From assembly GCA_003213175.1 (NCBI GenBank), contig QCNN01000002.1, positions 1 to 64,000 of the forward strand: a stretch of 64,000 nt of DNA. Reading direction: 5' to 3'. The position numbers and the translations under genes are program-made. Within the stretch, counting starts at the first letter, position 1. Each line of letters starts with the position of its first letter. This stretch comes from SAR116 cluster bacterium AG-426-B08. GTDB taxonomy: Bacteria > Pseudomonadota > Alphaproteobacteria > Puniceispirillales > Marisalimonadaceae. Below the pieces are notes generated by a model that saw only the letters and a program-made list of their open reading frames with translations, had not been told where the DNA came from and did not search any database. Shown here piece by piece: positions 1 through 64,000 of this stretch.

Positions 1-348
1 GGTGGAATGGCCACCCCAATTGCCAAGAATTTTTTTTTAATTTGTAATAAAGGAGAGTTAGCTCATAAGCCAGGTTTGATTGTTTCGATAAGTAGTGGTA
101 ATGGAGGGGCTTATCCAATTTCAGAGTTAAGGTCTTCATCATATAAAAATACTCATATCATGTGGATACCCGAACAAATAATTATAAGGAATGTAGAGCA
201 GTTTCAACCGGGTGAACATGGTTTGTTGATTCCAACTTGGATGGACAAAAGAATTCATTATACTTTAGATTTGTTGATAGCTTATGCTGAGTGTATGAAA
301 CCTTTAAGTAAATTGATTAATAGAAAGGACTTTGGTAATGGCATGTAA
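1..348 (+). CDS. NADPH-dependent FMN reductase / flavoprotein family, C-terminal fragment (truncated at window edge)
   Basis: Frame is open from base 1 ([13 protein letters not shown]...); GG-MATP motif and overall composition resemble the NAD(P)H-FMN reductase family. Confidence 0.55.
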
Positions 349-634
349 AAAAAACATAGACGAAGTTTTGTCTGAATTAAATGATTGGCAAATTACAAAT
401 GATAGTAGAGAAGCCATAACTAAAACTTTTAAATTTAAAAATTTTAAAGAAGCTTTTGCTTTCATGACTATGGTTGCTCTTAAAGCTGAACAAATGAATC
501 ATCATCCGGAATGGACTAATGTATATAATTCTGTATCAATTAATTTAACAACTCATGATGTTGGGGGTTTAAGTGAGTTAGATATAAATTTAGGAAAGTT
601 TATAGATGATACATTTAAACAATTGAACGGCTAA
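338..634 (+). CDS. phhB: 4a-hydroxytetrahydrobiopterin dehydratase (pterin carbinolamine dehydratase)
   Basis: [30 protein letters not shown] signature; ATG at 338 with AAGGA upstream (track start 332 is TTG). Confidence 0.9.
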
Positions 635-639
635 ATCTT

Positions 640-2604
640 GTGACTGAAAATAAAAGAAATAATCTGCTCTGGTCGCCTACGGAAGAAAAAATTAAATCTT
701 CTTTAATGTATGAATTTATTCAAGATATAAACAAAAAGTTTTCTGTAGATATTAGAAATTTCTATGAACTTCATGAATGGTCAATAAACAAAAGAGAGGA
801 GTTTTGGTCTGAAATTTGGGATTTTTTTAAAATAATTGGGGAAAAAGGAAATAAACCCTTTTTAAAACCAGAGAACAAAATGCCAGGCACAAAATTTTTT
901 CCAAATGGTAAATTAAACTATGCAGAAAATATGTTACGTAAAAATGATGATGATATTGCAATTATATTTAAATCCGAAGATAGATTTGAAAGACAAATAA
1001 CTTGGTCAGATTTAATTCAACAAGTTGGTTCTGTTGTAACATTTTTTAAAAAGATAGGTCTAAAAAAAGGCGACAGAATTGCAGCATATTTACCAAATAT
1101 TCCTGAAACTGTTGTTGTTATGCTTGCTACATCAACTATTGGTGGCGTCTTTTCTTCTGCGTCTCCAGATTTTGGTTCAGATGGCGTGTTAGACAGATTT
1201 GGACAAATTAAGCCTAAATTATTAGTAACTACTGATGGATATTATTATAACGGAAAAGAAATAAATATTACTGAAAATGTTAAAAAAGTTGTGAAGGGTC
1301 TATTATCATTAGAAAATATTTTATTAATACCTTTTACAAATTCAGAGACAAAATTTCAGTCTAGCAACGTTCATGCATATAATGATATCATTAAAAAGTT
1401 TAAAAAAGGACAATTATCCTTTGAATTATTAAGATTAGATGAACCACTTTATATTATGTATTCAAGTGGAACTACAGGAAAACCAAAATGTATTGTTCAT
1501 TCTGTAGGAGGTGTTTTGTTAAAACACTTAGTTGAACTTGGTCTTCATTCAAATGCAAAAAATAAAACCAGAATTTTTTACTTTACTACATGTGGTTGGA
1601 TGATGTGGAATTGGTTAGTTTCAGGTTTATTATTTGGTTCAACTATATGCTTATATGACGGCTCTCCTTTTTATCCAGATGAAAATGTACTCTGGGATTT
1701 TGCTGAAAAAGAAGATATTAACTTTTTTGGTACGTCTGCAAAATATTTAGATGCATTATCTAAAATTGAAAAAAACTTTAGTAAAAGTCATGATTTAAAA
1801 AAACTAGATATGATAGGTTCAACTGGTTCTCCGCTAGTTCATGAATCTTTTGATTATGTTTACAATTATATTAAAAAAGATGTTCACTTGGCTAGTTTAT
1901 CTGGTGGGACTGATATTGTGGGTTGTTTTGTTGGAGGGAATCCAATTTCTCCAGTTTTTAGAGGTGAAATACAAGGACCAATTCTAGGAATGGATGTACA
2001 TGTATTTAATGATAATGGGATGTCAGTAAAAAATAAAAAAGGAGAACTAGTTTGTATAAAAAGTTTCCCAACGATGCCTGTGAAATTTTGGAATGATGAA
2101 AATGATAAAAAATATAAAAAAGCTTATTTTGAAAAATTTAATGGAGTTTGGTGTCATGGTGATTATATTCTAAAAACTGATAATGCAGGTTATATAATTT
2201 ACGGTAGGTCAGATGCAACTCTTAATCCTGGAGGGGTAAGAATTGGGACGGCAGAAATTTATCGTCAAGTTGAAAGAATTGATGAAGTTCTTGAAGGACT
2301 TGTTGTTGGTCAAGATTGGAAAGAAGATACAAGAATCATTTTATTTGTTCGGTTGGCAAATAAAGTTGAATTGGATGAAGAACTCACAAATAAAATTAAA
2401 AGTCAAATACGTAAAGGCGCTTCTCCAAGACATGTGCCTTCTAAAATTATAGAAGTTGCAGATATACCTAGGACAAAGTCTGGCAAAATTGCTGAATTAG
2501 CTGTTAAAGATTTGATACATAATAGAAGTATTAAGAATGAAACAGCTTTAGCTAATCCCGAATGTTTAGAATTTTTTAAAAATATTTCTTCTTTACAAAT
2601 TTAA
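640..2604 (+). CDS. aacS: acetoacetyl-CoA synthetase
   Basis: 654 aa, GTG start; AMP-binding motif YSSGTTGKPKCIVHS, TTCGWMMWNW, SGGTDIVGCFVGGNP typical of AacS. Confidence 0.9.
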   Translation: MTENKRNNLLWSPTEEKIKSSLMYEFIQDINKKFSVDIRNFYELHEWSINKREEFWSEIWDFFKIIGEKGNKPFLKPENKMPGTKFFPNGKLNYAENMLRKNDDDIAIIFKSEDRFERQITWSDLIQQVGSVVTFFKKIGLKKGDRIAAYLPNIPETVVVMLATSTIGGVFSSASPDFGSDGVLDRFGQIKPKLLVTTDGYYYNGKEINITENVKKVVKGLLSLENILLIPFTNSETKFQSSNVHAYNDIIKKFKKGQLSFELLRLDEPLYIMYSSGTTGKPKCIVHSVGGVLLKHLVELGLHSNAKNKTRIFYFTTCGWMMWNWLVSGLLFGSTICLYDGSPFYPDENVLWDFAEKEDINFFGTSAKYLDALSKIEKNFSKSHDLKKLDMIGSTGSPLVHESFDYVYNYIKKDVHLASLSGGTDIVGCFVGGNPISPVFRGEIQGPILGMDVHVFNDNGMSVKNKKGELVCIKSFPTMPVKFWNDENDKKYKKAYFEKFNGVWCHGDYILKTDNAGYIIYGRSDATLNPGGVRIGTAEIYRQVERIDEVLEGLVVGQDWKEDTRIILFVRLANKVELDEELTNKIKSQIRKGASPRHVPSKIIEVADIPRTKSGKIAELAVKDLIHNRSIKNETALANPECLEFFKNISSLQI

Positions 2605-2605
2605 T

Positions 2606-3829
2606 TTACTGAGGGTCGGTTAGTAATTTATTTTGAAAAGGTTTTTCTTGAATTACTATATGAAATAAAAATGCTGTTAAACCCAACAAGACACTAATCC
2701 ACCAAGCATTATCATAACTACCATATGTATCATATATTTTTCCGCCTGCCCAAGCGCCAATTACTGCGCCTGCTTGATGAGATAAAAATGCAATACCTGC
2801 AAGAGTACCTAAGTATTTTGGTCCCAAAAATGTTAAAATAATTCCATTTGTTAAAGGTACTGTTGCCAGCCATAATAAACCCATTAATGACCCAAATAAT
2901 AAAGCTATAAAAGGAGATGTTGGTATAAGAATAAAAAAGGTTATTATTATTGATCTAGCTAAATAAATGTATGCTAAAGAATTTTTTTTAAGAACTTTGT
3001 CACCTAGCCAACCAGCAATTAATGCACCAATTATATTAAATAATCCTATGAGCGCCAATGACCATCCTGCTATTTCAAATGAAAGACCCTTTGACATTAA
3101 ATCACTTGGAAGGTGTAAGGAAATAAAGGTAACATGAAAACCACAAGTGAAATATCCTAAATTTAACAAAATATAATTTTTATTTTTAATTGATAGAAAA
3201 ATAACTTCTTTAAAATGAAAGTCATCTCTTTCTTTGTGATGAGAAAGTTTTTTTTCTTTCTTTTGATTTAATAATGGAATTAAAAATAATAAAGAGAACG
3301 TAATTACAGACAGGAAAACCATTGTATTTTGCCAACCGAAGGTTTTAATTGAAAATAATGTAGGTGAAATAAAGATGAACTGACCAAATGAGGCGGCTGC
3401 AGTCACTAAACCCATGGCCATTGATTTTTTTTCTGGTGGAGCGGTTTTGCCAATAATTGCAACGATTGTAGCCATCCCTCCGGCACCCAGCCCAAAGCCG
3501 GTTAATGTTCCTGAACTATAAATAATGAGTGGATTAGGTTCACTCAAAATATATATTCCAATGGCATAAGAAAGAACACCAAAGATTAGAGCCTTTTGTG
3601 AACCAAATTTATCTATTATCATGCCAACTATGAATGAACCTAAACCCCAAGTTAATGCTTGAATAGCCATTCCTAGTGAAAAAATTTCTTTACCAGAGTT
3701 TATAAATAAACTTACAGGTTCAAGAAAAAGTCCAAAACAATTTCGAATACCCATTAATGTTGCAACGATGATTGAACAAACAAAAAGTATTATCTTCCAA
3801 TCAATATAATTTTCTTTTTCACTTTGCAT
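2606..3829 (-). CDS. MFS transporter (OFA/monocarboxylate-like)
   Basis: 12-TM-like hydrophobic protein; paralogous to the adjacent 3899..5116 gene. Confidence 0.8.
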   Translation of the reverse strand: MQSEKENYIDWKIILFVCSIIVATLMGIRNCFGLFLEPVSLFINSGKEIFSLGMAIQALTWGLGSFIVGMIIDKFGSQKALIFGVLSYAIGIYILSEPNPLIIYSSGTLTGFGLGAGGMATIVAIIGKTAPPEKKSMAMGLVTAAASFGQFIFISPTLFSIKTFGWQNTMVFLSVITFSLLFLIPLLNQKKEKKLSHHKERDDFHFKEVIFLSIKNKNYILLNLGYFTCGFHVTFISLHLPSDLMSKGLSFEIAGWSLALIGLFNIIGALIAGWLGDKVLKKNSLAYIYLARSIIITFFILIPTSPFIALLFGSLMGLLWLATVPLTNGIILTFLGPKYLGTLAGIAFLSHQAGAVIGAWAGGKIYDTYGSYDNAWWISVLLGLTAFLFHIVIQEKPFQNKLLTDPQ

Positions 3830-3835
3830 CTTTTA

Positions 3836-3855
3836 AAAGTTAACATATTAACTTT
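3836..3855. repeat. Inverted repeat AAAGTTAA-CATA-TTAACTTT between the two MFS genes
   Basis: 8-bp perfect arms, 4-nt spacer, directly 5' of the MFS gene starting at 3829. Confidence 0.5.
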
Positions 3856-3898
3856 ATTAATAAAACCATAGTTAATTTTTAAATAATTAAATTTTTAA

Positions 3899-5116
3899 TC
3901 AAGCCGTTTTCAATTTATTTTCAATTCGGAAAGGTTTTTCTTGAATTATTATATGAAATAGAAACGCTGTAAATCCCAAAAAAACACTAATCCACCATGC
4001 GTTATCATAGCTACCATATGTATCAAATATTTTTCCACCTGCCCAAGCGCCAAATATAGCCCCTGATTGATGAGATAAAAAAACTATACCTCCCAATGTT
4101 GCTAAGTATTTAGGGCCTATAAAAGTTAATATCATTCCATTTGTTAGAGGAATAGTAGCAAGCCACAGCAATCCAATTAAAGCACCAAATATAAGAGCGG
4201 TAGTTGGAGAGGCAGGAAGAATGACAAATAATATCATCACAATAGACCTTCCTAAATAAATGTAAGCCAATGAATTTTTCTTTAAAACTCGATTGCCAAG
4301 CCAGCCAAAAAATAATGTACCAACAATATTAAATAAACCTATTAAAGCTAAAGACCATCCGGCCACCTCCAAAGATAAACCTCTAGAAACAAGATCATTT
4401 GGAAGATGTAAAGCTATAAATGTAACATGAAAACCACAAGTGAAAAAACCTAACGATAACAAAATATAATTTCTATTCAAAAGTGATTTGTATATAATTC
4501 TTTTAAAGTCAAAATCCTCGTCAAAGCTTTTATTAGAACTAATTGCTTCCTTTTTCTCGTTTAATAAAGGTAGTAATAATAATAAAGTAGCTGTGAATAT
4601 TGATAATATTATAAGAGTGTTTTGCCATCCAAATGTTTTTATTGAAAATAAAGTTGGTGAAATAAATATAAACATTCCAAATGAGCCAGCAGCTGCGACC
4701 AAGCCCATTGCAATAGACTTTTTTTCTGCTGGTGCTGTTTTACCAATAATCGCAACGATTGTAGACATTCCACCTGCCCCTAGTCCAATTCCAGTAACGG
4801 CTCCAAAGCTAAAGATTAAAACATTATTTCCTGGATTACTTAAAATATAAATTCCAATCGCCGAGCATATAATTCCAAATGCAAGAGCCTTTTGAGGTCC
4901 AAACTTATCTATAATCATACCCAATAAAAAAGCTGAAACTCCCCAAGTTAGGGCTTGAAGACTAATAGCTATGGAAAAAATTTCTTTACCTGAGTTATTG
5001 AAAAGACTAACTGGATCTAAAAAAAGACCAAAGCATTGTCTTGTACCCATCAATGTAGCAACGATTATTGAGCAAACAATTAGAGTTATACGCCAATCAA
5101 TAAGATTTTTATCCAT
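3899..5116 (-). CDS. MFS transporter (tandem paralog)
   Basis: Nearly collinear with the 2606..3829 product (VCSIIVATLMG.R.CFGLFL.PVSLF.NSGKEIFS). Confidence 0.8.
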   Translation of the reverse strand: MDKNLIDWRITLIVCSIIVATLMGTRQCFGLFLDPVSLFNNSGKEIFSIAISLQALTWGVSAFLLGMIIDKFGPQKALAFGIICSAIGIYILSNPGNNVLIFSFGAVTGIGLGAGGMSTIVAIIGKTAPAEKKSIAMGLVAAAGSFGMFIFISPTLFSIKTFGWQNTLIILSIFTATLLLLLPLLNEKKEAISSNKSFDEDFDFKRIIYKSLLNRNYILLSLGFFTCGFHVTFIALHLPNDLVSRGLSLEVAGWSLALIGLFNIVGTLFFGWLGNRVLKKNSLAYIYLGRSIVMILFVILPASPTTALIFGALIGLLWLATIPLTNGMILTFIGPKYLATLGGIVFLSHQSGAIFGAWAGGKIFDTYGSYDNAWWISVFLGFTAFLFHIIIQEKPFRIENKLKTA

Positions 5117-5123
5117 TATTAAA

Positions 5124-5582
5124 TTATCTCCCCTTATAAATAGAATAATTTAATTCAGGTACTAAAACATTAGATGGCTTTTTTGAAGATTGCCAAAAAA
5201 CATCTATTGGTATGCCTCCTCTTGGATACCAAAATCCAGCTATTCTTAACCAATTAGGTTTTAATAATTTAACCAAATCTTCTGCAATAGAAATTGTACA
5301 ATCTTCGTGAAATGCTCCATGATTCCTATACCCTTGAAGATATAGTTTTAATGATTTACTCTCTACAATGTATCTTGATGGAACATAATCTATTATTAAA
5401 TTAGCGTAGTCGGGTTGAGAGGTAACAGGACATATTGATGTAAACTCTGGACAGGTGAATCTAACACAATATTTAGAATTTTTTTTTGGATTTACAACTT
5501 TATCCAAAGTTTTTGGATCAGGTTTATTTGGAATTATATTATTTTTTCCTAAGCTAGAGAATTTTATTTTATCGTAACTCAT
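5124..5582 (-). CDS. queF: preQ1 synthase (7-cyano-7-deazaguanine reductase)
   Basis: [27 protein letters not shown] and [24 protein letters not shown] at 5582 overlaps the pyrF stop as ATGA. Confidence 0.93.
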
Positions 5583-6532
5583 GTTTCTTTTAATTTTAAA
5601 TTTATTGAAATTAAATTTTCTTGAATAACTTTTTTCCAATCTTGAATAGTTTTACATTTATTTGCTCTATCAGGAAAGCATAAATTTCTTGAAGAGTTTA
5701 TCAAACCACAATTATAAAAATTTTCATGATCTTTATCTTTTTTCAAACCAAACTGTGCATCGGAAACAGTGCCACCTTGTGCACCAAAGCCAGGTATAAG
5801 AAAAGGAGCTGATGACAAAGTTTTTCTTAACTTTATTAGTTGTTCTTTGTATGTTGCTCCTGCTACAATCCCAATTGATGATAATCCTGATTTACCTTTA
5901 AATCTCTCAATCATTGGTTTTAGGTTATTAGCTAAATCTTCGTAAACTTTCTTATTATTATTTATTTTTTTTTCTTGAATATCATGTGACCCCGGATTGC
6001 TGGTATGCACGAGTATAAACAAACCTTTTTTATTTTTAGTCTTTTCTAAAAAAACTTCAATAGTATCCAAACCCAACCAGGGATTTACAGTCAGGGCATC
6101 ACATGGGTAAGGACAACTTTGATCAAAAAATGTATTTGCATAAGCTCTATTTGTACTTCCAATATCTCCTCTTTTTGCATCAATTATACATAATGTACTG
6201 GAATTTTTTATTAGTTTGCAAATTCTGGAGAGGATTTTCAGCCCCTCTGGACCTAATTGTTCAAAGAATGCTATTTGTAATTTGATAACTGGGACAAAAT
6301 CAAGACATGCCTCTATTAACGTTAAGGAAAATTTTTCTACAATTTTTATATTATCTATGCTGTAAATTTTTTTATTGATATTATATTTTGTTTGAAAGAC
6401 TTTTGGTATTAATTCTAAATGTGGGTCTAAACCAAAACATAAAAACGATTTCTTTTCTCTAATTGTGTGAAATAATTTATCTCCAAAATGATTATAATCT
6501 TTTAAATTTGAATTATTTATGTTTTTCATCAA
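5579..6532 (-). CDS. pyrF: orotidine-5'-phosphate decarboxylase, type 2
   Basis: [46 protein letters not shown] motifs. Confidence 0.93.
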
Positions 6533-6827
6533 ATTTATTCATCTGTTCAGGAGTTGCATCTTTTTGAAATTTATCTTTCCAGATTTTATGTGGCATTCCA
6601 TAAATTATTTCTCTTGCATTTTCTTTGTCAATTTTTATACCTTTTTCTTCAGATGCTTCCATATACCAATTCGATAAACAGTTTCTGCAAAACCCACTTA
6701 GATTCATTAGATCTATATTTTGAACATCTGTTCTATTTTGAAGATGTGAGACTAATCTTTTAAAAACTATTGATTCTATCTCTAATTTTATTTGATTTGT
6801 TAATAGGGTATCATTCTCCATATCCAT
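6513..6827 (-). CDS. DUF1244-family protein
   Basis: HLQNRTDVQNIDLMNLSGFCRNCLSNWY...YGMPHKIWKDKFQ pattern of the conserved DUF1244 family. Confidence 0.85.
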   Translation of the reverse strand: MDMENDTLLTNQIKLEIESIVFKRLVSHLQNRTDVQNIDLMNLSGFCRNCLSNWYMEASEEKGIKIDKENAREIIYGMPHKIWKDKFQKDATPEQMNKFDEKHK

Positions 6828-6920
6828 ATCCTCTTTAAAGTTAAATAAATATTGAAAATCAATTTATAACATATTAGCTTAATCTTAGTTTGAAAAGAAA
6901 ATTTAAAAATTATTCGCCTT

Positions 6921-7355
6921 ATGAAAGATAAAAATGATTTAAATTCATATAGATTTTCTCAAGTACGAAGTGCTAGAAATACAGAAATAGCTGAAGATTA
7001 TACAGAAATGATTGCAGATCTTACAAAAGAAACCGGAGAAGCAAGAGTTGTTGATTTAGCAGACAGCTTTGGTGTTACAAGTCCAACTGTTAACAGTATT
7101 ATCAGAAGACTGGTTAGAGAAGGTCTTGTTGAAAGTAAGCCATACAGGTCAATTTTTTTGACTAAAAAAGGAAAAGATCTAGCTGTTTTCTGCAAACAAA
7201 GACATGATATCGTTTATAAATTTTTGCTATCAATAGGAATTAAAAAAGATATAGCAAAAAATGATGCAGAAGGTATTGAACATCATGTAAGTCCTGAAAC
7301 TTTAGAAGTTTTTAAAAAACTCACAAAAAAAATAGAGAAAGAAAAACTATCTTAG
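6921..7355 (+). CDS. mntR: manganese-responsive DtxR-family regulator
   Basis: Winged helix VVDLADSFGVTSPTVNSIIRRLVREGLVE and metal-binding DAEGIEHHVSPETL. Confidence 0.88.
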   Translation: MKDKNDLNSYRFSQVRSARNTEIAEDYTEMIADLTKETGEARVVDLADSFGVTSPTVNSIIRRLVREGLVESKPYRSIFLTKKGKDLAVFCKQRHDIVYKFLLSIGIKKDIAKNDAEGIEHHVSPETLEVFKKLTKKIEKEKLS

Positions 7356-8834
7356 TACACCTTTAAAAACATATAAAATACGATAAGTATTTTTGGAGTT
7401 TTTAAATTTTGATATTTTTAAAAGGTTAAAGCTTTCAAATTTATCTAAATATTTTCTATCAATACCTTTTTCTCTTGTGATTATTATTAATTTTTCTTTT
7501 GATTTAAAATCATTAATTTTAAACTTATAAAAATATTCATAATGATTTTTTGGAATTACAGTGTCTGTTAAAAAATATACCTTATTAAAATAAACATTAT
7601 TTTTTTGCATGTAATAATTAAATCTTGTTATTTCACTTCTTCTATTAAATATTACAGCAACAGGTCTTTCCTCGTTAATTAATCTAGTTAATTCTCTCGA
7701 CTGAGTCTCAAACCCTCTAAGTTTTCTTAATGGATCGCTTTTTAGTTCAATAGGGTTGATATCTCCATATAAGGTTATTTTTATAATAAAAAGTGAAATT
7801 ATTATATTTGAAAATATTCCTATGTTAATAATAGTCCTTAACACTTTATTTTTTTTCTCTGCTATAAAGCCAGCAATTATTATACATGCAGCTGGATAGG
7901 CGGTTACAGCCCAATTAGCGTTGGCGGTTTTTAAAAATGCCTGTATTGTTAATGCAAAAACAATTGTTATTGAAAAAAAAGCTAGTATTGATAATTTTGC
8001 CTCTTTAAAAAAGAAACTCCAAACTGTTAAAATAAATATAAGAAAGGTTAAAGGCCCAAAAACAAAAAATTGAGACATCAAGAATATGAAAACTTCATTA
8101 AAATTCAAATTTATTTTTTCTAGGTCTGCGTTATAAATCACATGATTTATAGTTGAAAATTCATTCGCATAATTCCAATAAATATTTGGAAGTGAAAATA
8201 ACAAAAATAATGTAAAAATTAAGACAAGATTATAAAATTTTAAAAACTTATTTCTGTCATAAATTAGCCAGAATATTATTAAAAATATTACAAAATATAT
8301 CATTGCATATTTTGTTAAAAATCCAAAGCCAAGAAAAATTCCCAATAGAATTGTCCATATAAAGCTTTTTTCTTTGATTATATTTGTTAATGCCAATAAA
8401 CTTAACGACCAAAAAAATAATAAAGGCGTATCGGTGGATATAATGAAACTTCCTAAACCTGTTAATGGTAATGTACTCCAGATTAAAGCTGCAAATTTGC
8501 CTGCGTTATTTCCATAAATTTTTACACAAGTTATCCAGAGTATAATTGAGATTAAAAAATGTAATATTGGAGAAAATAGTCTCACCGCAAGTTCTTCTGA
8601 ACCAAAAATAAAAGTAGAGAATGAAATTAACCATGCAATTAATGGAGGTTTAGAAAAATAACCAAACTTGAGATTTTGAGACCAATCCCAATATTGAGCT
8701 TCATCAACGGATAACTCTAAAGGTGAGATATGCAATACAAATATTCTTGATATTGACAAAAAAATCAATATTAAAACAATTGTTTTAGAATTTAAAAAAA
8801 AAGTATCAGATTTTTTTTGTTGAAAGAGCGCCAC
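7347..8834 (-). CDS. ArnT/GT39-like membrane glycosyltransferase
   Basis: N-terminal SVDEAQYWDWSQNLKFGYFSKPPLIAWLI motif and multiple TM segments; GTG start. Confidence 0.85.
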   Translation of the reverse strand: MALFQQKKSDTFFLNSKTIVLILIFLSISRIFVLHISPLELSVDEAQYWDWSQNLKFGYFSKPPLIAWLISFSTFIFGSEELAVRLFSPILHFLISIILWITCVKIYGNNAGKFAALIWSTLPLTGLGSFIISTDTPLLFFWSLSLLALTNIIKEKSFIWTILLGIFLGFGFLTKYAMIYFVIFLIIFWLIYDRNKFLKFYNLVLIFTLFLLFSLPNIYWNYANEFSTINHVIYNADLEKINLNFNEVFIFLMSQFFVFGPLTFLIFILTVWSFFFKEAKLSILAFFSITIVFALTIQAFLKTANANWAVTAYPAACIIIAGFIAEKKNKVLRTIINIGIFSNIIISLFIIKITLYGDINPIELKSDPLRKLRGFETQSRELTRLINEERPVAVIFNRRSEITRFNYYMQKNNVYFNKVYFLTDTVIPKNHYEYFYKFKINDFKSKEKLIIITREKGIDRKYLDKFESFNLLKISKFKNSKNTYRILYVFKGVLR

Positions 8835-8973
8835 TTAAGTCAACCTTTCTTGTGGTAATTATAGATGTTTTTTGACAAAAACACAATTTTAAATTACTTA
8901 ACAAAAACCTTGATTATTTAAATTATTTAACTCATTTATAACATTGTACATAATTTTCTAAAAAAGGTTTATT

Positions 8974-9378
8974 GTGGAAAAAATAGAACAAATCATTGAA
9001 GACTTTAATTTTTTTGATAATTGGGAAGATAAATATGAATATCTTGTTGATATTGGAAGAAACTTACCTTCTTTAGATGAAGAAATGAAAAAAGATGAGT
9101 ATAAATTAAAAGGTTGTCAGTCTACAGTTTATTTTTTAACAAAAGAAAACTCAAATGGAACATTAAAATTTGTAGCAGATAGCGATGCATTTATTGTCAG
9201 AGGATTAATATCAATCTTGATTGAAGTTTTCTCAGATAAAACGCCGAAAGAGATTTTAAATACTGATATTAATTTTTTAAATGAAATTGGGTTGCAAAAT
9301 CATTTATCACCAACTAGAAAAAATGGTTTGTCCTCTATGTTAGAAAAGATTAAACAGGAGGCATCCCTAAGAGTTTAA
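8974..9378 (+). CDS. sufE: SufE family cysteine desulfurase-associated protein
   Basis: YLVDIGRNLPSLDEE...KLKGCQSTVYFL (active Cys in GCQS); GTG start. Confidence 0.9.
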   Translation: MEKIEQIIEDFNFFDNWEDKYEYLVDIGRNLPSLDEEMKKDEYKLKGCQSTVYFLTKENSNGTLKFVADSDAFIVRGLISILIEVFSDKTPKEILNTDINFLNEIGLQNHLSPTRKNGLSSMLEKIKQEASLRV

Positions 9379-9382
9379 AAAA

Positions 9383-10204
9383 ATGAAAGCAAATAAAATA
9401 GGAAAAATCCTATCAATTACAAGTTTTGAAAATCCTCTCATAAAAAAAACAAACTTTTTGTCAAAAAAAAAATTTAGAGATATACATAACCAATTTTTTG
9501 CAGAAGGTGAATTTTTTCTTAATGAAGCAATTAAAAGTAAATGGAAGATACATTATGTTCTGTTTGATATTGCAAAGGAAACGACCCTTAAAAATAATAG
9601 AAATTTACAAAAACTACTTAACACTGGAACAAAGATCACATTTGTAACTAGAGAAATTATAAAAAAGATTACAAAAAAAGATAATCCACAAGACTTTTTA
9701 TTCGTAGTTGAAAGAAAAAAATTTGAATTACCAAAGAAAAATATAAAAAAACAATTAAGTATAATATTAGAAAATTTAAGAGATCCTGGTAATTTAGGGA
9801 CTATTTTTCGAACTATGGATTATTATGGAATAAAAAATTGTTTTTTAGTAGATAATTGTGTTGATCCTTATTCAAAAGAAGTTATTAGGTCAAGTATGGG
9901 CTCATTGTTTAATATTCAATTTTTAGCTATTTCAAAAAAGAGTTTAATTAAATGGATTGTAAATAATAAAATTAATTTGGTAGGAACATCGTTAAGAGCT
10001 AAAAAAAGTCATTTAAATTATAAATGGGAGTTACCTACAGCTATAGTGTTTGGAAACGAAAAGGTAGGTTTGTCAGATTTTTTTCACACTAAATGTAAAA
10101 GTAGTGTTAAAATTATGAACAGAGGAAGTTCTCAAAGTCTAAATGTTTCAGTAGCAAGTGGAATAATCATTCAAGAATTAATAAGGAAATTTCCTAATTA
10201 TTAA
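9383..10204 (+). CDS. SpoU/TrmH family RNA 2'-O-methyltransferase
   Basis: LENLRDPGNLGTIFRTMDYYG, VFGNEKVGLS, GSSQSLNVSVASGI motifs. Confidence 0.88.
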   Translation: MKANKIGKILSITSFENPLIKKTNFLSKKKFRDIHNQFFAEGEFFLNEAIKSKWKIHYVLFDIAKETTLKNNRNLQKLLNTGTKITFVTREIIKKITKKDNPQDFLFVVERKKFELPKKNIKKQLSIILENLRDPGNLGTIFRTMDYYGIKNCFLVDNCVDPYSKEVIRSSMGSLFNIQFLAISKKSLIKWIVNNKINLVGTSLRAKKSHLNYKWELPTAIVFGNEKVGLSDFFHTKCKSSVKIMNRGSSQSLNVSVASGIIIQELIRKFPNY

Positions 10205-11622
10205 GTGGCTTTATTGTTTTTTTTTAGTAAATTTTTACCTAGTTCAACTCCAAACTGATCAAAAGGATTTATTTTTGACAAAGAAGCTTCAATAATAGTC
10301 TTATATTCATATAAGCAAATTAATTTTCCAAGATTTTCTTCATTCATTTTATTAAATAGTAAAAGATTAACAGATTTATCACCTCTAACAAATTTATGAT
10401 TATTAGATTTAATATTTTTACTTGTTCCATTTTTAAAAGCTAAAAACTGTGAAAAGGCATTATATCTCAACAAATCAAAAGCTTGATTATCAAGTTCTTC
10501 ATTTAAATGATAATTTTTTGGATAAATTTCTTCAAAACATATTAAATCTATGGATGTTTTAATATTTGACTGATGTAGGGATTGAAAAAATGAATGTTGA
10601 GCATCTGTTCCTACACATCCAAAAATATTAGATGATGGTGTATTTATATTAACTAGGTCTTTATTTAAAGTTTTACCATTACTTTCCATGATTAATTGTT
10701 GTAAATATGAAGGAAGTAGTTTTAACCTATCAGAATAGGGAATTATGCAATGAGATTCTTGTTTCTTAAAATTTCTTGTATATTCGTTCCTAAAAGCTAA
10801 ATGAAAAGACAAAGAAGTTTCTCTATTTTTAATTATTTGTAAATCAATTTTATTTCCTCCCTTTAAAAAATTCAGAAAAAATCTTTTACCAAATGCAACA
10901 GGAGTAGAAATGTTAGCAGCTGACCAAATCGAAAATCTGCCACCTATGGATTTGTCAAATAAAATAATGTTAGAAGGTAGAATGTTGTTTTTGATAGCGT
11001 TATTATAAATTGATGTAATAGCAAAAATTTTTGAATTGACGTTGTATGTATTTAACTGGGAATTTAACCAAACTTTAACTCTTTTAAGATTTACCAATGT
11101 TTCTAAAGTATTAAATGACTTGGAAACAACAAAAATAAGAGTTGTTTCTGGATTTAAATTTTTTACAGTATAAGTAAGAGAATAGGGGTCTATGTTTGAG
11201 ATAAAGTGCATATTAGGTCCACTTTTAAAGTCTTGAAATGCATTATAAATAAGTTTTGGTCCTAAATTAGAACCACCTGTACCTATATGAATAATATCTG
11301 AAATTTTACCAAATTTGCCATTCCTAATCTGTTCTGAAAGTGCTAACACATATTTAATTTCTTTTGATATACTAGGTTTTAAAAATTTATTACTGAAATT
11401 TTCATTTTCAAAAAATCTAGAAGAAAAATGTAAAGATGGCCTTTTTTCAGTAAAATTGACTTTTTCACCATTCCACATATCTTGTAAAAAATTCAGAGCG
11501 TATAGAGATGAAGAATTAGAAAAATATTTTTTTTTATTTATTTGAGTATTACTTAATGTAGAATATAGAGAAATATCATCAAAAGAAGTAACTAGATTAG
11601 ATTTTGGCAGTATAAATTTCAT
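10201..11622 (-). CDS. pgi: glucose-6-phosphate isomerase
   Basis: IHIGTGGSNLGPKL, VVSKSFNTLETL, GGRFSIWSA, LLPSYLQQLIMESNGK, DQFGVELGK motifs. Confidence 0.93.
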   Translation of the reverse strand: MKFILPKSNLVTSFDDISLYSTLSNTQINKKKYFSNSSSLYALNFLQDMWNGEKVNFTEKRPSLHFSSRFFENENFSNKFLKPSISKEIKYVLALSEQIRNGKFGKISDIIHIGTGGSNLGPKLIYNAFQDFKSGPNMHFISNIDPYSLTYTVKNLNPETTLIFVVSKSFNTLETLVNLKRVKVWLNSQLNTYNVNSKIFAITSIYNNAIKNNILPSNIILFDKSIGGRFSIWSAANISTPVAFGKRFFLNFLKGGNKIDLQIIKNRETSLSFHLAFRNEYTRNFKKQESHCIIPYSDRLKLLPSYLQQLIMESNGKTLNKDLVNINTPSSNIFGCVGTDAQHSFFQSLHQSNIKTSIDLICFEEIYPKNYHLNEELDNQAFDLLRYNAFSQFLAFKNGTSKNIKSNNHKFVRGDKSVNLLLFNKMNEENLGKLICLYEYKTIIEASLSKINPFDQFGVELGKNLLKKNNKAT

Positions 11623-11637
11623 ATCAAAAGTTAAAAA

Positions 11638-12438
11638 ATGTTTATGGATATTTCAATAATTATCCCAGTATATCAAGCAAAAGATACTATAAAAAATACA
11701 ATTAATTCTATACTAAAACAGAACTTAAAATATATAAATCCAAAAATAGAGATAATATTATCTGTAGACGACCAAAAAGATTATAAAAAATATTTAAAAT
11801 CAGAAAAAAAAAATATAAAAATCAGAATAATTAAGACAAAGAAAAATGGATCAGGACCTGGTTATGCCAGAAATGAAGCAATTAAAAATTGCAAAGGAAG
11901 ATACGTTGGATTTTTAGATGCAGATGATGAATACTCAGATAATTATATTCAAGAAATGTATAAAGTAGTTAAAAAAAAGCAAATAGTAATAGCGCCTACT
12001 CATATATTTAAAGATAATAAGAGGATTGGAGTTTACAGTGGAAAAAACAAAAATTTTCTGAGGATTGATGACGTAAGTAATAATCCATGTAGTTTTCATC
12101 CATTCTTAAATATTAAAAAGATAAAAAAATTTGAATTAAAACCAAGTCAAGACATTTACAACTTATCTAATTTTTTAAATGAAAACTCAATAACAATAGT
12201 CAATAAAGCGTATTACAAATTAAATATTAGAGATAACAGTTATACGGCAGTAAAACACTTTTCACACAATGTAAATCTTGCTTATAAATTTTATCAAATA
12301 AAAAGTATCAAGGATAAAAAATATAAGATAGCTAAACAATTTGCAAAAAGAAGAATAATAAACAAAAAATATTCAAAATGGAAAAATATAAGTACTAATA
12401 AAGGTAAACATTACTATGAATTTATTAAACATAAATAA
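11638..12438 (+). CDS. family 2 glycosyltransferase
   Basis: ISIIIPVYQAKDTIKNTINSIL...GPGYARNEAIKNCKGRYVGFLDADDEY. Confidence 0.85.
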   Translation: MFMDISIIIPVYQAKDTIKNTINSILKQNLKYINPKIEIILSVDDQKDYKKYLKSEKKNIKIRIIKTKKNGSGPGYARNEAIKNCKGRYVGFLDADDEYSDNYIQEMYKVVKKKQIVIAPTHIFKDNKRIGVYSGKNKNFLRIDDVSNNPCSFHPFLNIKKIKKFELKPSQDIYNLSNFLNENSITIVNKAYYKLNIRDNSYTAVKHFSHNVNLAYKFYQIKSIKDKKYKIAKQFAKRRIINKKYSKWKNISTNKGKHYYEFIKHK

Positions 12439-12449
12439 AAGGAAATAAA

Positions 12450-13145
12450 ATGAATAAAGAAACAATACATGTCTTTGATGCTTATGGTACTTTGTTTGAT
12501 ATAGATTCTGCATGTAGAAATTTAGAAAAAGAATTAGGCAGTGATTGGAATAAACTTTCAACTATATGGAGGCAAAAGCAATTAGAATATAGTTGGTTAA
12601 GAAACTCGATGAATAAATATATCAGCTTCTGGGAGATAACTAAGAATGCACTGGATTATGCAATGAAAGTATTAGAAATAAAAAATAAAAACATTAAAAT
12701 TAAATTATTAGATTTATATTTTAAAATAGAAAGTTACAAAGAAGTATATAAGTTTCTAACAAAGTTAAAAAAATTAAATTATAAAACGTGTATTTTATCC
12801 AATGGAAGCTTGGACATGTTAAATGCTGCAATCAAAAATTCAAATCTCGAAAAAATAATAGATAAAGTAATATCAGTAGAAAAATGTAAAAGATTCAAAC
12901 CCTCTAAAGAAGTTTACAAACTTATAATTGATGAATTCAATGTTAAAAAAGAAGAGGTAATTTTTTTTTCAAGTAATTCTTGGGATATACATGGTGCCTC
13001 AAACTTCGGACTAAAGACTGTTTGGGTGAATCGGCAAAAAAAAACAGATGATTATTTACCAGGTATGGCAAATTACGAAGTAAGAAGCTTAGAACAATTT
13101 TACATCAATTATTCAAAGGAACAAAATTTACAATTAGAAATTTAA
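12450..13145 (+). CDS. haloacid dehalogenase type II (L-2-haloacid dehalogenase family)
   Basis: HVFDAYGTLFD, WRQKQLEYSWLRN, ILSNGSLDML, RFKPSKEVY, FFSSNSWDIHGASNFG. Confidence 0.85.
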   Translation: MNKETIHVFDAYGTLFDIDSACRNLEKELGSDWNKLSTIWRQKQLEYSWLRNSMNKYISFWEITKNALDYAMKVLEIKNKNIKIKLLDLYFKIESYKEVYKFLTKLKKLNYKTCILSNGSLDMLNAAIKNSNLEKIIDKVISVEKCKRFKPSKEVYKLIIDEFNVKKEEVIFFSSNSWDIHGASNFGLKTVWVNRQKKTDDYLPGMANYEVRSLEQFYINYSKEQNLQLEI

Positions 13146-13161
13146 GTATAAAGCATAAAAC

Positions 13162-14199
13162 ATGGAAATAGAGCAACAAAAGAAGAATATTATAAAATGG
13201 ATGTATAAAAAATTTCCAGAATTAGGTGGTTTGAAAGAATTTAAAAAATTTGATACTGGTCAATCTAATCCAACATATAAATTAAATTTTGAAAATAAAA
13301 AATTAGTTTTAAGGTCTCAACCGGAAGGTAAATTATTAAGAGGTGCACATAGAATTGATCGAGAATTTAGAGTAATGTCGTGTTTAAAGAATACAAAAAT
13401 ACCTGTACCTAATATGAAAACTTATTGTGAAGATATTAATATTATTGGTAGAGATTTTTACATTATGGAATTTGTGGATGGTATACAAGAAGTTGATCCA
13501 ATTTTAACAAAAATACCAAGTAATAAAAAAAAACAATTATATTATAACAAATTAGACATACTGATTAATTTAGGGCAATTAAATTTAAAACAACTAAATT
13601 TACATGACTACGGTAAGCAGGAAAAATACATGGAAAGACAATTAAATTTGTGGATTAATCAATACAAAATGTCAGAGACAAAAACTATAAATTCCATGGA
13701 ATTTTTAATAGAAAAACTAGTAAAACATTTGCCAGATATTTTTGATAAATTACCAGTTATTCTTTGTCACGGAGATTTCAGAATAGATAATATGATTTTA
13801 GACAAAAAAGATAAAAATAAAGTCATAGCTTTAATTGACTGGGAATTATCAACCCTAGGTATTCCATTTATAGACTTATCTTACTGGTGTTTAATGTTAA
13901 GATTTAGTAATACGTGGGCAATTAAAGGGTTAGGAGATTTAAATAAAAATAAAATTTTAGAAAATTTTCCTTCTGAAAAAAATTTATTTGAAAAATATTC
14001 AAATATACTTGGGTTTGATATTCAAAGACATTGGAATTATTTACTTGGATTTAATTGTTTTAGATTTGCTAGTATACTTCAAGGCATAGCAAAACGAGTT
14101 TTGGATGGAAATAATGCTGGAAATAATGCCAGTGAGGTAGGAGAACTTGCAGAACCTGTGGCAAATATGGGAGAATTACTACTCAAGGATTATATTTAA
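13162..14199 (+). CDS. phosphotransferase family protein (APH/ACAD10 N-terminal-like kinase)
   Basis: FDTGQSNPTYKL, LCHGDFRIDNMILD, ALIDWELSTLGIPFIDLSYW. Confidence 0.88.
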   Translation: MEIEQQKKNIIKWMYKKFPELGGLKEFKKFDTGQSNPTYKLNFENKKLVLRSQPEGKLLRGAHRIDREFRVMSCLKNTKIPVPNMKTYCEDINIIGRDFYIMEFVDGIQEVDPILTKIPSNKKKQLYYNKLDILINLGQLNLKQLNLHDYGKQEKYMERQLNLWINQYKMSETKTINSMEFLIEKLVKHLPDIFDKLPVILCHGDFRIDNMILDKKDKNKVIALIDWELSTLGIPFIDLSYWCLMLRFSNTWAIKGLGDLNKNKILENFPSEKNLFEKYSNILGFDIQRHWNYLLGFNCFRFASILQGIAKRVLDGNNAGNNASEVGELAEPVANMGELLLKDYI

Positions 14200-15352
14200 A
14201 AAACTTAAATCTTTTTGGACTTAACATCAAAAAAGAACCAAAAAAAAGAGTAAAGGCAGAGACATTCATAGCAATATTGAATGATCCAGTTTTATCTGAA
14301 ATAAAACCTGCCAAGTAGGGACCAATGATTTGACCAATACTAAAGCACGAAGTCAAGATTGCTGTGGAAACGATAAAAGATCCATTGAAACGTTTTTGTC
14401 CTTCTAGCAAACACATGGAAGTAATAGGCACAAATGTTATACCAAAAAGAATACAAGAAAATATTATTCCAAAAATAGTGTTATAATATCCAGAAATTAA
14501 AATACCTCCTCCCATTATGGAACAAGATAAAAATAACGAAATATCGTTTCCTATTTTTTCGCCAAACCAATTCCAAAAAAATACAGAAGGTATTCCACAT
14601 AAACCAACCACTAACCAAACATAAGGTTCTGTTATTTCAAGATTAGGAGTTGTTCTTGCCATTGTTGAAATAAAGGTTCCAAAACCAACATAACCAAATC
14701 CATATAAGCAATAACTAACAGATATAAATGTAAATCCAATTTTACTTTTATGAACTTTGGAAATACTAATATTTGATAATTTTTTTTCATGAGGGATAAA
14801 TTTGAAAATTTGAGAAGATAATAATACAGAAAGTATCCCAATAGCTATCCATAACTCAGACCAGTTAAAATTATAAGTTCCCAATAAAGAAACCAATAAT
14901 GAGGAAAGAACCATTCCAAGACCTACACCAGAAAAATGAGCTGTACTTAAAAAAATTTTACCTAACTCTTGAATATGAGGTAGTATAATAGATGTACCTA
15001 AAATGAGCACAAAAGCACTAAAAACACCATGAATAAACCTTAATAAAATAAAAAGATTAAGAGTCTGTGCTAATCCCATCAAAAAAAATGTAAAAACACA
15101 AATTATTATTGAGAATAAAAACAAGTTTCTGATTTTATTTGGGAAAATTGGTAATATTGGAATTAGAGAACCCAAGAGATATCCAAAAAAATTTGATGAT
15201 GCTATTAGACCTCCTTGTGTTTTAGTTAATTCAAGTTCTTCAAGCATAAAAGGTAGAATCGGGGTGTAAGAAAACCTTCCAATACCAATCGCTATAGTCA
15301 AAGAAATAATACCAGTCAATACAAGTGAGAAAATTTTATTATTATTTATCAT
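14183..15352 (-). CDS. MFS transporter, YbfB/YjiJ-like
   Basis: GIGRFSYTPILPFMLEEL...GLIASSNFFGYLLGSL motif. Confidence 0.8.
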   Translation of the reverse strand: MINNNKIFSLVLTGIISLTIAIGIGRFSYTPILPFMLEELELTKTQGGLIASSNFFGYLLGSLIPILPIFPNKIRNLFLFSIIICVFTFFLMGLAQTLNLFILLRFIHGVFSAFVLILGTSIILPHIQELGKIFLSTAHFSGVGLGMVLSSLLVSLLGTYNFNWSELWIAIGILSVLLSSQIFKFIPHEKKLSNISISKVHKSKIGFTFISVSYCLYGFGYVGFGTFISTMARTTPNLEITEPYVWLVVGLCGIPSVFFWNWFGEKIGNDISLFLSCSIMGGGILISGYYNTIFGIIFSCILFGITFVPITSMCLLEGQKRFNGSFIVSTAILTSCFSIGQIIGPYLAGFISDKTGSFNIAMNVSAFTLFFGSFLMLSPKRFKFFKYNP

Positions 15353-15493
15353 TATGTTTTAAATGTTAAATTTATTTTGATAAGATTATAATTTTAAATT
15401 GTACAAGTAAGATGTTAAAATATTAATTAAAATGTGAGTATTATAATAACTAAATTTAGATATAACAAATAAACTATTAAAATAAGGGGAAAT

Positions 15494-16273
15494 GTGGAAA
15501 ATTTTGTACTAATAGAAAAAGTTAATGATAGTATAGGGAAAATTATACTTTCAAATGGAAAAAAAATTAACCCTCTTTCTTTATCAATTTTAAAAAAAAT
15601 TAATAGAGAAATTACATTAATGTCTAAAAATAATAATATTAAAGTAATAATCATTTCATCAAATGGACCAGGTTTTTCTGCTGGACACGATCTAAAAGAA
15701 TTAAAAGATAATCAAAATAATAAAGAGTTTTTTTTAGATCTTTTTAGAGAGTGTTCTAATTTAATGCAAAAAATTATAAGTATTCCTCAACCTGTTATAG
15801 CTGAAGTCCCTGGTATAGCAGCGGCGGCTGGTTGTCAATTAGTTGCAACATGTGACTTAGCCATAGCTTCTGAAAAAGCTGAATTTATGACACCTGGAGT
15901 TAATATTGGTTTATTTTGTTCTACTCCAATGGTTGCGGTCTCTAGAAACGTAAGCAGAAAAAAAATGATGGAAATGCTTTTAATGGGTGAAAAAATGTCT
16001 GCAATTGAAGCAGAAAAATACGGATTAGTTAACAAAATTGTTCCTGAAAAAACACTCTCAGAAAAGACAATTGAAATAGCTAATATTATTGCTAAAAAGC
16101 CAAAATCTACTATTAAAATTGGTAAAGAGGCTTTTTATAAACAGTTAGAGATGCCATTAAATGAAGCTTATGAATATACATCTCAGGTAATGGCTCTAAA
16201 TATGTTAGAAAAAGATGCTAAAGAGGGTATAGAAGCATTTTTAGAAAAAAAAAATCCAATCTGGTCTAGTTAA
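15494..16273 (+). CDS. enoyl-CoA hydratase/isomerase family protein
   Basis: GPGFSAGHDLKEL, VPGIAAAAGCQLVATCDLAIAS; GTG start. Confidence 0.87.
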   Translation: MENFVLIEKVNDSIGKIILSNGKKINPLSLSILKKINREITLMSKNNNIKVIIISSNGPGFSAGHDLKELKDNQNNKEFFLDLFRECSNLMQKIISIPQPVIAEVPGIAAAAGCQLVATCDLAIASEKAEFMTPGVNIGLFCSTPMVAVSRNVSRKKMMEMLLMGEKMSAIEAEKYGLVNKIVPEKTLSEKTIEIANIIAKKPKSTIKIGKEAFYKQLEMPLNEAYEYTSQVMALNMLEKDAKEGIEAFLEKKNPIWSS

Positions 16274-18063
16274 ATAACTTTAAGTGCTTCACTTAAATCT
16301 AGAATAATATCATCGTGATGTTCTATACCTATTGATATTCTTAGAATTGAGTCTCCTACTCCGGCCCTCTCTCTTTGTTCAGAAGATAGTTGTCTATGTG
16401 TGGTTGATGCAGGATGAATAATCAAAGATTTGGTATCACCTACGTTAGCTAAATGAGAAAACAAATTACAATTTTCCACTAGTTTTTTTGCGCCTTCATA
16501 ACCTGATTTAACTGAAAAAGTAAACACAGAACCAAATCCAAAATCAAAATATTTTTTACCTAATTCATAAAAAGAACTTTCTTTGAAACCGGCCCACGAT
16601 ACAGAGTTAATTTTTTTATGATTTTTTAGAAAATTAGCTACTTTCGAGGCATTAAACATATGTTTTTGCATTCTTATTTTCAAAGTTTCTATTCCTGTCA
16701 AAGTTAAGTAGGCATTAAAAGGTGACATCGTAGTTCCTAAATCTCTTAAAACGCAAGCATGACAATAATTTATGTAAGCTAGGTTTCCAAAAGTTTCGTA
16801 AAAACTAATATTGTGATATGAGGTGTCTGGGGTTGTTAAACTATTAAAATCCCTTCCAGTCATCCAGTCAAAAGAACCAATGTCAACCACACAACCCCCC
16901 ATCGCGTTGCCGTGTCCTGATAAAAATTTTGTAGTAGAATATATAATTAAGTCAGCGCCATACTTCCCTGGTTTACAAATAGCTTGAGTTGCCATTGTAT
17001 TATCTATAATAAGAGGGATGCCAGCATGATGAGCTAGTTTAGATAAGTTTGTTATATCACTTACATTACCTTCTGGGTTTGCTAAGCTCTCAGCGAACAA
17101 TGCCCTTACTTTTTTACATTTTAAGGCTTGTTCAACTTGATTTAAGTCAGAAACATCTACAAGTTCTGCTTCCCAACCAAAATTCAGAAAACTTTTGGTA
17201 AATTGAGTAATAGACCCACCATATAATTTTGAACTTGCAACAATTTTTTTATTTGGTCCTAAGAGAGGATATAATGCTACTAATTGTGCTGCATGACCTG
17301 ACGAAACACAACAAGCGCCAATACCATCGTCAAGTGCAGCAATTCTTTGTTCCAATGCCGCTGTAGTAGGATTAGATAATCTAGCATAAATATTACCTGG
17401 TTCTTGTAAATTATATAAGCTAGCTGCATGATCAGCGTCATCAAACGTGAAAGCTGTAGTTTGATAAATAGGAAAGTTTCTTGAACCGGTTATTGGATCA
17501 GGGGAAGTTCCTGCATGAACCGATAAAGTTTCTAAATTTTTGCTTACAAAAAATCCATTATCTCTTTTTTTTGATTTACTTTTAGTTACCTCTTGTTTTT
17601 TGGAGGAAATTAAACCTGAATAAAAACCACCACTTCCTAAGTTACCAAAAATTCTTGAGTGTTCTATTTTTGGGCATTTATTAGAGATTGAAATAATATT
17701 GTGTTTTTCAACAAGTTTAATAGCCTCTTTATTAATCACACCAATTTGTGTCCAAAATACTTTAGCCTTTATTTTTACTGCCTCTTTAGCTATTTGAAGA
17801 CATTCATTGCTTTTTCTAAATACATCAACCATATCAATTGAGGTTTTAACAGAACTTAAATTTTCATAACATATTTCACCTAAAATATAATTTCCTGCTT
17901 CTTTAGGGTTTATAGGAATAATTTTGTAACCATTTTTTTGTAGATACTTCATTACAAAATTAGATGGTCTTTTCCAGTCTTTGCTAGCGCCTACTATAGC
18001 AATGGTTTGGACAGAAGATAAAATATTTGCAATTTTAAGATCATCTTTTTTTTTGTTATTCAT
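16270..18063 (-). CDS. fusion of N-terminal CoA-binding (YccU-like) domain with O-acetylhomoserine sulfhydrylase
   Basis: N-term TIAIVGASKDWKRPSNFVMKYLQKNGYKIIPINP (CoA-binding Rossmann); C-term SVHAGTSPDPITGSRNFPIYQTTAF...YSTTKFLSGHGNAMGG (PLP Cys/Met metabolism family). Confidence 0.9.
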   Translation of the reverse strand: MNNKKKDDLKIANILSSVQTIAIVGASKDWKRPSNFVMKYLQKNGYKIIPINPKEAGNYILGEICYENLSSVKTSIDMVDVFRKSNECLQIAKEAVKIKAKVFWTQIGVINKEAIKLVEKHNIISISNKCPKIEHSRIFGNLGSGGFYSGLISSKKQEVTKSKSKKRDNGFFVSKNLETLSVHAGTSPDPITGSRNFPIYQTTAFTFDDADHAASLYNLQEPGNIYARLSNPTTAALEQRIAALDDGIGACCVSSGHAAQLVALYPLLGPNKKIVASSKLYGGSITQFTKSFLNFGWEAELVDVSDLNQVEQALKCKKVRALFAESLANPEGNVSDITNLSKLAHHAGIPLIIDNTMATQAICKPGKYGADLIIYSTTKFLSGHGNAMGGCVVDIGSFDWMTGRDFNSLTTPDTSYHNISFYETFGNLAYINYCHACVLRDLGTTMSPFNAYLTLTGIETLKIRMQKHMFNASKVANFLKNHKKINSVSWAGFKESSFYELGKKYFDFGFGSVFTFSVKSGYEGAKKLVENCNLFSHLANVGDTKSLIIHPASTTHRQLSSEQRERAGVGDSILRISIGIEHHDDIILDLSEALKVI

Positions 18064-18178
18064 GGTTATCCCTTTAAAATTTATAAACTTATTTACTAAT
18101 GAGTATTTTTAACAAATAATAAAATTCTTATAGATATTTTAATTAATTCACTTCATTTGGTATTTTAGGTATTTATAG

Positions 18179-19777
18179 ATGGATAAACAAGTTTTTGATT
18201 TAATAATTGTTGGAGCGGGTACAGCTGGTTGTTTGTTAGCAAATAGATTGTCTGCAAATACAAACTTAAAAATCGCTCTTATAGAAGCAGGTGGTAATGA
18301 TAATTACCACTGGATACATATTCCAGTTGGCTATTTGTATTGTATGGGCAATAAAAAGACCGATTGGTTATTCAAAACTACAAACCAAAAAGGTTTGAAT
18401 GGAAAAGCGTTGAATTATCCTAGAGGAAAAGTCTTAGGAGGATGTTCTTCAATAAATGGAATGATATATATGAGAGGTCAGTCTAAAGATTTTGATCATT
18501 GGAGACAGCTTGGAAATCATGGATGGGGTTGGGATGATGTATTACCCTATTTCATTAGATCAGAGGATAATTTTTCTGGTAAAGATAATTTTCATGGAGT
18601 TGGAGGAGAATGGAGAGTAGATAAGCAAAGACTTGCATGGACAGTTTTAGATGATTTTATGGAAGCCGCTAACCAAACAGGTATTCCAAAAATAGATGAC
18701 TTCAATAATGGTAACAATTTTGGGGTATCTTACTTTAAGGTAAATCAGAAAAATGGTTTTAGGTTAAATACTGTTAGAGCTTTTCTTAAACCAATAAAAC
18801 ATAGGAAAAATTTAAAGGTTTTTACCAATTGTGAAGTTTCAAACTTAATAATAGAAAACAATAGAGTCTCAGGCGTAAAAATTATTCAAAATCAAATTGA
18901 AAATAAGATTTTATGTAATAAAGAGGTCGTTTTATCAGCAGGTGCAATTGGTTCTCCCAAAATACTGGAATTATCAGGGATTGGAAATCCAAAAATATTG
19001 AATGATATAGGAATAAAAATTAAAGTTGAAAATAAAAACGTTGGAGAAAATCTTCAAGATCATTTGCAGTTAAGGGTGATTTATAAATTAAAAAATGCCA
19101 AAACTTTAAATCAACAAATTAACTCACCTTTTGGAAAACTCAAAATAGGCATCGAGTATTTACTAAATCGTTCGGGCCCAATGTCAATGGCGCCAAGTCA
19201 ATTAGGTATATTTGCCATGTCAGATTCCTCTTATGAGTTTCCAAATTTACAATTTCATGTTCAGCCATTATCTCTCGATAAGTTTGGAGAACCACTACAC
19301 AATTTTCCAGGACTTACTGCTAGCGTTTGTAATCTTAATCCTTTAAGCAGAGGGAGTATACACATAAGTTCAAAAAATTATAATATTCCTCCAAAAATTG
19401 ATCCTAACTATCTTTCTGATCCAATTGACAAAAAAGTAGCTGTACAGTCGATAAAACTAGCAAGAAAAATAATTAATCAGCCTGCAATGAAAAAGTATAG
19501 TCCAACTGAATATGCTCCAGGAGAGAAATTTCAATCAGATATAGATTTAGAAAAAGTTGCTGGTAATATTGGTACAACTATTTTTCATCCTGTAGGTACA
19601 TGTGCAATGGGTGTCCAAAAAAATTCTGTTACTAATCCAAAACTAAAAGTTAATGGTATAGAAAATCTAAGAGTTGTAGATGCTTCTGTAATGCCATCAA
19701 TTACATCAGGTAACACTAATTCACCTACTTTAATGATAGCTGAAAAAGCTTCAGAAATGATATTGAATGATGTATAA
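18179..19777 (+). CDS. GMC-family FAD oxidoreductase (choline dehydrogenase-like)
   Basis: DLIIVGAGTAGCLLANRLS, RGKVLGGCSSINGMIYMRGQ, SAGAIGSPKILELSGIG, SGNTNSPTLMIAEKASEM. Confidence 0.92.
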   Translation: MDKQVFDLIIVGAGTAGCLLANRLSANTNLKIALIEAGGNDNYHWIHIPVGYLYCMGNKKTDWLFKTTNQKGLNGKALNYPRGKVLGGCSSINGMIYMRGQSKDFDHWRQLGNHGWGWDDVLPYFIRSEDNFSGKDNFHGVGGEWRVDKQRLAWTVLDDFMEAANQTGIPKIDDFNNGNNFGVSYFKVNQKNGFRLNTVRAFLKPIKHRKNLKVFTNCEVSNLIIENNRVSGVKIIQNQIENKILCNKEVVLSAGAIGSPKILELSGIGNPKILNDIGIKIKVENKNVGENLQDHLQLRVIYKLKNAKTLNQQINSPFGKLKIGIEYLLNRSGPMSMAPSQLGIFAMSDSSYEFPNLQFHVQPLSLDKFGEPLHNFPGLTASVCNLNPLSRGSIHISSKNYNIPPKIDPNYLSDPIDKKVAVQSIKLARKIINQPAMKKYSPTEYAPGEKFQSDIDLEKVAGNIGTTIFHPVGTCAMGVQKNSVTNPKLKVNGIENLRVVDASVMPSITSGNTNSPTLMIAEKASEMILNDV

Positions 19778-19808
19778 GTAAGATAAGTTATTTGTTGTAA
19801 AAAGAATT

Positions 19809-20960
19809 ATGGAATTTAAATTAAGTGAAGATCTTATCGCAATCAAAGAGATGGCCAGGGCTTTTTCTGAAGATGAATTAATGCCAAACGCATCAGAGTG
19901 GGATGAAAAAGAATTATTTCCAGTTGAAAAATTAAAAAAATCTGCTGAGTTAGGTATGGCCGCAATTTATGTTGACGAAAAATTTGGGGGTACTGGTTTA
20001 AATAGATTAGCGGCTGCATTGATATTTGAAGAATTATCAAGAGGTTGTGTATCAACATCAGCTTTCTTATCAATTCATAATATGGTTGCATGGATGATAG
20101 ATAGTCATGGTACTGATAAAATTAGAAAAAAATATATCCCAAAGCTTTCTTCAATGGAATGGGTGTCGAGTTACTGCTTAACTGAATCAGGTTCTGGTTC
20201 AGATGCTGCTGCTTTGAAAACAACTGCAAGAAAAAAAGGAAACAGTCATTATGTTGTTAATGGTTCAAAAAGTTTTATTTCCGGAGGGCCTACTAGTGAT
20301 GTTTACGCTGTAATGTGTCGAACAGGGGATAACTCTTCAAATGGAATATCTTGTTTGTTGATTGAAAAAGGTACAAAAGGTCTTTCTTTTGGAAAAAAAG
20401 AAAAAAAATTAGGATGGAATAGTCAACACACCTCAAGTATTAATTTTGATAACTGTGAAGTTCCATTAGATAACCTAGTAGGTAATGAAGGAGATGGTTT
20501 TAAATTAGCCATGAAGGGATTAGACGGAGGCAGAGTAAATATTGCCGCCTGTTCAATTGGCGGTGCTAACTTGGCTATCGAAAGTGCTTTAGATTATACT
20601 TCAGAGAGAAAACAATTTGGTAAATATTTAAATGAATTTCAAGTAACTCAATTTAAATTAGCAGATATGGCAACAAATTTAGAGGCTTCAAAATTAATGG
20701 TCTATAAGGCAGCGAGCAGTATCGATAACAAAGACAAAAATGCCACATCACAATGTGCTATGGCTAAAAGATTTGCAACTGACACTTGTTTCCAAATTTG
20801 TGATGAAGCTCTTCAAATTCATGGTGGGTACGGATATTTGAAAGACTTTCCTTTAGAGAGACTTATAAGAGATCTAAGGGTACATAAAATTTTAGAAGGT
20901 ACGAATGAAATAATGAGATTGATTATTTCTAGAAACTTAATAAAAAAAAGTAGAGATTAA
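19809..20960 (+). CDS. acyl-CoA dehydrogenase, isobutyryl-CoA dehydrogenase-like
   Basis: YCLTESGSGSDAAAL, ERKQFGKYLNEFQ, QIHGGYGYLKDFPLERLIRDLRVHKILEGTNEIMR; next gene encodes a 3-HIB-CoA hydrolase-like protein. Confidence 0.88.
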   Translation: MEFKLSEDLIAIKEMARAFSEDELMPNASEWDEKELFPVEKLKKSAELGMAAIYVDEKFGGTGLNRLAAALIFEELSRGCVSTSAFLSIHNMVAWMIDSHGTDKIRKKYIPKLSSMEWVSSYCLTESGSGSDAAALKTTARKKGNSHYVVNGSKSFISGGPTSDVYAVMCRTGDNSSNGISCLLIEKGTKGLSFGKKEKKLGWNSQHTSSINFDNCEVPLDNLVGNEGDGFKLAMKGLDGGRVNIAACSIGGANLAIESALDYTSERKQFGKYLNEFQVTQFKLADMATNLEASKLMVYKAASSIDNKDKNATSQCAMAKRFATDTCFQICDEALQIHGGYGYLKDFPLERLIRDLRVHKILEGTNEIMRLIISRNLIKKSRD

Positions 20961-20961
20961 A

Positions 20962-22035
20962 ATGAATGAAGAAGTTTTATTTAATTTAAAAAATTCTTTA
21001 GGAATTATTACACTTAACCGTCCAGATCGATTAAATGCCCTAACATATAATATGGTTAAATTTATTAGTAGACATTTAGATGATTGGGAAAATAATGATT
21101 TAGTTAAAGCTGTTTTAATTGAGGGTGCTGGAGACAGAGCTTTTTGTGCTGGAGGAGACGTTGTAAATTTAAGAAAAAAAGTTTTGTCAGAGGGTGGTCC
21201 CCCCACAGAACTTTCTAGAAATTTTTTTTACGATGAATATTTGTTAAATTACAAGATTAATAAATATAAAAAACCTTTTATTGCACTCATAGATGGAGTG
21301 ACTATGGGAGGGGGAGTTGGCGTTTCAATGCATGGTAGTCATGTAATTGCTACTGAAAAAACTATGTTTGCAATGCCCGAAACTGCCATTGGTTTGTTTC
21401 CTGATGTAGGTGGAGGATGGTTATTAGCACAATTACCGTTGAGTGTTGGGTTGTGGTTAGCCCTTACCGGCGATAGGTTAAAAGCATATGACTTGTTAAA
21501 AATAGGTTTAGCTAATTTTTATTTAAACTCTAACAAAACAAATGATTTAAAAAATAGTTTAATTAATAGTGAAACTTTAAATAAAGAAAATGTGTCAAAA
21601 ATTATTAATCAATTTTCATCAAAACCTGAAAATGACAGTACTATAGAAAAAAATGAAGATATTTTAAAACGTGTTTTTGAAAATGAAACCATTGAAAAGA
21701 TATTTGAGACTTTGTTGATGTTAAAAAATGATGGAGTTGATTTTGCAGTTCATTTAGAAAAAGAACTTCAATTAAAATCACCAACTTCTCTCAAAATTAC
21801 AATGCAACAGATTTTAAATGCTAAAGATATGAGTTTAGAAGAAGATCTTATAATGGAATATAGAATGGTTCAAAAATGCCAGTCATCTGGTGATTTTTAT
21901 GAGGGTGTGAGGGCCATGCTGGTCGACAAAGATAGAAAACCTAAATGGCAACCAAAATCATTAAGTAAAGTAGATAATAATTATGTGAATGATTTTTTTG
22001 AACCATTAGGTGAAAAGGATCTTAAGATTAATTAA
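20962..22035 (+). CDS. 3-hydroxyisobutyryl-CoA hydrolase-like crotonase
   Basis: GAGDRAFCAGGDV, LIDGVTMGGGVGVSMHGSHVIATEKTMFAMPETAIGLFPDVGGGWLLAQLP. Confidence 0.9.
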   Translation: MNEEVLFNLKNSLGIITLNRPDRLNALTYNMVKFISRHLDDWENNDLVKAVLIEGAGDRAFCAGGDVVNLRKKVLSEGGPPTELSRNFFYDEYLLNYKINKYKKPFIALIDGVTMGGGVGVSMHGSHVIATEKTMFAMPETAIGLFPDVGGGWLLAQLPLSVGLWLALTGDRLKAYDLLKIGLANFYLNSNKTNDLKNSLINSETLNKENVSKIINQFSSKPENDSTIEKNEDILKRVFENETIEKIFETLLMLKNDGVDFAVHLEKELQLKSPTSLKITMQQILNAKDMSLEEDLIMEYRMVQKCQSSGDFYEGVRAMLVDKDRKPKWQPKSLSKVDNNYVNDFFEPLGEKDLKIN

Positions 22036-22051
22036 CTTTAGGAGAATATTA

Positions 22052-23230
22052 ATGACTAATACATATATCATGTCAGCTGTTAGGTCACCAATAGGAACTT
22101 TTGGAGGTTCATTAAAAAACTTCAATCCTGTAGATTTAGGAACATTAGTTTCAAAAGAAGCAATAAGTAGGTCTAATTTAAATAGTGAAGAAATTAACCA
22201 TGCAGTTTTTGGAAATGTTATACATACAGAACCACGTGATATGTATGTAAGTAGAGTTATAGGACTTCAATCAGGACTGAAAAAGGAATCTGCAGCTCTA
22301 ACTGTAAACAGATTATGTGGTTCCGGATTGCAAGCCATAGTAAGCGCAACTCAGTTAATTTTACTTGAAGACGCAGAAGTGGTGTTAGCAGGTGGAGTTG
22401 AAGTTATGTCGAGTGGTACTCATGTTGTTCAAGGTTTTAGATGGGGATCTCGTATGGGAGATGCGAAGGTGTTTGACATGATGCTTGGCTCTTTACAAGA
22501 TCCATTTGGGCATGGGCACATGGGTATAACCGCAGAAAATATTTCTGAGAGATATCAAATAAGTAGAGAGATGCAAGATAAATTTGCCTTAACAAGTCAA
22601 ACTAGAGCTGTAGACGCGATAGAGAATGGTAAATTTAAAGAGCAAATTATTCCCATAGAGATTAAAACAAGAAAAGGAATTGAAATATTTGACAAAGATG
22701 AGCATGTCAAACCTGACACAACTTTAGATACTTTATCTAACTTAAAAGCTGCTTTTAAAAAGGATGGTTCTGTCACAGCTGGGAATGCTTCTGGAATAAA
22801 TGATGGAGCATCAGCCTTAGTTCTTGCCAATGAGAAGAAAGCCAAAAAAGGAAAGCCATTAGCTAGAATAGTATCTTATGGTTTTGGAGGTGTTGAGCCA
22901 GATGAAATGGGGATGGGACCTATCCCAGCATCTAAAATGGCACTAAAAAAATCTGGTCTTAATGTAGATGATATTGATTTAGTTGAGTCTAATGAAGCTT
23001 TTGCTGCTCAAGCCTGTGCAGTTAATAAGCAGTTGGGCTTGGATCCAGCAAAGGTAAATGTTAATGGTGGAGCGATAGCTTTAGGTCATCCAGTAGGAGC
23101 CACAGGTTCAATCATTATGACAAAATTAATTCATGAATTAAAAAGCATCAATGGAAGATATGGTTTGGCAACAATGTGTATCGGTGGAGGTCAGGGTATC
23201 GCTGTAATAATTGAGATGACAAACAATTAA
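22052..23230 (+). CDS. acetyl-CoA acetyltransferase (thiolase)
   Basis: VNRLCGSGLQAIVSA, NVNGGAIALGHPVGATGSI, GLATMCIGGGQGIA; ATG at 22052 preceded by AGGAG (track start 22010 is upstream). Confidence 0.93.
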   Translation: MTNTYIMSAVRSPIGTFGGSLKNFNPVDLGTLVSKEAISRSNLNSEEINHAVFGNVIHTEPRDMYVSRVIGLQSGLKKESAALTVNRLCGSGLQAIVSATQLILLEDAEVVLAGGVEVMSSGTHVVQGFRWGSRMGDAKVFDMMLGSLQDPFGHGHMGITAENISERYQISREMQDKFALTSQTRAVDAIENGKFKEQIIPIEIKTRKGIEIFDKDEHVKPDTTLDTLSNLKAAFKKDGSVTAGNASGINDGASALVLANEKKAKKGKPLARIVSYGFGGVEPDEMGMGPIPASKMALKKSGLNVDDIDLVESNEAFAAQACAVNKQLGLDPAKVNVNGGAIALGHPVGATGSIIMTKLIHELKSINGRYGLATMCIGGGQGIAVIIEMTNN

Positions 23231-23685
23231 CTTGAAACTTTTGTTTTAATCATAAAATTTGAAATCCAAGTCATAACTATTTCGTTATTTTGATTGAAAA
23301 CTGTTTGATGAGAACGAACAGTTCCTCTTGAAGGATTTTTTGATGAAATTTTTTTTTCTAGAATTTCAACTTGTGTAACAAGTATATCCTCTGGATACAC
23401 TGGTTTTGTCCACCTTAATTCATCTATACCCCAAGCACCCATTCCAGTGCCTTCTATTACACCAGTTTCAAAGAATTGTGTAAACGATTTACCCAATGTC
23501 ATAAAACCACTTGAAACTAAGCGTTTAAAAGGTCCTTTTTTTGCTTCTTCTTCATCAATGTGAAAACTTTGAGGGTCGTAACTCTTTGCAAAGTTTATAA
23601 TTTCTTCTTTAGTGATTTTTTTTGGTTGAGTTTTAATACTCATACCAATCTTAAAATCCTCGAAATATAACGGAAGATTTTTCAT
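23227..23685 (-). CDS. MaoC-like hot-dog fold dehydratase
   Basis: FAKSYDPQSFHIDEEEAKKGPFKRLVSSGF. Confidence 0.85.
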   Translation of the reverse strand: MKNLPLYFEDFKIGMSIKTQPKKITKEEIINFAKSYDPQSFHIDEEEAKKGPFKRLVSSGFMTLGKSFTQFFETGVIEGTGMGAWGIDELRWTKPVYPEDILVTQVEILEKKISSKNPSRGTVRSHQTVFNQNNEIVMTWISNFMIKTKVSS

Positions 23686-23688
23686 ATT

Positions 23689-24438
23689 TTATCTTGGTGC
23701 TAATCGAACGGATCCATCTAATCTGATTGTTTCACCATTAATCATTGGGTTAGCTATTATACTATTGACAAGCATTCCATATTCTTTTGCAGTACCCAAT
23801 CTTTTAGGAAAAAGTGTGGTAGCTATCAAGCTTTGTTGTACTTCTTCACTCATGCCTGTTAGCATTGGAGTTTCAAACAATCCAGGAGCAATTGTATTTA
23901 TTCTAATTCCATGATTAGCAAGTTCCCTAGCAATTGGAAGAGTCATTCCAACAATACCACCTTTAGACGCAGAGTAAGCTGCTTGACCTATTTGTCCATC
24001 AAATGCAGCTACCGACGCAGTATTTATTATTAAGCCTCTTTCACCATCTTCATTAGGTGAGTTATGTTGCATTTTGTCAGCACATAATCTAAGCATATTA
24101 AAACTTCCAATCAAATTTATTTTTAAAACTTTTTCAAATAGATTGAAATCATGAATTCCTCTACTGGATACTATTTTTGCACCTGCCGCAATACCTGCGC
24201 AATTAATCAAACAATTTATATTTTCTAAATTTTTTACAGCTTCGGACATTAATTCTGGGTTAGATACATCACCCACAAAATACTCACAACCTAATTCACT
24301 AGAAATATTTTTTAATTTTTCTTCGTTTAAATCAATTAAAAAGATATTAGCTCCTTTTTCTTTTAAAACTCTTGCTGTACCTTCACCAAGACCACTACCG
24401 CCTCCAGTTATAACTGCATTAATTTTCTCAACTTTCAT
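23689..24438 (-). CDS. SDR-family 3-hydroxyacyl-CoA dehydrogenase (HSD17B10-like)
   Basis: VITGGGSGLGEGTARVL, NTASVAAFDGQIGQAAYSASKGGIVGMTLP, IRINTIAPGLFETPM. Confidence 0.88.
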   Translation of the reverse strand: MKVEKINAVITGGGSGLGEGTARVLKEKGANIFLIDLNEEKLKNISSELGCEYFVGDVSNPELMSEAVKNLENINCLINCAGIAAGAKIVSSRGIHDFNLFEKVLKINLIGSFNMLRLCADKMQHNSPNEDGERGLIINTASVAAFDGQIGQAAYSASKGGIVGMTLPIARELANHGIRINTIAPGLFETPMLTGMSEEVQQSLIATTLFPKRLGTAKEYGMLVNSIIANPMINGETIRLDGSVRLAPR

Positions 24439-24440
24439 TT

Positions 24441-25685
24441 TTATTCTCCAAAATTTCTTATATCGTCAATAACTTTTCCATCATTAGCTAATGATTTGGG
24501 TTCAACTAATTCTGTTTCTCCGTTTAAGTTAAGAACTTTTTTCATTTCTGCAACAATTGTTTTTTTTATTTTTTCTCTTTCGATTGAATTATACAAATCT
24601 GTCTCAATTATTAAATTTATAATATCCCTATTTTCCTCTCTATTAACAACTAGTCTACCTTTGACTTTAGATTTAAAAACAGTTTTTAAAATTTTATCAA
24701 TTTGTGAAGGTTGAACAAACATTCCTCTTACTTTAGTTGTCTGGTCTGCTCTTCCCTGCCAACCTTTGATTCTACAGTTAGTTCTTCCAGTAGAACTTAA
24801 TCCTGGTAAAAAGGAAGATAAATCACCTGTAGCAAATCTAAATATTGGTAGTTCAAAATTATTTAATACAGTGACTATAACCTCTCCAACTTCACCATCT
24901 TCTACTGCATCACCTGTTCCAGGCTTTACAATCTCTATAATAACATCCTCATCAACTATCATGCCATCATTCTGAGATGCTTCATATGCTATTAACCCTA
25001 AATCAGCTGTTCCATAACATTGAAAAAAATCAATATTTTTAGTTCTTAAATATTCTGCAACATTTGGAAATAATGGACCTCCTGATAAAACTGCTTTTTT
25101 TAAAAATTTTAGATTAATTTTTTTTTCATCAGCTTTTTCCAAGAGAATTCTCAGAAAATCTGGAACTCCAACATAGCCAGTTGTTTTTATATCTGACATT
25201 ATTTCAACTTGTGCATCGGAGTTTTCACTTCCAGCTGGAAAAACTGTGCACTTTAAAATCTTAGCAGCTTCTTCGAACATTAAACCTGCAGGTGTAAAGT
25301 GATAAGAGAAACAATTTTGAATTATATCACCTTTTATGAAATTTGCTGCATGCATAGCTCTTGCAAACCTCCACCAATTAGAACTACGTCCATCTAGATC
25401 ATAAATAGGCCCTGGAGATCTATAGATATGAGCAAATTGGTTGTAAGGTTCTATATTAAAATTAGCGAATGGCAGAATTTTTTTTTGTTTATCAATTAAG
25501 TCGCTTTTTCTTAAAATTTCAATTTTATTTAGATCTGATAGAGACGTTATTTCGCCATTAATTCTACTTTTTAAATTTTCATTTGTTTTAGATACTTCTA
25601 TCAGTTTTTTTAATTTTAAAAGTTGATCAGCTTGTCTTTCATCAGCTGATCGAATTTCAGAGTTGTCAAAAAAAAGTGATGTCAT
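24441..25685 (-). CDS. PaaK-like phenylacetate-CoA ligase family protein
   Basis: FSYHFTPAGLMFEEAAKILKCTVFPAGSENSD, FRFATGDLSSF, QGRADQTTKVRGMFVQPSQI. Confidence 0.85.
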   Translation of the reverse strand: MTSLFFDNSEIRSADERQADQLLKLKKLIEVSKTNENLKSRINGEITSLSDLNKIEILRKSDLIDKQKKILPFANFNIEPYNQFAHIYRSPGPIYDLDGRSSNWWRFARAMHAANFIKGDIIQNCFSYHFTPAGLMFEEAAKILKCTVFPAGSENSDAQVEIMSDIKTTGYVGVPDFLRILLEKADEKKINLKFLKKAVLSGGPLFPNVAEYLRTKNIDFFQCYGTADLGLIAYEASQNDGMIVDEDVIIEIVKPGTGDAVEDGEVGEVIVTVLNNFELPIFRFATGDLSSFLPGLSSTGRTNCRIKGWQGRADQTTKVRGMFVQPSQIDKILKTVFKSKVKGRLVVNREENRDIINLIIETDLYNSIEREKIKKTIVAEMKKVLNLNGETELVEPKSLANDGKVIDDIRNFGE

Positions 25686-25700
25686 TTTTTATTATTAAAC

Positions 25701-26549
25701 TTATAACCAGCGTTTTCTTCTACGGTATTGTTTAAAGTCTCTGTAGGACTGTCTTCCTTTTCCAGAAATTCCCAAATAAAATTCTTTAACATCTTCATTA
25801 TCCCTCATAGATTTTGCTGAACCCTCCATTACAACTCTTCCATTTTCTAATATATATGCGTATTCAGCATATTGAAGTGCCATGTTAGTATTTTGTTCAG
25901 CCAAAAGAATTGTAACACCCTCTTGTTTATTAATCTGTGATACTATTTCAAAAATTTGTTTTACTAATTGAGGTGCAAGACCCATTGAAGGTTCATCAAG
26001 TAATATCATACGTGGATTTGCCATTAGGGCCCTTCCTATAGCTACCATTTGCTGTTCACCGCCAGATGTGTAACCTGCTTGAGATGTTCTTCTATCTTTT
26101 AATCTTGGAAAGTAATTATAAACTCTTTCAAGATCGTATTTAACTTCTTTGTTATTTTTTCTTGTATAAGCTCCGGTCAACAAGTTTTCTTCTACAGTCA
26201 AATGTTCAAAACAATGTCTACCCTCCATTACTTGAATTACTCCTAGTTTGACTAGTTGAGAAGGATCTAGGGCATGCACATCAATATTTTCAAAACTAAT
26301 GGAACCTTTGGTTACTTCTCCTCGTTCTGAAGCAAGTAAGTTTGATATAGATTTCAAGGTAGTTGTCTTCCCAGCACCATTGCCTCCTAAAAGGGTTGTT
26401 ATTCCCCCTTTTCTTACATTTAAGCTAACGCCTTTTAAAACAAGAATAACATGATTATAAACTACCTCTATATTATTAACTATAAGTAGGTCTGTATTTT
26501 TTTTATTCTTTGAATGTTTTTTATTATTTTTTACAGAAATATCATCCAT
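25701..26549 (-). CDS. branched-chain-type ABC transporter ATP-binding protein (LivF-like)
   Basis: Walker A GGNGAGKTTT, signature SGGEQQM, Walker B MILLDEPSMGLAP. Confidence 0.9.
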   Translation of the reverse strand: MDDISVKNNKKHSKNKKNTDLLIVNNIEVVYNHVILVLKGVSLNVRKGGITTLLGGNGAGKTTTLKSISNLLASERGEVTKGSISFENIDVHALDPSQLVKLGVIQVMEGRHCFEHLTVEENLLTGAYTRKNNKEVKYDLERVYNYFPRLKDRRTSQAGYTSGGEQQMVAIGRALMANPRMILLDEPSMGLAPQLVKQIFEIVSQINKQEGVTILLAEQNTNMALQYAEYAYILENGRVVMEGSAKSMRDNEDVKEFYLGISGKGRQSYRDFKQYRRRKRWL

Positions 26550-26571
26550 CGTATTACCAAAAATGTTAAAA

Positions 26572-26602
26572 AAGAGAGTCTATGGTTATCATAGACTCTC
26601 TT
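26572..26602 (-). terminator. Rho-independent-type stem-loop after the substrate-binding-protein gene
   Basis: Perfect 13-bp stem AAGAGAGTCTATG/CATAGACTCTCTT, 5-nt loop; followed by T-run on the minus strand. Confidence 0.8.
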
Positions 26603-26607
26603 AAAAA

Positions 26608-27903
26608 TTAATTACAACGTAGTGCAATTTTTTGTTCTTTGGCGTATTTTGCAGAGTCTTCAGCTATTAGTTTATCAACTACATCTGAATCACCATACAT
26701 ATACTCAGTAATCATGTTCCATTTTTTAGCTTTTGCATCCCATTGCTGGACAGCTGCTAATCCACTTCCGCCATGATTTTCACAAGTGTTTTTAAATGGT
26801 GGAGAAAAGTTCTTAAAACCTAACTGTTCCATTCTCGCTGCGTCTAGATTCACATTTTCCATCCCATCACGATACATTGCTGCAGTGATTTTTGATGTTC
26901 CGTGCATTTTTTGAGCAACTCTAGCAGCTTCTACTTGTACCATAGCCTGAAACAAACCTCTATTATAGAGCACTGTTCCAAAGTGAGAGCCATCACCTGA
27001 GGCATTTCCTTTGTCATGAACATATTTTTTAATATCTTTATGAACTTGATAGTCAGTACCAGGTGCATTAAAGGTTAATGCTTTATAACCATGAGCTCCT
27101 TGACCTGCAGGTAAAACATCATTTTCAGAACCAGACCACCATATACCTATGAAATTTTCCATAGGAAATTTAATTGATGCAGCTGATTTGACTGCAACAG
27201 AGTTCATTACACCCCATCCCCACATCAATATATAATTTGGTCGACTTTTTCTAATCTTTAACCATGTAGCTTTTTGCTCTTGTCCAGGATGATCTACTGG
27301 AAGAAGCATTAACTTATAACCATGCTTTTTTGCTAATGTTTCAAGTGTACGAATTGGTTCTTTACCGTAAGCAGAGTTATGATAAACCAAGGCAATTTTT
27401 TTATTTTTAATATTACCAAGGTTTTGCTTCAAGATATGTCTTATGGCAATTGAAGCACCATCCCAATATGTAGCTGGAGCATTAAAAATCCATTTAAACA
27501 CTTTACCATTTTTTGCTGATGTTCTTCCATAACCTGTTGAGTAAATAGTTACTCCATCAGCAGTAGCTTTTGGTATCAATTGATAAGTAATACCTGTTGA
27601 CATCGGTTGGAAAACCATTGCACCTTCTTTATGTTTTTCATAGCACTCGACACCGACTTGAGTTTTATAACCTGTTTCGCACTCTGGAAAAACAATTTTT
27701 TCGCCACCGATTCCACCATCTCTAGCATTTATCATTCGATAGTAATCGACAAAACCGTCAGCGTTAGGAATACCATTCGGTGCATAAGCCCCCGTACGAT
27801 ATACAAGCATAGGAAATTTTAAATCAGCAGAAGCAATTTCTAGAAAACTTCCTATTGCAATCACTGACCCTAAAAGTCCTAAAAGTAGTTTTTTTAATCT
27901 CAT
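26608..27903 (-). CDS. ABC transporter substrate-binding protein (HAAT family)
   Basis: Signal peptide; type I periplasmic-binding fold-like sequence; adjacent to LivHMGF-like genes. Confidence 0.88.
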   Translation of the reverse strand: MRLKKLLLGLLGSVIAIGSFLEIASADLKFPMLVYRTGAYAPNGIPNADGFVDYYRMINARDGGIGGEKIVFPECETGYKTQVGVECYEKHKEGAMVFQPMSTGITYQLIPKATADGVTIYSTGYGRTSAKNGKVFKWIFNAPATYWDGASIAIRHILKQNLGNIKNKKIALVYHNSAYGKEPIRTLETLAKKHGYKLMLLPVDHPGQEQKATWLKIRKSRPNYILMWGWGVMNSVAVKSAASIKFPMENFIGIWWSGSENDVLPAGQGAHGYKALTFNAPGTDYQVHKDIKKYVHDKGNASGDGSHFGTVLYNRGLFQAMVQVEAARVAQKMHGTSKITAAMYRDGMENVNLDAARMEQLGFKNFSPPFKNTCENHGGSGLAAVQQWDAKAKKWNMITEYMYGDSDVVDKLIAEDSAKYAKEQKIALRCN

Positions 27904-27949
27904 AAATTCCTCCTTGTTGAGATATAAATCCCTTTTCTATATTATAGCA

Positions 27950-29032
27950 TTAGTAAGGGAAAGGCCACCTTCTTAATTTTTCTTTTGCGATGGACCATAG
28001 TCTTGCGAGCCCATGTGGCTCTACAATTAAAAAAACAACCATTAGTAATCCCCAAATGGTTATTTCGAAATGTTTGGCAGTAACGGCTGATAATCCTACT
28101 AAATCAACCATGAAATTTTTTAATACAATTGGCAAAAGTACAATGAATGCAGCTCCTAAAAAAGAACCAAGCATAGAACCTAAACCACCAATAATAATCA
28201 TAAATAGGACAGGAAAGGAAATAGCCATGATATCGAATGACTCTGTAACTTCAAGAGCACCTAAATACACAGCAAAATATAGTGAACCAGAAATTCCAAT
28301 GTAAAAAGAACTAATAGCAAAAGCTGTAAGTTTAGTTTTTAGAGGAGGTACTCCTATTATCTCTGCAGCTATATCCATATCCCTAATAGCCATCCAAGAT
28401 CTACCTATTTTACTTCTAATCATATTTTTTGCTGCAAAACCAAAAACTACAACTAAAACAAGACAGAACAAGTATGTAGCATATGGTGGAGCCGCCGCAC
28501 CAGTGACAGGCACACCAAACATAGTCCTCTCAGATACAGTGATTTGTCCAGTATCAGAGTAATTATAAAACCATGGAACTTTATTGAAAAGCCATACTAA
28601 AAAAAACTGGGAGGCTAAGGTTGCTACTGCTAAGTAAAAACCCTTTATTCTAAGCGAAGGTAATCCAAATAAAATTCCAACCAGAGCAGAAATAAATCCA
28701 GAAATGATAACAATGATCATTATATTTAGATCTGGATATGTTGTCATAAGTTTATATGTTGAGAATGCACCTACGGCCATGAATCCACCAGTACCCAGGG
28801 ATACTTGACCACAATAACCAGTTAATATATTAAGCCCTATTGCTGCCATAGAATAAATTAGAAAAGGAACTAAAATTGCTTTTTCCCAGTAGCTATCAAC
28901 TACAAAAGGAACAAATAAGAAAGCGACAAGCATTAATAGACTAAAAGCTATCTTATCTTGCATTAAAGGAAAAATAGCATGGTCAGATCGATAATTAGAA
29001 TTGTACTGTCCAGTTTCTTTATATATCATCAA
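27950..29032 (-). CDS. branched-chain-type ABC permease (LivM-like)
   Basis: GLNILTGYCGQVSLGTGGFMAVGAF, GGLGSMLGSFLGAAF. Confidence 0.9.
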   Translation of the reverse strand: MMIYKETGQYNSNYRSDHAIFPLMQDKIAFSLLMLVAFLFVPFVVDSYWEKAILVPFLIYSMAAIGLNILTGYCGQVSLGTGGFMAVGAFSTYKLMTTYPDLNIMIIVIISGFISALVGILFGLPSLRIKGFYLAVATLASQFFLVWLFNKVPWFYNYSDTGQITVSERTMFGVPVTGAAAPPYATYLFCLVLVVVFGFAAKNMIRSKIGRSWMAIRDMDIAAEIIGVPPLKTKLTAFAISSFYIGISGSLYFAVYLGALEVTESFDIMAISFPVLFMIIIGGLGSMLGSFLGAAFIVLLPIVLKNFMVDLVGLSAVTAKHFEITIWGLLMVVFLIVEPHGLARLWSIAKEKLRRWPFPY

Positions 29033-30033
29033 ACCCTCTCAATAATTTTTTCCCCAAATAGTCCTTGGGGTCTAAATAATAAAAATACCAAAGCCATAAA
29101 ATAGGCAAACCAGTTTTCAATTGCACCTATGTCGAAGAGACCACCTATGTAAATCTCTGCTAATTTTTCACCAACTCCAATTAATAACCCTCCAATTATT
29201 GCTCCAGGAATAGAGGTAAACCCTCCTAAGATTAATACAGGTAGTGCTTTCAAGGCTATTAGTGAAAGAGAAAATTGGACGCCAGACTCCGTTCCCCACA
29301 TAATCCCTGCAACCATGGCAATAAAACCAGACATAGCCCAAACAAAAACCCATATTGTTCTTAGTGAAATTCCTACTGAAAGTGCAGCCTGATGGTCATC
29401 GGCAACTGCTCTTAAGGCTCTTCCCGTTTTGGTATACTGTGAAAACAGAGCTAACGCTGTTACTAAAATTACAGCAATTACAGTCGCCCAAACATTTAAC
29501 ACATCTATGTACATACCATAATATTCGCTACCTTCAGCTGCTAGACCAATTGTTGCATTTTCTAACCATTCTGAACCACCACTGGGTATACCAACATCTA
29601 ATACTTTAACATCTGAACCCCACATTAGATCACCAATACCTTCAAGAACAAAAGCTAATCCAATTGTAGCCATAAACAATATTATAGGCTCTTGGTTAAC
29701 AAGATGCTTCAAAACTAATCTTTCAATGATCCAAGCTAAGACAATCATAGTAATGATTGTAAAAATAATAGCTAAAAAACTATGTATTTCTGGGTACCAA
29801 TGGTGAAGTTTAGTTCCAAATAATTCGTTTATTAAATGTGAGAAGGGTACTTGTCCAGTTTGGAAACCTACCAACGTTAGAGCTGCAAATAGAGCAAAAA
29901 CACCTTGAGCAAAATTAAAAACGCCAGAAGCTTTAAAAATTAATACAAAACCCAAGGCAACTAGGGAATACATAATGCCGGACATTAGTCCATTAAGAAC
30001 CGTTTCAATGAAATTGAGTAACTCTACACTCAT
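29029..30033 (-). CDS. branched-chain-type ABC permease (LivH-like)
   Basis: ETVLNGLMSGIMYSLVALGFVLIFKASGVFNFAQG; ATGA overlap with livM-like gene. Confidence 0.9.
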   Translation of the reverse strand: MSVELLNFIETVLNGLMSGIMYSLVALGFVLIFKASGVFNFAQGVFALFAALTLVGFQTGQVPFSHLINELFGTKLHHWYPEIHSFLAIIFTIITMIVLAWIIERLVLKHLVNQEPIILFMATIGLAFVLEGIGDLMWGSDVKVLDVGIPSGGSEWLENATIGLAAEGSEYYGMYIDVLNVWATVIAVILVTALALFSQYTKTGRALRAVADDHQAALSVGISLRTIWVFVWAMSGFIAMVAGIMWGTESGVQFSLSLIALKALPVLILGGFTSIPGAIIGGLLIGVGEKLAEIYIGGLFDIGAIENWFAYFMALVFLLFRPQGLFGEKIIERV

Positions 30034-30045
30034 TTAACAACACAT

Positions 30046-30849
30046 CTAATCATTTGAGACTCCCAAATACGCATCAATAACTGCCTTATTAATTCTAATT
30101 TCTTCAGGTTTACCTGATCCAATTTTTTTTCCATAGTCTAGCACAACAATTCTATCTGAGATATCCATTACAACACTCATATCATGTTCAATTAAAACAA
30201 TTGTTGTTTTAAGTTCATGATTAGCTGTTAAAACAAATCTACTCATGTCTTGTTTTTCCTCAACATTCATACCTGCCATTGGTTCATCTAAAAGAAGAAT
30301 TTCTGGTTCCATCGCAAGAGCCCTTCCAAGCTCAACCCTTTTTTGTAGTCCGTATGGAAGTGAACCAACAGGAGTTCTTCTTATTGATTGGAGGTCTAAA
30401 AAATCTATAACTCTCTCTACTTTTTCTCTATGAAAAGTTTCTTCTTTTTCAGCTGGCCCAATATACAAAGCTTGCATAAACAAATTTTGCTTTTGTTTTA
30501 ATAATCTTCCAGTCATTAGATTATCTAATGTACTCATGCCTTTAAAAAGGGCTATATTTTGGAATGTCCTTGCGATACCACTTTTTGCGGCAAACTCAGG
30601 TTCCATTTGTAATCTTTCTTGACCAGCAAAATTAATTTTACCAGATGTTGGCTTATAGAATCCATTAATGACATTCAGCATTGATGACTTTCCAGCTCCA
30701 TTTGGTCCAATTATAGCAAACACCTCACCTCTTTTTACCTCAAAAGAAACTTCTGTTAATGCTTTAACACCCCCAAAAGATAAGCTGATATTTTTTAATT
30801 CAATTATATTTTTACCAAATGGGATATTTTTAATTTTAGATAGACTCAT
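30046..30849 (-). CDS. branched-chain-type ABC ATP-binding protein (LivG-like)
   Basis: GPNGAGKSSMLNVINGFYKP, LPYGLQKRVELGRAL, ILLLDEPMAGMN. Confidence 0.9.
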   Translation of the reverse strand: MSLSKIKNIPFGKNIIELKNISLSFGGVKALTEVSFEVKRGEVFAIIGPNGAGKSSMLNVINGFYKPTSGKINFAGQERLQMEPEFAAKSGIARTFQNIALFKGMSTLDNLMTGRLLKQKQNLFMQALYIGPAEKEETFHREKVERVIDFLDLQSIRRTPVGSLPYGLQKRVELGRALAMEPEILLLDEPMAGMNVEEKQDMSRFVLTANHELKTTIVLIEHDMSVVMDISDRIVVLDYGKKIGSGKPEEIRINKAVIDAYLGVSND

Positions 30850-32789
30850 TATTTATTTCCTATTGAGCTAATATTTAAATTTCTTATTTCCATTGAGGCA
30901 TTAATTTTACCTTTTCTTCCATCTTCGTAGGTAACTTCGGTATTAATTTTTGCAACAGATTTATCTTTATAAAGAGAGTCTATGAGTGATTTATACCTAT
31001 CATTAATCACAGATCTTCTTACTTTTCTTGTTCTTGTTAATTCACCGTCATCTGCTTCTAATTCTTTAAATAACAATAAAAATTTTTTAATTTTTAAATT
31101 TTTTGGTAAATTTTTATTCACTTTATCTATCTCTGACTGTATCAGATCATAAATCTTTTTGTCAGACGCTAAACCTGTATATGATGTAAATGGTAATTGC
31201 CATTTTTCTGCTAACTTTGAAACTATAGAAAACCTTATACAAATTATAGCAGTTAGATAAGGTTTATCAGCTCCTAAAATTACAGCCTCACCGACATATG
31301 GTGAAAATTTTAACTTGTTTTCAATGTTTTGAGGTGAAAATTTTATACCATCTGATTTTGTGGCAATATCATCAACTCTATCTATTACAGTTAGTCTATT
31401 GTTTTTATCTAAAAAGCCAGCATCACCAGTATGCATCCATCCATTCTTAATTGATTCTTTAAATGCTTTTTTATTGTTGTAATAACCAGAAAACATATAT
31501 GGGTGTTTAGTTACTATTTCGCCCATCCCATTTGCGTCAGGATTTAAAATTTTTATTTGGCAATCTGGAAAAGGGATGCCAACGGTTTCACAATCCATCT
31601 CACCTTCTGGTGGTTTTTGTAATGTGTATGCACCCATAAGCTCAGTTTGTCCATAAAGTTGTCTGAGTGGTATTCCCATTGCTAAAAAAAATTTAAAAGT
31701 ATCTGGACCAATTGCAGAACCCCCTGTTGCTGCAGAAGTTACTTTACTAAAACCCAATCTATCCTTTAAGTGAGTGAATAATAGTTTATCTGCCCAAAAA
31801 TCTCTTTTACCAGTGTCAACTGCTCTTAAACCTCGTTCAACCATTGTATTAAAAATCCATTGAGTAAGTTTTGAAGAGTCTAGAATTCTTGCTCTCATAT
31901 CTGCGGCAATCTGTTCCCATAACCTTGGTGCCCCTAGCATAAAGGATGGACCTATTTCTTTTAAATCGTCCATGGCTGTATCGGCATTTTCTGGAAAATT
32001 AACTTTCATGCCACTTAGTAAGTTAAATCCAACACCATAGACTTGCTCCATTATCCACGGAAAAGGTAAAACTGACACATATTCATCATTTGAAGTTTTA
32101 GGATCGACCTTGAGATAATTAGCTATATGTTTTACAAACTTTTCTCCAGGAAGTGAAGCTAATTTTGGATTTGAAGTAGTACCAGAAGTTGTACATAAAA
32201 CTGCATCAGTTTTGCCAGAGATTTTATTGATCAGATTAATATATTTTTTAGGATTTTTCTTTAAGATGCTTTTCCCTTTCTTCATCAATGATCTCATATC
32301 AATAATATTTGGATTATCTAATTGATTTAAGCCTCTGGGATCCTCATAAAATATTTTAATATTTTTCTTCAATTTTTTTTGAATATTTATAAATTTATCA
32401 ACCTGTTCTTGATCTTCTGCAAATGCAAAATCTACATCTGCTGCTTTAACTAGATAGCTAACTTCTTCATCAAGTGTATCCCTGTAAATACCCAAACTCA
32501 TTCCACCATTTGCTTGAACTGCTATTTCGAAAAACACCCAAGCTGGTTTATTATCACCTATTAAAGCCATAACCTGACCTTTTTTGAATCCTTCAGCTTC
32601 TAGACCTAAAGCTAATTCTGAAACGTTTTGATTATAATCTCTCCATGTAGTTTCATTCCAAATACCTAGATCTTTATCTCGCAAGGCGACTTCATTAGGT
32701 GTTTTATCAGATCTGTACTTAAGAATTTTAGGAAACGTATTGTAGATATTAAAATCTGGATAATTATTATTTAAACTAGTATTCAGCAA
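30849..32789 (-). CDS. long-chain acyl-CoA synthetase family (FadD15-like) AMP-binding protein
   Basis: LCTTSGTTSNPKLASLPGEKF, RQLYGQTELMGAYTLQ, GWMHTGDAGFLDKNNRLTVIDRVDD. Confidence 0.88.
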   Translation of the reverse strand: MLNTSLNNNYPDFNIYNTFPKILKYRSDKTPNEVALRDKDLGIWNETTWRDYNQNVSELALGLEAEGFKKGQVMALIGDNKPAWVFFEIAVQANGGMSLGIYRDTLDEEVSYLVKAADVDFAFAEDQEQVDKFINIQKKLKKNIKIFYEDPRGLNQLDNPNIIDMRSLMKKGKSILKKNPKKYINLINKISGKTDAVLCTTSGTTSNPKLASLPGEKFVKHIANYLKVDPKTSNDEYVSVLPFPWIMEQVYGVGFNLLSGMKVNFPENADTAMDDLKEIGPSFMLGAPRLWEQIAADMRARILDSSKLTQWIFNTMVERGLRAVDTGKRDFWADKLLFTHLKDRLGFSKVTSAATGGSAIGPDTFKFFLAMGIPLRQLYGQTELMGAYTLQKPPEGEMDCETVGIPFPDCQIKILNPDANGMGEIVTKHPYMFSGYYNNKKAFKESIKNGWMHTGDAGFLDKNNRLTVIDRVDDIATKSDGIKFSPQNIENKLKFSPYVGEAVILGADKPYLTAIICIRFSIVSKLAEKWQLPFTSYTGLASDKKIYDLIQSEIDKVNKNLPKNLKIKKFLLLFKELEADDGELTRTRKVRRSVINDRYKSLIDSLYKDKSVAKINTEVTYEDGRKGKINASMEIRNLNISSIGNK

Positions 32790-32896
32790 AAATTTTCCCC
32801 AAACAACTTATCGAAACGAATTTCATTTTAAAGTTATCAATAAAGAAATTAAAATCAATATAAACAAACTTTTTTTTGAAATTATAAATTTTACTT

Positions 32897-32920
32897 TTAA
32901 TTACAACCAGTTGCAATTAA
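32897..32920. promoter_or_regulatory. 24-bp near-perfect dyad, possible operator
   Basis: TTAATTACAAC-CA-GTTGCAATTAA, 11-bp arms with one mismatch, in the gap upstream of the 30849..32789 gene. Confidence 0.4.
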
Positions 32921-32951
32921 GTGAAATATAAGATTATAGTTGTTTAATATG

Positions 32952-34661
32952 TTAAACATTCGAATCTAATGTTTCAAAAACAACTTTTGACCCATTTGAT
33001 ACAATATTTAAGTGAAGATTACTTCTCGGTAAAATGTGAGTGTCATAAAAATCAGCCGAAACAATTTTAGATTTAAGAAAGTCTTGATCACTTTCCTTAA
33101 TATTTAATTTTTCTATGGCTTTGGATTTTGATTTATTCATAAGCCAAGACCCAATTAAATACCCAAGACCCATCATATAATCAAAACTTACACAAGAAAG
33201 AGCCTCTTTACTGTCTTTTATATCTAAAATAAATTTTATTGTTTCCTCACAATTTTGTATATATGAAAAAATTTTTGTATTTTGATTGGTTTCATTTTTA
33301 ATTAAAGACAACAAATTAAAAGCAGTTTTTCCATCATCACGAAGTGTTTTTCTAAACATTAAATCATTTGCTTGAATTCCATTTGTACCCTCATAAATAG
33401 GTAAAATTCTTGCATCTCTCATAATTTGCGCTGCACCAGTCTCTTCTATAAAACCCATTCCTCCATGAATTTGAACACCAGTACTAGTTACTTCTTGAGC
33501 TAATTCTGTACACCACCCTTTTATTATTGGGATTAAAAAAGCTTCTAATTGTTTAGAAAAAGTATCGCCTTTGTGAGCTTTTTCCATAATTTCAGCAGAG
33601 ACCAGTATTAATCTTCTCATAGCTTCTGTTAACGATCTCATTAAAAGTAATTGTCGTTTTACATCACCGTGACCTATTATAGGAGTGCCTTTTTCTTTAT
33701 TTATTGGTATACCTTGAATTCTTGTTTTTGAATATTCAAGAGCTTTTTGTCTTGCAGTTTCTGATATAGCCATGCCTTGAAGACCAACGTCAAACCTTGC
33801 TCTATTCATCATAATAAACATATACTCAATGCCTCGACCTTCCTCTCCAAGCATGTATCCAATAGCACCTTCTTCATCTCCGTATGACATAACCGCTGTA
33901 GGACTGGCTTTAATACCCAATTTATGTTCTAAAGAAATACATTTTAAATCATTTCTTTTTCCTATTTTACCATTTTCATCTATTAAGAATTTTGGGATCA
34001 AAAAAGTAGAAATTCCTTTAATCCCATCTGGTGCACCCTCAGTTTTTGCTAAAACTAAATGAATGATATTTTCTGCAAAGTCATGTTCACCATAAGTAAT
34101 ATAAATTTTTTGACCTTTGATTCTCCAGTCTTTACCATCAAAAGTAGCTTTTGTTTTAATTGTACTTAAATCTGTTCCAGATTGAGGCTCAGTCAGATTC
34201 ATAGTGCCTGTCCAAATCCCTTTATTTAATTTTGGTAAGTAAAGTTGTTTTTCTTTATCAGTACCAACCAAAGTAAGCGCATCCATAATTCCTTGGGTAA
34301 GCAAATTACATAGTGCAAAAGATATATTTGCTCCCTGCCAATACTCATTTACAGCTGCGGCCATTCTAAAGGGTAACCCCATACCTTCATAATTAGGATC
34401 ACTTGAAACTCCAACCCAACCTCCAGTAGCTAGAGATTTATAAGCTTCCTTATATCCAGGAGATGTCTCTACTTCGTAATCCTGTCTTAATTTTGGAGGA
34501 TTTTTATCTCCTGAATGATATAAAGGAGCCAGGTTTTCGTTAGCAAATTTACCAGCCTCATTTAAAACTGCATCAATAGTTTCATTATCTAAATCAGATT
34601 GGCTTTCTAATAAATTCTCTAAAACAAATTTTGTATCTTTAATGGGTGAATTATAGTTCAT
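32952..34661 (-). CDS. acyl-CoA dehydrogenase with C-terminal extension, DmdC-like family
   Basis: N-term YNSPIKDTKFVLENLLE, TGTMNLTEPQSGTDLSTIKT, QIHGGMGFIEETGAAQIMRDARILPIYEGTNGIQANDLM; 569 aa. Confidence 0.85.
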   Translation of the reverse strand: MNYNSPIKDTKFVLENLLESQSDLDNETIDAVLNEAGKFANENLAPLYHSGDKNPPKLRQDYEVETSPGYKEAYKSLATGGWVGVSSDPNYEGMGLPFRMAAAVNEYWQGANISFALCNLLTQGIMDALTLVGTDKEKQLYLPKLNKGIWTGTMNLTEPQSGTDLSTIKTKATFDGKDWRIKGQKIYITYGEHDFAENIIHLVLAKTEGAPDGIKGISTFLIPKFLIDENGKIGKRNDLKCISLEHKLGIKASPTAVMSYGDEEGAIGYMLGEEGRGIEYMFIMMNRARFDVGLQGMAISETARQKALEYSKTRIQGIPINKEKGTPIIGHGDVKRQLLLMRSLTEAMRRLILVSAEIMEKAHKGDTFSKQLEAFLIPIIKGWCTELAQEVTSTGVQIHGGMGFIEETGAAQIMRDARILPIYEGTNGIQANDLMFRKTLRDDGKTAFNLLSLIKNETNQNTKIFSYIQNCEETIKFILDIKDSKEALSCVSFDYMMGLGYLIGSWLMNKSKSKAIEKLNIKESDQDFLKSKIVSADFYDTHILPRSNLHLNIVSNGSKVVFETLDSNV

Positions 34662-34746
34662 TCTTTATTCCTAATTTATTAAGGAATGCCATTACCTATT
34701 GATAAAATCAAGTCAAAACATTATTAATAGAGAATAGGGGAGAAAA

Positions 34747-36375
34747 ATGAATATATATGAAAAAAATTTGGACAAAAACATTGCAAATTATTCTACATTA
34801 AGTCCTTTGTCTTTTTTGGAAAGAACTAGGAAAGTATTTCCAGACAATATTGCGATTGAGTATGATGACTACAAATTAACATATAAAGATGCAGCTAATA
34901 GATGTGATGCTTTGGCAGGAATGTTAAAAAAATTTGGAGTAAAACAAAATGAAACAGTAGCTGTTATGTTGCCAAATATTCCTCAGATGTGGGAATCTCA
35001 CTTTGGAATACCAATGATAGGCGCTGTTTTAAATGCTATTAATACTAGACTAGATGCAAGCACAATTAGTTTTATTTTAAATCATGGAGAAGCAAAGGTT
35101 TTTATATATGATTCTTCATATTCAGAAATTGTTGAAAAAGCCATGGCTGCACTTAATAAAAAACCTATCACTTTAGAAGTTGTTGATAAATTAGCAGGTT
35201 TTAAACGATCAGAGTTTGCAGAAAAAAATAACTTATTTAATTATGAGGAAGAGCTTAAGAAATTTGACAATTTTGATAACGTTCACACTTTGCCATCAGA
35301 TGAATGGAATTCTTTAGCGTTAAATTATACTTCTGGAACCACAGGAAACCCAAAGGGAGTAGTATACCATCATCGAGGAGCATATTTAAATGCACTTGGA
35401 AATACTCTAGTTTGGGAAATGCCAATGTATCCTAAATATCTATGGACCTTACCTATGTTTCATTGTAACGGATGGTGTTTTCCATGGACAATTACGGAAA
35501 GAGCTGGAACTCATGTATGTTTAAGACAACCTATTGGAGAGCAAATAGTCAACGCCATTTTGAAGCATAAAATCACTCATCTTTGTGGAGCTCCAATAAT
35601 AATGCAAATGATTGCAGATCATTTAATCAATAATAAAATTAAATTAAATCAGAATGTAAAAATGATGACAGCTGGAGCACCACCGCCTGAAGCAGTTTTG
35701 AGTAAAATGAAATTATGTGGTATCGAAGTTATTCATGTTTATGGATTAACAGAGACTTATGGACCTTCTGTGGTTTGTGCTTGGAAAAACGAATGGGATT
35801 TAGAATCACCTAATGAACAAGCTTCAAAAAAAGCCAGACAGGGTGTTGCTTATTCTGTTCAAGAAGATATCAAAGTTGTAAATCCAAAAACTTTAGAAAA
35901 TGTTCCTAAAGATGGAAAAACTATAGGCGAAGTTTTTACAAGAGGAAATATAACAATGAAAGGGTATTTGAAAAACGAAAAAGCTACAAAAGAAGCTTTT
36001 CAAGATGGCTGGTTTCATACTGGAGATCTTGGGGTTTGGTATGATGATGGATACGTACAGTTGAAAGATAGATCCAAAGATATAATTATTTCTGGAGGAG
36101 AAAATATTTCATCAATAGAAGTTGAGGATGCTCTTTATAAACATCCAGATGTAGTAGCTGTTGGAGTTGTAGCTAAACCAGATGAAAAATGGGGTGAAAC
36201 TCCATGTGCTTTTATAGAAATTAGAGAAGGAGCCAATGTATCTAGTGATGATTTACGTAAACATTGTAAATCTATCTTGGCAGGTTTTAAAGTTCCTGGA
36301 GAATTTAAATTCGTAGAGATACCTAAAACAAGCACTGGCAAAATTCAAAAATTTAAACTGAGGGAAATGTTGTAA
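34747..36375 (+). CDS. AMP-dependent acyl-CoA synthetase (medium-chain/AAE-like)
   Basis: LNYTSGTTGNPKGVVYHHRGAYLN, VYGLTETYGP, GWFHTGDLGVWYDDGYVQLKDRSKDIIISGGENISS. Confidence 0.9.
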   Translation: MNIYEKNLDKNIANYSTLSPLSFLERTRKVFPDNIAIEYDDYKLTYKDAANRCDALAGMLKKFGVKQNETVAVMLPNIPQMWESHFGIPMIGAVLNAINTRLDASTISFILNHGEAKVFIYDSSYSEIVEKAMAALNKKPITLEVVDKLAGFKRSEFAEKNNLFNYEEELKKFDNFDNVHTLPSDEWNSLALNYTSGTTGNPKGVVYHHRGAYLNALGNTLVWEMPMYPKYLWTLPMFHCNGWCFPWTITERAGTHVCLRQPIGEQIVNAILKHKITHLCGAPIIMQMIADHLINNKIKLNQNVKMMTAGAPPPEAVLSKMKLCGIEVIHVYGLTETYGPSVVCAWKNEWDLESPNEQASKKARQGVAYSVQEDIKVVNPKTLENVPKDGKTIGEVFTRGNITMKGYLKNEKATKEAFQDGWFHTGDLGVWYDDGYVQLKDRSKDIIISGGENISSIEVEDALYKHPDVVAVGVVAKPDEKWGETPCAFIEIREGANVSSDDLRKHCKSILAGFKVPGEFKFVEIPKTSTGKIQKFKLREML

Positions 36376-36384
36376 TTAACTATA

Positions 36385-39300
36385 TCAACCAACCTGTTTA
36401 TAATCGGGTTTTGTTATTTTTTGTAAATAAATATCCCAATCATTTTCATGTTCCAAAATCTTTTTTTCTTTAACATATCCAAAGCCATTGATTTTTAATG
36501 CAGTCTCAACTAATTTTTCACATAAATTATAGTTACTTTCTAAAAGGTTGTCAGTTAGAAGTTTTATTGTTTGTTTCGATTTTTCTGACAATTCTCTTTC
36601 TTTTTTTCTTTCTGAAGTTTTACCAAAAATATCAAACTTTGTGCTTCTAAGAAATTTTAATTTCGCCAAAACTTTAAATAGAACAATGATCCAGGAACCA
36701 AACTTAATTTTTTTTGGGTAACCACTTTTATCTTTAAGACTTAACATTGGTGGTGCAAGATAGTATTCAATTTTAGAGTCTTTATTCTTTTTTAAAAACT
36801 CTTTTGAAAATTTAGTTTTTGTATGAAGTCTTGCAACTTCATATTCATCTTTGTATCTCATAAATTTAAACAACATAATGGCGGCTGTCTTAGACAAATT
36901 AAAGCGTTTACTATCACCAAATATTTTTAATTCTTTGTGATATAGTTTTTTCATAAGTCCTTCATAAACATTAGCTAGTTTTATATCTTGATAATCAGCT
37001 AAAATGTTTTTAAATCTTAAGATTTCACTTTTTACATCGTCGACTTTTTTATCTGTTTTCAAAAGGCCAGCTTTTTTATAAACCTCACTTTTATTATCTG
37101 CTAATAATCTACCCCATGAAAATGCTTTTATATTTTGATCAATCGATACTCCGTTAAGTTCTATTGCTTTTTTTATAGAATTTGGCGAAATTGGAAGAAG
37201 GTTTTTTTGAGATGAATATCCCAACATCATAATATTTGCAAAAACAGTATCTCCAATAAGTGTTTCAGCTAATAGTGACATATCAATAAATTCTATCTTA
37301 TCTGCGTCTAAGTGATTCTCCAGGTGTTTTTGTAAAAGCTGGTCATCTACAGTTGTTCCGGTATGAACTCCGGCCACTCCAATAGGCTCAACTCTTCCGT
37401 TTATGATAGCTTTTGTTTTGTTTGGATTGAAAGTACGAGTTATATTTGGAGATACTGATACAACAGCATCACAACCCAACAAGAGATCGGCACTTTCGTT
37501 AGGTAAACGGGCTGATTTTTCGTAAAGGGCTTTATCTTTACTTATTCTTATTTGACTGGTTACAGCCCCGTTTTTTTGGGCTAATCCTGTAAAATTCATA
37601 GATTGTGACCATTTTTTATCAATTCTAGCAGCCATTACCATAATTGCTGAAACTGTTGATACTCCAGTTCCTCCAATACCAGCCATAACTATATTTATAT
37701 CTGTGGAAATTGTTTTTGGTTGTTTTAACTTTTTGTATGTTTCAGGGATACTAGGATACAACTTGTTTATTTCATTTTTTTGAGAGTTTCCAATTACGCT
37801 TACAAAACTTGGGCAGAAACCATTTATACAAGAATAATCTTTATTACATATACTCTGATCAACTTGTTTTTTTAAACCATCAAAATTTTCAAAAGGTTTG
37901 ATTGCAACACAGTTTGATTTTCCTGCACAATCACCACATCCTTCGCACACATCAGGGTTTATAAAAATACGTTTTTCTCTATCAGGTATATATCCCCTTT
38001 TTCTTCTACGCCTTAATTCAGTCGCACAAGTTTGTACATAAATTATAGCTGTTACTCCCTCAATTTCTCTTAATTCTTTTTGTATTGGTATCATGTCATT
38101 ACGATGTCTAATTTCTACACCATCACCAAATTGTTTTATTTCGGTAAACTGTTCAGGTTCATCAGAAACGACAAAAATCTTTTTAGCTCCTTCGGCTATT
38201 AATTGCTTCGAAAGATTCCACGGTGTGGCCCCTCCAATTGCAGTTTGACCACCAGTCATTGCTACAGCATCATTATAAAGGATTTTAAAAGTTATATTAG
38301 TATTTGAGGCTACCGCAGCTCTAACAGCCAATGATCCTGAGTGAGCATAAGTCCCATCACCAATATTTTGAAAAGAGTGTTTTTTGGATGAAAATGGAGA
38401 TCTTCCTATCCAATGACCTCCCTCACCCCCCATTTGACTAAAATTTGTTAATTTATCTGGATGTAAAAAGTATCCAATTGAATGACAACCTATGCCTATT
38501 CCTACAACTTCGTCATCCATTATTTTTGTTCCAGAATTATGAGGACATCCTGCACAATACCATGGGGTTCTAGATGAAATGGACGGAAGATTATTACCTA
38601 CAAATTTAGATTTAACTACGTTTTTTGATATTATTTTTTTATTAACATTAATTTTTTTTAAAAGTATGTCAGCAATTATATCACTCGAAAGTTCTGCAAT
38701 TTCAGGCACTAACTTTTCTTTGGTAAAACCATCATGTTTACCTGATAAAATAGGCTTAGTTTTTAGGTTAAAAAGAATATGAGCAACTTGTTCTTCAACT
38801 AATGATCTTTTCTCTTCTATAATTAGAAGTTCTTTATACCCTTCTGAGAAGTTAACAATATCTTTATCTATAAGTGGCCATGGCACTTTACAGGCAAATA
38901 TTCCTATTCCAAATTTGCTAGGTTCAAAAATACCTATTGAATCTAATGCATCAATTGTTTCAGTAGTGGCTTTACCAACTGCTATTATACCAAGATGCTT
39001 TTTATTTGTATCACGTAAAACTTTGTTTATTTTATTTTGATATATAAACTCTTTTGCTGTTGGTATTCTTTTTGTAAAAAGAGTTTCTTCTCTATCTAAA
39101 GCAGGTTCGTGTTGTATAATATGTACTTTTTCCTTTTGCAGAAGACCAATGTTTGGAGGTCTCAAAGAGGATAAGTCAACTACAGCATTTGAGTCGGCAG
39201 TATCTGCTGTGATTTTAAGACCGACACAAATGCCAGAAAACCTTGATAATTGAAAAGCTTGAAGTCCCATAGGTATTACTTCATGAACATTTGCTGGATA

Positions 39301-39816
39301 AAAAATAGGTATACCAGCAGAAACTAATGATTGTTCGGATTGATAAGCAAGTGTTGAACTTTTACCTATTGGATCGTCTGCAACAGCCAGAACCATTCCT
39401 CCATTTTTAGATGAACCTCCCATATTTGCGTGTCTGATGGCATCCATTGCTCTGTCTAGACCTGGACCTTTTCCATACCAAAGTGAGAAAACTCCATCAA
39501 TTTCAGGCTTGTCATAAAGCTGAATCATTTGAGTGCCCCATGCCGCAGTAGCGGCTAATTCTTCATTAACTGCAGGTTGAAAAATTATGTTTTCTTCATT
39601 TATAAATCTTTTAGCTCTACCTAATTCTAAATCCAAGGTTCCAAGAGGTGAGCCTGGATAACCACTTACATAACCTCTAGTTAAAAGGCCTTTTTCCATA
39701 TCAATTCTTGATTGTTCTAAAAGAAGTCTAACAAGCGCTTGAACTCCGTTCATTAGTGCAAGACCCTTATTTTCTGTATAACAATCAGTAAGTTTAATTG
39801 AACTATGGTTCGTCAA
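36385..39816 (-). CDS. indolepyruvate ferredoxin oxidoreductase (fused subunits)
   Basis: 1143 aa; CAGCPHN, GIGCHSIGYF, Fe-S motif CEGCGDCAGKSNC, GIGGTGVSTVSAI. Confidence 0.9.
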   Translation of the reverse strand: MTNHSSIKLTDCYTENKGLALMNGVQALVRLLLEQSRIDMEKGLLTRGYVSGYPGSPLGTLDLELGRAKRFINEENIIFQPAVNEELAATAAWGTQMIQLYDKPEIDGVFSLWYGKGPGLDRAMDAIRHANMGGSSKNGGMVLAVADDPIGKSSTLAYQSEQSLVSAGIPIFYPANVHEVIPMGLQAFQLSRFSGICVGLKITADTADSNAVVDLSSLRPPNIGLLQKEKVHIIQHEPALDREETLFTKRIPTAKEFIYQNKINKVLRDTNKKHLGIIAVGKATTETIDALDSIGIFEPSKFGIGIFACKVPWPLIDKDIVNFSEGYKELLIIEEKRSLVEEQVAHILFNLKTKPILSGKHDGFTKEKLVPEIAELSSDIIADILLKKINVNKKIISKNVVKSKFVGNNLPSISSRTPWYCAGCPHNSGTKIMDDEVVGIGIGCHSIGYFLHPDKLTNFSQMGGEGGHWIGRSPFSSKKHSFQNIGDGTYAHSGSLAVRAAVASNTNITFKILYNDAVAMTGGQTAIGGATPWNLSKQLIAEGAKKIFVVSDEPEQFTEIKQFGDGVEIRHRNDMIPIQKELREIEGVTAIIYVQTCATELRRRRKRGYIPDREKRIFINPDVCEGCGDCAGKSNCVAIKPFENFDGLKKQVDQSICNKDYSCINGFCPSFVSVIGNSQKNEINKLYPSIPETYKKLKQPKTISTDINIVMAGIGGTGVSTVSAIMVMAARIDKKWSQSMNFTGLAQKNGAVTSQIRISKDKALYEKSARLPNESADLLLGCDAVVSVSPNITRTFNPNKTKAIINGRVEPIGVAGVHTGTTVDDQLLQKHLENHLDADKIEFIDMSLLAETLIGDTVFANIMMLGYSSQKNLLPISPNSIKKAIELNGVSIDQNIKAFSWGRLLADNKSEVYKKAGLLKTDKKVDDVKSEILRFKNILADYQDIKLANVYEGLMKKLYHKELKIFGDSKRFNLSKTAAIMLFKFMRYKDEYEVARLHTKTKFSKEFLKKNKDSKIEYYLAPPMLSLKDKSGYPKKIKFGSWIIVLFKVLAKLKFLRSTKFDIFGKTSERKKERELSEKSKQTIKLLTDNLLESNYNLCEKLVETALKINGFGYVKEKKILEHENDWDIYLQKITKPDYKQVG

Positions 39817-39919
39817 ATTTTAATTTCCTTGCTTATGACTATTCGGACTTGTTTACCAAATACTTTTATTCTACAACATTATCAAATATTTTTAAATTAT
39901 ATTAAGAGTTAAATTTTTA

Positions 39920-41569
39920 ATGTTGAATAGATTTGACAATTATGATGAAGTTTATAACAGTTTCAATTGGTCTATTCCAGATATCTATAACATTGCGAGT
40001 GACACTATAGATAAATATTCTCATACTGAAAGGATTGCATTAAAACACATTTCAAATAATGGTAATTGTAAAGAGTATTCTTTTAAATATTTTTTTGAAA
40101 AATCAAATAGACTAGCAAATGTTTTAGACAGTATTTGTTTAGATCAAAATGACAGAGTAGGCATTATTTTAGGTCAGTGTCCTGAAACTCTAATTAGTCA
40201 TATTGCATGTTTTAAAAGTGGAAAGATTTCTATACCACTGTTTAGTTTATTTGGAGATAATGCTCTATTATTTAGACTTAAAGATTCTGACGCATCTACT
40301 GTAATTTGTGATGACATCAGTTTAGATAAAATTCTAAGAATCAAAGAATTCTTACCTAATTTAAGAAATATTATTTCCATAAATCTAAAAAAAAGTAATG
40401 ATGTAGTATTTAGTTTTTTTGAACTAATTGAAAAAGCAAGCTCCAATTATAATAATATTAAGTCAAAATTTAATGACCCTGCTTTAATAATATATACTTC
40501 TGGTACAACTGGCGACCCTAAAGGGGCTGTTCTACCTCACAAAGTTTTGCTTGGTCATATACCAGGAGTGGAAATGCCACATGAATTTCTAAGTTCAGAT
40601 TTATCGGCAAAAGATTGTTTTTGGACACCTGCCGATTGGGCTTGGATTGGAGGATTATTTGATGTATTGATGCCTTCACTTTATTTTGGTATTCCAGTAA
40701 TTTCATATAGGGCTCCTAAATTTGATCCAGAATTCACTTTTAATCTTCTTGAAAAGTATGAAGTTAAAAACACTTTCCTTCCCCCTACAGCATTAAAAAT
40801 AATGAAATCTTTCAGACAGAAATTGAAAAATAATAAATTAAAGTTGAGAACAGTTGGTTCTGGTGGAGAATCGCTAGGCGAAGAATTATTAAATTGGGGC
40901 AGAGAGGTTTTAAATGTAGGTATTAATGAATTTTATGGTCAAACTGAATGTAATTTAACCATATCAAATTGTGGTTTGATAATGAAACAAAAATTAGGAT
41001 CAATCGGAAAACCTGTTCCTGGTCATAAAGTTAAGTTGATGAATAGAGAAGGTGATTTCGTCAAGAGTGAAGAAGAAGGTCAAATAGTTGTAAATTCTGA
41101 CTCACCATCTACTTTTTTAAGATATTGGAAAAATAAAGAAGAGACAGAAAAAAAAATTATTGATGGATGGCTTCAAACTGGAGACTATGGTATTTTTGAT
41201 AAAGAGGGATATTTTTATTTTAAAGGAAGAAAAGACGACTTGATAAATAGTGCTGGTTATAGAATAGGACCAAGTGAAATTGAGAACTCAATTTTATCAA
41301 TAAAAGATGTTGAAATGGTAGCTGTTATTGGTGTTCCAGACGATTTAAGGGGAGAAATCGTTAAAGCAGTGGTTGTTCCAAAAAATATTTCAAATGTTAA
41401 ATCACAAAATAATTTGCTAAAAGAGAAAATTAAGTCCCATGTTAAAAATAAATTAGCGGCTCATGAATATCCTCGCATAATTCAGTTTGTATCCGAATTA
41501 CCTCTAACTACCACTGGTAAAATAAAAAGAAATATTCTTAGACAAAATCATCTTAAGGAATTGAAATGA
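39920..41569 (+). CDS. AMP-dependent acyl-CoA synthetase (ACSM-like)
   Basis: IIYTSGTTGDPKGAVLPHKVL, FYGQTECNLT, GWLQTGDYGIFDKEGYFYFKGRKDDLINSAGYRIGPSEIE. Confidence 0.9.
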   Translation: MLNRFDNYDEVYNSFNWSIPDIYNIASDTIDKYSHTERIALKHISNNGNCKEYSFKYFFEKSNRLANVLDSICLDQNDRVGIILGQCPETLISHIACFKSGKISIPLFSLFGDNALLFRLKDSDASTVICDDISLDKILRIKEFLPNLRNIISINLKKSNDVVFSFFELIEKASSNYNNIKSKFNDPALIIYTSGTTGDPKGAVLPHKVLLGHIPGVEMPHEFLSSDLSAKDCFWTPADWAWIGGLFDVLMPSLYFGIPVISYRAPKFDPEFTFNLLEKYEVKNTFLPPTALKIMKSFRQKLKNNKLKLRTVGSGGESLGEELLNWGREVLNVGINEFYGQTECNLTISNCGLIMKQKLGSIGKPVPGHKVKLMNREGDFVKSEEEGQIVVNSDSPSTFLRYWKNKEETEKKIIDGWLQTGDYGIFDKEGYFYFKGRKDDLINSAGYRIGPSEIENSILSIKDVEMVAVIGVPDDLRGEIVKAVVVPKNISNVKSQNNLLKEKIKSHVKNKLAAHEYPRIIQFVSELPLTTTGKIKRNILRQNHLKELK

Positions 41570-42858
41570 GTGAAAAATATAAATTTGATACTTTATCTTT
41601 GCATGCTGGTCATGTTCCAGATAAAGAAACTGGTTCAAGGGCTGTTCCGATTTATCAGACTACATCTTATGTTTTCAATGACTCAGATGAAGCTGCCGCT
41701 TTATACAACATGGAAGTTGGCGGTCATTTATATACAAGAATTTCAAATCCAACAATCAGTGTTTTAGAACAAAGATTAGCAGCCTTGGATGGAGGAGTTA
41801 GTTGTATAGCTTGTGCCAGTGGAATGGCAGCAATGCACTTAGTAATTTCTGCAATATGTAGTGCCGGAGATCACATAGTTGCTTCTAACAAAATGTATGG
41901 AGCAAATATAAATCTTCTGCAGCATACAATGCCGCGATTTGGAATTGAAACTGATTTTGTTAATCCTAACAATCTAGATGAAATAAAAAAAGCAATTAAG
42001 AAAAATACAAAATTAGTTTTTGGTGAAGTAATTGGTAATCCAGGTTTAGATGTTATGGATATCCCTTCTGTTGCTGAAATTTGCAAAGAGAACAATGTAC
42101 CATTGGTTATTGATGCTACATTTAATACACCATATTTAATGAAACCAATTGATTATGGTGCAAATATAATTATTCACTCTTTAACAAAATGGTTGGGTGG
42201 GCATGGTATTGCCATTGGAGGAGCAATTATTAATGGCGGAAACTTTGATTGGAGTAACAAGAAAAAATTTAGCACTATATCTGGAACACATTTTGCTTTG
42301 GATGGAATAAGTTTTTGGGAAGAATTTGGACCATCAGCTTTAACATCAAAGATAAGAGCTGAAGGTATGTATAATTTTGGACCAACTTTATCTCCTATGA
42401 ATGCTTTCCATATTTTACAAGGAATAGAAACGTTACCACTAAGAATGAAAAAACATATGGAAAATACAAATGAATTAATAAAATTTTTATCAGAACACGA
42501 AGCGGTTTCATGGGTTAAACATCCAAGTTTAGATAGTCATCCAGATTATGGTGTTGCTAAGAAAATTTTACCAAAAGGTGCTGGATCTGTAATTGTGTTT
42601 GGTGTAAAGGGAGGAAGAGAAGCTGGAAAAAATTTTATAGAGTCTGTTCAATTATCTTCACATTTAGCAAATGTAGGTGATGCAAAAACTTTACTTATTC
42701 ACCCGGGAAGTACTACTCATTCTCATTTAAATTCAGAGGCCATGCGATCAGCAGGATTAACAGATGATTTAATCAGGTTGTCAGTAGGGTTGGAAGATGT
42801 TGATGACATTAAAAAAGATTTTGAAATAGGGTTAAAATCAGTTTTGAAATCTAGGTAA
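41566..42858 (+). CDS. metY: O-acetylhomoserine aminocarboxypropyltransferase (sulfhydrylase)
   Basis: LSLHAGHVPDKETGSRAVPIYQTTSYVF, HSLTKWLGGHGIAIGG, HPGSTTHSHL. Confidence 0.88.
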   Translation: MSEKYKFDTLSLHAGHVPDKETGSRAVPIYQTTSYVFNDSDEAAALYNMEVGGHLYTRISNPTISVLEQRLAALDGGVSCIACASGMAAMHLVISAICSAGDHIVASNKMYGANINLLQHTMPRFGIETDFVNPNNLDEIKKAIKKNTKLVFGEVIGNPGLDVMDIPSVAEICKENNVPLVIDATFNTPYLMKPIDYGANIIIHSLTKWLGGHGIAIGGAIINGGNFDWSNKKKFSTISGTHFALDGISFWEEFGPSALTSKIRAEGMYNFGPTLSPMNAFHILQGIETLPLRMKKHMENTNELIKFLSEHEAVSWVKHPSLDSHPDYGVAKKILPKGAGSVIVFGVKGGREAGKNFIESVQLSSHLANVGDAKTLLIHPGSTTHSHLNSEAMRSAGLTDDLIRLSVGLEDVDDIKKDFEIGLKSVLKSR

Positions 42859-42878
42859 TTTTTATAAAGTATTAAAGA

Positions 42879-43679
42879 GTGTATTTAAAATTTAAAAATA
42901 TTGAGACTTTTATTTCGACAGGGGGAAAAAAATTAAATTCCAATCAACCTACGATTTGCTTTATTCATGGAGCTGGTCAAAATCATTTTTCTTTTGTTCA
43001 ACAAACTAGATATTTTGCAAGTAGGGGGTTCAATGCAATTGCACCTGATTTTCCTGGACATGGTTTTTCAAAAGGACAGTGTAATTCTTCTATAGAAGAT
43101 GATACAATATGGTTGTCAGAACTTCTTCAAGAAATTGGAATAAATGAATTTGTTATCGCAGGACATTCGCAAGGATGCCTTACTGCTATAGAGTTTAATA
43201 AGTTAAGTCTTAAATCATTGAAAGGAATAATTTTTATTGCTGGTTCTGCCAAAATACCTGTTAATGATTTTTTAATAGAGAAGGCAAAGAATGAACCTGA
43301 AAAGGCATATAAGTTGATGGTAACTTGGGGGCACGGAAAACACGGATCCTTTTCTATTTCTGAATTTCCCGGTCATCATCATCTTGGAGAGGGTTTCAAA
43401 GTAATGGAAATGAACCATAAATCAGCTTTAATTAATGATTTAAGTTCATGTAATAAATACGAAAAGGGTCTGGATGAATTAAAAAACATTAATTTAGATT
43501 GCTTGGCTATTCTTGCTAAATTTGATTTAATGACCCCTTTGAAATTTGGTAAAAAAATGGTAGAATATATTAATTCATGTGAGTGCCACGTTTTAGATTG
43601 CGGTCATTTTCTTCCAACAGAAAAACCAAAAGAATTGAATAAAATTATTTATCAATATCTAAAAAATTTAGATATATGA
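42879..43679 (+). CDS. alpha/beta hydrolase
   Basis: CFIHGAGQNHFSF, nucleophile elbow IAGHSQGCLTA, LDCGHFLPTEKP; GTG start. Confidence 0.85.
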   Translation: MYLKFKNIETFISTGGKKLNSNQPTICFIHGAGQNHFSFVQQTRYFASRGFNAIAPDFPGHGFSKGQCNSSIEDDTIWLSELLQEIGINEFVIAGHSQGCLTAIEFNKLSLKSLKGIIFIAGSAKIPVNDFLIEKAKNEPEKAYKLMVTWGHGKHGSFSISEFPGHHHLGEGFKVMEMNHKSALINDLSSCNKYEKGLDELKNINLDCLAILAKFDLMTPLKFGKKMVEYINSCECHVLDCGHFLPTEKPKELNKIIYQYLKNLDI

Positions 43680-45244
43680 ATACTTCACAACCGTCATTAA
43701 GTCTTGAAAAACCTGAAAATTGGGTAATTTCAAAAATTATTTTAAATCAATTTAAATCAGATCCAAATTTTGAGATTATTGAATTTGTCGATCATGAAAA
43801 GTGGACTTTCAAAAAACTAATTTCTCTAGGCTTAAAAGTATCTCATAATATTAATAAACTGAATGTTAAAAAAGGTGAATCCATTATTGTTATGATAGAT
43901 GATCCAAAATTATTTATACCTATTTGGATTGGTGCTTCATTTCTGGCAGTAACATTTGTAGCAATTAATACAGCTTTAAGAGGTGAAGTTTTATATCATC
44001 AGATAGAAACTTCGTCCCCAAAACTAATTATAGCAGAGGAAAAGTATTACGATGAAATTATGAAAATTAATTTTGATAGAAAAAAAACGAAACTAATATC
44101 ACCATTAGATTTTAATTATTCGAGAGAATTAGCAGAAACTCAGATAGTTGAAAGTAACAATTATGATGTCTCTTGTGTAATGTTTACAAGTGGGACTTCA
44201 GGACCGTCAAAGGGTGTGATAATGCCAAATTGTCATTGTGTGTTATTTGCAATTGGTACAATTGAAAATTATGAATTGAAAGAAAATGATAAGTTTTACA
44301 TATGTCTACCACTATTTCATGCTAATGGATTATTTATGCAACTTTTAGCATGTATCATAAATAAAAATAAAGCAATAATAAGAGGTAAGTTTTCAGCATC
44401 TAATTGGCTTAAAGATATCATTAAATTTAAAGCTACCCACACAAATATGTTAGGTGCTGTAGCAAACTTTGTAGTTGCTCAAAAACCTACTTCTTTGGAT
44501 AAAAAACATCATTTAAAGTTAATTGGTTCAGCTCCTCTGCCCAAGGAACCAGAGAAAATATTTAGAACTAGATTTGATGTTAAACACGTTGTTCCTCTAT
44601 ATGGAATGACAGAAGTTAATATTCCTTTATATGGGAAAAAAGATGAATTAGGTAATGGAACATGTGGGAAATTGTACAAAAAGTATTTTGAAGTTGAGAT
44701 TAGAGATCCAGTTTCTGATCAAAAGGTAAAAAATGGTGAAGTCGGCGAAATAATGGTTAGATCCTTAGTACCATATGGATTTATGCAAGGATATCTTGGT
44801 CTACCCGAGAAGTCTTTTGATTCATTTAGAAATTTTTGGTTTCATACTGGGGATGCAGGAATTAAAAAAAGTAATGGTCATTTTATTTTTGTTGATAGAA
44901 TTAAAGATTGTATCAGAAAAAGAGGTGAAAATATCTCTTCTTATGAGGTTGAACAAGCCTTTTTAAAAATTCCTGAAGTTACAGAAGCTGCAGCCTATGC
45001 TGTACCAGCAGAAGGTGGTGATGGAATGGAGGATGATGTAATGGTTTCATTATTATTAAATAAGAACTCAGAAATTAATTATTTGAACTGGATTGAAAAA
45101 GCTAAGTTAAATTTGGCAAATTTTGCTATTCCAAGATATATTAGAATTATGAGTGATTTTCCAAAAACACAAACAGGAAAAATACAAAAACATTTGTTAA
45201 AAAAAGAAGGCGTAACAAATGATACTTGGAAAAACATTAATTAA
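43676..45244 (+). CDS. AMP-dependent acyl-CoA ligase (crotonobetaine/carnitine-CoA ligase-like)
   Basis: VMFTSGTSGPSKGVIMPNCH, PLYGMTEVNIPLYG, FWFHTGDAGIKKSNGHFIFVDRIKDCIRKRGENISSYEVE. Confidence 0.88.
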   Translation: MNTSQPSLSLEKPENWVISKIILNQFKSDPNFEIIEFVDHEKWTFKKLISLGLKVSHNINKLNVKKGESIIVMIDDPKLFIPIWIGASFLAVTFVAINTALRGEVLYHQIETSSPKLIIAEEKYYDEIMKINFDRKKTKLISPLDFNYSRELAETQIVESNNYDVSCVMFTSGTSGPSKGVIMPNCHCVLFAIGTIENYELKENDKFYICLPLFHANGLFMQLLACIINKNKAIIRGKFSASNWLKDIIKFKATHTNMLGAVANFVVAQKPTSLDKKHHLKLIGSAPLPKEPEKIFRTRFDVKHVVPLYGMTEVNIPLYGKKDELGNGTCGKLYKKYFEVEIRDPVSDQKVKNGEVGEIMVRSLVPYGFMQGYLGLPEKSFDSFRNFWFHTGDAGIKKSNGHFIFVDRIKDCIRKRGENISSYEVEQAFLKIPEVTEAAAYAVPAEGGDGMEDDVMVSLLLNKNSEINYLNWIEKAKLNLANFAIPRYIRIMSDFPKTQTGKIQKHLLKKEGVTNDTWKNIN

Positions 45245-45278
45245 TTGCTAATTTTATTATAACATTTAGGAAAAAATA

Positions 45279-46196
45279 ATGAATAAACTTAAGTATACCG
45301 GATGTTGGCCAGTTGCTCCTACTCCATTCAAGGAAAATGAAGAATTGGATCTTGAAGGAATGAAGAGGGTTTTGGATTGCATGATAGATCAAAAAGTTGA
45401 TGGTATTTGTATCTTGGCAAATTATTCAGAGCAATTTTTGTTATCTGATTCTGAAAGAGAAGTTTTAACTAGATTATGTTTAGAACATGTTGATGGTAGA
45501 GTTCCAGTTATAGTCACGATTAGTCATTTTTCAACTGATGTAGTTTTTAAAAGGGCGTTACAAGCAAAAAGTTTAGGTGCTAGCATGGTTATGATGATGC
45601 CCCCATATCATGGTGCCTTACTAAGAGGAAATATAGATCAAACTTTTAAGCAGTTTAAAAAAGTTGATGAGGCAGGCATAACAATAATGATTCAAGATGC
45701 TCCATTGTCCGGGGTAGAATTAAGTGTTGAACTTTTAGTAAAAATGGCTAAGGAAATCGAAAACGTAAAATGTTTTAAGATAGAATGTTCGCAAGCAGCA
45801 GAGAAACTGCGTAATTTGATTAAAATCGGAGCAAGTTTTATCGAAGGACCTTTTGACGGGGAAGAAGGTATAACTCTATATGAGGATTTAGAAGCAGGGG
45901 CAACTGGTAATATGAGTTCAGCTATGTATCCAGACTTAATAGTTCCAATAGTTAACAATTATCTTAATAATAACCATCAAGAAGCAGAAAGGGGTTATAA
46001 TGAAATTTTACCGTTGATAAATTATGAAAATAGACAATGTGGTTTTAGGGGAACAAAGTTTATCTTTAAAGAAGGTGGTGTTATAAAATCTGACTTGTGT
46101 AGACAGCCTGTTCAGCAAATGAGTGATGATACAAAAAGAGGTTTATTAAAAATAATAAATAACTTTGATTTAGTTGCAATGAATTGGGGAAAATAG
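45279..46196 (+). CDS. dihydrodipicolinate synthase (DapA)/NAL superfamily protein, not canonical DapA
   Basis: GCWPVAPTPFKENEELDLEGMKRVLDCMIDQ; Schiff-base Lys likely in CFKIEC; canonical YNxP replaced by QDAP. Confidence 0.85.
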   Translation: MNKLKYTGCWPVAPTPFKENEELDLEGMKRVLDCMIDQKVDGICILANYSEQFLLSDSEREVLTRLCLEHVDGRVPVIVTISHFSTDVVFKRALQAKSLGASMVMMMPPYHGALLRGNIDQTFKQFKKVDEAGITIMIQDAPLSGVELSVELLVKMAKEIENVKCFKIECSQAAEKLRNLIKIGASFIEGPFDGEEGITLYEDLEAGATGNMSSAMYPDLIVPIVNNYLNNNHQEAERGYNEILPLINYENRQCGFRGTKFIFKEGGVIKSDLCRQPVQQMSDDTKRGLLKIINNFDLVAMNWGK

Positions 46197-46222
46197 AAAT
46201 TGTTTAATAATAGGAGGTTTAT

Positions 46223-46726
46223 TTGTCTTATTCATTAGAAGATCTTGCATTAGATATCAAAAATACATTAGAAACTCATGGTATAGAAAAAGGTTCATCT
46301 ACTATTTGTTATTATGTTAAAAAAGCCTTAATGGATCAAAATTTTATTCCAACACACCTTCCTGACCGAAAAGAAGGTGAATTAGAAAGAGAAGTACTTT
46401 ATGAAGATAAAGATTATGGCTTTTGTATTTGTGGTCATGTATATCCAAAAATGGCAGAAGGTCACCCTCATGATCATGGACCAAGCTGGGCCATATATGG
46501 TCAAGCGACTGGCGAAACAGAAATGACAGATTGGGAAATTGTTAAAAAAGAAAATGACATAACTACTGTTAAACCTAATAAAACATACTTAATGAAACCA
46601 GGAGACGTTCATTTTTATAATATAGGAGCTGTTCATTCACCAATGAGAAAAGATCCTGTTAGGCTCCTAAGAATAGAAGGTGAAAATCTGGATAATGTTA
46701 AAAGATCAAAAATTAAAGCTTTGTAA
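46223..46726 (+). CDS. cysteine-dioxygenase-like cupin
   Basis: AEGHPHDHGPSWAIYGQATGETEMTDWEI and GDVHFYNIGAVHSP metal-binding cupin motifs; TTG start after AGGAGG. Confidence 0.75.
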   Translation: MSYSLEDLALDIKNTLETHGIEKGSSTICYYVKKALMDQNFIPTHLPDRKEGELEREVLYEDKDYGFCICGHVYPKMAEGHPHDHGPSWAIYGQATGETEMTDWEIVKKENDITTVKPNKTYLMKPGDVHFYNIGAVHSPMRKDPVRLLRIEGENLDNVKRSKIKAL

Positions 46727-48272
46727 ACCGACTGAATTCTTGGTCATCCATTCTACTTAATAATTTTTTTTCCCATGATAAATATGCTTTAGCATGGCTT
46801 ATATTTCCTTTATGTCTTTTATGAGTGTGATATACGAAGTCAATGCAGTCAGATGTTTTTGGATTATATGGAGTTTGAGTATATAAATCAGGGTAAGTCA
46901 AATACCCTTTTTTATCAAAACAATGATAAAAAACATTTACATTTAATATTGTCTTGATAGATTTAGTTATTAATTGTGCTTTTTTTGGTTCATCATAAAT
47001 TATTAATATATTTTTATCTTTAACCAAATTTATAAATCTTAAATTAGATCTAGTAGTCCATTTTGATTTTTTCAAATGTAATTTTCGATAATTATGACTA
47101 TTTCTAACATCAAGCATTGTAAATTTAGCGAATTTTTTCAAATCATTTAATTTAATATTTTTTATTTTCATAAGCTTAAAATTAATATTCTTATTCTCAA
47201 AATATTTATCAAGTTTTTCTGGTTTATCGTTATACAAATATACTTCATATCCCATTTGTTTTAACCAAGAAGCTGTCATAGTTGACCTTATTAGTTCACC
47301 GTCATCCAAAAGAACAATTTTTGAATTCCACACAGCAATGAAATTGTCAGTTGCCTGAATCAATTGTCCTCCAGGTACGTTTCTGATATTTGGAAAAATT
47401 GATAAATTTTTTTTAGGTTCAGTTACATTAAATACATATGTAGTTGAATTTTTTTCTTCGAGAAATATTTTTGTCTTATTAAAATTAATTGTTTTTAGAT
47501 TAAACTTTTTAATTAAGTATCTTGATTTTTCTTCAAAAAGTTTTTTCTTTTTTAACTTAGATAAACAAAGACGTTTATTTTGATTATGTTGAAGTTTTAA
47601 ATTTGCAAGAAACCATCCCTGAGTTCCATTTTCTAGTGCTTTCACAGAATTTTTTATTCCATAATTTATAAGATTTTGAGTTCCAATTATAGATCTTGTT
47701 CTTCCAGCACAACCAATTATTATTTCAGTGTGTGAATCTATTTTATCTATTATTCTAACTGGTATTTCCATATTTGGACAATTGATGGCTGTAGGAATAT
47801 TCATTGTTCTAAATTCTTCGATCGTTCTACCATCTAAAACGAGTATGTTTTTATTACTTTTGATTTTCTTTGCTAATTCGCGAGGCTTAATATGTGGTGT
47901 TTTATACTCTTCTTCTACCCATTCACCAAAGGCTTTACTGGGAATGTTAATACCATCAAAGAGTTCATATCCTTCCTTCTTCCATCCAAAAACTCCATTC
48001 TCTAAAATACGTACATTATTATATCCAATATTTTTTACTTCTTCATAGACGATTTCTGACAAACCATCATTATGATCAAATAATATAATTAAAACACTTT
48101 TATTTGGCACTAACTCTTGAATTTTTGCTTCAAAAATACTGTAGGGTATAGATATTGAATAAAATGGATGTCCACTCGCATGAAGTCCAATCTCACGGAC
48201 GTCAATTAGTGATATCTCTTGATTTAAGCTGAATAAATGTTTTGTTTGCTTTGCAGTAATTCTTTTTTGCAT
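46713..48272 (-). CDS. multi-domain rhodanese-like sulfurtransferase
   Basis: Repeated rhodanese-like blocks (ISLIDVREIG; ILVLDGRTIEEF; FTMLDVRNSHNYR); only one clear active loop, CAGRTRS. Confidence 0.85.
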   Translation of the reverse strand: MQKRITAKQTKHLFSLNQEISLIDVREIGLHASGHPFYSISIPYSIFEAKIQELVPNKSVLIILFDHNDGLSEIVYEEVKNIGYNNVRILENGVFGWKKEGYELFDGINIPSKAFGEWVEEEYKTPHIKPRELAKKIKSNKNILVLDGRTIEEFRTMNIPTAINCPNMEIPVRIIDKIDSHTEIIIGCAGRTRSIIGTQNLINYGIKNSVKALENGTQGWFLANLKLQHNQNKRLCLSKLKKKKLFEEKSRYLIKKFNLKTINFNKTKIFLEEKNSTTYVFNVTEPKKNLSIFPNIRNVPGGQLIQATDNFIAVWNSKIVLLDDGELIRSTMTASWLKQMGYEVYLYNDKPEKLDKYFENKNINFKLMKIKNIKLNDLKKFAKFTMLDVRNSHNYRKLHLKKSKWTTRSNLRFINLVKDKNILIIYDEPKKAQLITKSIKTILNVNVFYHCFDKKGYLTYPDLYTQTPYNPKTSDCIDFVYHTHKRHKGNISHAKAYLSWEKKLLSRMDDQEFSRFTKL

Positions 48273-48344
48273 AATATATTTTTATATCATTATGAATTAT
48301 TAATAACTATTATTAAATTAATAGAAAGTGATTTAGAGGCTACT

Positions 48345-50000
48345 ATGTCAAATTATAATGTAGGTCAATTGGTTTCAGATTTTTTGACAGAAAATAAAGT
48401 TGATACAGCCTTTGGTGTTGTTTCAGTTCATAATATTCCTATGTTAGACGCCATAGCAAAAACTAATAGAATTAAATTCGTTCCAGCTAGAGGAGAAATG
48501 GGAGCTGGGCATATGGCTGACGGTTATTCTCGTTCCAAGAAAGGAATAGGGGTTGTTTTTACTAGCACTGGACCAGGTGCTGCAAATATTACTGGTGCAC
48601 TTGTTGAAGCACGTTTTGCAGGAACACCTCTTCTTCATATTACTGGTCAAACTGCAACAGAAAATTTAGATAAAAATCAGGGCACGGTTCATGAAGTACC
48701 TAATCAATTAGAAATGTTGAAGTCAGTATCAAAAAAAGCATTTAGAATAAGTAATCACGAAGATGCATTGTCAATTTTAGAGGAGGCCTTAAGATGTTGT
48801 TTAACTGCCCCAACTGGCCCAGTTTCAGTAGAAATTCCAATTGATATTCAAAGAACCATTATTAAAAAGCCTCAGGATATTCCTATAGTTAAAGAGGATC
48901 AGACCTCATTATTTTTAGGTGATCTAGAAACATTGAAGAAAATCGAAAAATCAATAAAAAATTCAAATAGGAAAGTCTTGTGGATTGGAAATGGAGCTAA
49001 AACACTAAAAGCAGAAGTTAAAAAATTTATTGAACTTGGTTTTGCAGTTGTTACAAGCACACAAGGTAAAGGTGTGGTAGAAGAACAGGATGATATGTGC
49101 TTAGGATCTTTTAATGCTGTTCCCTTGGTTGAACAGTTTTATTCAACTGTTGATTTGATGTTAGTGGTTGGAAGTAGATTGAGAGGGCATGAAACAAGAG
49201 ATATGTCATTAAAACTTCCAAAAAACCTAATCCAAATTGATATAGATCCAGATGCACAAAATAGAACTTATGAAACTTCTTTATTCCATTTAGGGGACGC
49301 AAAGAAAGTTTTGAATGAGCTTTTATTTAGATTAAAGGACCTCGCTAAACCATCAAATGAATGGCGTAAAGAAATAAAATCTTTGAAAGAAGAAATATTA
49401 AATGATTACAAAGCTTTTCTTGGAGTTTATAAGGATTTTCCTGATATTGTAAGACAGTGTTTACCTAAAGGAGGAAGATGGATTAGAGATGTAACAATTT
49501 CAAATAGCACTTGGGGTAATAGAATGATGCCTATATATGATTCTAGTGAAAATATTTATCCTGTCGGAGCAGGAATAGGTCCTGGAATGTCACTAGCAAT
49601 AGGTGCTTCATTAGCAAAAGAAGACGTTAAATCCATAGCAATGTGTGGCGATGGTGGCTTCATGCTTAATTTACCTGATTTATGGACTGCAGTAGAGGTT
49701 AATAGTAACGTTGTGTTTTTAGTAATGAATGACAAAGGGTATGGTGTTATTAAACATATTCAAGATAGTTTGTATGGAGGAAGAAAAAATTATGCGGATT
49801 TAACTGTTCCTAACTTTTCAGAATTAGCAAAAACAGTTCGTATGAATTATTTATTGGTAACTTCCAGCTCAGAATTTAGAGAAAAATTAGAGAAAGCGTT
49901 TAAACTATCCGGTCCAGTCTTATTAGAGATAGATGTTTTAAGTGTTGGAGATATGCCTAGATATTTCATGCCTCCCCCATTTGCTTCAAAAGAAAAATAA
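48345..50000 (+). CDS. ThDP-dependent enzyme, acetolactate synthase large-subunit-like
   Basis: RGEMGAGHMADGYSR, TGPGAANITGALVEAR, GDGGFMLNLPDLWTAVEVNSNVVFLVMNDKGYG; internal ATG at 48345 preferred over track start 48237. Confidence 0.88.
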   Translation: MSNYNVGQLVSDFLTENKVDTAFGVVSVHNIPMLDAIAKTNRIKFVPARGEMGAGHMADGYSRSKKGIGVVFTSTGPGAANITGALVEARFAGTPLLHITGQTATENLDKNQGTVHEVPNQLEMLKSVSKKAFRISNHEDALSILEEALRCCLTAPTGPVSVEIPIDIQRTIIKKPQDIPIVKEDQTSLFLGDLETLKKIEKSIKNSNRKVLWIGNGAKTLKAEVKKFIELGFAVVTSTQGKGVVEEQDDMCLGSFNAVPLVEQFYSTVDLMLVVGSRLRGHETRDMSLKLPKNLIQIDIDPDAQNRTYETSLFHLGDAKKVLNELLFRLKDLAKPSNEWRKEIKSLKEEILNDYKAFLGVYKDFPDIVRQCLPKGGRWIRDVTISNSTWGNRMMPIYDSSENIYPVGAGIGPGMSLAIGASLAKEDVKSIAMCGDGGFMLNLPDLWTAVEVNSNVVFLVMNDKGYGVIKHIQDSLYGGRKNYADLTVPNFSELAKTVRMNYLLVTSSSEFREKLEKAFKLSGPVLLEIDVLSVGDMPRYFMPPPFASKEK

Positions 50001-50005
50001 TTTAA

Positions 50006-50767
50006 ATGAACTTAGATACCTTTATGGAATTTCCAAAAGACTTATCAAGTTTTGCAATTTATTTTTTGATTTTTTCAAGTATGTTTACATCTTTTGTAAC
50101 CGCCGCGTTTGGAATAGGTGGAGGTGCTATTTCACTAGGTTTTCTTGCCATTTATCTTAATCCCATATACCTATTACCTGTTCATGGCGCTGTTCAAATA
50201 GGTTCTAATTTTGGTCGTACTCTTTTAATGCTTAAAGATGTCCAAAAAGAACCAATTATTCCATTTTTAATTGGAAGTTGCATGGGTTCTTTGTTAGGTG
50301 GTGTTTTGTTTATTCAATTTCCTTCTTCGCTAATTCAATTACTTGTTGCAACTTTTATTTTATGGACAGTTTTTGGTAAAATGCCAGCTATAAAATTGCA
50401 GTACATTGTTTTCGGGGGTATATTTTCAAGTTTTTTAACTATGTTTTTTGGTGCAACTGGACCATTTATTTCTGCGATGGTTAAAACAATAAAATTAGAT
50501 CCCTTAAAACATATAGCAACTCATTCATCTTTAATGACAATACAGCATATAATTAAAGTTATAGTTTTTGGATTATTAGGTTTTAGTTTCGCGGAATATT
50601 TTAATTTAATTTTAATTATGATTTTAAGCGGTCTTTTAGGAACTTACATTGGTAAAAAAGTTTTAGTTAATTTTGGAAAAAAATATTTTAAAGTAGTTCT
50701 TAATACTATTTTAACTTTAATTTCAATAAACTTGATAATAAATAGTCTAATGACTTGGTTGATATAA
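50006..50767 (+). CDS. TauE/SafE (TSUP) family membrane exporter
   Basis: TSFVTAAFGIGGGAISLGFLAIYLNPIYLLPVHGAVQIGSNFGR and further TM segments. Confidence 0.88.
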   Translation: MNLDTFMEFPKDLSSFAIYFLIFSSMFTSFVTAAFGIGGGAISLGFLAIYLNPIYLLPVHGAVQIGSNFGRTLLMLKDVQKEPIIPFLIGSCMGSLLGGVLFIQFPSSLIQLLVATFILWTVFGKMPAIKLQYIVFGGIFSSFLTMFFGATGPFISAMVKTIKLDPLKHIATHSSLMTIQHIIKVIVFGLLGFSFAEYFNLILIMILSGLLGTYIGKKVLVNFGKKYFKVVLNTILTLISINLIINSLMTWLI

Positions 50768-50768
50768 A

Positions 50769-52253
50769 TTATTTTTTTTGTTTTGTTATCCAAGAAAATA
50801 TCATTGGACCACATAAACCTAAAAAAGCAAAAATCAAAAACATTAGAGCAAGAGGTTGAGTTAATATCATCCACCAAGCTCCATCAAACATTTTTAATGA
50901 GTGTTGTAAATTAGTTTCAACCATTTCTCCCAAAATAAGGCCCACTGCTATTGGAGCAACAGAAAAACCAAATCTTCTTGCAAAAAAACCAATTACACCA
51001 AATATCAAAGCTAACCATACATCTAATAATTGACCTTGAAATGCATATGCACCTATCACTGACAAAGCAAATACTATAGGCCAAAGAATTGCTGTAGGAA
51101 CTAAAGAAACTCTCGCAAATATTTTTGCAGCATACAAGCCCATTAACATAAACATCACGTTTGCAATAAACATTGAACCAAAAATTTGGTAAACTTTTTC
51201 AACTTGCTCGGTAAATAAATAAACACCTGGTCTAAGTCCATGAACCATTAAACCGACTAATATAATTGCTGTTGTACCACTTCCGGGTATGCCTAAAACC
51301 ATTGTTGGGACCATGGCTCCACCTGTGGCAGCATTATTAGCTGCTTCTGCACCTGCTATTCCTTCTATAGAGCCCTTACCAAACTCTTTTTTATTTTTTG
51401 ACCATCTTCTTGCCTCAGAATATCCAATCATAGATGCAACAGTTGCACCTTCTGCTGGAAGAACTCCTATGAATGTTCCTATGCCACATGATCTTAAAAT
51501 TGTTTTCCATATTTTTTTGTAGTCTTCTTTGGTAGGTAGTTTGACTGCTTTCATAGCAACAGTTTTAATAATTTTGTCCACAGTTTTTGATTGGACTAAT
51601 AATTCTGAAATGGCAAATAAACCAATGAATATAGGGACAAAGTGTAGTCCTTCATAAAGTTCATAATTTCCAAACATAAAACGCTCAATCCCAGTTACCC
51701 TCTCTGCTCCTATAGTTGATAGCCAAACTCCAAAAATTCCACCAATTAAATTTTTGACTGCTCCACCTGCACTAATACTGGCAAGCATTGACAATCCAAA
51801 AACAGTAAGAGCAAAATATTCAGGAGATCGAAATTCATAGGCAACTCTAGCCAACAGTGGGGCTGCAAAACATAGAATTAAAACTGAAAATATCCCTCCT
51901 ACTGTGCTTGAAATAACAGCAATTCCTAGAGCTCTTCCTGCCTCACCTTTTTGAGCAAGAGGATATCCATCAAAAGTAGTTGCTGCTGCAGCAGAAGTTC
52001 CGGGGGCATTAATTAATATTGCTGTTATTGAACCAGCAAATGTAGCAGAAACATAAATTGTCGCTAAGACTGCAATTGCATGAACAGGATCCATTGTCAA
52101 AGTAAATGGTAAAAGTAATGCAGCGCCTGTTGTTGCGCCTAGTCCAGGCAAAACACCAATTATAACTCCTAAAATGGTAGTAACAAATATTAACCCTAAT
52201 AAATAAGGATCTACGACAACTGATGCCATTGCTCCTATTGCTTGTTCAAACAT
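50769..52253 (-). CDS. tctA: tripartite tricarboxylate transporter large permease
   Basis: GVLPGLGATTGAALLLPFT, GVLPAEGATVASMIGYSEARRWSK, GIPGSGTTAIILVGLMVHGLRPG. Confidence 0.93.
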   Translation of the reverse strand: MFEQAIGAMASVVVDPYLLGLIFVTTILGVIIGVLPGLGATTGAALLLPFTLTMDPVHAIAVLATIYVSATFAGSITAILINAPGTSAAAATTFDGYPLAQKGEAGRALGIAVISSTVGGIFSVLILCFAAPLLARVAYEFRSPEYFALTVFGLSMLASISAGGAVKNLIGGIFGVWLSTIGAERVTGIERFMFGNYELYEGLHFVPIFIGLFAISELLVQSKTVDKIIKTVAMKAVKLPTKEDYKKIWKTILRSCGIGTFIGVLPAEGATVASMIGYSEARRWSKNKKEFGKGSIEGIAGAEAANNAATGGAMVPTMVLGIPGSGTTAIILVGLMVHGLRPGVYLFTEQVEKVYQIFGSMFIANVMFMLMGLYAAKIFARVSLVPTAILWPIVFALSVIGAYAFQGQLLDVWLALIFGVIGFFARRFGFSVAPIAVGLILGEMVETNLQHSLKMFDGAWWMILTQPLALMFLIFAFLGLCGPMIFSWITKQKK

Positions 52254-52264
52254 TTAATTTCCTT

Positions 52265-52729
52265 CTACCCATAATAAATATTCGTAAGAATTCCTCTTGG
52301 AAACCTAATTTTTAAGACTAAATCAAAAAGCATAAAAATTAGAGCAGGGGTTATAGAGGCAGTTAACAAGGCTACCCAAATTCTTTTTTCACCCCATAAA
52401 ACACACATTAAAAACATTACAATAAAGATTCCGATAAACATATCTGTAAAAACAGTTAATAAATAAAATACAAGAAATAAAATCATACTTCCCCAAGTTG
52501 GAAATCTTTCTAGAGGAATCGGGTTAGGATGATTTTTATAAAATTGAAGTGTTAACACGGCAACTAAAATTAGATTTAAAATCATTAAAAAAATTGGAAA
52601 AGATCTTGCTTGCATACTGTCACCAACTATCATTTCTGGTGATGTATCAAGTTGCAAAGCAATTGCAATTACTACAAAAGAAAAAATTGCTAAGAATAAT
52701 GGTACAAAATATATATTTTTTTTAATCAT
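52265..52729 (-). CDS. tctB: tripartite tricarboxylate transporter small permease
   Basis: 4-TM small protein between tctA and tctC. Confidence 0.82.
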   Translation of the reverse strand: MIKKNIYFVPLFLAIFSFVVIAIALQLDTSPEMIVGDSMQARSFPIFLMILNLILVAVLTLQFYKNHPNPIPLERFPTWGSMILFLVFYLLTVFTDMFIGIFIVMFLMCVLWGEKRIWVALLTASITPALIFMLFDLVLKIRFPRGILTNIYYG

Positions 52730-52739
52730 GATTTTAAAA

Positions 52740-52769
52740 AATGCTCTCCTTAATTAAAAAGAGAGCATT
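52740..52769 (-). terminator. Stem-loop between tctC and tctB
   Basis: 9-bp perfect arms AATGCTCTC/GAGAGCATT, 12-nt loop, followed by TTTT on the minus strand. Confidence 0.65.
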
Positions 52770-52782
52770 GGTCTAAAAGTAT

Positions 52783-53760
52783 TTACTTCATTAAGCCCAT
52801 TTCTTTTAAAGCAGGCCCAAATTCACCAACCATAAATGCAATTTGTTTGCCCCATGGTCCTGAAGGTTGAGGTGATGTACTGTCTAATCCTGAATTAGCC
52901 AAGTATGCTTGATACATTGAATGTTTCATAGCTTTTTGAATACCTTTTTCTAATGCAGCAACTCTTGCTTTATCAACACCAGCGTGTGTTACAAAACCTC
53001 TTGTAGTTGACAGAACAAGGTCAATACCTAATTCCTTTGCAGTTTTAGCTTTTGGAATTGGTGCCATACCATTTTCAGCTAAAATAACAAGTGGGCAAAT
53101 ATCTCCTGCCTCTACAGGTGCAGCAGCTTCAGATAAGTTTAATGTTCCTACATCAACTTCTCCAGCTACTAATCTAGTTGCTAATTCTCCACCACCTTTA
53201 AATGGAATATATTTAGGCATTTTTTGACCCAATCTTTTTGCCCAAAGAAATACTGTTATGTGGTCAATTGTACCAGTATGTGTTCCACCAAAAGTTATCT
53301 TGTCACCCTTTTTCATACCAGCAACAAAATCTTCAGGCGTTTTATAAGGACTTTTTTTACAATTTACCATTAAAATTTGTGGATCATTAGTACCTCTAGA
53401 TATAGGTGCCATGTCACTTACTTTAAGCTTTGTTTTACCCATAGCCATGGTAATAGCATGCCCAACAGTAAATGTTAAAATCGTGTTTCCATCTGCTGGT
53501 CTTGTCATGAAATAATTCATTGCAGCAGCACCACCGCCACCTCTTTTATTAACAACAACCATATCCTGTTTAAGCGTTCTTCTAGAACGTAGCATCATCA
53601 TTCTTGAATTAACGTCTGTTCCACCACCTGCTCCAGCATGTGTAACAACTTCTATAGCTGGTTTTTTTGCCGCTAGAGAAGATGTTGAAGAAAAAGCAAT
53701 TAATCCAGTTAGAACAGTCAAACTTGATCCTATTGCTAATAGTGTTTTAGATTTAATCAT
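52783..53760 (-). CDS. tctC: tripartite tricarboxylate transporter substrate-binding protein
   Basis: Signal peptide; IEVVTHAGAGGGTDVNSRMMM, VVNKRGGGGAAAMNYF. Confidence 0.9.
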   Translation of the reverse strand: MIKSKTLLAIGSSLTVLTGLIAFSSTSSLAAKKPAIEVVTHAGAGGGTDVNSRMMMLRSRRTLKQDMVVVNKRGGGGAAAMNYFMTRPADGNTILTFTVGHAITMAMGKTKLKVSDMAPISRGTNDPQILMVNCKKSPYKTPEDFVAGMKKGDKITFGGTHTGTIDHITVFLWAKRLGQKMPKYIPFKGGGELATRLVAGEVDVGTLNLSEAAAPVEAGDICPLVILAENGMAPIPKAKTAKELGIDLVLSTTRGFVTHAGVDKARVAALEKGIQKAMKHSMYQAYLANSGLDSTSPQPSGPWGKQIAFMVGEFGPALKEMGLMK

Positions 53761-53777
53761 ATAAATTCCTCCTGAGA

Positions 53778-53806
53778 AATGATTAATGATTTAATGATTT
53801 ATCATT
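53778..53806. repeat. Three tandem AATGATT(T) units plus an inverted ATCATT in the tctC leader
   Basis: AATGATT AATGATTT AATGATTT ATCATT read directly. Confidence 0.6.
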
Positions 53807-53923
53807 ATACTACTACTATTAAAATTCTTGGGATAGGAGTCAAGCTTGTAAAAATAAAAATATAACTTTTTTTTATTCATTTATAATTTTTTTTTATAAA
53901 TTCCTGCAATTCTTTTTACATTG

Positions 53924-53935
53924 TGTTTGCAAACA
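53924..53935. promoter_or_regulatory. 12-bp perfect palindrome TGTTTGCAAACA between divergent transport operons
   Basis: Perfect palindrome in the 53761..54054 intergenic region. Confidence 0.4.
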
Positions 53936-54054
53936 ATCATCTAAAATTTCAATTTTTAATTTTATGTTAAGAATTAATCATGTTACTAATGATTTTAGTT
54001 TTTCAATACCGATATTTAATTGTTTAAATATTATGAATTTTTCGGAGGTTATAA

Positions 54055-55212
54055 ATGTCAAAAAATTCAATTTTAATAGTTTTGCTAATTTTAATTATTG
54101 GTGGGGGTACCTACTATTATTTAGAAAAGCAAAAAAAAGATGATGTTGTTAAAGTTGGAATGATAACAACTTTGTCTGGAGGTGGCTCTGGTTTGGGAAT
54201 TGATGTCAGGGATGGTTTCCTACTTGCAGTGAAAGATAATAAAAACATTCAAGTATTAGTAAAAGATGATCAAAGAAAGCCTGATATCGCTGTTCAATTG
54301 GCTGATAAAATGACTCAATCTGATAAGGTTGATGTTCTTACAGGTATAATTTGGTCAAACCTTGCTATGGCTGTTGTACCTGCTGCTGTAAATCAAGATA
54401 TAGTTTATTTGTCTCCTAATGCAGGTCCTTCTGCCTTGGCTGGCAAAGGTTGTCATAAGAATTACTTCAATGTTGCATGGCAAAATGATAATTTGCATGA
54501 AGCTGCTGGAGGATATGCTAATTCAGCAGGTTATAAAAACACTTTCATTCTTGCACCTAACTATCCAGCAGGTAAAGATGCATTAACTGGATACAAGCGT
54601 TTCTTCAAAGGAAATTTAGCTGGTGAGCTTTATACAAAGTTAGGACAAAAGGATTATGCGGCAGAAATTGCTCAAATTAGAGCATCTGGCGCAGATAGTA
54701 TTTTCTTTTTTCTTCCTGGTGGAATGGGAATTGGTTTCATGAAGCAATATGCTCAATCTGGAATTGATCTTCCTGTTGTTGGCCCTGCCTTTTCATTTGA
54801 TCAAGGTATATTAAAAGCTGTAGGAGACGCTGCTCTTGGAGTAAAAAATACATCCCAATGGTCAAAAGATTTAGATAATGAAGCAAATAAAAAGTTTGTA
54901 TCAGAATTTAAATCAACATATGGTAGGTTGCCATCATTATATGCTTCTCAGGGGTATGATACTGGTATGTTATTACTTTCTGCTCTAAGAAATTCCTCAA
55001 TTTCAGATAAAGACGGATTCAGGAATGCATTAAAAGTTGCAGACTTTTCTTCTACTAGAGGAAAGTTTAAATTTGCTAGTAACCAACATCCAATCCAAGA
55101 TATTTATGTAAGAGAAGTGATTAAAGAAGGTGATATTTTGACCAATAAGATTGTTTCAATTGGTTTAAAAGATAGATCTAATGCATATGTAGATGCTTGT
55201 TCTCTAAAATAA
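54055..55212 (+). CDS. ABC transporter substrate-binding protein (HAAT family)
   Basis: KVGMITTLSGGGSGLGIDVRDGFLLAV, NAGPSALAGKGCHKNYFNVAWQND; followed by LivHMGF-like genes. Confidence 0.88.
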   Translation: MSKNSILIVLLILIIGGGTYYYLEKQKKDDVVKVGMITTLSGGGSGLGIDVRDGFLLAVKDNKNIQVLVKDDQRKPDIAVQLADKMTQSDKVDVLTGIIWSNLAMAVVPAAVNQDIVYLSPNAGPSALAGKGCHKNYFNVAWQNDNLHEAAGGYANSAGYKNTFILAPNYPAGKDALTGYKRFFKGNLAGELYTKLGQKDYAAEIAQIRASGADSIFFFLPGGMGIGFMKQYAQSGIDLPVVGPAFSFDQGILKAVGDAALGVKNTSQWSKDLDNEANKKFVSEFKSTYGRLPSLYASQGYDTGMLLLSALRNSSISDKDGFRNALKVADFSSTRGKFKFASNQHPIQDIYVREVIKEGDILTNKIVSIGLKDRSNAYVDACSLK

Positions 55213-55219
55213 TTAAAAA

Positions 55220-55250
55220 TTCAAGTGAGTTAAATTTTAACTCACTTGAA
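55220..55250 (+). other. Perfect long stem-loop between substrate-binding-protein gene and livH-like gene
   Basis: 15-bp arms TTCAAGTGAGTTAAA / TTTAACTCACTTGAA around a central T; no following T-run. Confidence 0.8.
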
Positions 55251-55258
55251 AATTATAA

Positions 55259-56179
55259 ATGACAATTTCTTTATTCATTGAACAAATTTTAAATGGGCTT
55301 CAATTTGGTGTAATGCTTTTTTTGATGTCAGCTGGATTAACACTTGTTTTTGGTGTGATGGGCTTAATAAATTTAGCTCATGGATCATTTTACATGATTG
55401 GTGCATTTGCCGCAGCATTATTTGCTGAATTAACCGGGTCATTTTTGATTGCAATGATAGCCAGTTTTGTTGCTGCATTATTTGCGGGCGCATTAACGGA
55501 ATTGATTATAATCAGAAAAATATACAAAAGAGATCATTTAGATCAAGTGCTCGCAACATTTGCATTAATTCTATTATTTTCTGAGGGTATTAGATGGATT
55601 TTTGGTGCTTACCCTCTTTACTTAGATATTCCAAATTCATTAAGTTCAAGTTTTAATCTACCTTTTGAAATCATATACTCTAAATATAGAATGATGATTA
55701 TTTTAGTTGGAATAATAATAGCTATTATTTTATACTTTTTAATCTCAAAAACATTGATAGGTATAAGGATAAAAGCAGGCCAAAATGATAGAGAAATGAT
55801 TGGTGCACTTGGCGTAGATGTTACAAAATTATATACGATCGTATTTTCTTTAGGTGCCGCTTTAGCAGGTCTTGCAGGTGCATTGATTGGTGCTATTCAA
55901 TCAGTTGAGGTTGGTATGGGAGAGCCTGTTTTGATTCTTGCGTTTGTCGTAATTGTTATAGGAGGAATAGGGTCAATAAAAGGGGCTTTTGTTGGTGCAT
56001 TATTGGTTGGTATAACAGATACAATGGGACGTTTTTTATTACCAAGTTTTTTTAGTTATTTTTTTGATAATGCCTCAGCAACTTCTATTGGATCTTCTAT
56101 AGCTTCAATGTCAATCTATATTTTAATGGCAACAGTTCTGATTTTTAAACCCTCAGGTTTATACGGGGTAAAAAAATGA
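55259..56179 (+). CDS. branched-chain-type ABC permease (LivH-like)
   Basis: QILNGLQFGVMLFLMSAGLTLVFGVMGLINLAHGSFYMIGAF. Confidence 0.9.
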   Translation: MTISLFIEQILNGLQFGVMLFLMSAGLTLVFGVMGLINLAHGSFYMIGAFAAALFAELTGSFLIAMIASFVAALFAGALTELIIIRKIYKRDHLDQVLATFALILLFSEGIRWIFGAYPLYLDIPNSLSSSFNLPFEIIYSKYRMMIILVGIIIAIILYFLISKTLIGIRIKAGQNDREMIGALGVDVTKLYTIVFSLGAALAGLAGALIGAIQSVEVGMGEPVLILAFVVIVIGGIGSIKGAFVGALLVGITDTMGRFLLPSFFSYFFDNASATSIGSSIASMSIYILMATVLIFKPSGLYGVKK

Positions 56180-57150
56180 TTAAAGAAGAAAAATTAAATT
56201 TAATCATCTTACTAGTATTATTTGTTATCCCATTTTTAGCATATTTATTTAATGAGCCTTATCTAACAACTTTAACAACAAAGATTGTTATATTGTCAAT
56301 TGCGGGTATAGGTTTAAACTTTATATTAGGTTATGGAGGTCTTGTCTCATTTGGACACGCGGCTTTTTTTGGGATTGGTGGGTACGTTACTGGAATTCTG
56401 GCAAGTCATGCACAAAATTCTGAACAAATGTTTTTTTTTCTACAATTTGACGGGTCAAACCAAATATTATTTATATGGTTAATTTCAATAATAATTTGTT
56501 CTTTCATAGCCTTATTAATAGGTTATTTTTCTCTTAGGACCTCGGGTGTTTATTTTATAATGATAACATTAGCATTTGCACAGATGTTATATTACTTTTC
56601 GATAAGCTGGCCAGCTTATGGAGGTGAGGATGGTTTGTCAATTTATGTAAGAAATGTTTTTCCATTTTTTAATACTATGAATCCTATCAACTTTTATTTT
56701 ATATGTTTTACATGGTTATTGATTTTTTTAACAATTTTAAAGATCATTTTAAATTCCTCTTTTGGTCTGGTTTTAAAAGCATGTAAAGAAAATGAAGAAA
56801 GAGTAAAATCTATAGGTATTAATCCATTTAATATAAAATTAATTTCGTTTGTATTTTCAGGTGCTATTACTGGACTAGCTGGTTCTTTATACACTGATCT
56901 AAATAGATTTGTTAGTCCATCAGTTCTGAGTTGGCAAATGTCTGGTGAAATTATGGTTTTAGTGATTTTAGGAGGTGTGGCTAGACTATATGGCCCAATT
57001 TTAGGAGCAGTGTTTTATATAATCTTAGAGCAAACTCTGGGTGGTGTCTCAGAGAATTGGCAATTTTGGTTAGGCCTAATAATTATTTTAGAAGTTTTAT
57101 ATGCTAGGGCTGGTATAATGAGTTTATTTTTAAAAGATAGTAAATCATGA
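56176..57150 (+). CDS. branched-chain-type ABC permease (LivM-like)
   Basis: GLNFILGYGGLVSFGHAAFFGIGGYVTGIL; overlaps neighbours by 4 nt. Confidence 0.9.
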   Translation: MIKEEKLNLIILLVLFVIPFLAYLFNEPYLTTLTTKIVILSIAGIGLNFILGYGGLVSFGHAAFFGIGGYVTGILASHAQNSEQMFFFLQFDGSNQILFIWLISIIICSFIALLIGYFSLRTSGVYFIMITLAFAQMLYYFSISWPAYGGEDGLSIYVRNVFPFFNTMNPINFYFICFTWLLIFLTILKIILNSSFGLVLKACKENEERVKSIGINPFNIKLISFVFSGAITGLAGSLYTDLNRFVSPSVLSWQMSGEIMVLVILGGVARLYGPILGAVFYIILEQTLGGVSENWQFWLGLIIILEVLYARAGIMSLFLKDSKS

Positions 57151-57896
57151 CAAACAGTATTTTAAAAATTGATAATCTTAGTAAAGGGTTTCATGCGGTT
57201 AGAGCTTGTGAAAATATTTCTTTAGAAATAAATAAAAATGAAGTTCATGCTTTAATCGGTCCAAATGGAGCTGGAAAATCAACTTTGATTAAATTAATTA
57301 CAGGTTTTTTGGAACAGGAATATGGTAAAATATTTTTAGACAACCAAGAAATATCATTTTTAACACCTGAGGAAAGAGCTCAAAAAGGAATTGCTAGAAG
57401 CTTTCAAGTATCTTCGATAATTAATAATTTTAGCGTTGTACAAAATATTAAATTAGCATTAATAGGGAAAAATAAAAATTATCTAGATTTTTTAACAAAT
57501 ATTAATTTAAACAAAAAATTGTTGAAAGAAGCTTTTTATTATTTAGAAGAAGTGGGTCTCAATAAAAAAGCCAATGAATTAGCATCTAGCTTAAGCCATG
57601 GTGAAAAAAGAAAATTAGAAATATGTATAGCAATATCTATGGCGCCAAAAATTTTCCTGTTTGATGAGCCGATGGCAGGGTTAGATGGAGAGTCGTCTGA
57701 ATTAATTTTACAGTTGTTTAAAAAAATTAAAAAAAGAGCACCAATATTATTGATAGAGCATGATATGGATACGGTTTTTTCATTAGCAGATAGAGTTTCC
57801 GTTTTGGACTATGGAAAAGTTATAGTAACTGGAACAGTCTCAGAAATCAAAAAAAATAAGACTGTAAAAAAAGTTTATTTAGGAACAGAACATTGA
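57147..57896 (+). CDS. branched-chain-type ABC ATP-binding protein (LivG-like)
   Basis: GPNGAGKSTLIKLITGF, LSHGEKRKLEI, IFLFDEPMAGLDG. Confidence 0.9.
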   Translation: MTNSILKIDNLSKGFHAVRACENISLEINKNEVHALIGPNGAGKSTLIKLITGFLEQEYGKIFLDNQEISFLTPEERAQKGIARSFQVSSIINNFSVVQNIKLALIGKNKNYLDFLTNINLNKKLLKEAFYYLEEVGLNKKANELASSLSHGEKRKLEICIAISMAPKIFLFDEPMAGLDGESSELILQLFKKIKKRAPILLIEHDMDTVFSLADRVSVLDYGKVIVTGTVSEIKKNKTVKKVYLGTEH

Positions 57897-58582
57897 CAAA
57901 TCTATTAAATGTTCAAAATTTGAAAGCTTGGTATGCAGATAGCCAAGTTTTATTTGGAATAGACTTAAAAATTGAACCTGGTCAAATGGTAGCTCTATTG
58001 GGAAGAAATGGTATGGGCAAATCAACTACTATAAAATCACTTTGTGGGATAATGGAAAAAGTAGAGGGACAAGTTTTTTTCCAAGGTAAGTCAATAATTA
58101 ACAAGCCAAGTTACGAAATTGCAAAACTCGGATTTGGTCTAGTTCCTGAAGGAAGAAGAGTTTTTACAAATTTAACAGTATATGAAAATTTAATTTGCTC
58201 GGCAAAAAAAGGCTACTGGTCAATTGATAAATTGAAGTTAATTTTCCCAAGGTTAAATGAGAGACTTTCTCAAATGGCATCATCTTTATCTGGAGGAGAA
58301 CAACAAATGTTATCAATAGGAAGAGCATTGATGACTAATCCAAAATTACTTATTTTGGATGAGGCTACTGAGGGCTTGTCTCCAAATTTAAGAAATGAAA
58401 TTTGGAAAGTTATTTCAGAAATAAAAAAAGAAGGTATTTCAATTATTTTGATTGATAAATATTTGCATAAAATTAAAGCTTTAGCAGATTATTTATATAT
58501 TCTCAGCCGTGGAAAAAATGTCTGGGAAGGCAATAGTAAAGATTTAGATGATAATATAGTCAAAAAGTTTTTATCAGTATAA
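57893..58582 (+). CDS. branched-chain-type ABC ATP-binding protein (LivF-like)
   Basis: GRNGMGKSTTIKSLCG, GLVPEGRRVFTNLTVYENL, SLSGGEQQMLSIGRAL; TTG start. Confidence 0.9.
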   Translation: MTNLLNVQNLKAWYADSQVLFGIDLKIEPGQMVALLGRNGMGKSTTIKSLCGIMEKVEGQVFFQGKSIINKPSYEIAKLGFGLVPEGRRVFTNLTVYENLICSAKKGYWSIDKLKLIFPRLNERLSQMASSLSGGEQQMLSIGRALMTNPKLLILDEATEGLSPNLRNEIWKVISEIKKEGISIILIDKYLHKIKALADYLYILSRGKNVWEGNSKDLDDNIVKKFLSV

Positions 58583-58611
58583 AATTATTAAATAATTAAT
58601 GTTAACAAAAG

Positions 58612-58920
58612 TTAATTAAAAGATAATTCTCCCAAATCTTGTGTAACTACCCCGGTAAATTCAACAGTTTTTGGAGACAATGTTTTAACATATTTGACAA
58701 TATTTTCTTGAATTAGTTTTTCTATACTCTTCATTGACTCTTTATCAGGAAATTCCCACACAACAACACTTACATTTGCAGTATTTGGATTTTTTATTGC
58801 TCTAAACCTAACCCCTTTAACTGTTTGTAATAAGTTAGGCCATTTTGTTTCTAAAATTGACTCAAAAAGTTCACAGTCTTCTTTACTAGGAAATGTTCTT
58901 ACAAAAATTTTAACAATCAT
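58612..58920 (-). CDS. small protein, possible dimeric alpha-beta barrel (ABM-like), function unknown
   Basis: 102 aa ORF occupying an otherwise empty gap; sequence pattern only. Confidence 0.55.
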   Translation of the reverse strand: MIVKIFVRTFPSKEDCELFESILETKWPNLLQTVKGVRFRAIKNPNTANVSVVVWEFPDKESMKSIEKLIQENIVKYVKTLSPKTVEFTGVVTQDLGELSFN

Positions 58921-58978
58921 ATATGCCTCATTTAATCTTTTTTTTTTAAAAGTTATATGTAATATACACCATTATCTA

Positions 58979-59218
58979 ATGATGGTTAAAAAAATGTTTG
59001 AATTAATTTTAAGAAAAGATGTTTTTTTTAGAGCAATTAAATTTGCTTGTGTTGTAGGAGTAATCTTAGCTGCTATTAATCATGGAGATCATATAATCAG
59101 TGGCAAGATGACATTTAATAATTGGGTTAAAATAGCTATAACTTTTTGTGTACCATATTGTGTTTCAACATTTTCTTCAGTTTTAGCAATTAAAAAAGAA
59201 CAAGTTTCAAAGAATTAA
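58979..59218 (+). CDS. NrtS-like small membrane protein (nitrate/nitrite transporter NrtS family)
   Basis: 79 aa with two hydrophobic segments; AIKFACVVGVILAAINHGDHIISG...IAITFCVPYCVSTFSSV. Confidence 0.65.
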   Translation: MMVKKMFELILRKDVFFRAIKFACVVGVILAAINHGDHIISGKMTFNNWVKIAITFCVPYCVSTFSSVLAIKKEQVSKN

Positions 59219-59232
59219 ATAGTATTAAAAAA

Positions 59233-60084
59233 GTGAATAATATAGGTTTAATTGGTAAATTCATTTCAAACTCTCAAATGCCAGATTTGATGAGAAAACT
59301 TGGAAATGAGTTTGAGACCCCAATTAAATATAGTTTGTTTGATTTTTCTCAAAAAAAAAATGTAAATCTTAAAAATATTGTTAACAACTTTAAAAAAAAA
59401 AAGTTTCTTGGTATTGGAGTAACCTATCCATATAAAGAAAAAATTCTAGAAGTTGTTCAAAGTTTTGGAAAAGAAGTAGATCTGACCAAAGCATCTAATA
59501 CGCTTATTTTTGGAAATGAAATTGTTGCTAGAAACACTGATTTTCTGGGTTTTGTAAAATCATTAGAATTTCATTTTAAGAATGAACTAAAAAACATACT
59601 TGTTATCGGTGGTGGCGGTGTTGGTAGGGCAGTTTGTTTTGGATTAGCTGAGTTTGGTGTTGAAAAAATTTATTTAATGGAAAAAGACTTAAATAAGTCA
59701 AATAAGTTAATTAATGAATTAAGAAACCAAAGCATAAATTGTATTTCTTTAAAAATTAGAGATTTAATAGAAGTACAGGGTGATTTGGAAGGGATAGTCA
59801 ATTGCACACCAATAGGTCATAACAGTTCTCTGGGTAATCCATTGCCACAACTATTAACATCAAAAAATCAATGGGTTTATGACGTTGTATATACACCAGC
59901 TAAAACTGATTTTTTAAGAACAGCTGAGAGAAAAAATTCCATGATAATTTACGGTGTAGATCTTTTTATATTTCAGGGTATAGAAGCATACATCCTTTTT
60001 ACAAACCAAAATAAAAACAGAAATAATATTTATAAACAAATTAATGAAATCAGGACTTATTATTTAAAAAAGTTGGTATATTAA
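59233..60084 (+). CDS. shikimate/quinate dehydrogenase-like protein
   Basis: GIGVTYPYKEKI, ASNTLIFGNEIVARNTDFLGF, LVIGGGGVGRAVCFGL; GTG start. Confidence 0.82.
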   Translation: MNNIGLIGKFISNSQMPDLMRKLGNEFETPIKYSLFDFSQKKNVNLKNIVNNFKKKKFLGIGVTYPYKEKILEVVQSFGKEVDLTKASNTLIFGNEIVARNTDFLGFVKSLEFHFKNELKNILVIGGGGVGRAVCFGLAEFGVEKIYLMEKDLNKSNKLINELRNQSINCISLKIRDLIEVQGDLEGIVNCTPIGHNSSLGNPLPQLLTSKNQWVYDVVYTPAKTDFLRTAERKNSMIIYGVDLFIFQGIEAYILFTNQNKNRNNIYKQINEIRTYYLKKLVY

Positions 60085-61304
60085 TTCTGAGTTGAAATAA
60101 TTCCATCTTTTAAAAGTAATTCTATCTCTTGCTCAGAATAACCCTGTTCTTTTAAAATTTGAATTGTATGTTCTCCAATCAAAGGAGGCGTAAATTTGAC
60201 ACCTACGTCCTCAGACCTACTAAATTTTATAGGAGATGCAATTCCTTTATAATAATCTTTTTCTAAAACCATGTTTCGTTCTTTAGTTTGAGGATGTTGA
60301 ATTGCTTCTTCAATATTTCTAACTGGCCCAGCAGGAATTCCTGCTGATAAAAGCTTTTCTGAAAATTTTATGCCGTCAACATTAGATAAAGCTTTCTCAA
60401 TAAATTTTGTCAATTCCACTCTGTTTTTTACTCTATCACCATTTGTTCTAAACCTAGCATCATTTGCAAGTTCCTCGAGGTTAAGTGCATAACATAATCG
60501 TTTAAATCCAGCATCATTTCCAATGCCCATAAAAATTTCGTTTGAAGCTGTTTTGAATTTATCATATGGAGAGATATTTGGGTGAGAATTACCAGTAGCT
60601 TTTCCAGGCTTTTTTGTTAAAAAATAATTAGCATTATGAGGGTGCATTAAAGCTAATGCTGAGTCGTAAAGTGTCATGTCTATAAATTGACCTTTATTAG
60701 ATTTATTTCTTTCGTAGAGCGCCATTAAAATACCAATAGTACTATATAATCCAGTACCCATGTCTACAAAAGGGGCTCCCATTCTTACACTTCCACTTTC
60801 ATGAGTTCCATTTACAGTCATCATACCGGTCATAGCTTGTACAATTGCATCATAACCGGGCGCACCTCCCAATGGACCTTTCGATCCAAATCCAGAAATT
60901 CTACAATGAATTAATCTTGGAAACTTATTTTTTAAAAACTCCTCATATCCAAATCCCCATTTTTCCATAGTACCTGTTTTAAAATTTTCTATCAAAATGT
61001 CGGTTTCCTTCATAAGTTTTAAAAGGATTTTCTTTCCGGCAGTTTTTTTTAAATCCAAAGCGATAGACCTTTTATTTCTATTAACATTTATAAAATATGA
61101 AGCCATATTTTTTGCAAATGGTGGTCCCCATTCACGCACTTCATCTCCCAGATGAGACTCGACTTTTGTAACTATTGCTCCGTGATCTGCCAAAATCTGA
61201 GTAGCATACGGACCACCTAAAACTCTTGTCAAATCAAGAACTTTGATTCCTTCCAGAGTATGACTAATTTTATTTTCTAATTTACTCATGATTGAACCTT
61301 TCAT
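60081..61304 (-). CDS. CaiB/BaiF family CoA-transferase
   Basis: GIKVLDLTRVLGGPYATQILADHGA, INVNRNKRSIALDLKK, GYDAIVQAMTGMM. Confidence 0.92.
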   Translation of the reverse strand: MKGSIMSKLENKISHTLEGIKVLDLTRVLGGPYATQILADHGAIVTKVESHLGDEVREWGPPFAKNMASYFINVNRNKRSIALDLKKTAGKKILLKLMKETDILIENFKTGTMEKWGFGYEEFLKNKFPRLIHCRISGFGSKGPLGGAPGYDAIVQAMTGMMTVNGTHESGSVRMGAPFVDMGTGLYSTIGILMALYERNKSNKGQFIDMTLYDSALALMHPHNANYFLTKKPGKATGNSHPNISPYDKFKTASNEIFMGIGNDAGFKRLCYALNLEELANDARFRTNGDRVKNRVELTKFIEKALSNVDGIKFSEKLLSAGIPAGPVRNIEEAIQHPQTKERNMVLEKDYYKGIASPIKFSRSEDVGVKFTPPLIGEHTIQILKEQGYSEQEIELLLKDGIISTQN

Positions 61305-62471
61305 TTAATAAGATTTTGGAAAGCCAAGAATTTTTTCTGAAACATAATTTAATATCATCTCTGAACTTACTGGGGCTAATTTTGGAATAAGAGATTCTCT
61401 GAATAATCTTTCAACATGATATTCTTTTGCATAACCCATACCACCTAAGGTTACAACTGCTTGAGTAGCAGCTTTAAAAGCTGCCTCAGCGGCAAAATAT
61501 TTTGCTGCATTTGCTAGTCCTCCTGAATTTTCTCCATTATCGTACTGATAAGATGCCTTTTCTATCAAAAGTTCAGCCGCCTCGAGTTCTATCCAGTTTT
61601 TAGCTAATGGATGTTGAATACTTTGGTTTTTCCCTATTGGTCTATCAAAAACAATTCTTTCTTTAGCATATTGTGTTGCTCTTTTGAGAACATTTTTACC
61701 TATACCTAACGCTTCTGCAGCGATTAAAATTCTTTCAGGATTGAGACTATCAAGTAAGTATCTAAAACCTTGACCCTCTTCACCTATTCTGTCTTCTTCA
61801 TTTACGTTCAAATTATCAATAAATATCTGGTTACTATCAACTGCTGCTCTACCCATTTTTTTAATTTCTCTAACTTCAATTTTTTCTCTATCAAAGTTTG
61901 TATAAAAAAGAGTTAATCCATCTATAGGCTTTTTCGTTGCTGATATGTCACTTGTACGAGCAAGCAGTAAAATTTTGTTTGCAACTTGAGCTGTCGATGT
62001 CCAAATCTTTTGTCCATTTATTATGTAACCTCCTTGAACTTTTTGAGCCTTTGTTTTAATTTTTCCTGTATCAAGACCACTATCAGGTTCTGTTACACCA
62101 AAACATGTTTTTTCTTTACCTGAAATAAGAGGAGGTAACCATAATTCTTTTTGTTTTTCTGTGCCATATATCACTATTGGATGTGGCCCAAAAATATTTA
62201 TATGAATAGATGATGCGGCTGCCATTCCTCCACCACTTTCTGATATGGTTTGCATAAAAAGAGACGCTTCTCTAATACCTAAATTAGAACCACCAAATTT
62301 TTCAGGCATACAAATTCCAAGCCATCCTCCAGAGGCAACTTCATCGTAAAACTCATGAGGAAACTTTGCGTTAATATCACAGTCAAGCCAATAATTGTCA
62401 TCAAATTTTTCTGATATATATTTTGCGGACTCGATGATAGAAATCTGAGTTTCATTTAATTTGAACGACAT
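61305..62471 (-). CDS. acyl-CoA dehydrogenase
   Basis: CFGVTEPDSGLDTGKIKTKA, FDRPIGKNQSIQHPLA, GGMGYAKEYHVERLFRES. Confidence 0.9.
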   Translation of the reverse strand: MSFKLNETQISIIESAKYISEKFDDNYWLDCDINAKFPHEFYDEVASGGWLGICMPEKFGGSNLGIREASLFMQTISESGGGMAAASSIHINIFGPHPIVIYGTEKQKELWLPPLISGKEKTCFGVTEPDSGLDTGKIKTKAQKVQGGYIINGQKIWTSTAQVANKILLLARTSDISATKKPIDGLTLFYTNFDREKIEVREIKKMGRAAVDSNQIFIDNLNVNEEDRIGEEGQGFRYLLDSLNPERILIAAEALGIGKNVLKRATQYAKERIVFDRPIGKNQSIQHPLAKNWIELEAAELLIEKASYQYDNGENSGGLANAAKYFAAEAAFKAATQAVVTLGGMGYAKEYHVERLFRESLIPKLAPVSSEMILNYVSEKILGFPKSY

Positions 62472-62492
62472 TAATTTTACCTTTGAAAATAT

Positions 62493-63089
62493 CTATCTAT
62501 ACATATTATGATAAATGTCATTAGGTTCCATTTCAGATGCTATTGCAAGTCTATTTGTCATGTTAAAAAATCCTATAACTAGACTTATATCCCAAATATC
62601 TCTATCATTAAATCCTACTTTATTTAGAGCAAGTCTGTCCTCTTCATTTACTGTAGATGGATTTCTAGTTAAATTTCTGGCAAAAAGAAGCATTGTCTTA
62701 TGCTTTTTGGATAAATTAGCTGCTTCAAAATTTGATGCTAATCTCTCTCCTAACTGAGGATCTTGAGATAGTTCACGTAAAGTTGCACCATGAGCTGCAA
62801 GACAATAGAAACATTGATTTTCTGATGAAACTGTTACAGCTATCATCTCCCTTTCTAATTTAGAGAGGCCAGATTCACCTAACATTATACTATTGTAGAG
62901 TTTTGTAAATCCTTCAAACTGTTTAGGGAAGTTTGAAAAAGCTTTTAATACATTTGGTACAAAACCAATTTTTTCATTTACAACTTTAAGATAATTTGAA
63001 GCATTTTTTTGATCTTCATAATTTAATTTTTTTTCTAATTTGAGAGCAGTAATTTTTTCTTTTGCTTCTTGCTTTTCTATTTTAGACAT
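62493..63089 (-). CDS. peroxidase-related / carboxymuconolactone decarboxylase (AhpD-like) protein
   Basis: ISSENQCFYCLAAHGATLREL CxxC-H motif; start at 63089 (MSKIEKQ) preferred over 63107. Confidence 0.85.
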   Translation of the reverse strand: MSKIEKQEAKEKITALKLEKKLNYEDQKNASNYLKVVNEKIGFVPNVLKAFSNFPKQFEGFTKLYNSIMLGESGLSKLEREMIAVTVSSENQCFYCLAAHGATLRELSQDPQLGERLASNFEAANLSKKHKTMLLFARNLTRNPSTVNEEDRLALNKVGFNDRDIWDISLVIGFFNMTNRLAIASEMEPNDIYHNMYR

Positions 63090-63883
63090 TATTCCTCCAT
63101 AATCCAATTTGGCTTTTTTTTATTAAAGAATGCATTAATTCCTTCCAAACATTCTTCATTTTCCCATGTATCTGCAAGAGCTTCTATACTCATTTCAATT
63201 AAATTTTGATCAATTTTGTCAGTAAGTTTTCTTACTAATTTTTTAGAGTTTGTAATAGCCTCAGGAGCTGAAATTTTGTAGGGTGATAAAATTTCTTTTA
63301 TCTTTTTATCAAGACTATTTTGTTTTACGACAAAGTCAATCAAACCTATTTTTAAACCTTCTTCTGATGATATTTCTCTTGCAGACGTAAAGAGATCTAT
63401 ACAGTTTTTCTCACCAATTTTTCTAATAACATATGGACTTATAGTAGCTGGAATTAATCCTAACCTTGTTTCAGTTAAAGCCATTTTAATGTCTTCAGAG
63501 GCTACAACTATATCACAAATAGCCATGATGCCAATTCCACCACCAAAAGAATTCCCATGAACTTTGCCAATAATGGTTTTGTTAACATAAAAAAGCTTAT
63601 TTAACATTATTGCCAATTTCTTAGCTTCTTTTATTCTTGTTTTCCTATCAGCTGTGATTTGACGTTTCATCCATTTAAGATCACCTCCGGCACAAAAACT
63701 TTTTCCAGATGATGACAAAACGATTATTTTAATATCTTTATCTTGATCAAGTTTTTTGAAACAACAACCCAAATCTTCTATCATCTGAGGAGATAGAGCA
63801 TTATGTCTCTGAGGTTCATTTAGTACTACTTCAATTACCCCTAGAGAGTTTTCCTTAACTATTAAGCTTTTATAACTATACAT
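63089..63883 (-). CDS. crotonase, methylglutaconyl-CoA hydratase-like
   Basis: SSSGKSFCAGGDLKWMK, GKVHGNSFGGGIGIMAICDIVVAS; located next to an mccB-like C-terminus. Confidence 0.8.
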   Translation of the reverse strand: MYSYKSLIVKENSLGVIEVVLNEPQRHNALSPQMIEDLGCCFKKLDQDKDIKIIVLSSSGKSFCAGGDLKWMKRQITADRKTRIKEAKKLAIMLNKLFYVNKTIIGKVHGNSFGGGIGIMAICDIVVASEDIKMALTETRLGLIPATISPYVIRKIGEKNCIDLFTSAREISSEEGLKIGLIDFVVKQNSLDKKIKEILSPYKISAPEAITNSKKLVRKLTDKIDQNLIEMSIEALADTWENEECLEGINAFFNKKKPNWIMEE

Positions 63884-63904
63884 GTTTATATATTTCTAAT
63901 TAAT

Positions 63905-64000
63905 TTACATTCTAAATAAACCAAACTTACTATCTTTAATTTTTTGAGACATTGAAATTTCTATGCTGAGAGCAAGAATTCTTCTAGTTTCAATTGGATC
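63905..64000 (-). CDS. C-terminal fragment of methylcrotonyl-CoA carboxylase beta (carboxyltransferase) subunit, truncated by window end
   Basis: Reverse-strand translation DPIETRRILALSIEISMSQKIKDSKFGLFRM* matches the typical C-terminal pattern of MccB-type carboxyltransferases; not in ORF track. Confidence 0.7.
   Translation of the reverse strand, partial: DPIETRRILALSIEISMSQKIKDSKFGLFRM

Follow-up and report, generated by a model that had tools for sequence, protein, structure and literature searches.

The window analysed here, a 64 kb stretch of a SAR116 genome, carries between positions 45279 and 53760 a block of genes that a preliminary description had read as a single organosulfur pathway, and all of the genes that it named are indeed present and contiguous there (Table 1). 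Profile searches placed the DHDPS, rhodanese (four stretches), ThDP N/M/C, TauE (68.7 bits against a cut-off of 32.6), TctA, TctB and TctC domains over their Pfam cut-offs, the last three making up a full TTT transporter set. The ThDP gene likely starts at 48345 rather than at 48237, as its homologues begin at the former position. Strands are mixed along the block, from DapA-cupin (+) through rhodanese (-) and ThDP-TauE (+) to TctCBA (-), so that it comprises at least four transcription units. The DapA-like and cupin genes form the 3' end of a tight six-gene plus-strand run that starts at 39920 and that includes, upstream of DapA, two acyl-CoA ligases, an enzyme of the O-acetylhomoserine sulfhydrylase family and an alpha/beta hydrolase; the boundaries first drawn around the block split this run. 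The cupin and rhodanese genes are convergent and overlap by 14 bp.

Table 1. Genes of the block and of the plus-strand run that leads into it.
Feature	Position	Strand	Remark
Acyl-CoA ligase	39920..41569	+	Opens the plus-strand run, whose last gene is the cupin
Cys/Met-metabolism PLP enzyme, O-acetylhomoserine sulfhydrylase family	41566..42858	+	NF006004; candidate for a link to sulfur
Alpha/beta hydrolase	42879..43679	+	Assigned by eye; no NCBIfam match
Acyl-CoA ligase	43676..45244	+	In plus-strand run upstream of DapA
DapA-like DHDPS-superfamily enzyme, 305 aa	45279..46196	+	L-2-keto-3-deoxyarabonate dehydratase homologue
CDO/Msdo-like 3-His cupin, 167 aa, TTG start	46223..46726	+	Core gene
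Four-domain rhodanese, 519 aa	46713..48272	-	Core gene; four Pfam rhodanese stretches
ThDP-dependent enzyme, PRK07064 family, 551 aa	48345..50000	+	NF005470
TauE/SafE-family permease, 253 aa	50006..50767	+	Directly 3' of ThDP gene
TctA, TTT transporter large permease subunit	50769..52253	-	Pfam
TctB, TTT transporter small permease subunit	52265..52729	-	Pfam
TctC, TTT transporter periplasmic binding protein	52783..53760	-	Pfam

The cupin had been called 'CDO-like', a call that is backed by fold and profile searches. The protein has no match in Pfam, in NCBIfam or, using phmmer, among PDB sequences, and a plasmid search for annotated cupin relatives gave weak matches at most. Using its AlphaFold (AF2) model (pLDDT 96.4), Foldseek returned Msdo (8vni), Av3MDO (6xb9) and Pa3MDO (4tlf) as the best PDB folds (E 3e-10 to 1e-9, TMq 0.78-0.82), and each of the top 43 matches was either a thiol dioxygenase or a plant cysteine oxidase. 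In sequence, the cupin shares only 11-18% identity with the solved thiol dioxygenases. A profile of the cupin family had Msdo as its best PDB sequence match (E 2e-4), and a profile-profile comparison with Msdo-type cupins reached an E-value of 2e-8 over 165 columns. The predicted iron ligands H83, H85 and H138 are invariant (43/43 members) and align with the histidines of Msdo-type cupins, and the equally invariant R161 aligns with Arg168 of Av3MDO, which is the residue that binds the substrate carboxylate. CDO, MDO and Msdo share a Ser-His-Tyr motif that the cupin lacks; L148, R150 and E152 take its place in 42-43 of the 43 members. Since Ser-His-Tyr was reported to be dispensable and since it is missing from ADO and PCO, its loss does not exclude a thiol dioxygenase activity; it is nevertheless the reason why we term the cupin thiol-dioxygenase-like rather than filing it as a member.

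The rhodanese has a catalytic cysteine only in the second of its four domains (C188, in CAGRTRSIIG). Among 338 alphaproteobacterial genomes, it was found in 34 of the 40 cupin-bearing genomes versus 62 of the 338 overall (Fisher p 1e-23, uncorrected for phylogeny and genome size). In this class-wide sample, the two genes were adjacent in only 3 of the 34 genomes having both; adjacency was also seen in another SAR116 family, in Hyphomicrobiaceae, in Arenicellales and in one gammaproteobacterium, with differing relative orientations. No further recurring sulfur gene was found around the pair in alphaproteobacteria. Given the rhodanese, the cupin was not associated with DapA (p 0.95) and little associated with the ThDP enzyme (p 0.11). 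The neighbourhood check proposed at the outset had a split outcome, with conserved co-occurrence for cupin and rhodanese and none for DapA, ThDP, TauE or TctABC. Within the block, only the two-gene module of the 3-His cupin and the four-domain rhodanese has a conserved link to sulfur.

Homologues of the same rhodanese (30-35% identity, full length) also accompany Msdo-type cupins. In Aminobacter, Caballeronia and Paraburkholderia such a cupin and metC lie with it, and in Cupriavidus its companion is a clear Msdo (E 5e-75 to 8vni). This arrangement in betaproteobacteria and Aminobacter agrees with the Msdo cluster published for Variovorax paradoxus B4 and Advenella mimigardefordensis DPN7, which includes a cystathionine beta-lyase (PMC5373536). 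The Caballeronia cluster also has a TauE gene, to whose product the window TauE has no BLAST match. On the Agrobacterium pTi, the cupin that adjoins the rhodanese does not match the window cupin. Fold, profiles, co-occurrence and these parallels support the original proposal that the cupin oxidises a thiol and has the rhodanese as its partner, and the two are probably a widespread pair for oxidising small mercapto-acids at their sulfur.

The DapA-like enzyme aligned end-to-end with the L-2-keto-3-deoxyarabonate dehydratase 7c0c (E 8e-92). In a sister family, orthologues of DapA (60%) and of TctABC (83/58/74%, the last value for TctC) are found in another cluster, one of sugar-acid genes without sulfur genes, and the pathway partners (a sugar-acid dehydratase and a KGSA dehydrogenase) are present; neither partner has a close orthologue in the window's SAR116 family (best 32% and 38%). 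In distant alphaproteobacteria, DapA and Tct genes recur together with an enolase-superfamily dehydratase, a PdxA-like gene and GntR, with no sulfur genes. Since such operons point to sugar acids as the substrate, the DapA-like gene likely belongs to a sugar-acid module, as judged from homology and gene contexts.

The ThDP enzyme scored 699.1 bits against NF005470 (PRK07064; cut-off 495) and was placed within the PRK07064 clade with full support. The phylogeny proposed as a check showed no clustering with IlvB, which forms a separate, fully supported clade, and the enzyme's NCBIfam score as an IlvB is 240.7 bits against a cut-off of 538. Neither is the enzyme an Xsc, as it was absent among TIGR03457 matches at 1e-60 and the Xsc clade is separate. 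The TIGR03457 search, the tree and NCBIfam thus agree with the initial view that it is no recognisable Xsc and that the standard taurine route does not apply here. In 6 genomes of the window's SAR116 family nothing passed the Xsc cut-off, while Xsc is present elsewhere in the order, and a taurine/Xsc route was dropped on these grounds. Neither the cupin nor the rhodanese is a conserved neighbour of the ThDP gene, and none of its neighbourhoods is conserved in alphaproteobacteria, hence its context gives no clue to its substrate.

Within one SAR116 family, about 40 genomes keep the block genes together. Since the entire window is syntenic within that family, this conservation is uninformative and we rejected it as functional evidence. 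Also left unused was the joint absence of cupin, DapA and ThDP from six SAR116 genomes, which could stem from one shared gap in incomplete assemblies. DMSP demethylation (DmdB/DmdC) by a ligase at 34747 and a dehydrogenase at 32952 was dropped as well: in NCBIfam the ligase best matches a generic acyl-CoA synthetase model (834 bits), and it scored 296 of 822 as 3-(methylthio)propionyl-CoA ligase, far under the cut-off. A search for adenylylsulfate reductase (aprA) as a sulfite sink gave no match, but as its control was silent too this negative carries no information.

The single pathway that had been drawn through all of these genes, in which TctABC would import a thiol- or sulfo-carboxylate, the cupin would oxidise it, the ThDP or DapA-like enzyme would cleave it and TauE would export sulfite, is not borne out, and we consider it quite unlikely. 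Contiguity in SAR116 speaks for it, as do the precedent of a TTT binding protein for a thio-dicarboxylate (thiodipropionate) in Variovorax (PMC8102459) and the TauE or TctC-like genes that adjoin Msdo/rhodanese in Caballeronia and Cupriavidus. Nevertheless, that contiguity is background synteny, DapA/Tct sets occur in sulfur-free clusters in the sister family and in distant alphaproteobacteria, once the rhodanese is accounted for DapA does not follow the cupin and ThDP does so little, and the TauE of the window does not match that of Caballeronia.

Cupins are functionally versatile, and the present one might instead be a non-oxygenase 3-His cupin (isomerase, lyase or sensor) acting on a carboxylated metabolite, its rhodanese link reflecting general sulfur homeostasis; the conserved L-R-E in place of Ser-His-Tyr in nearly all members and the lack of a curated family (Pfam, NCBIfam) that takes it in would fit. 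The leading fold and profile matches are, however, all thiol dioxygenases, the Arg168 equivalent is invariant and Msdo clusters have the same rhodanese partner, making this hypothesis unlikely. Less probable still is a role in sulfide or persulfide handling, in which the PLP enzyme at 41566 would fix or release sulfide or methanethiol while cupin and rhodanese would oxidise the resulting low-molecular-weight persulfides and feed the sox/sulfite oxidation reported for SAR116 (PMC8547437, PMC12262181). The PLP gene does share the plus-strand run with the cupin, and Msdo clusters have their cystathionine beta-lyase, but outside this SAR116 family it is not near the cupin-rhodanese pair, and NCBIfam assigns its product to O-acetylhomoserine aminocarboxypropyltransferase, a biosynthetic activity.

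We consider it reasonably probable that the block is a mosaic, in which a cupin-rhodanese sulfur module lies beside a separate sugar-acid module and in which the cupin acts as an iron-dependent thiol dioxygenase on a small mercapto-carboxylate. Activity, substrate and direction of flow are our inference, based on the homologies, the predicted fold, the conservation of residues, the co-occurrence and the gene contexts elsewhere. In this mosaic, H83/H85/H138 of the cupin would hold the iron and R161 the carboxylate of the substrate; O2 would convert the thiol to a sulfinate, which would give off sulfite spontaneously or once activated. The rhodanese (Cys188) may next handle the sulfur, for example by making thiosulfate through the transfer of sulfane sulfur to sulfite. 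TctABC and the DapA-like dehydratase would be part or remnant of a separate sugar-acid uptake and dehydration module, the ThDP protein a putative 2-oxo-acid type enzyme, and TauE a predicted anion exporter that could carry sulfite outward.

More tentatively, the cupin may be the first of a so far unrecognised class of thiol dioxygenases for small molecules, with a conserved Arg-Glu for Ser-His-Tyr and a four-domain rhodanese partner across Alphaproteobacteria including SAR116. Such enzymes would turn a mercapto-carboxylate into sulfite by a route that is missing from the family libraries searched. If true, small-molecule thiol dioxygenases can function with Arg-Glu replacing Ser-His-Tyr, and if the cupin oxidises a thiol, it would be an uncounted sulfite source in the ocean sulfur cycle: this family without a Pfam or NCBIfam model occurs in about 1 in 8 of the alphaproteobacterial genomes sampled and also in SAR116, an abundant clade. 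Splitting the cupin from the sugar-acid genes also averts a false pathway annotation of the whole block.

When compared with known systems, the DapA-like protein keeps the QDAP.SG and FKIE motifs and the Schiff-base Lys region of L-2-keto-3-deoxyarabonate dehydratase (7c0c/3fkk), whereas its neighbours in the window include neither an alpha-ketoglutarate semialdehyde dehydrogenase nor a pentonate dehydratase. PRK07064 relatives in several beta- and gammaproteobacteria lie in ring-hydroxylating/aldehyde-dehydrogenase operons, unlike the window ThDP gene. Compared with 3-mercaptopropionate dioxygenase (Av3MDO 6xb9, Pa3MDO 4tlf), the cupin shares the fold, the three histidines and the arginine, and the spacing from R161 to E152 equals that from Arg168 to Tyr159, but it lacks Ser-His-Tyr and a curated-family match, and its HDHGxSW loop is one residue longer than HxHxxW. 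Relative to Msdo and its clusters, the cupin is only ~16-18% identical and has lost Ser-His-Tyr, it is convergent with the rhodanese instead of co-transcribed, and it has no LysR or PAAT ABC genes with it. As a possible counterpart of the cystathionine beta-lyase of Msdo clusters, a PLP Cys/Met enzyme lies in the neighbourhood, several genes distant and of another subfamily (O-acetylhomoserine sulfhydrylase, about 25% identical to MetC of Msdo-type clusters). What the two systems have in common is a cupin of thiol-dioxygenase fold that keeps its three histidines and adjoins a homologous multi-domain rhodanese.

The genes between 45279 and 53760, which the preliminary description had joined into one organosulfur pathway, are all present, and their superfamilies are as it had given them. 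The DapA-like and cupin genes are the last of a tight forward-strand run starting at 39920 (acyl-CoA ligase, O-acetylhomoserine sulfhydrylase family enzyme, alpha/beta hydrolase, acyl-CoA ligase, DapA, cupin), whose genes overlap or lie at most 35 bp apart. The window holds two members of this sulfhydrylase family, of which the second (597 aa) seems to be a fusion with a CoA-binding-like domain at its N-terminus. Elsewhere, two MFS transporter genes lie next to each other; their products (407 and 405 aa) are plainly related, and the pair looks like a tandem duplication.

Features of the window and of two compared plasmid loci
Feature	Position	Strand
MFS transporter pair	2606-5116	-
Second O-acetylhomoserine sulfhydrylase family protein	16270-18063	-
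DapA-like enzyme	45279-46196	+
Cupin	46223-46726	+
Four-domain rhodanese	46713-48272	-
ThDP enzyme	48345-50000	+
TauE	50006-50767	+
TctA, TctB, TctC	50769-53760	-
Marinobacter plasmid (L173), cupin fragment	4748-4999	
Agrobacterium pTi (L175), rhodanese locus	4953-7062	

The source genome is an incomplete SAR116 (Puniceispirillales) genome; among named records, SAR116 cluster bacterium AG-426-I14 comes nearest (96-100% identity over the block genes). The block is whole and collinear in about 40 same-family genomes, wherever the contig is long enough, except that in some of them inserted DNA separates the cupin from the rhodanese (in L041 and L043, a gene for a CaiB-type CoA-transferase plus a further 0.8 kb or so). 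Since the rest of the window (640 to 63089) is equally collinear in the same-family genomes checked, this conservation proves little, and evidence for a functional link must be sought outside the family. Divergence within the block is very uneven: between the window and family loci L040-L048, TctA and TctC share 78-98% identity, the adjoining rhodanese just 44-54% and TauE 55-69%.

Outside the family, only the cupin and rhodanese genes stay together. They adjoin on the same strand in 8 of 10 loci of a second SAR116 family, and are neighbors in 12 of 36 further loci, many of which stop at contig edges (Hyphomicrobiaceae, Bradyrhizobium, Arenicellales, a gammaproteobacterium and others). In an evenly drawn set of 338 genomes of Alphaproteobacteria, the cupin occurs in 40, the rhodanese in 62 and the two together in 34 (Fisher p 1e-23, without correction for phylogeny); they are adjacent in just 3 of these 34. 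Once the rhodanese is accounted for, the ThDP enzyme's co-occurrence with the cupin loses significance (p 0.11), and that of DapA is not significant either (p 0.95).

The DapA-like protein matches L-2-keto-3-deoxyarabonate (L-KDA) dehydratase end to end (E 8e-92), far above DapA. The orthologue (60%) of the window's protein in a sister SAR116 family is clustered with orthologous TctA/B/C (83/58/74%), a PdxA-like gene, a GntR-type gene, an enolase-superfamily protein that most resembles sugar-acid dehydratases and an aldehyde dehydrogenase that most resembles 2,5-dioxovalerate dehydrogenases, the last two below curated cut-offs and without close orthologues in the window's family. The TctC/TctA-enolase superfamily-DapA-PdxA-like set recurs in 3 of 12 loci of distant alphaproteobacteria, and in a fourth without Tct. 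Across L194, L201, L204 and L148, the recurrent cluster comprises TctC/TctA(/TctB), enolase superfamily, L-KDA dehydratase-like, GntR and PdxA-like genes. No sulfur genes were seen in the sister-family or distant clusters. Since TctC is highly identical in the window and sister-family contexts, we infer a ligand of the same kind, presumably a sugar acid.

The ThDP enzyme, described as acetolactate-synthase-like, scores over the PRK07064 cut-off and falls with full support inside the PRK07064 clade, outside IlvB; its placement outside the sulfoacetaldehyde acetyltransferase (Xsc) clade agrees with the earlier view that it is no recognisable Xsc, and six genomes of the window's family, of which two are at least 99% complete, yielded no Xsc above the cut-off. 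No set of neighbors recurs around the ThDP enzyme's orthologues (47-51%) in other alphaproteobacteria; relatives in beta- and gammaproteobacteria and Nitratireductor lie within ring-hydroxylating dioxygenase or aldehyde dehydrogenase operons. TauE, assigned at superfamily level only, could possibly export sulfite. A single organosulfur pathway through the block is not supported as such: the cupin-rhodanese pair holds, and sits amid sugar-acid module genes, which recur in sulfur-free clusters, and an unassigned ThDP enzyme. SAR116 sulfur-metabolism papers treat sox, sulfite oxidation and sulfonate monooxygenases (PMC8547437, PMC12262181); the word "rhodanese" is absent from both, and "dioxygenase" from the one searched for it.

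The sulfur element left is this pair, which is of a new subfamily and for which there is good evidence of a thiol-carboxylate-oxidising fold and partner. The cupin family profile first matches mercaptosuccinate dioxygenase (Msdo, PDB 8vni; E 2e-4) among PDB sequences, and the AlphaFold2 model (pLDDT 96.4) best matches Msdo, the 3-mercaptopropionate dioxygenases Av3MDO and Pa3MDO, and cysteine dioxygenase. H83, H85 and H138, aligned with the iron ligands, are invariant, as is R161 in 43 sequences, aligned with Av3MDO Arg168, which binds the substrate carboxylate (PMC8050391). L148-R150-E152, itself conserved, replaces the Ser-His-Tyr motif, which is reported to be rate-enhancing but not required and is absent from ADO and PCO (PMC8503633, PMC8050391). 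Since this defining feature fails, we do not file the cupin as a thiol dioxygenase member; since fold, iron histidines and R161 are kept and the motif is reportedly dispensable, it most likely acts like a mercapto-carboxylate dioxygenase.

The rhodanese has its catalytic Cys in the second domain only, and C.GRTRSI is invariant across 16 homologues with identity as low as 21%. Annotated plasmids carry the same rhodanese (30-35% identity over full length): in Aminobacter it comes after metC and a gene labeled "cysteine dioxygenase family", in Caballeronia after a dioxygenase gene and metC, with a second rhodanese next and TauE on the opposite strand, and direct reading of the Paraburkholderia and Cupriavidus loci likewise places it 3' of such a cupin. 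The Cupriavidus and Caballeronia cupins match Msdo 8vni at E 5e-75 and 4e-37, and the window cupin, from its profile-profile alignment with these rhodanese-linked Msdo-type cupins (E 2e-8, 165 columns), is evidently their distant homologue. On the Marinobacter plasmid, the DNA immediately 5' of the rhodanese encodes 83 aa similar to the C-terminal half of an Msdo-type cupin, the dioxygenase gene being apparently broken and the rhodanese intact. Agrobacterium pTi plasmids carry a sulfonate ABC transporter, then the same multi-domain rhodanese, whose adjoining cupin has no match to the window's. In the published Msdo pathway, sulfinosuccinate breaks down to succinate and sulfite (PMC5373536); from homology, predicted fold, residues, co-occurrence and contexts, we infer that the window's cupin probably catalyses oxidation of a mercapto-carboxylate with sulfite release, and that the rhodanese may have a role in it. 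The published cluster holds Msdo, cystathionine beta-lyase, rhodanese and a PAAT transporter (PMC5373536), an arrangement shared by the Aminobacter, Caballeronia, Paraburkholderia and Cupriavidus plasmid clusters.
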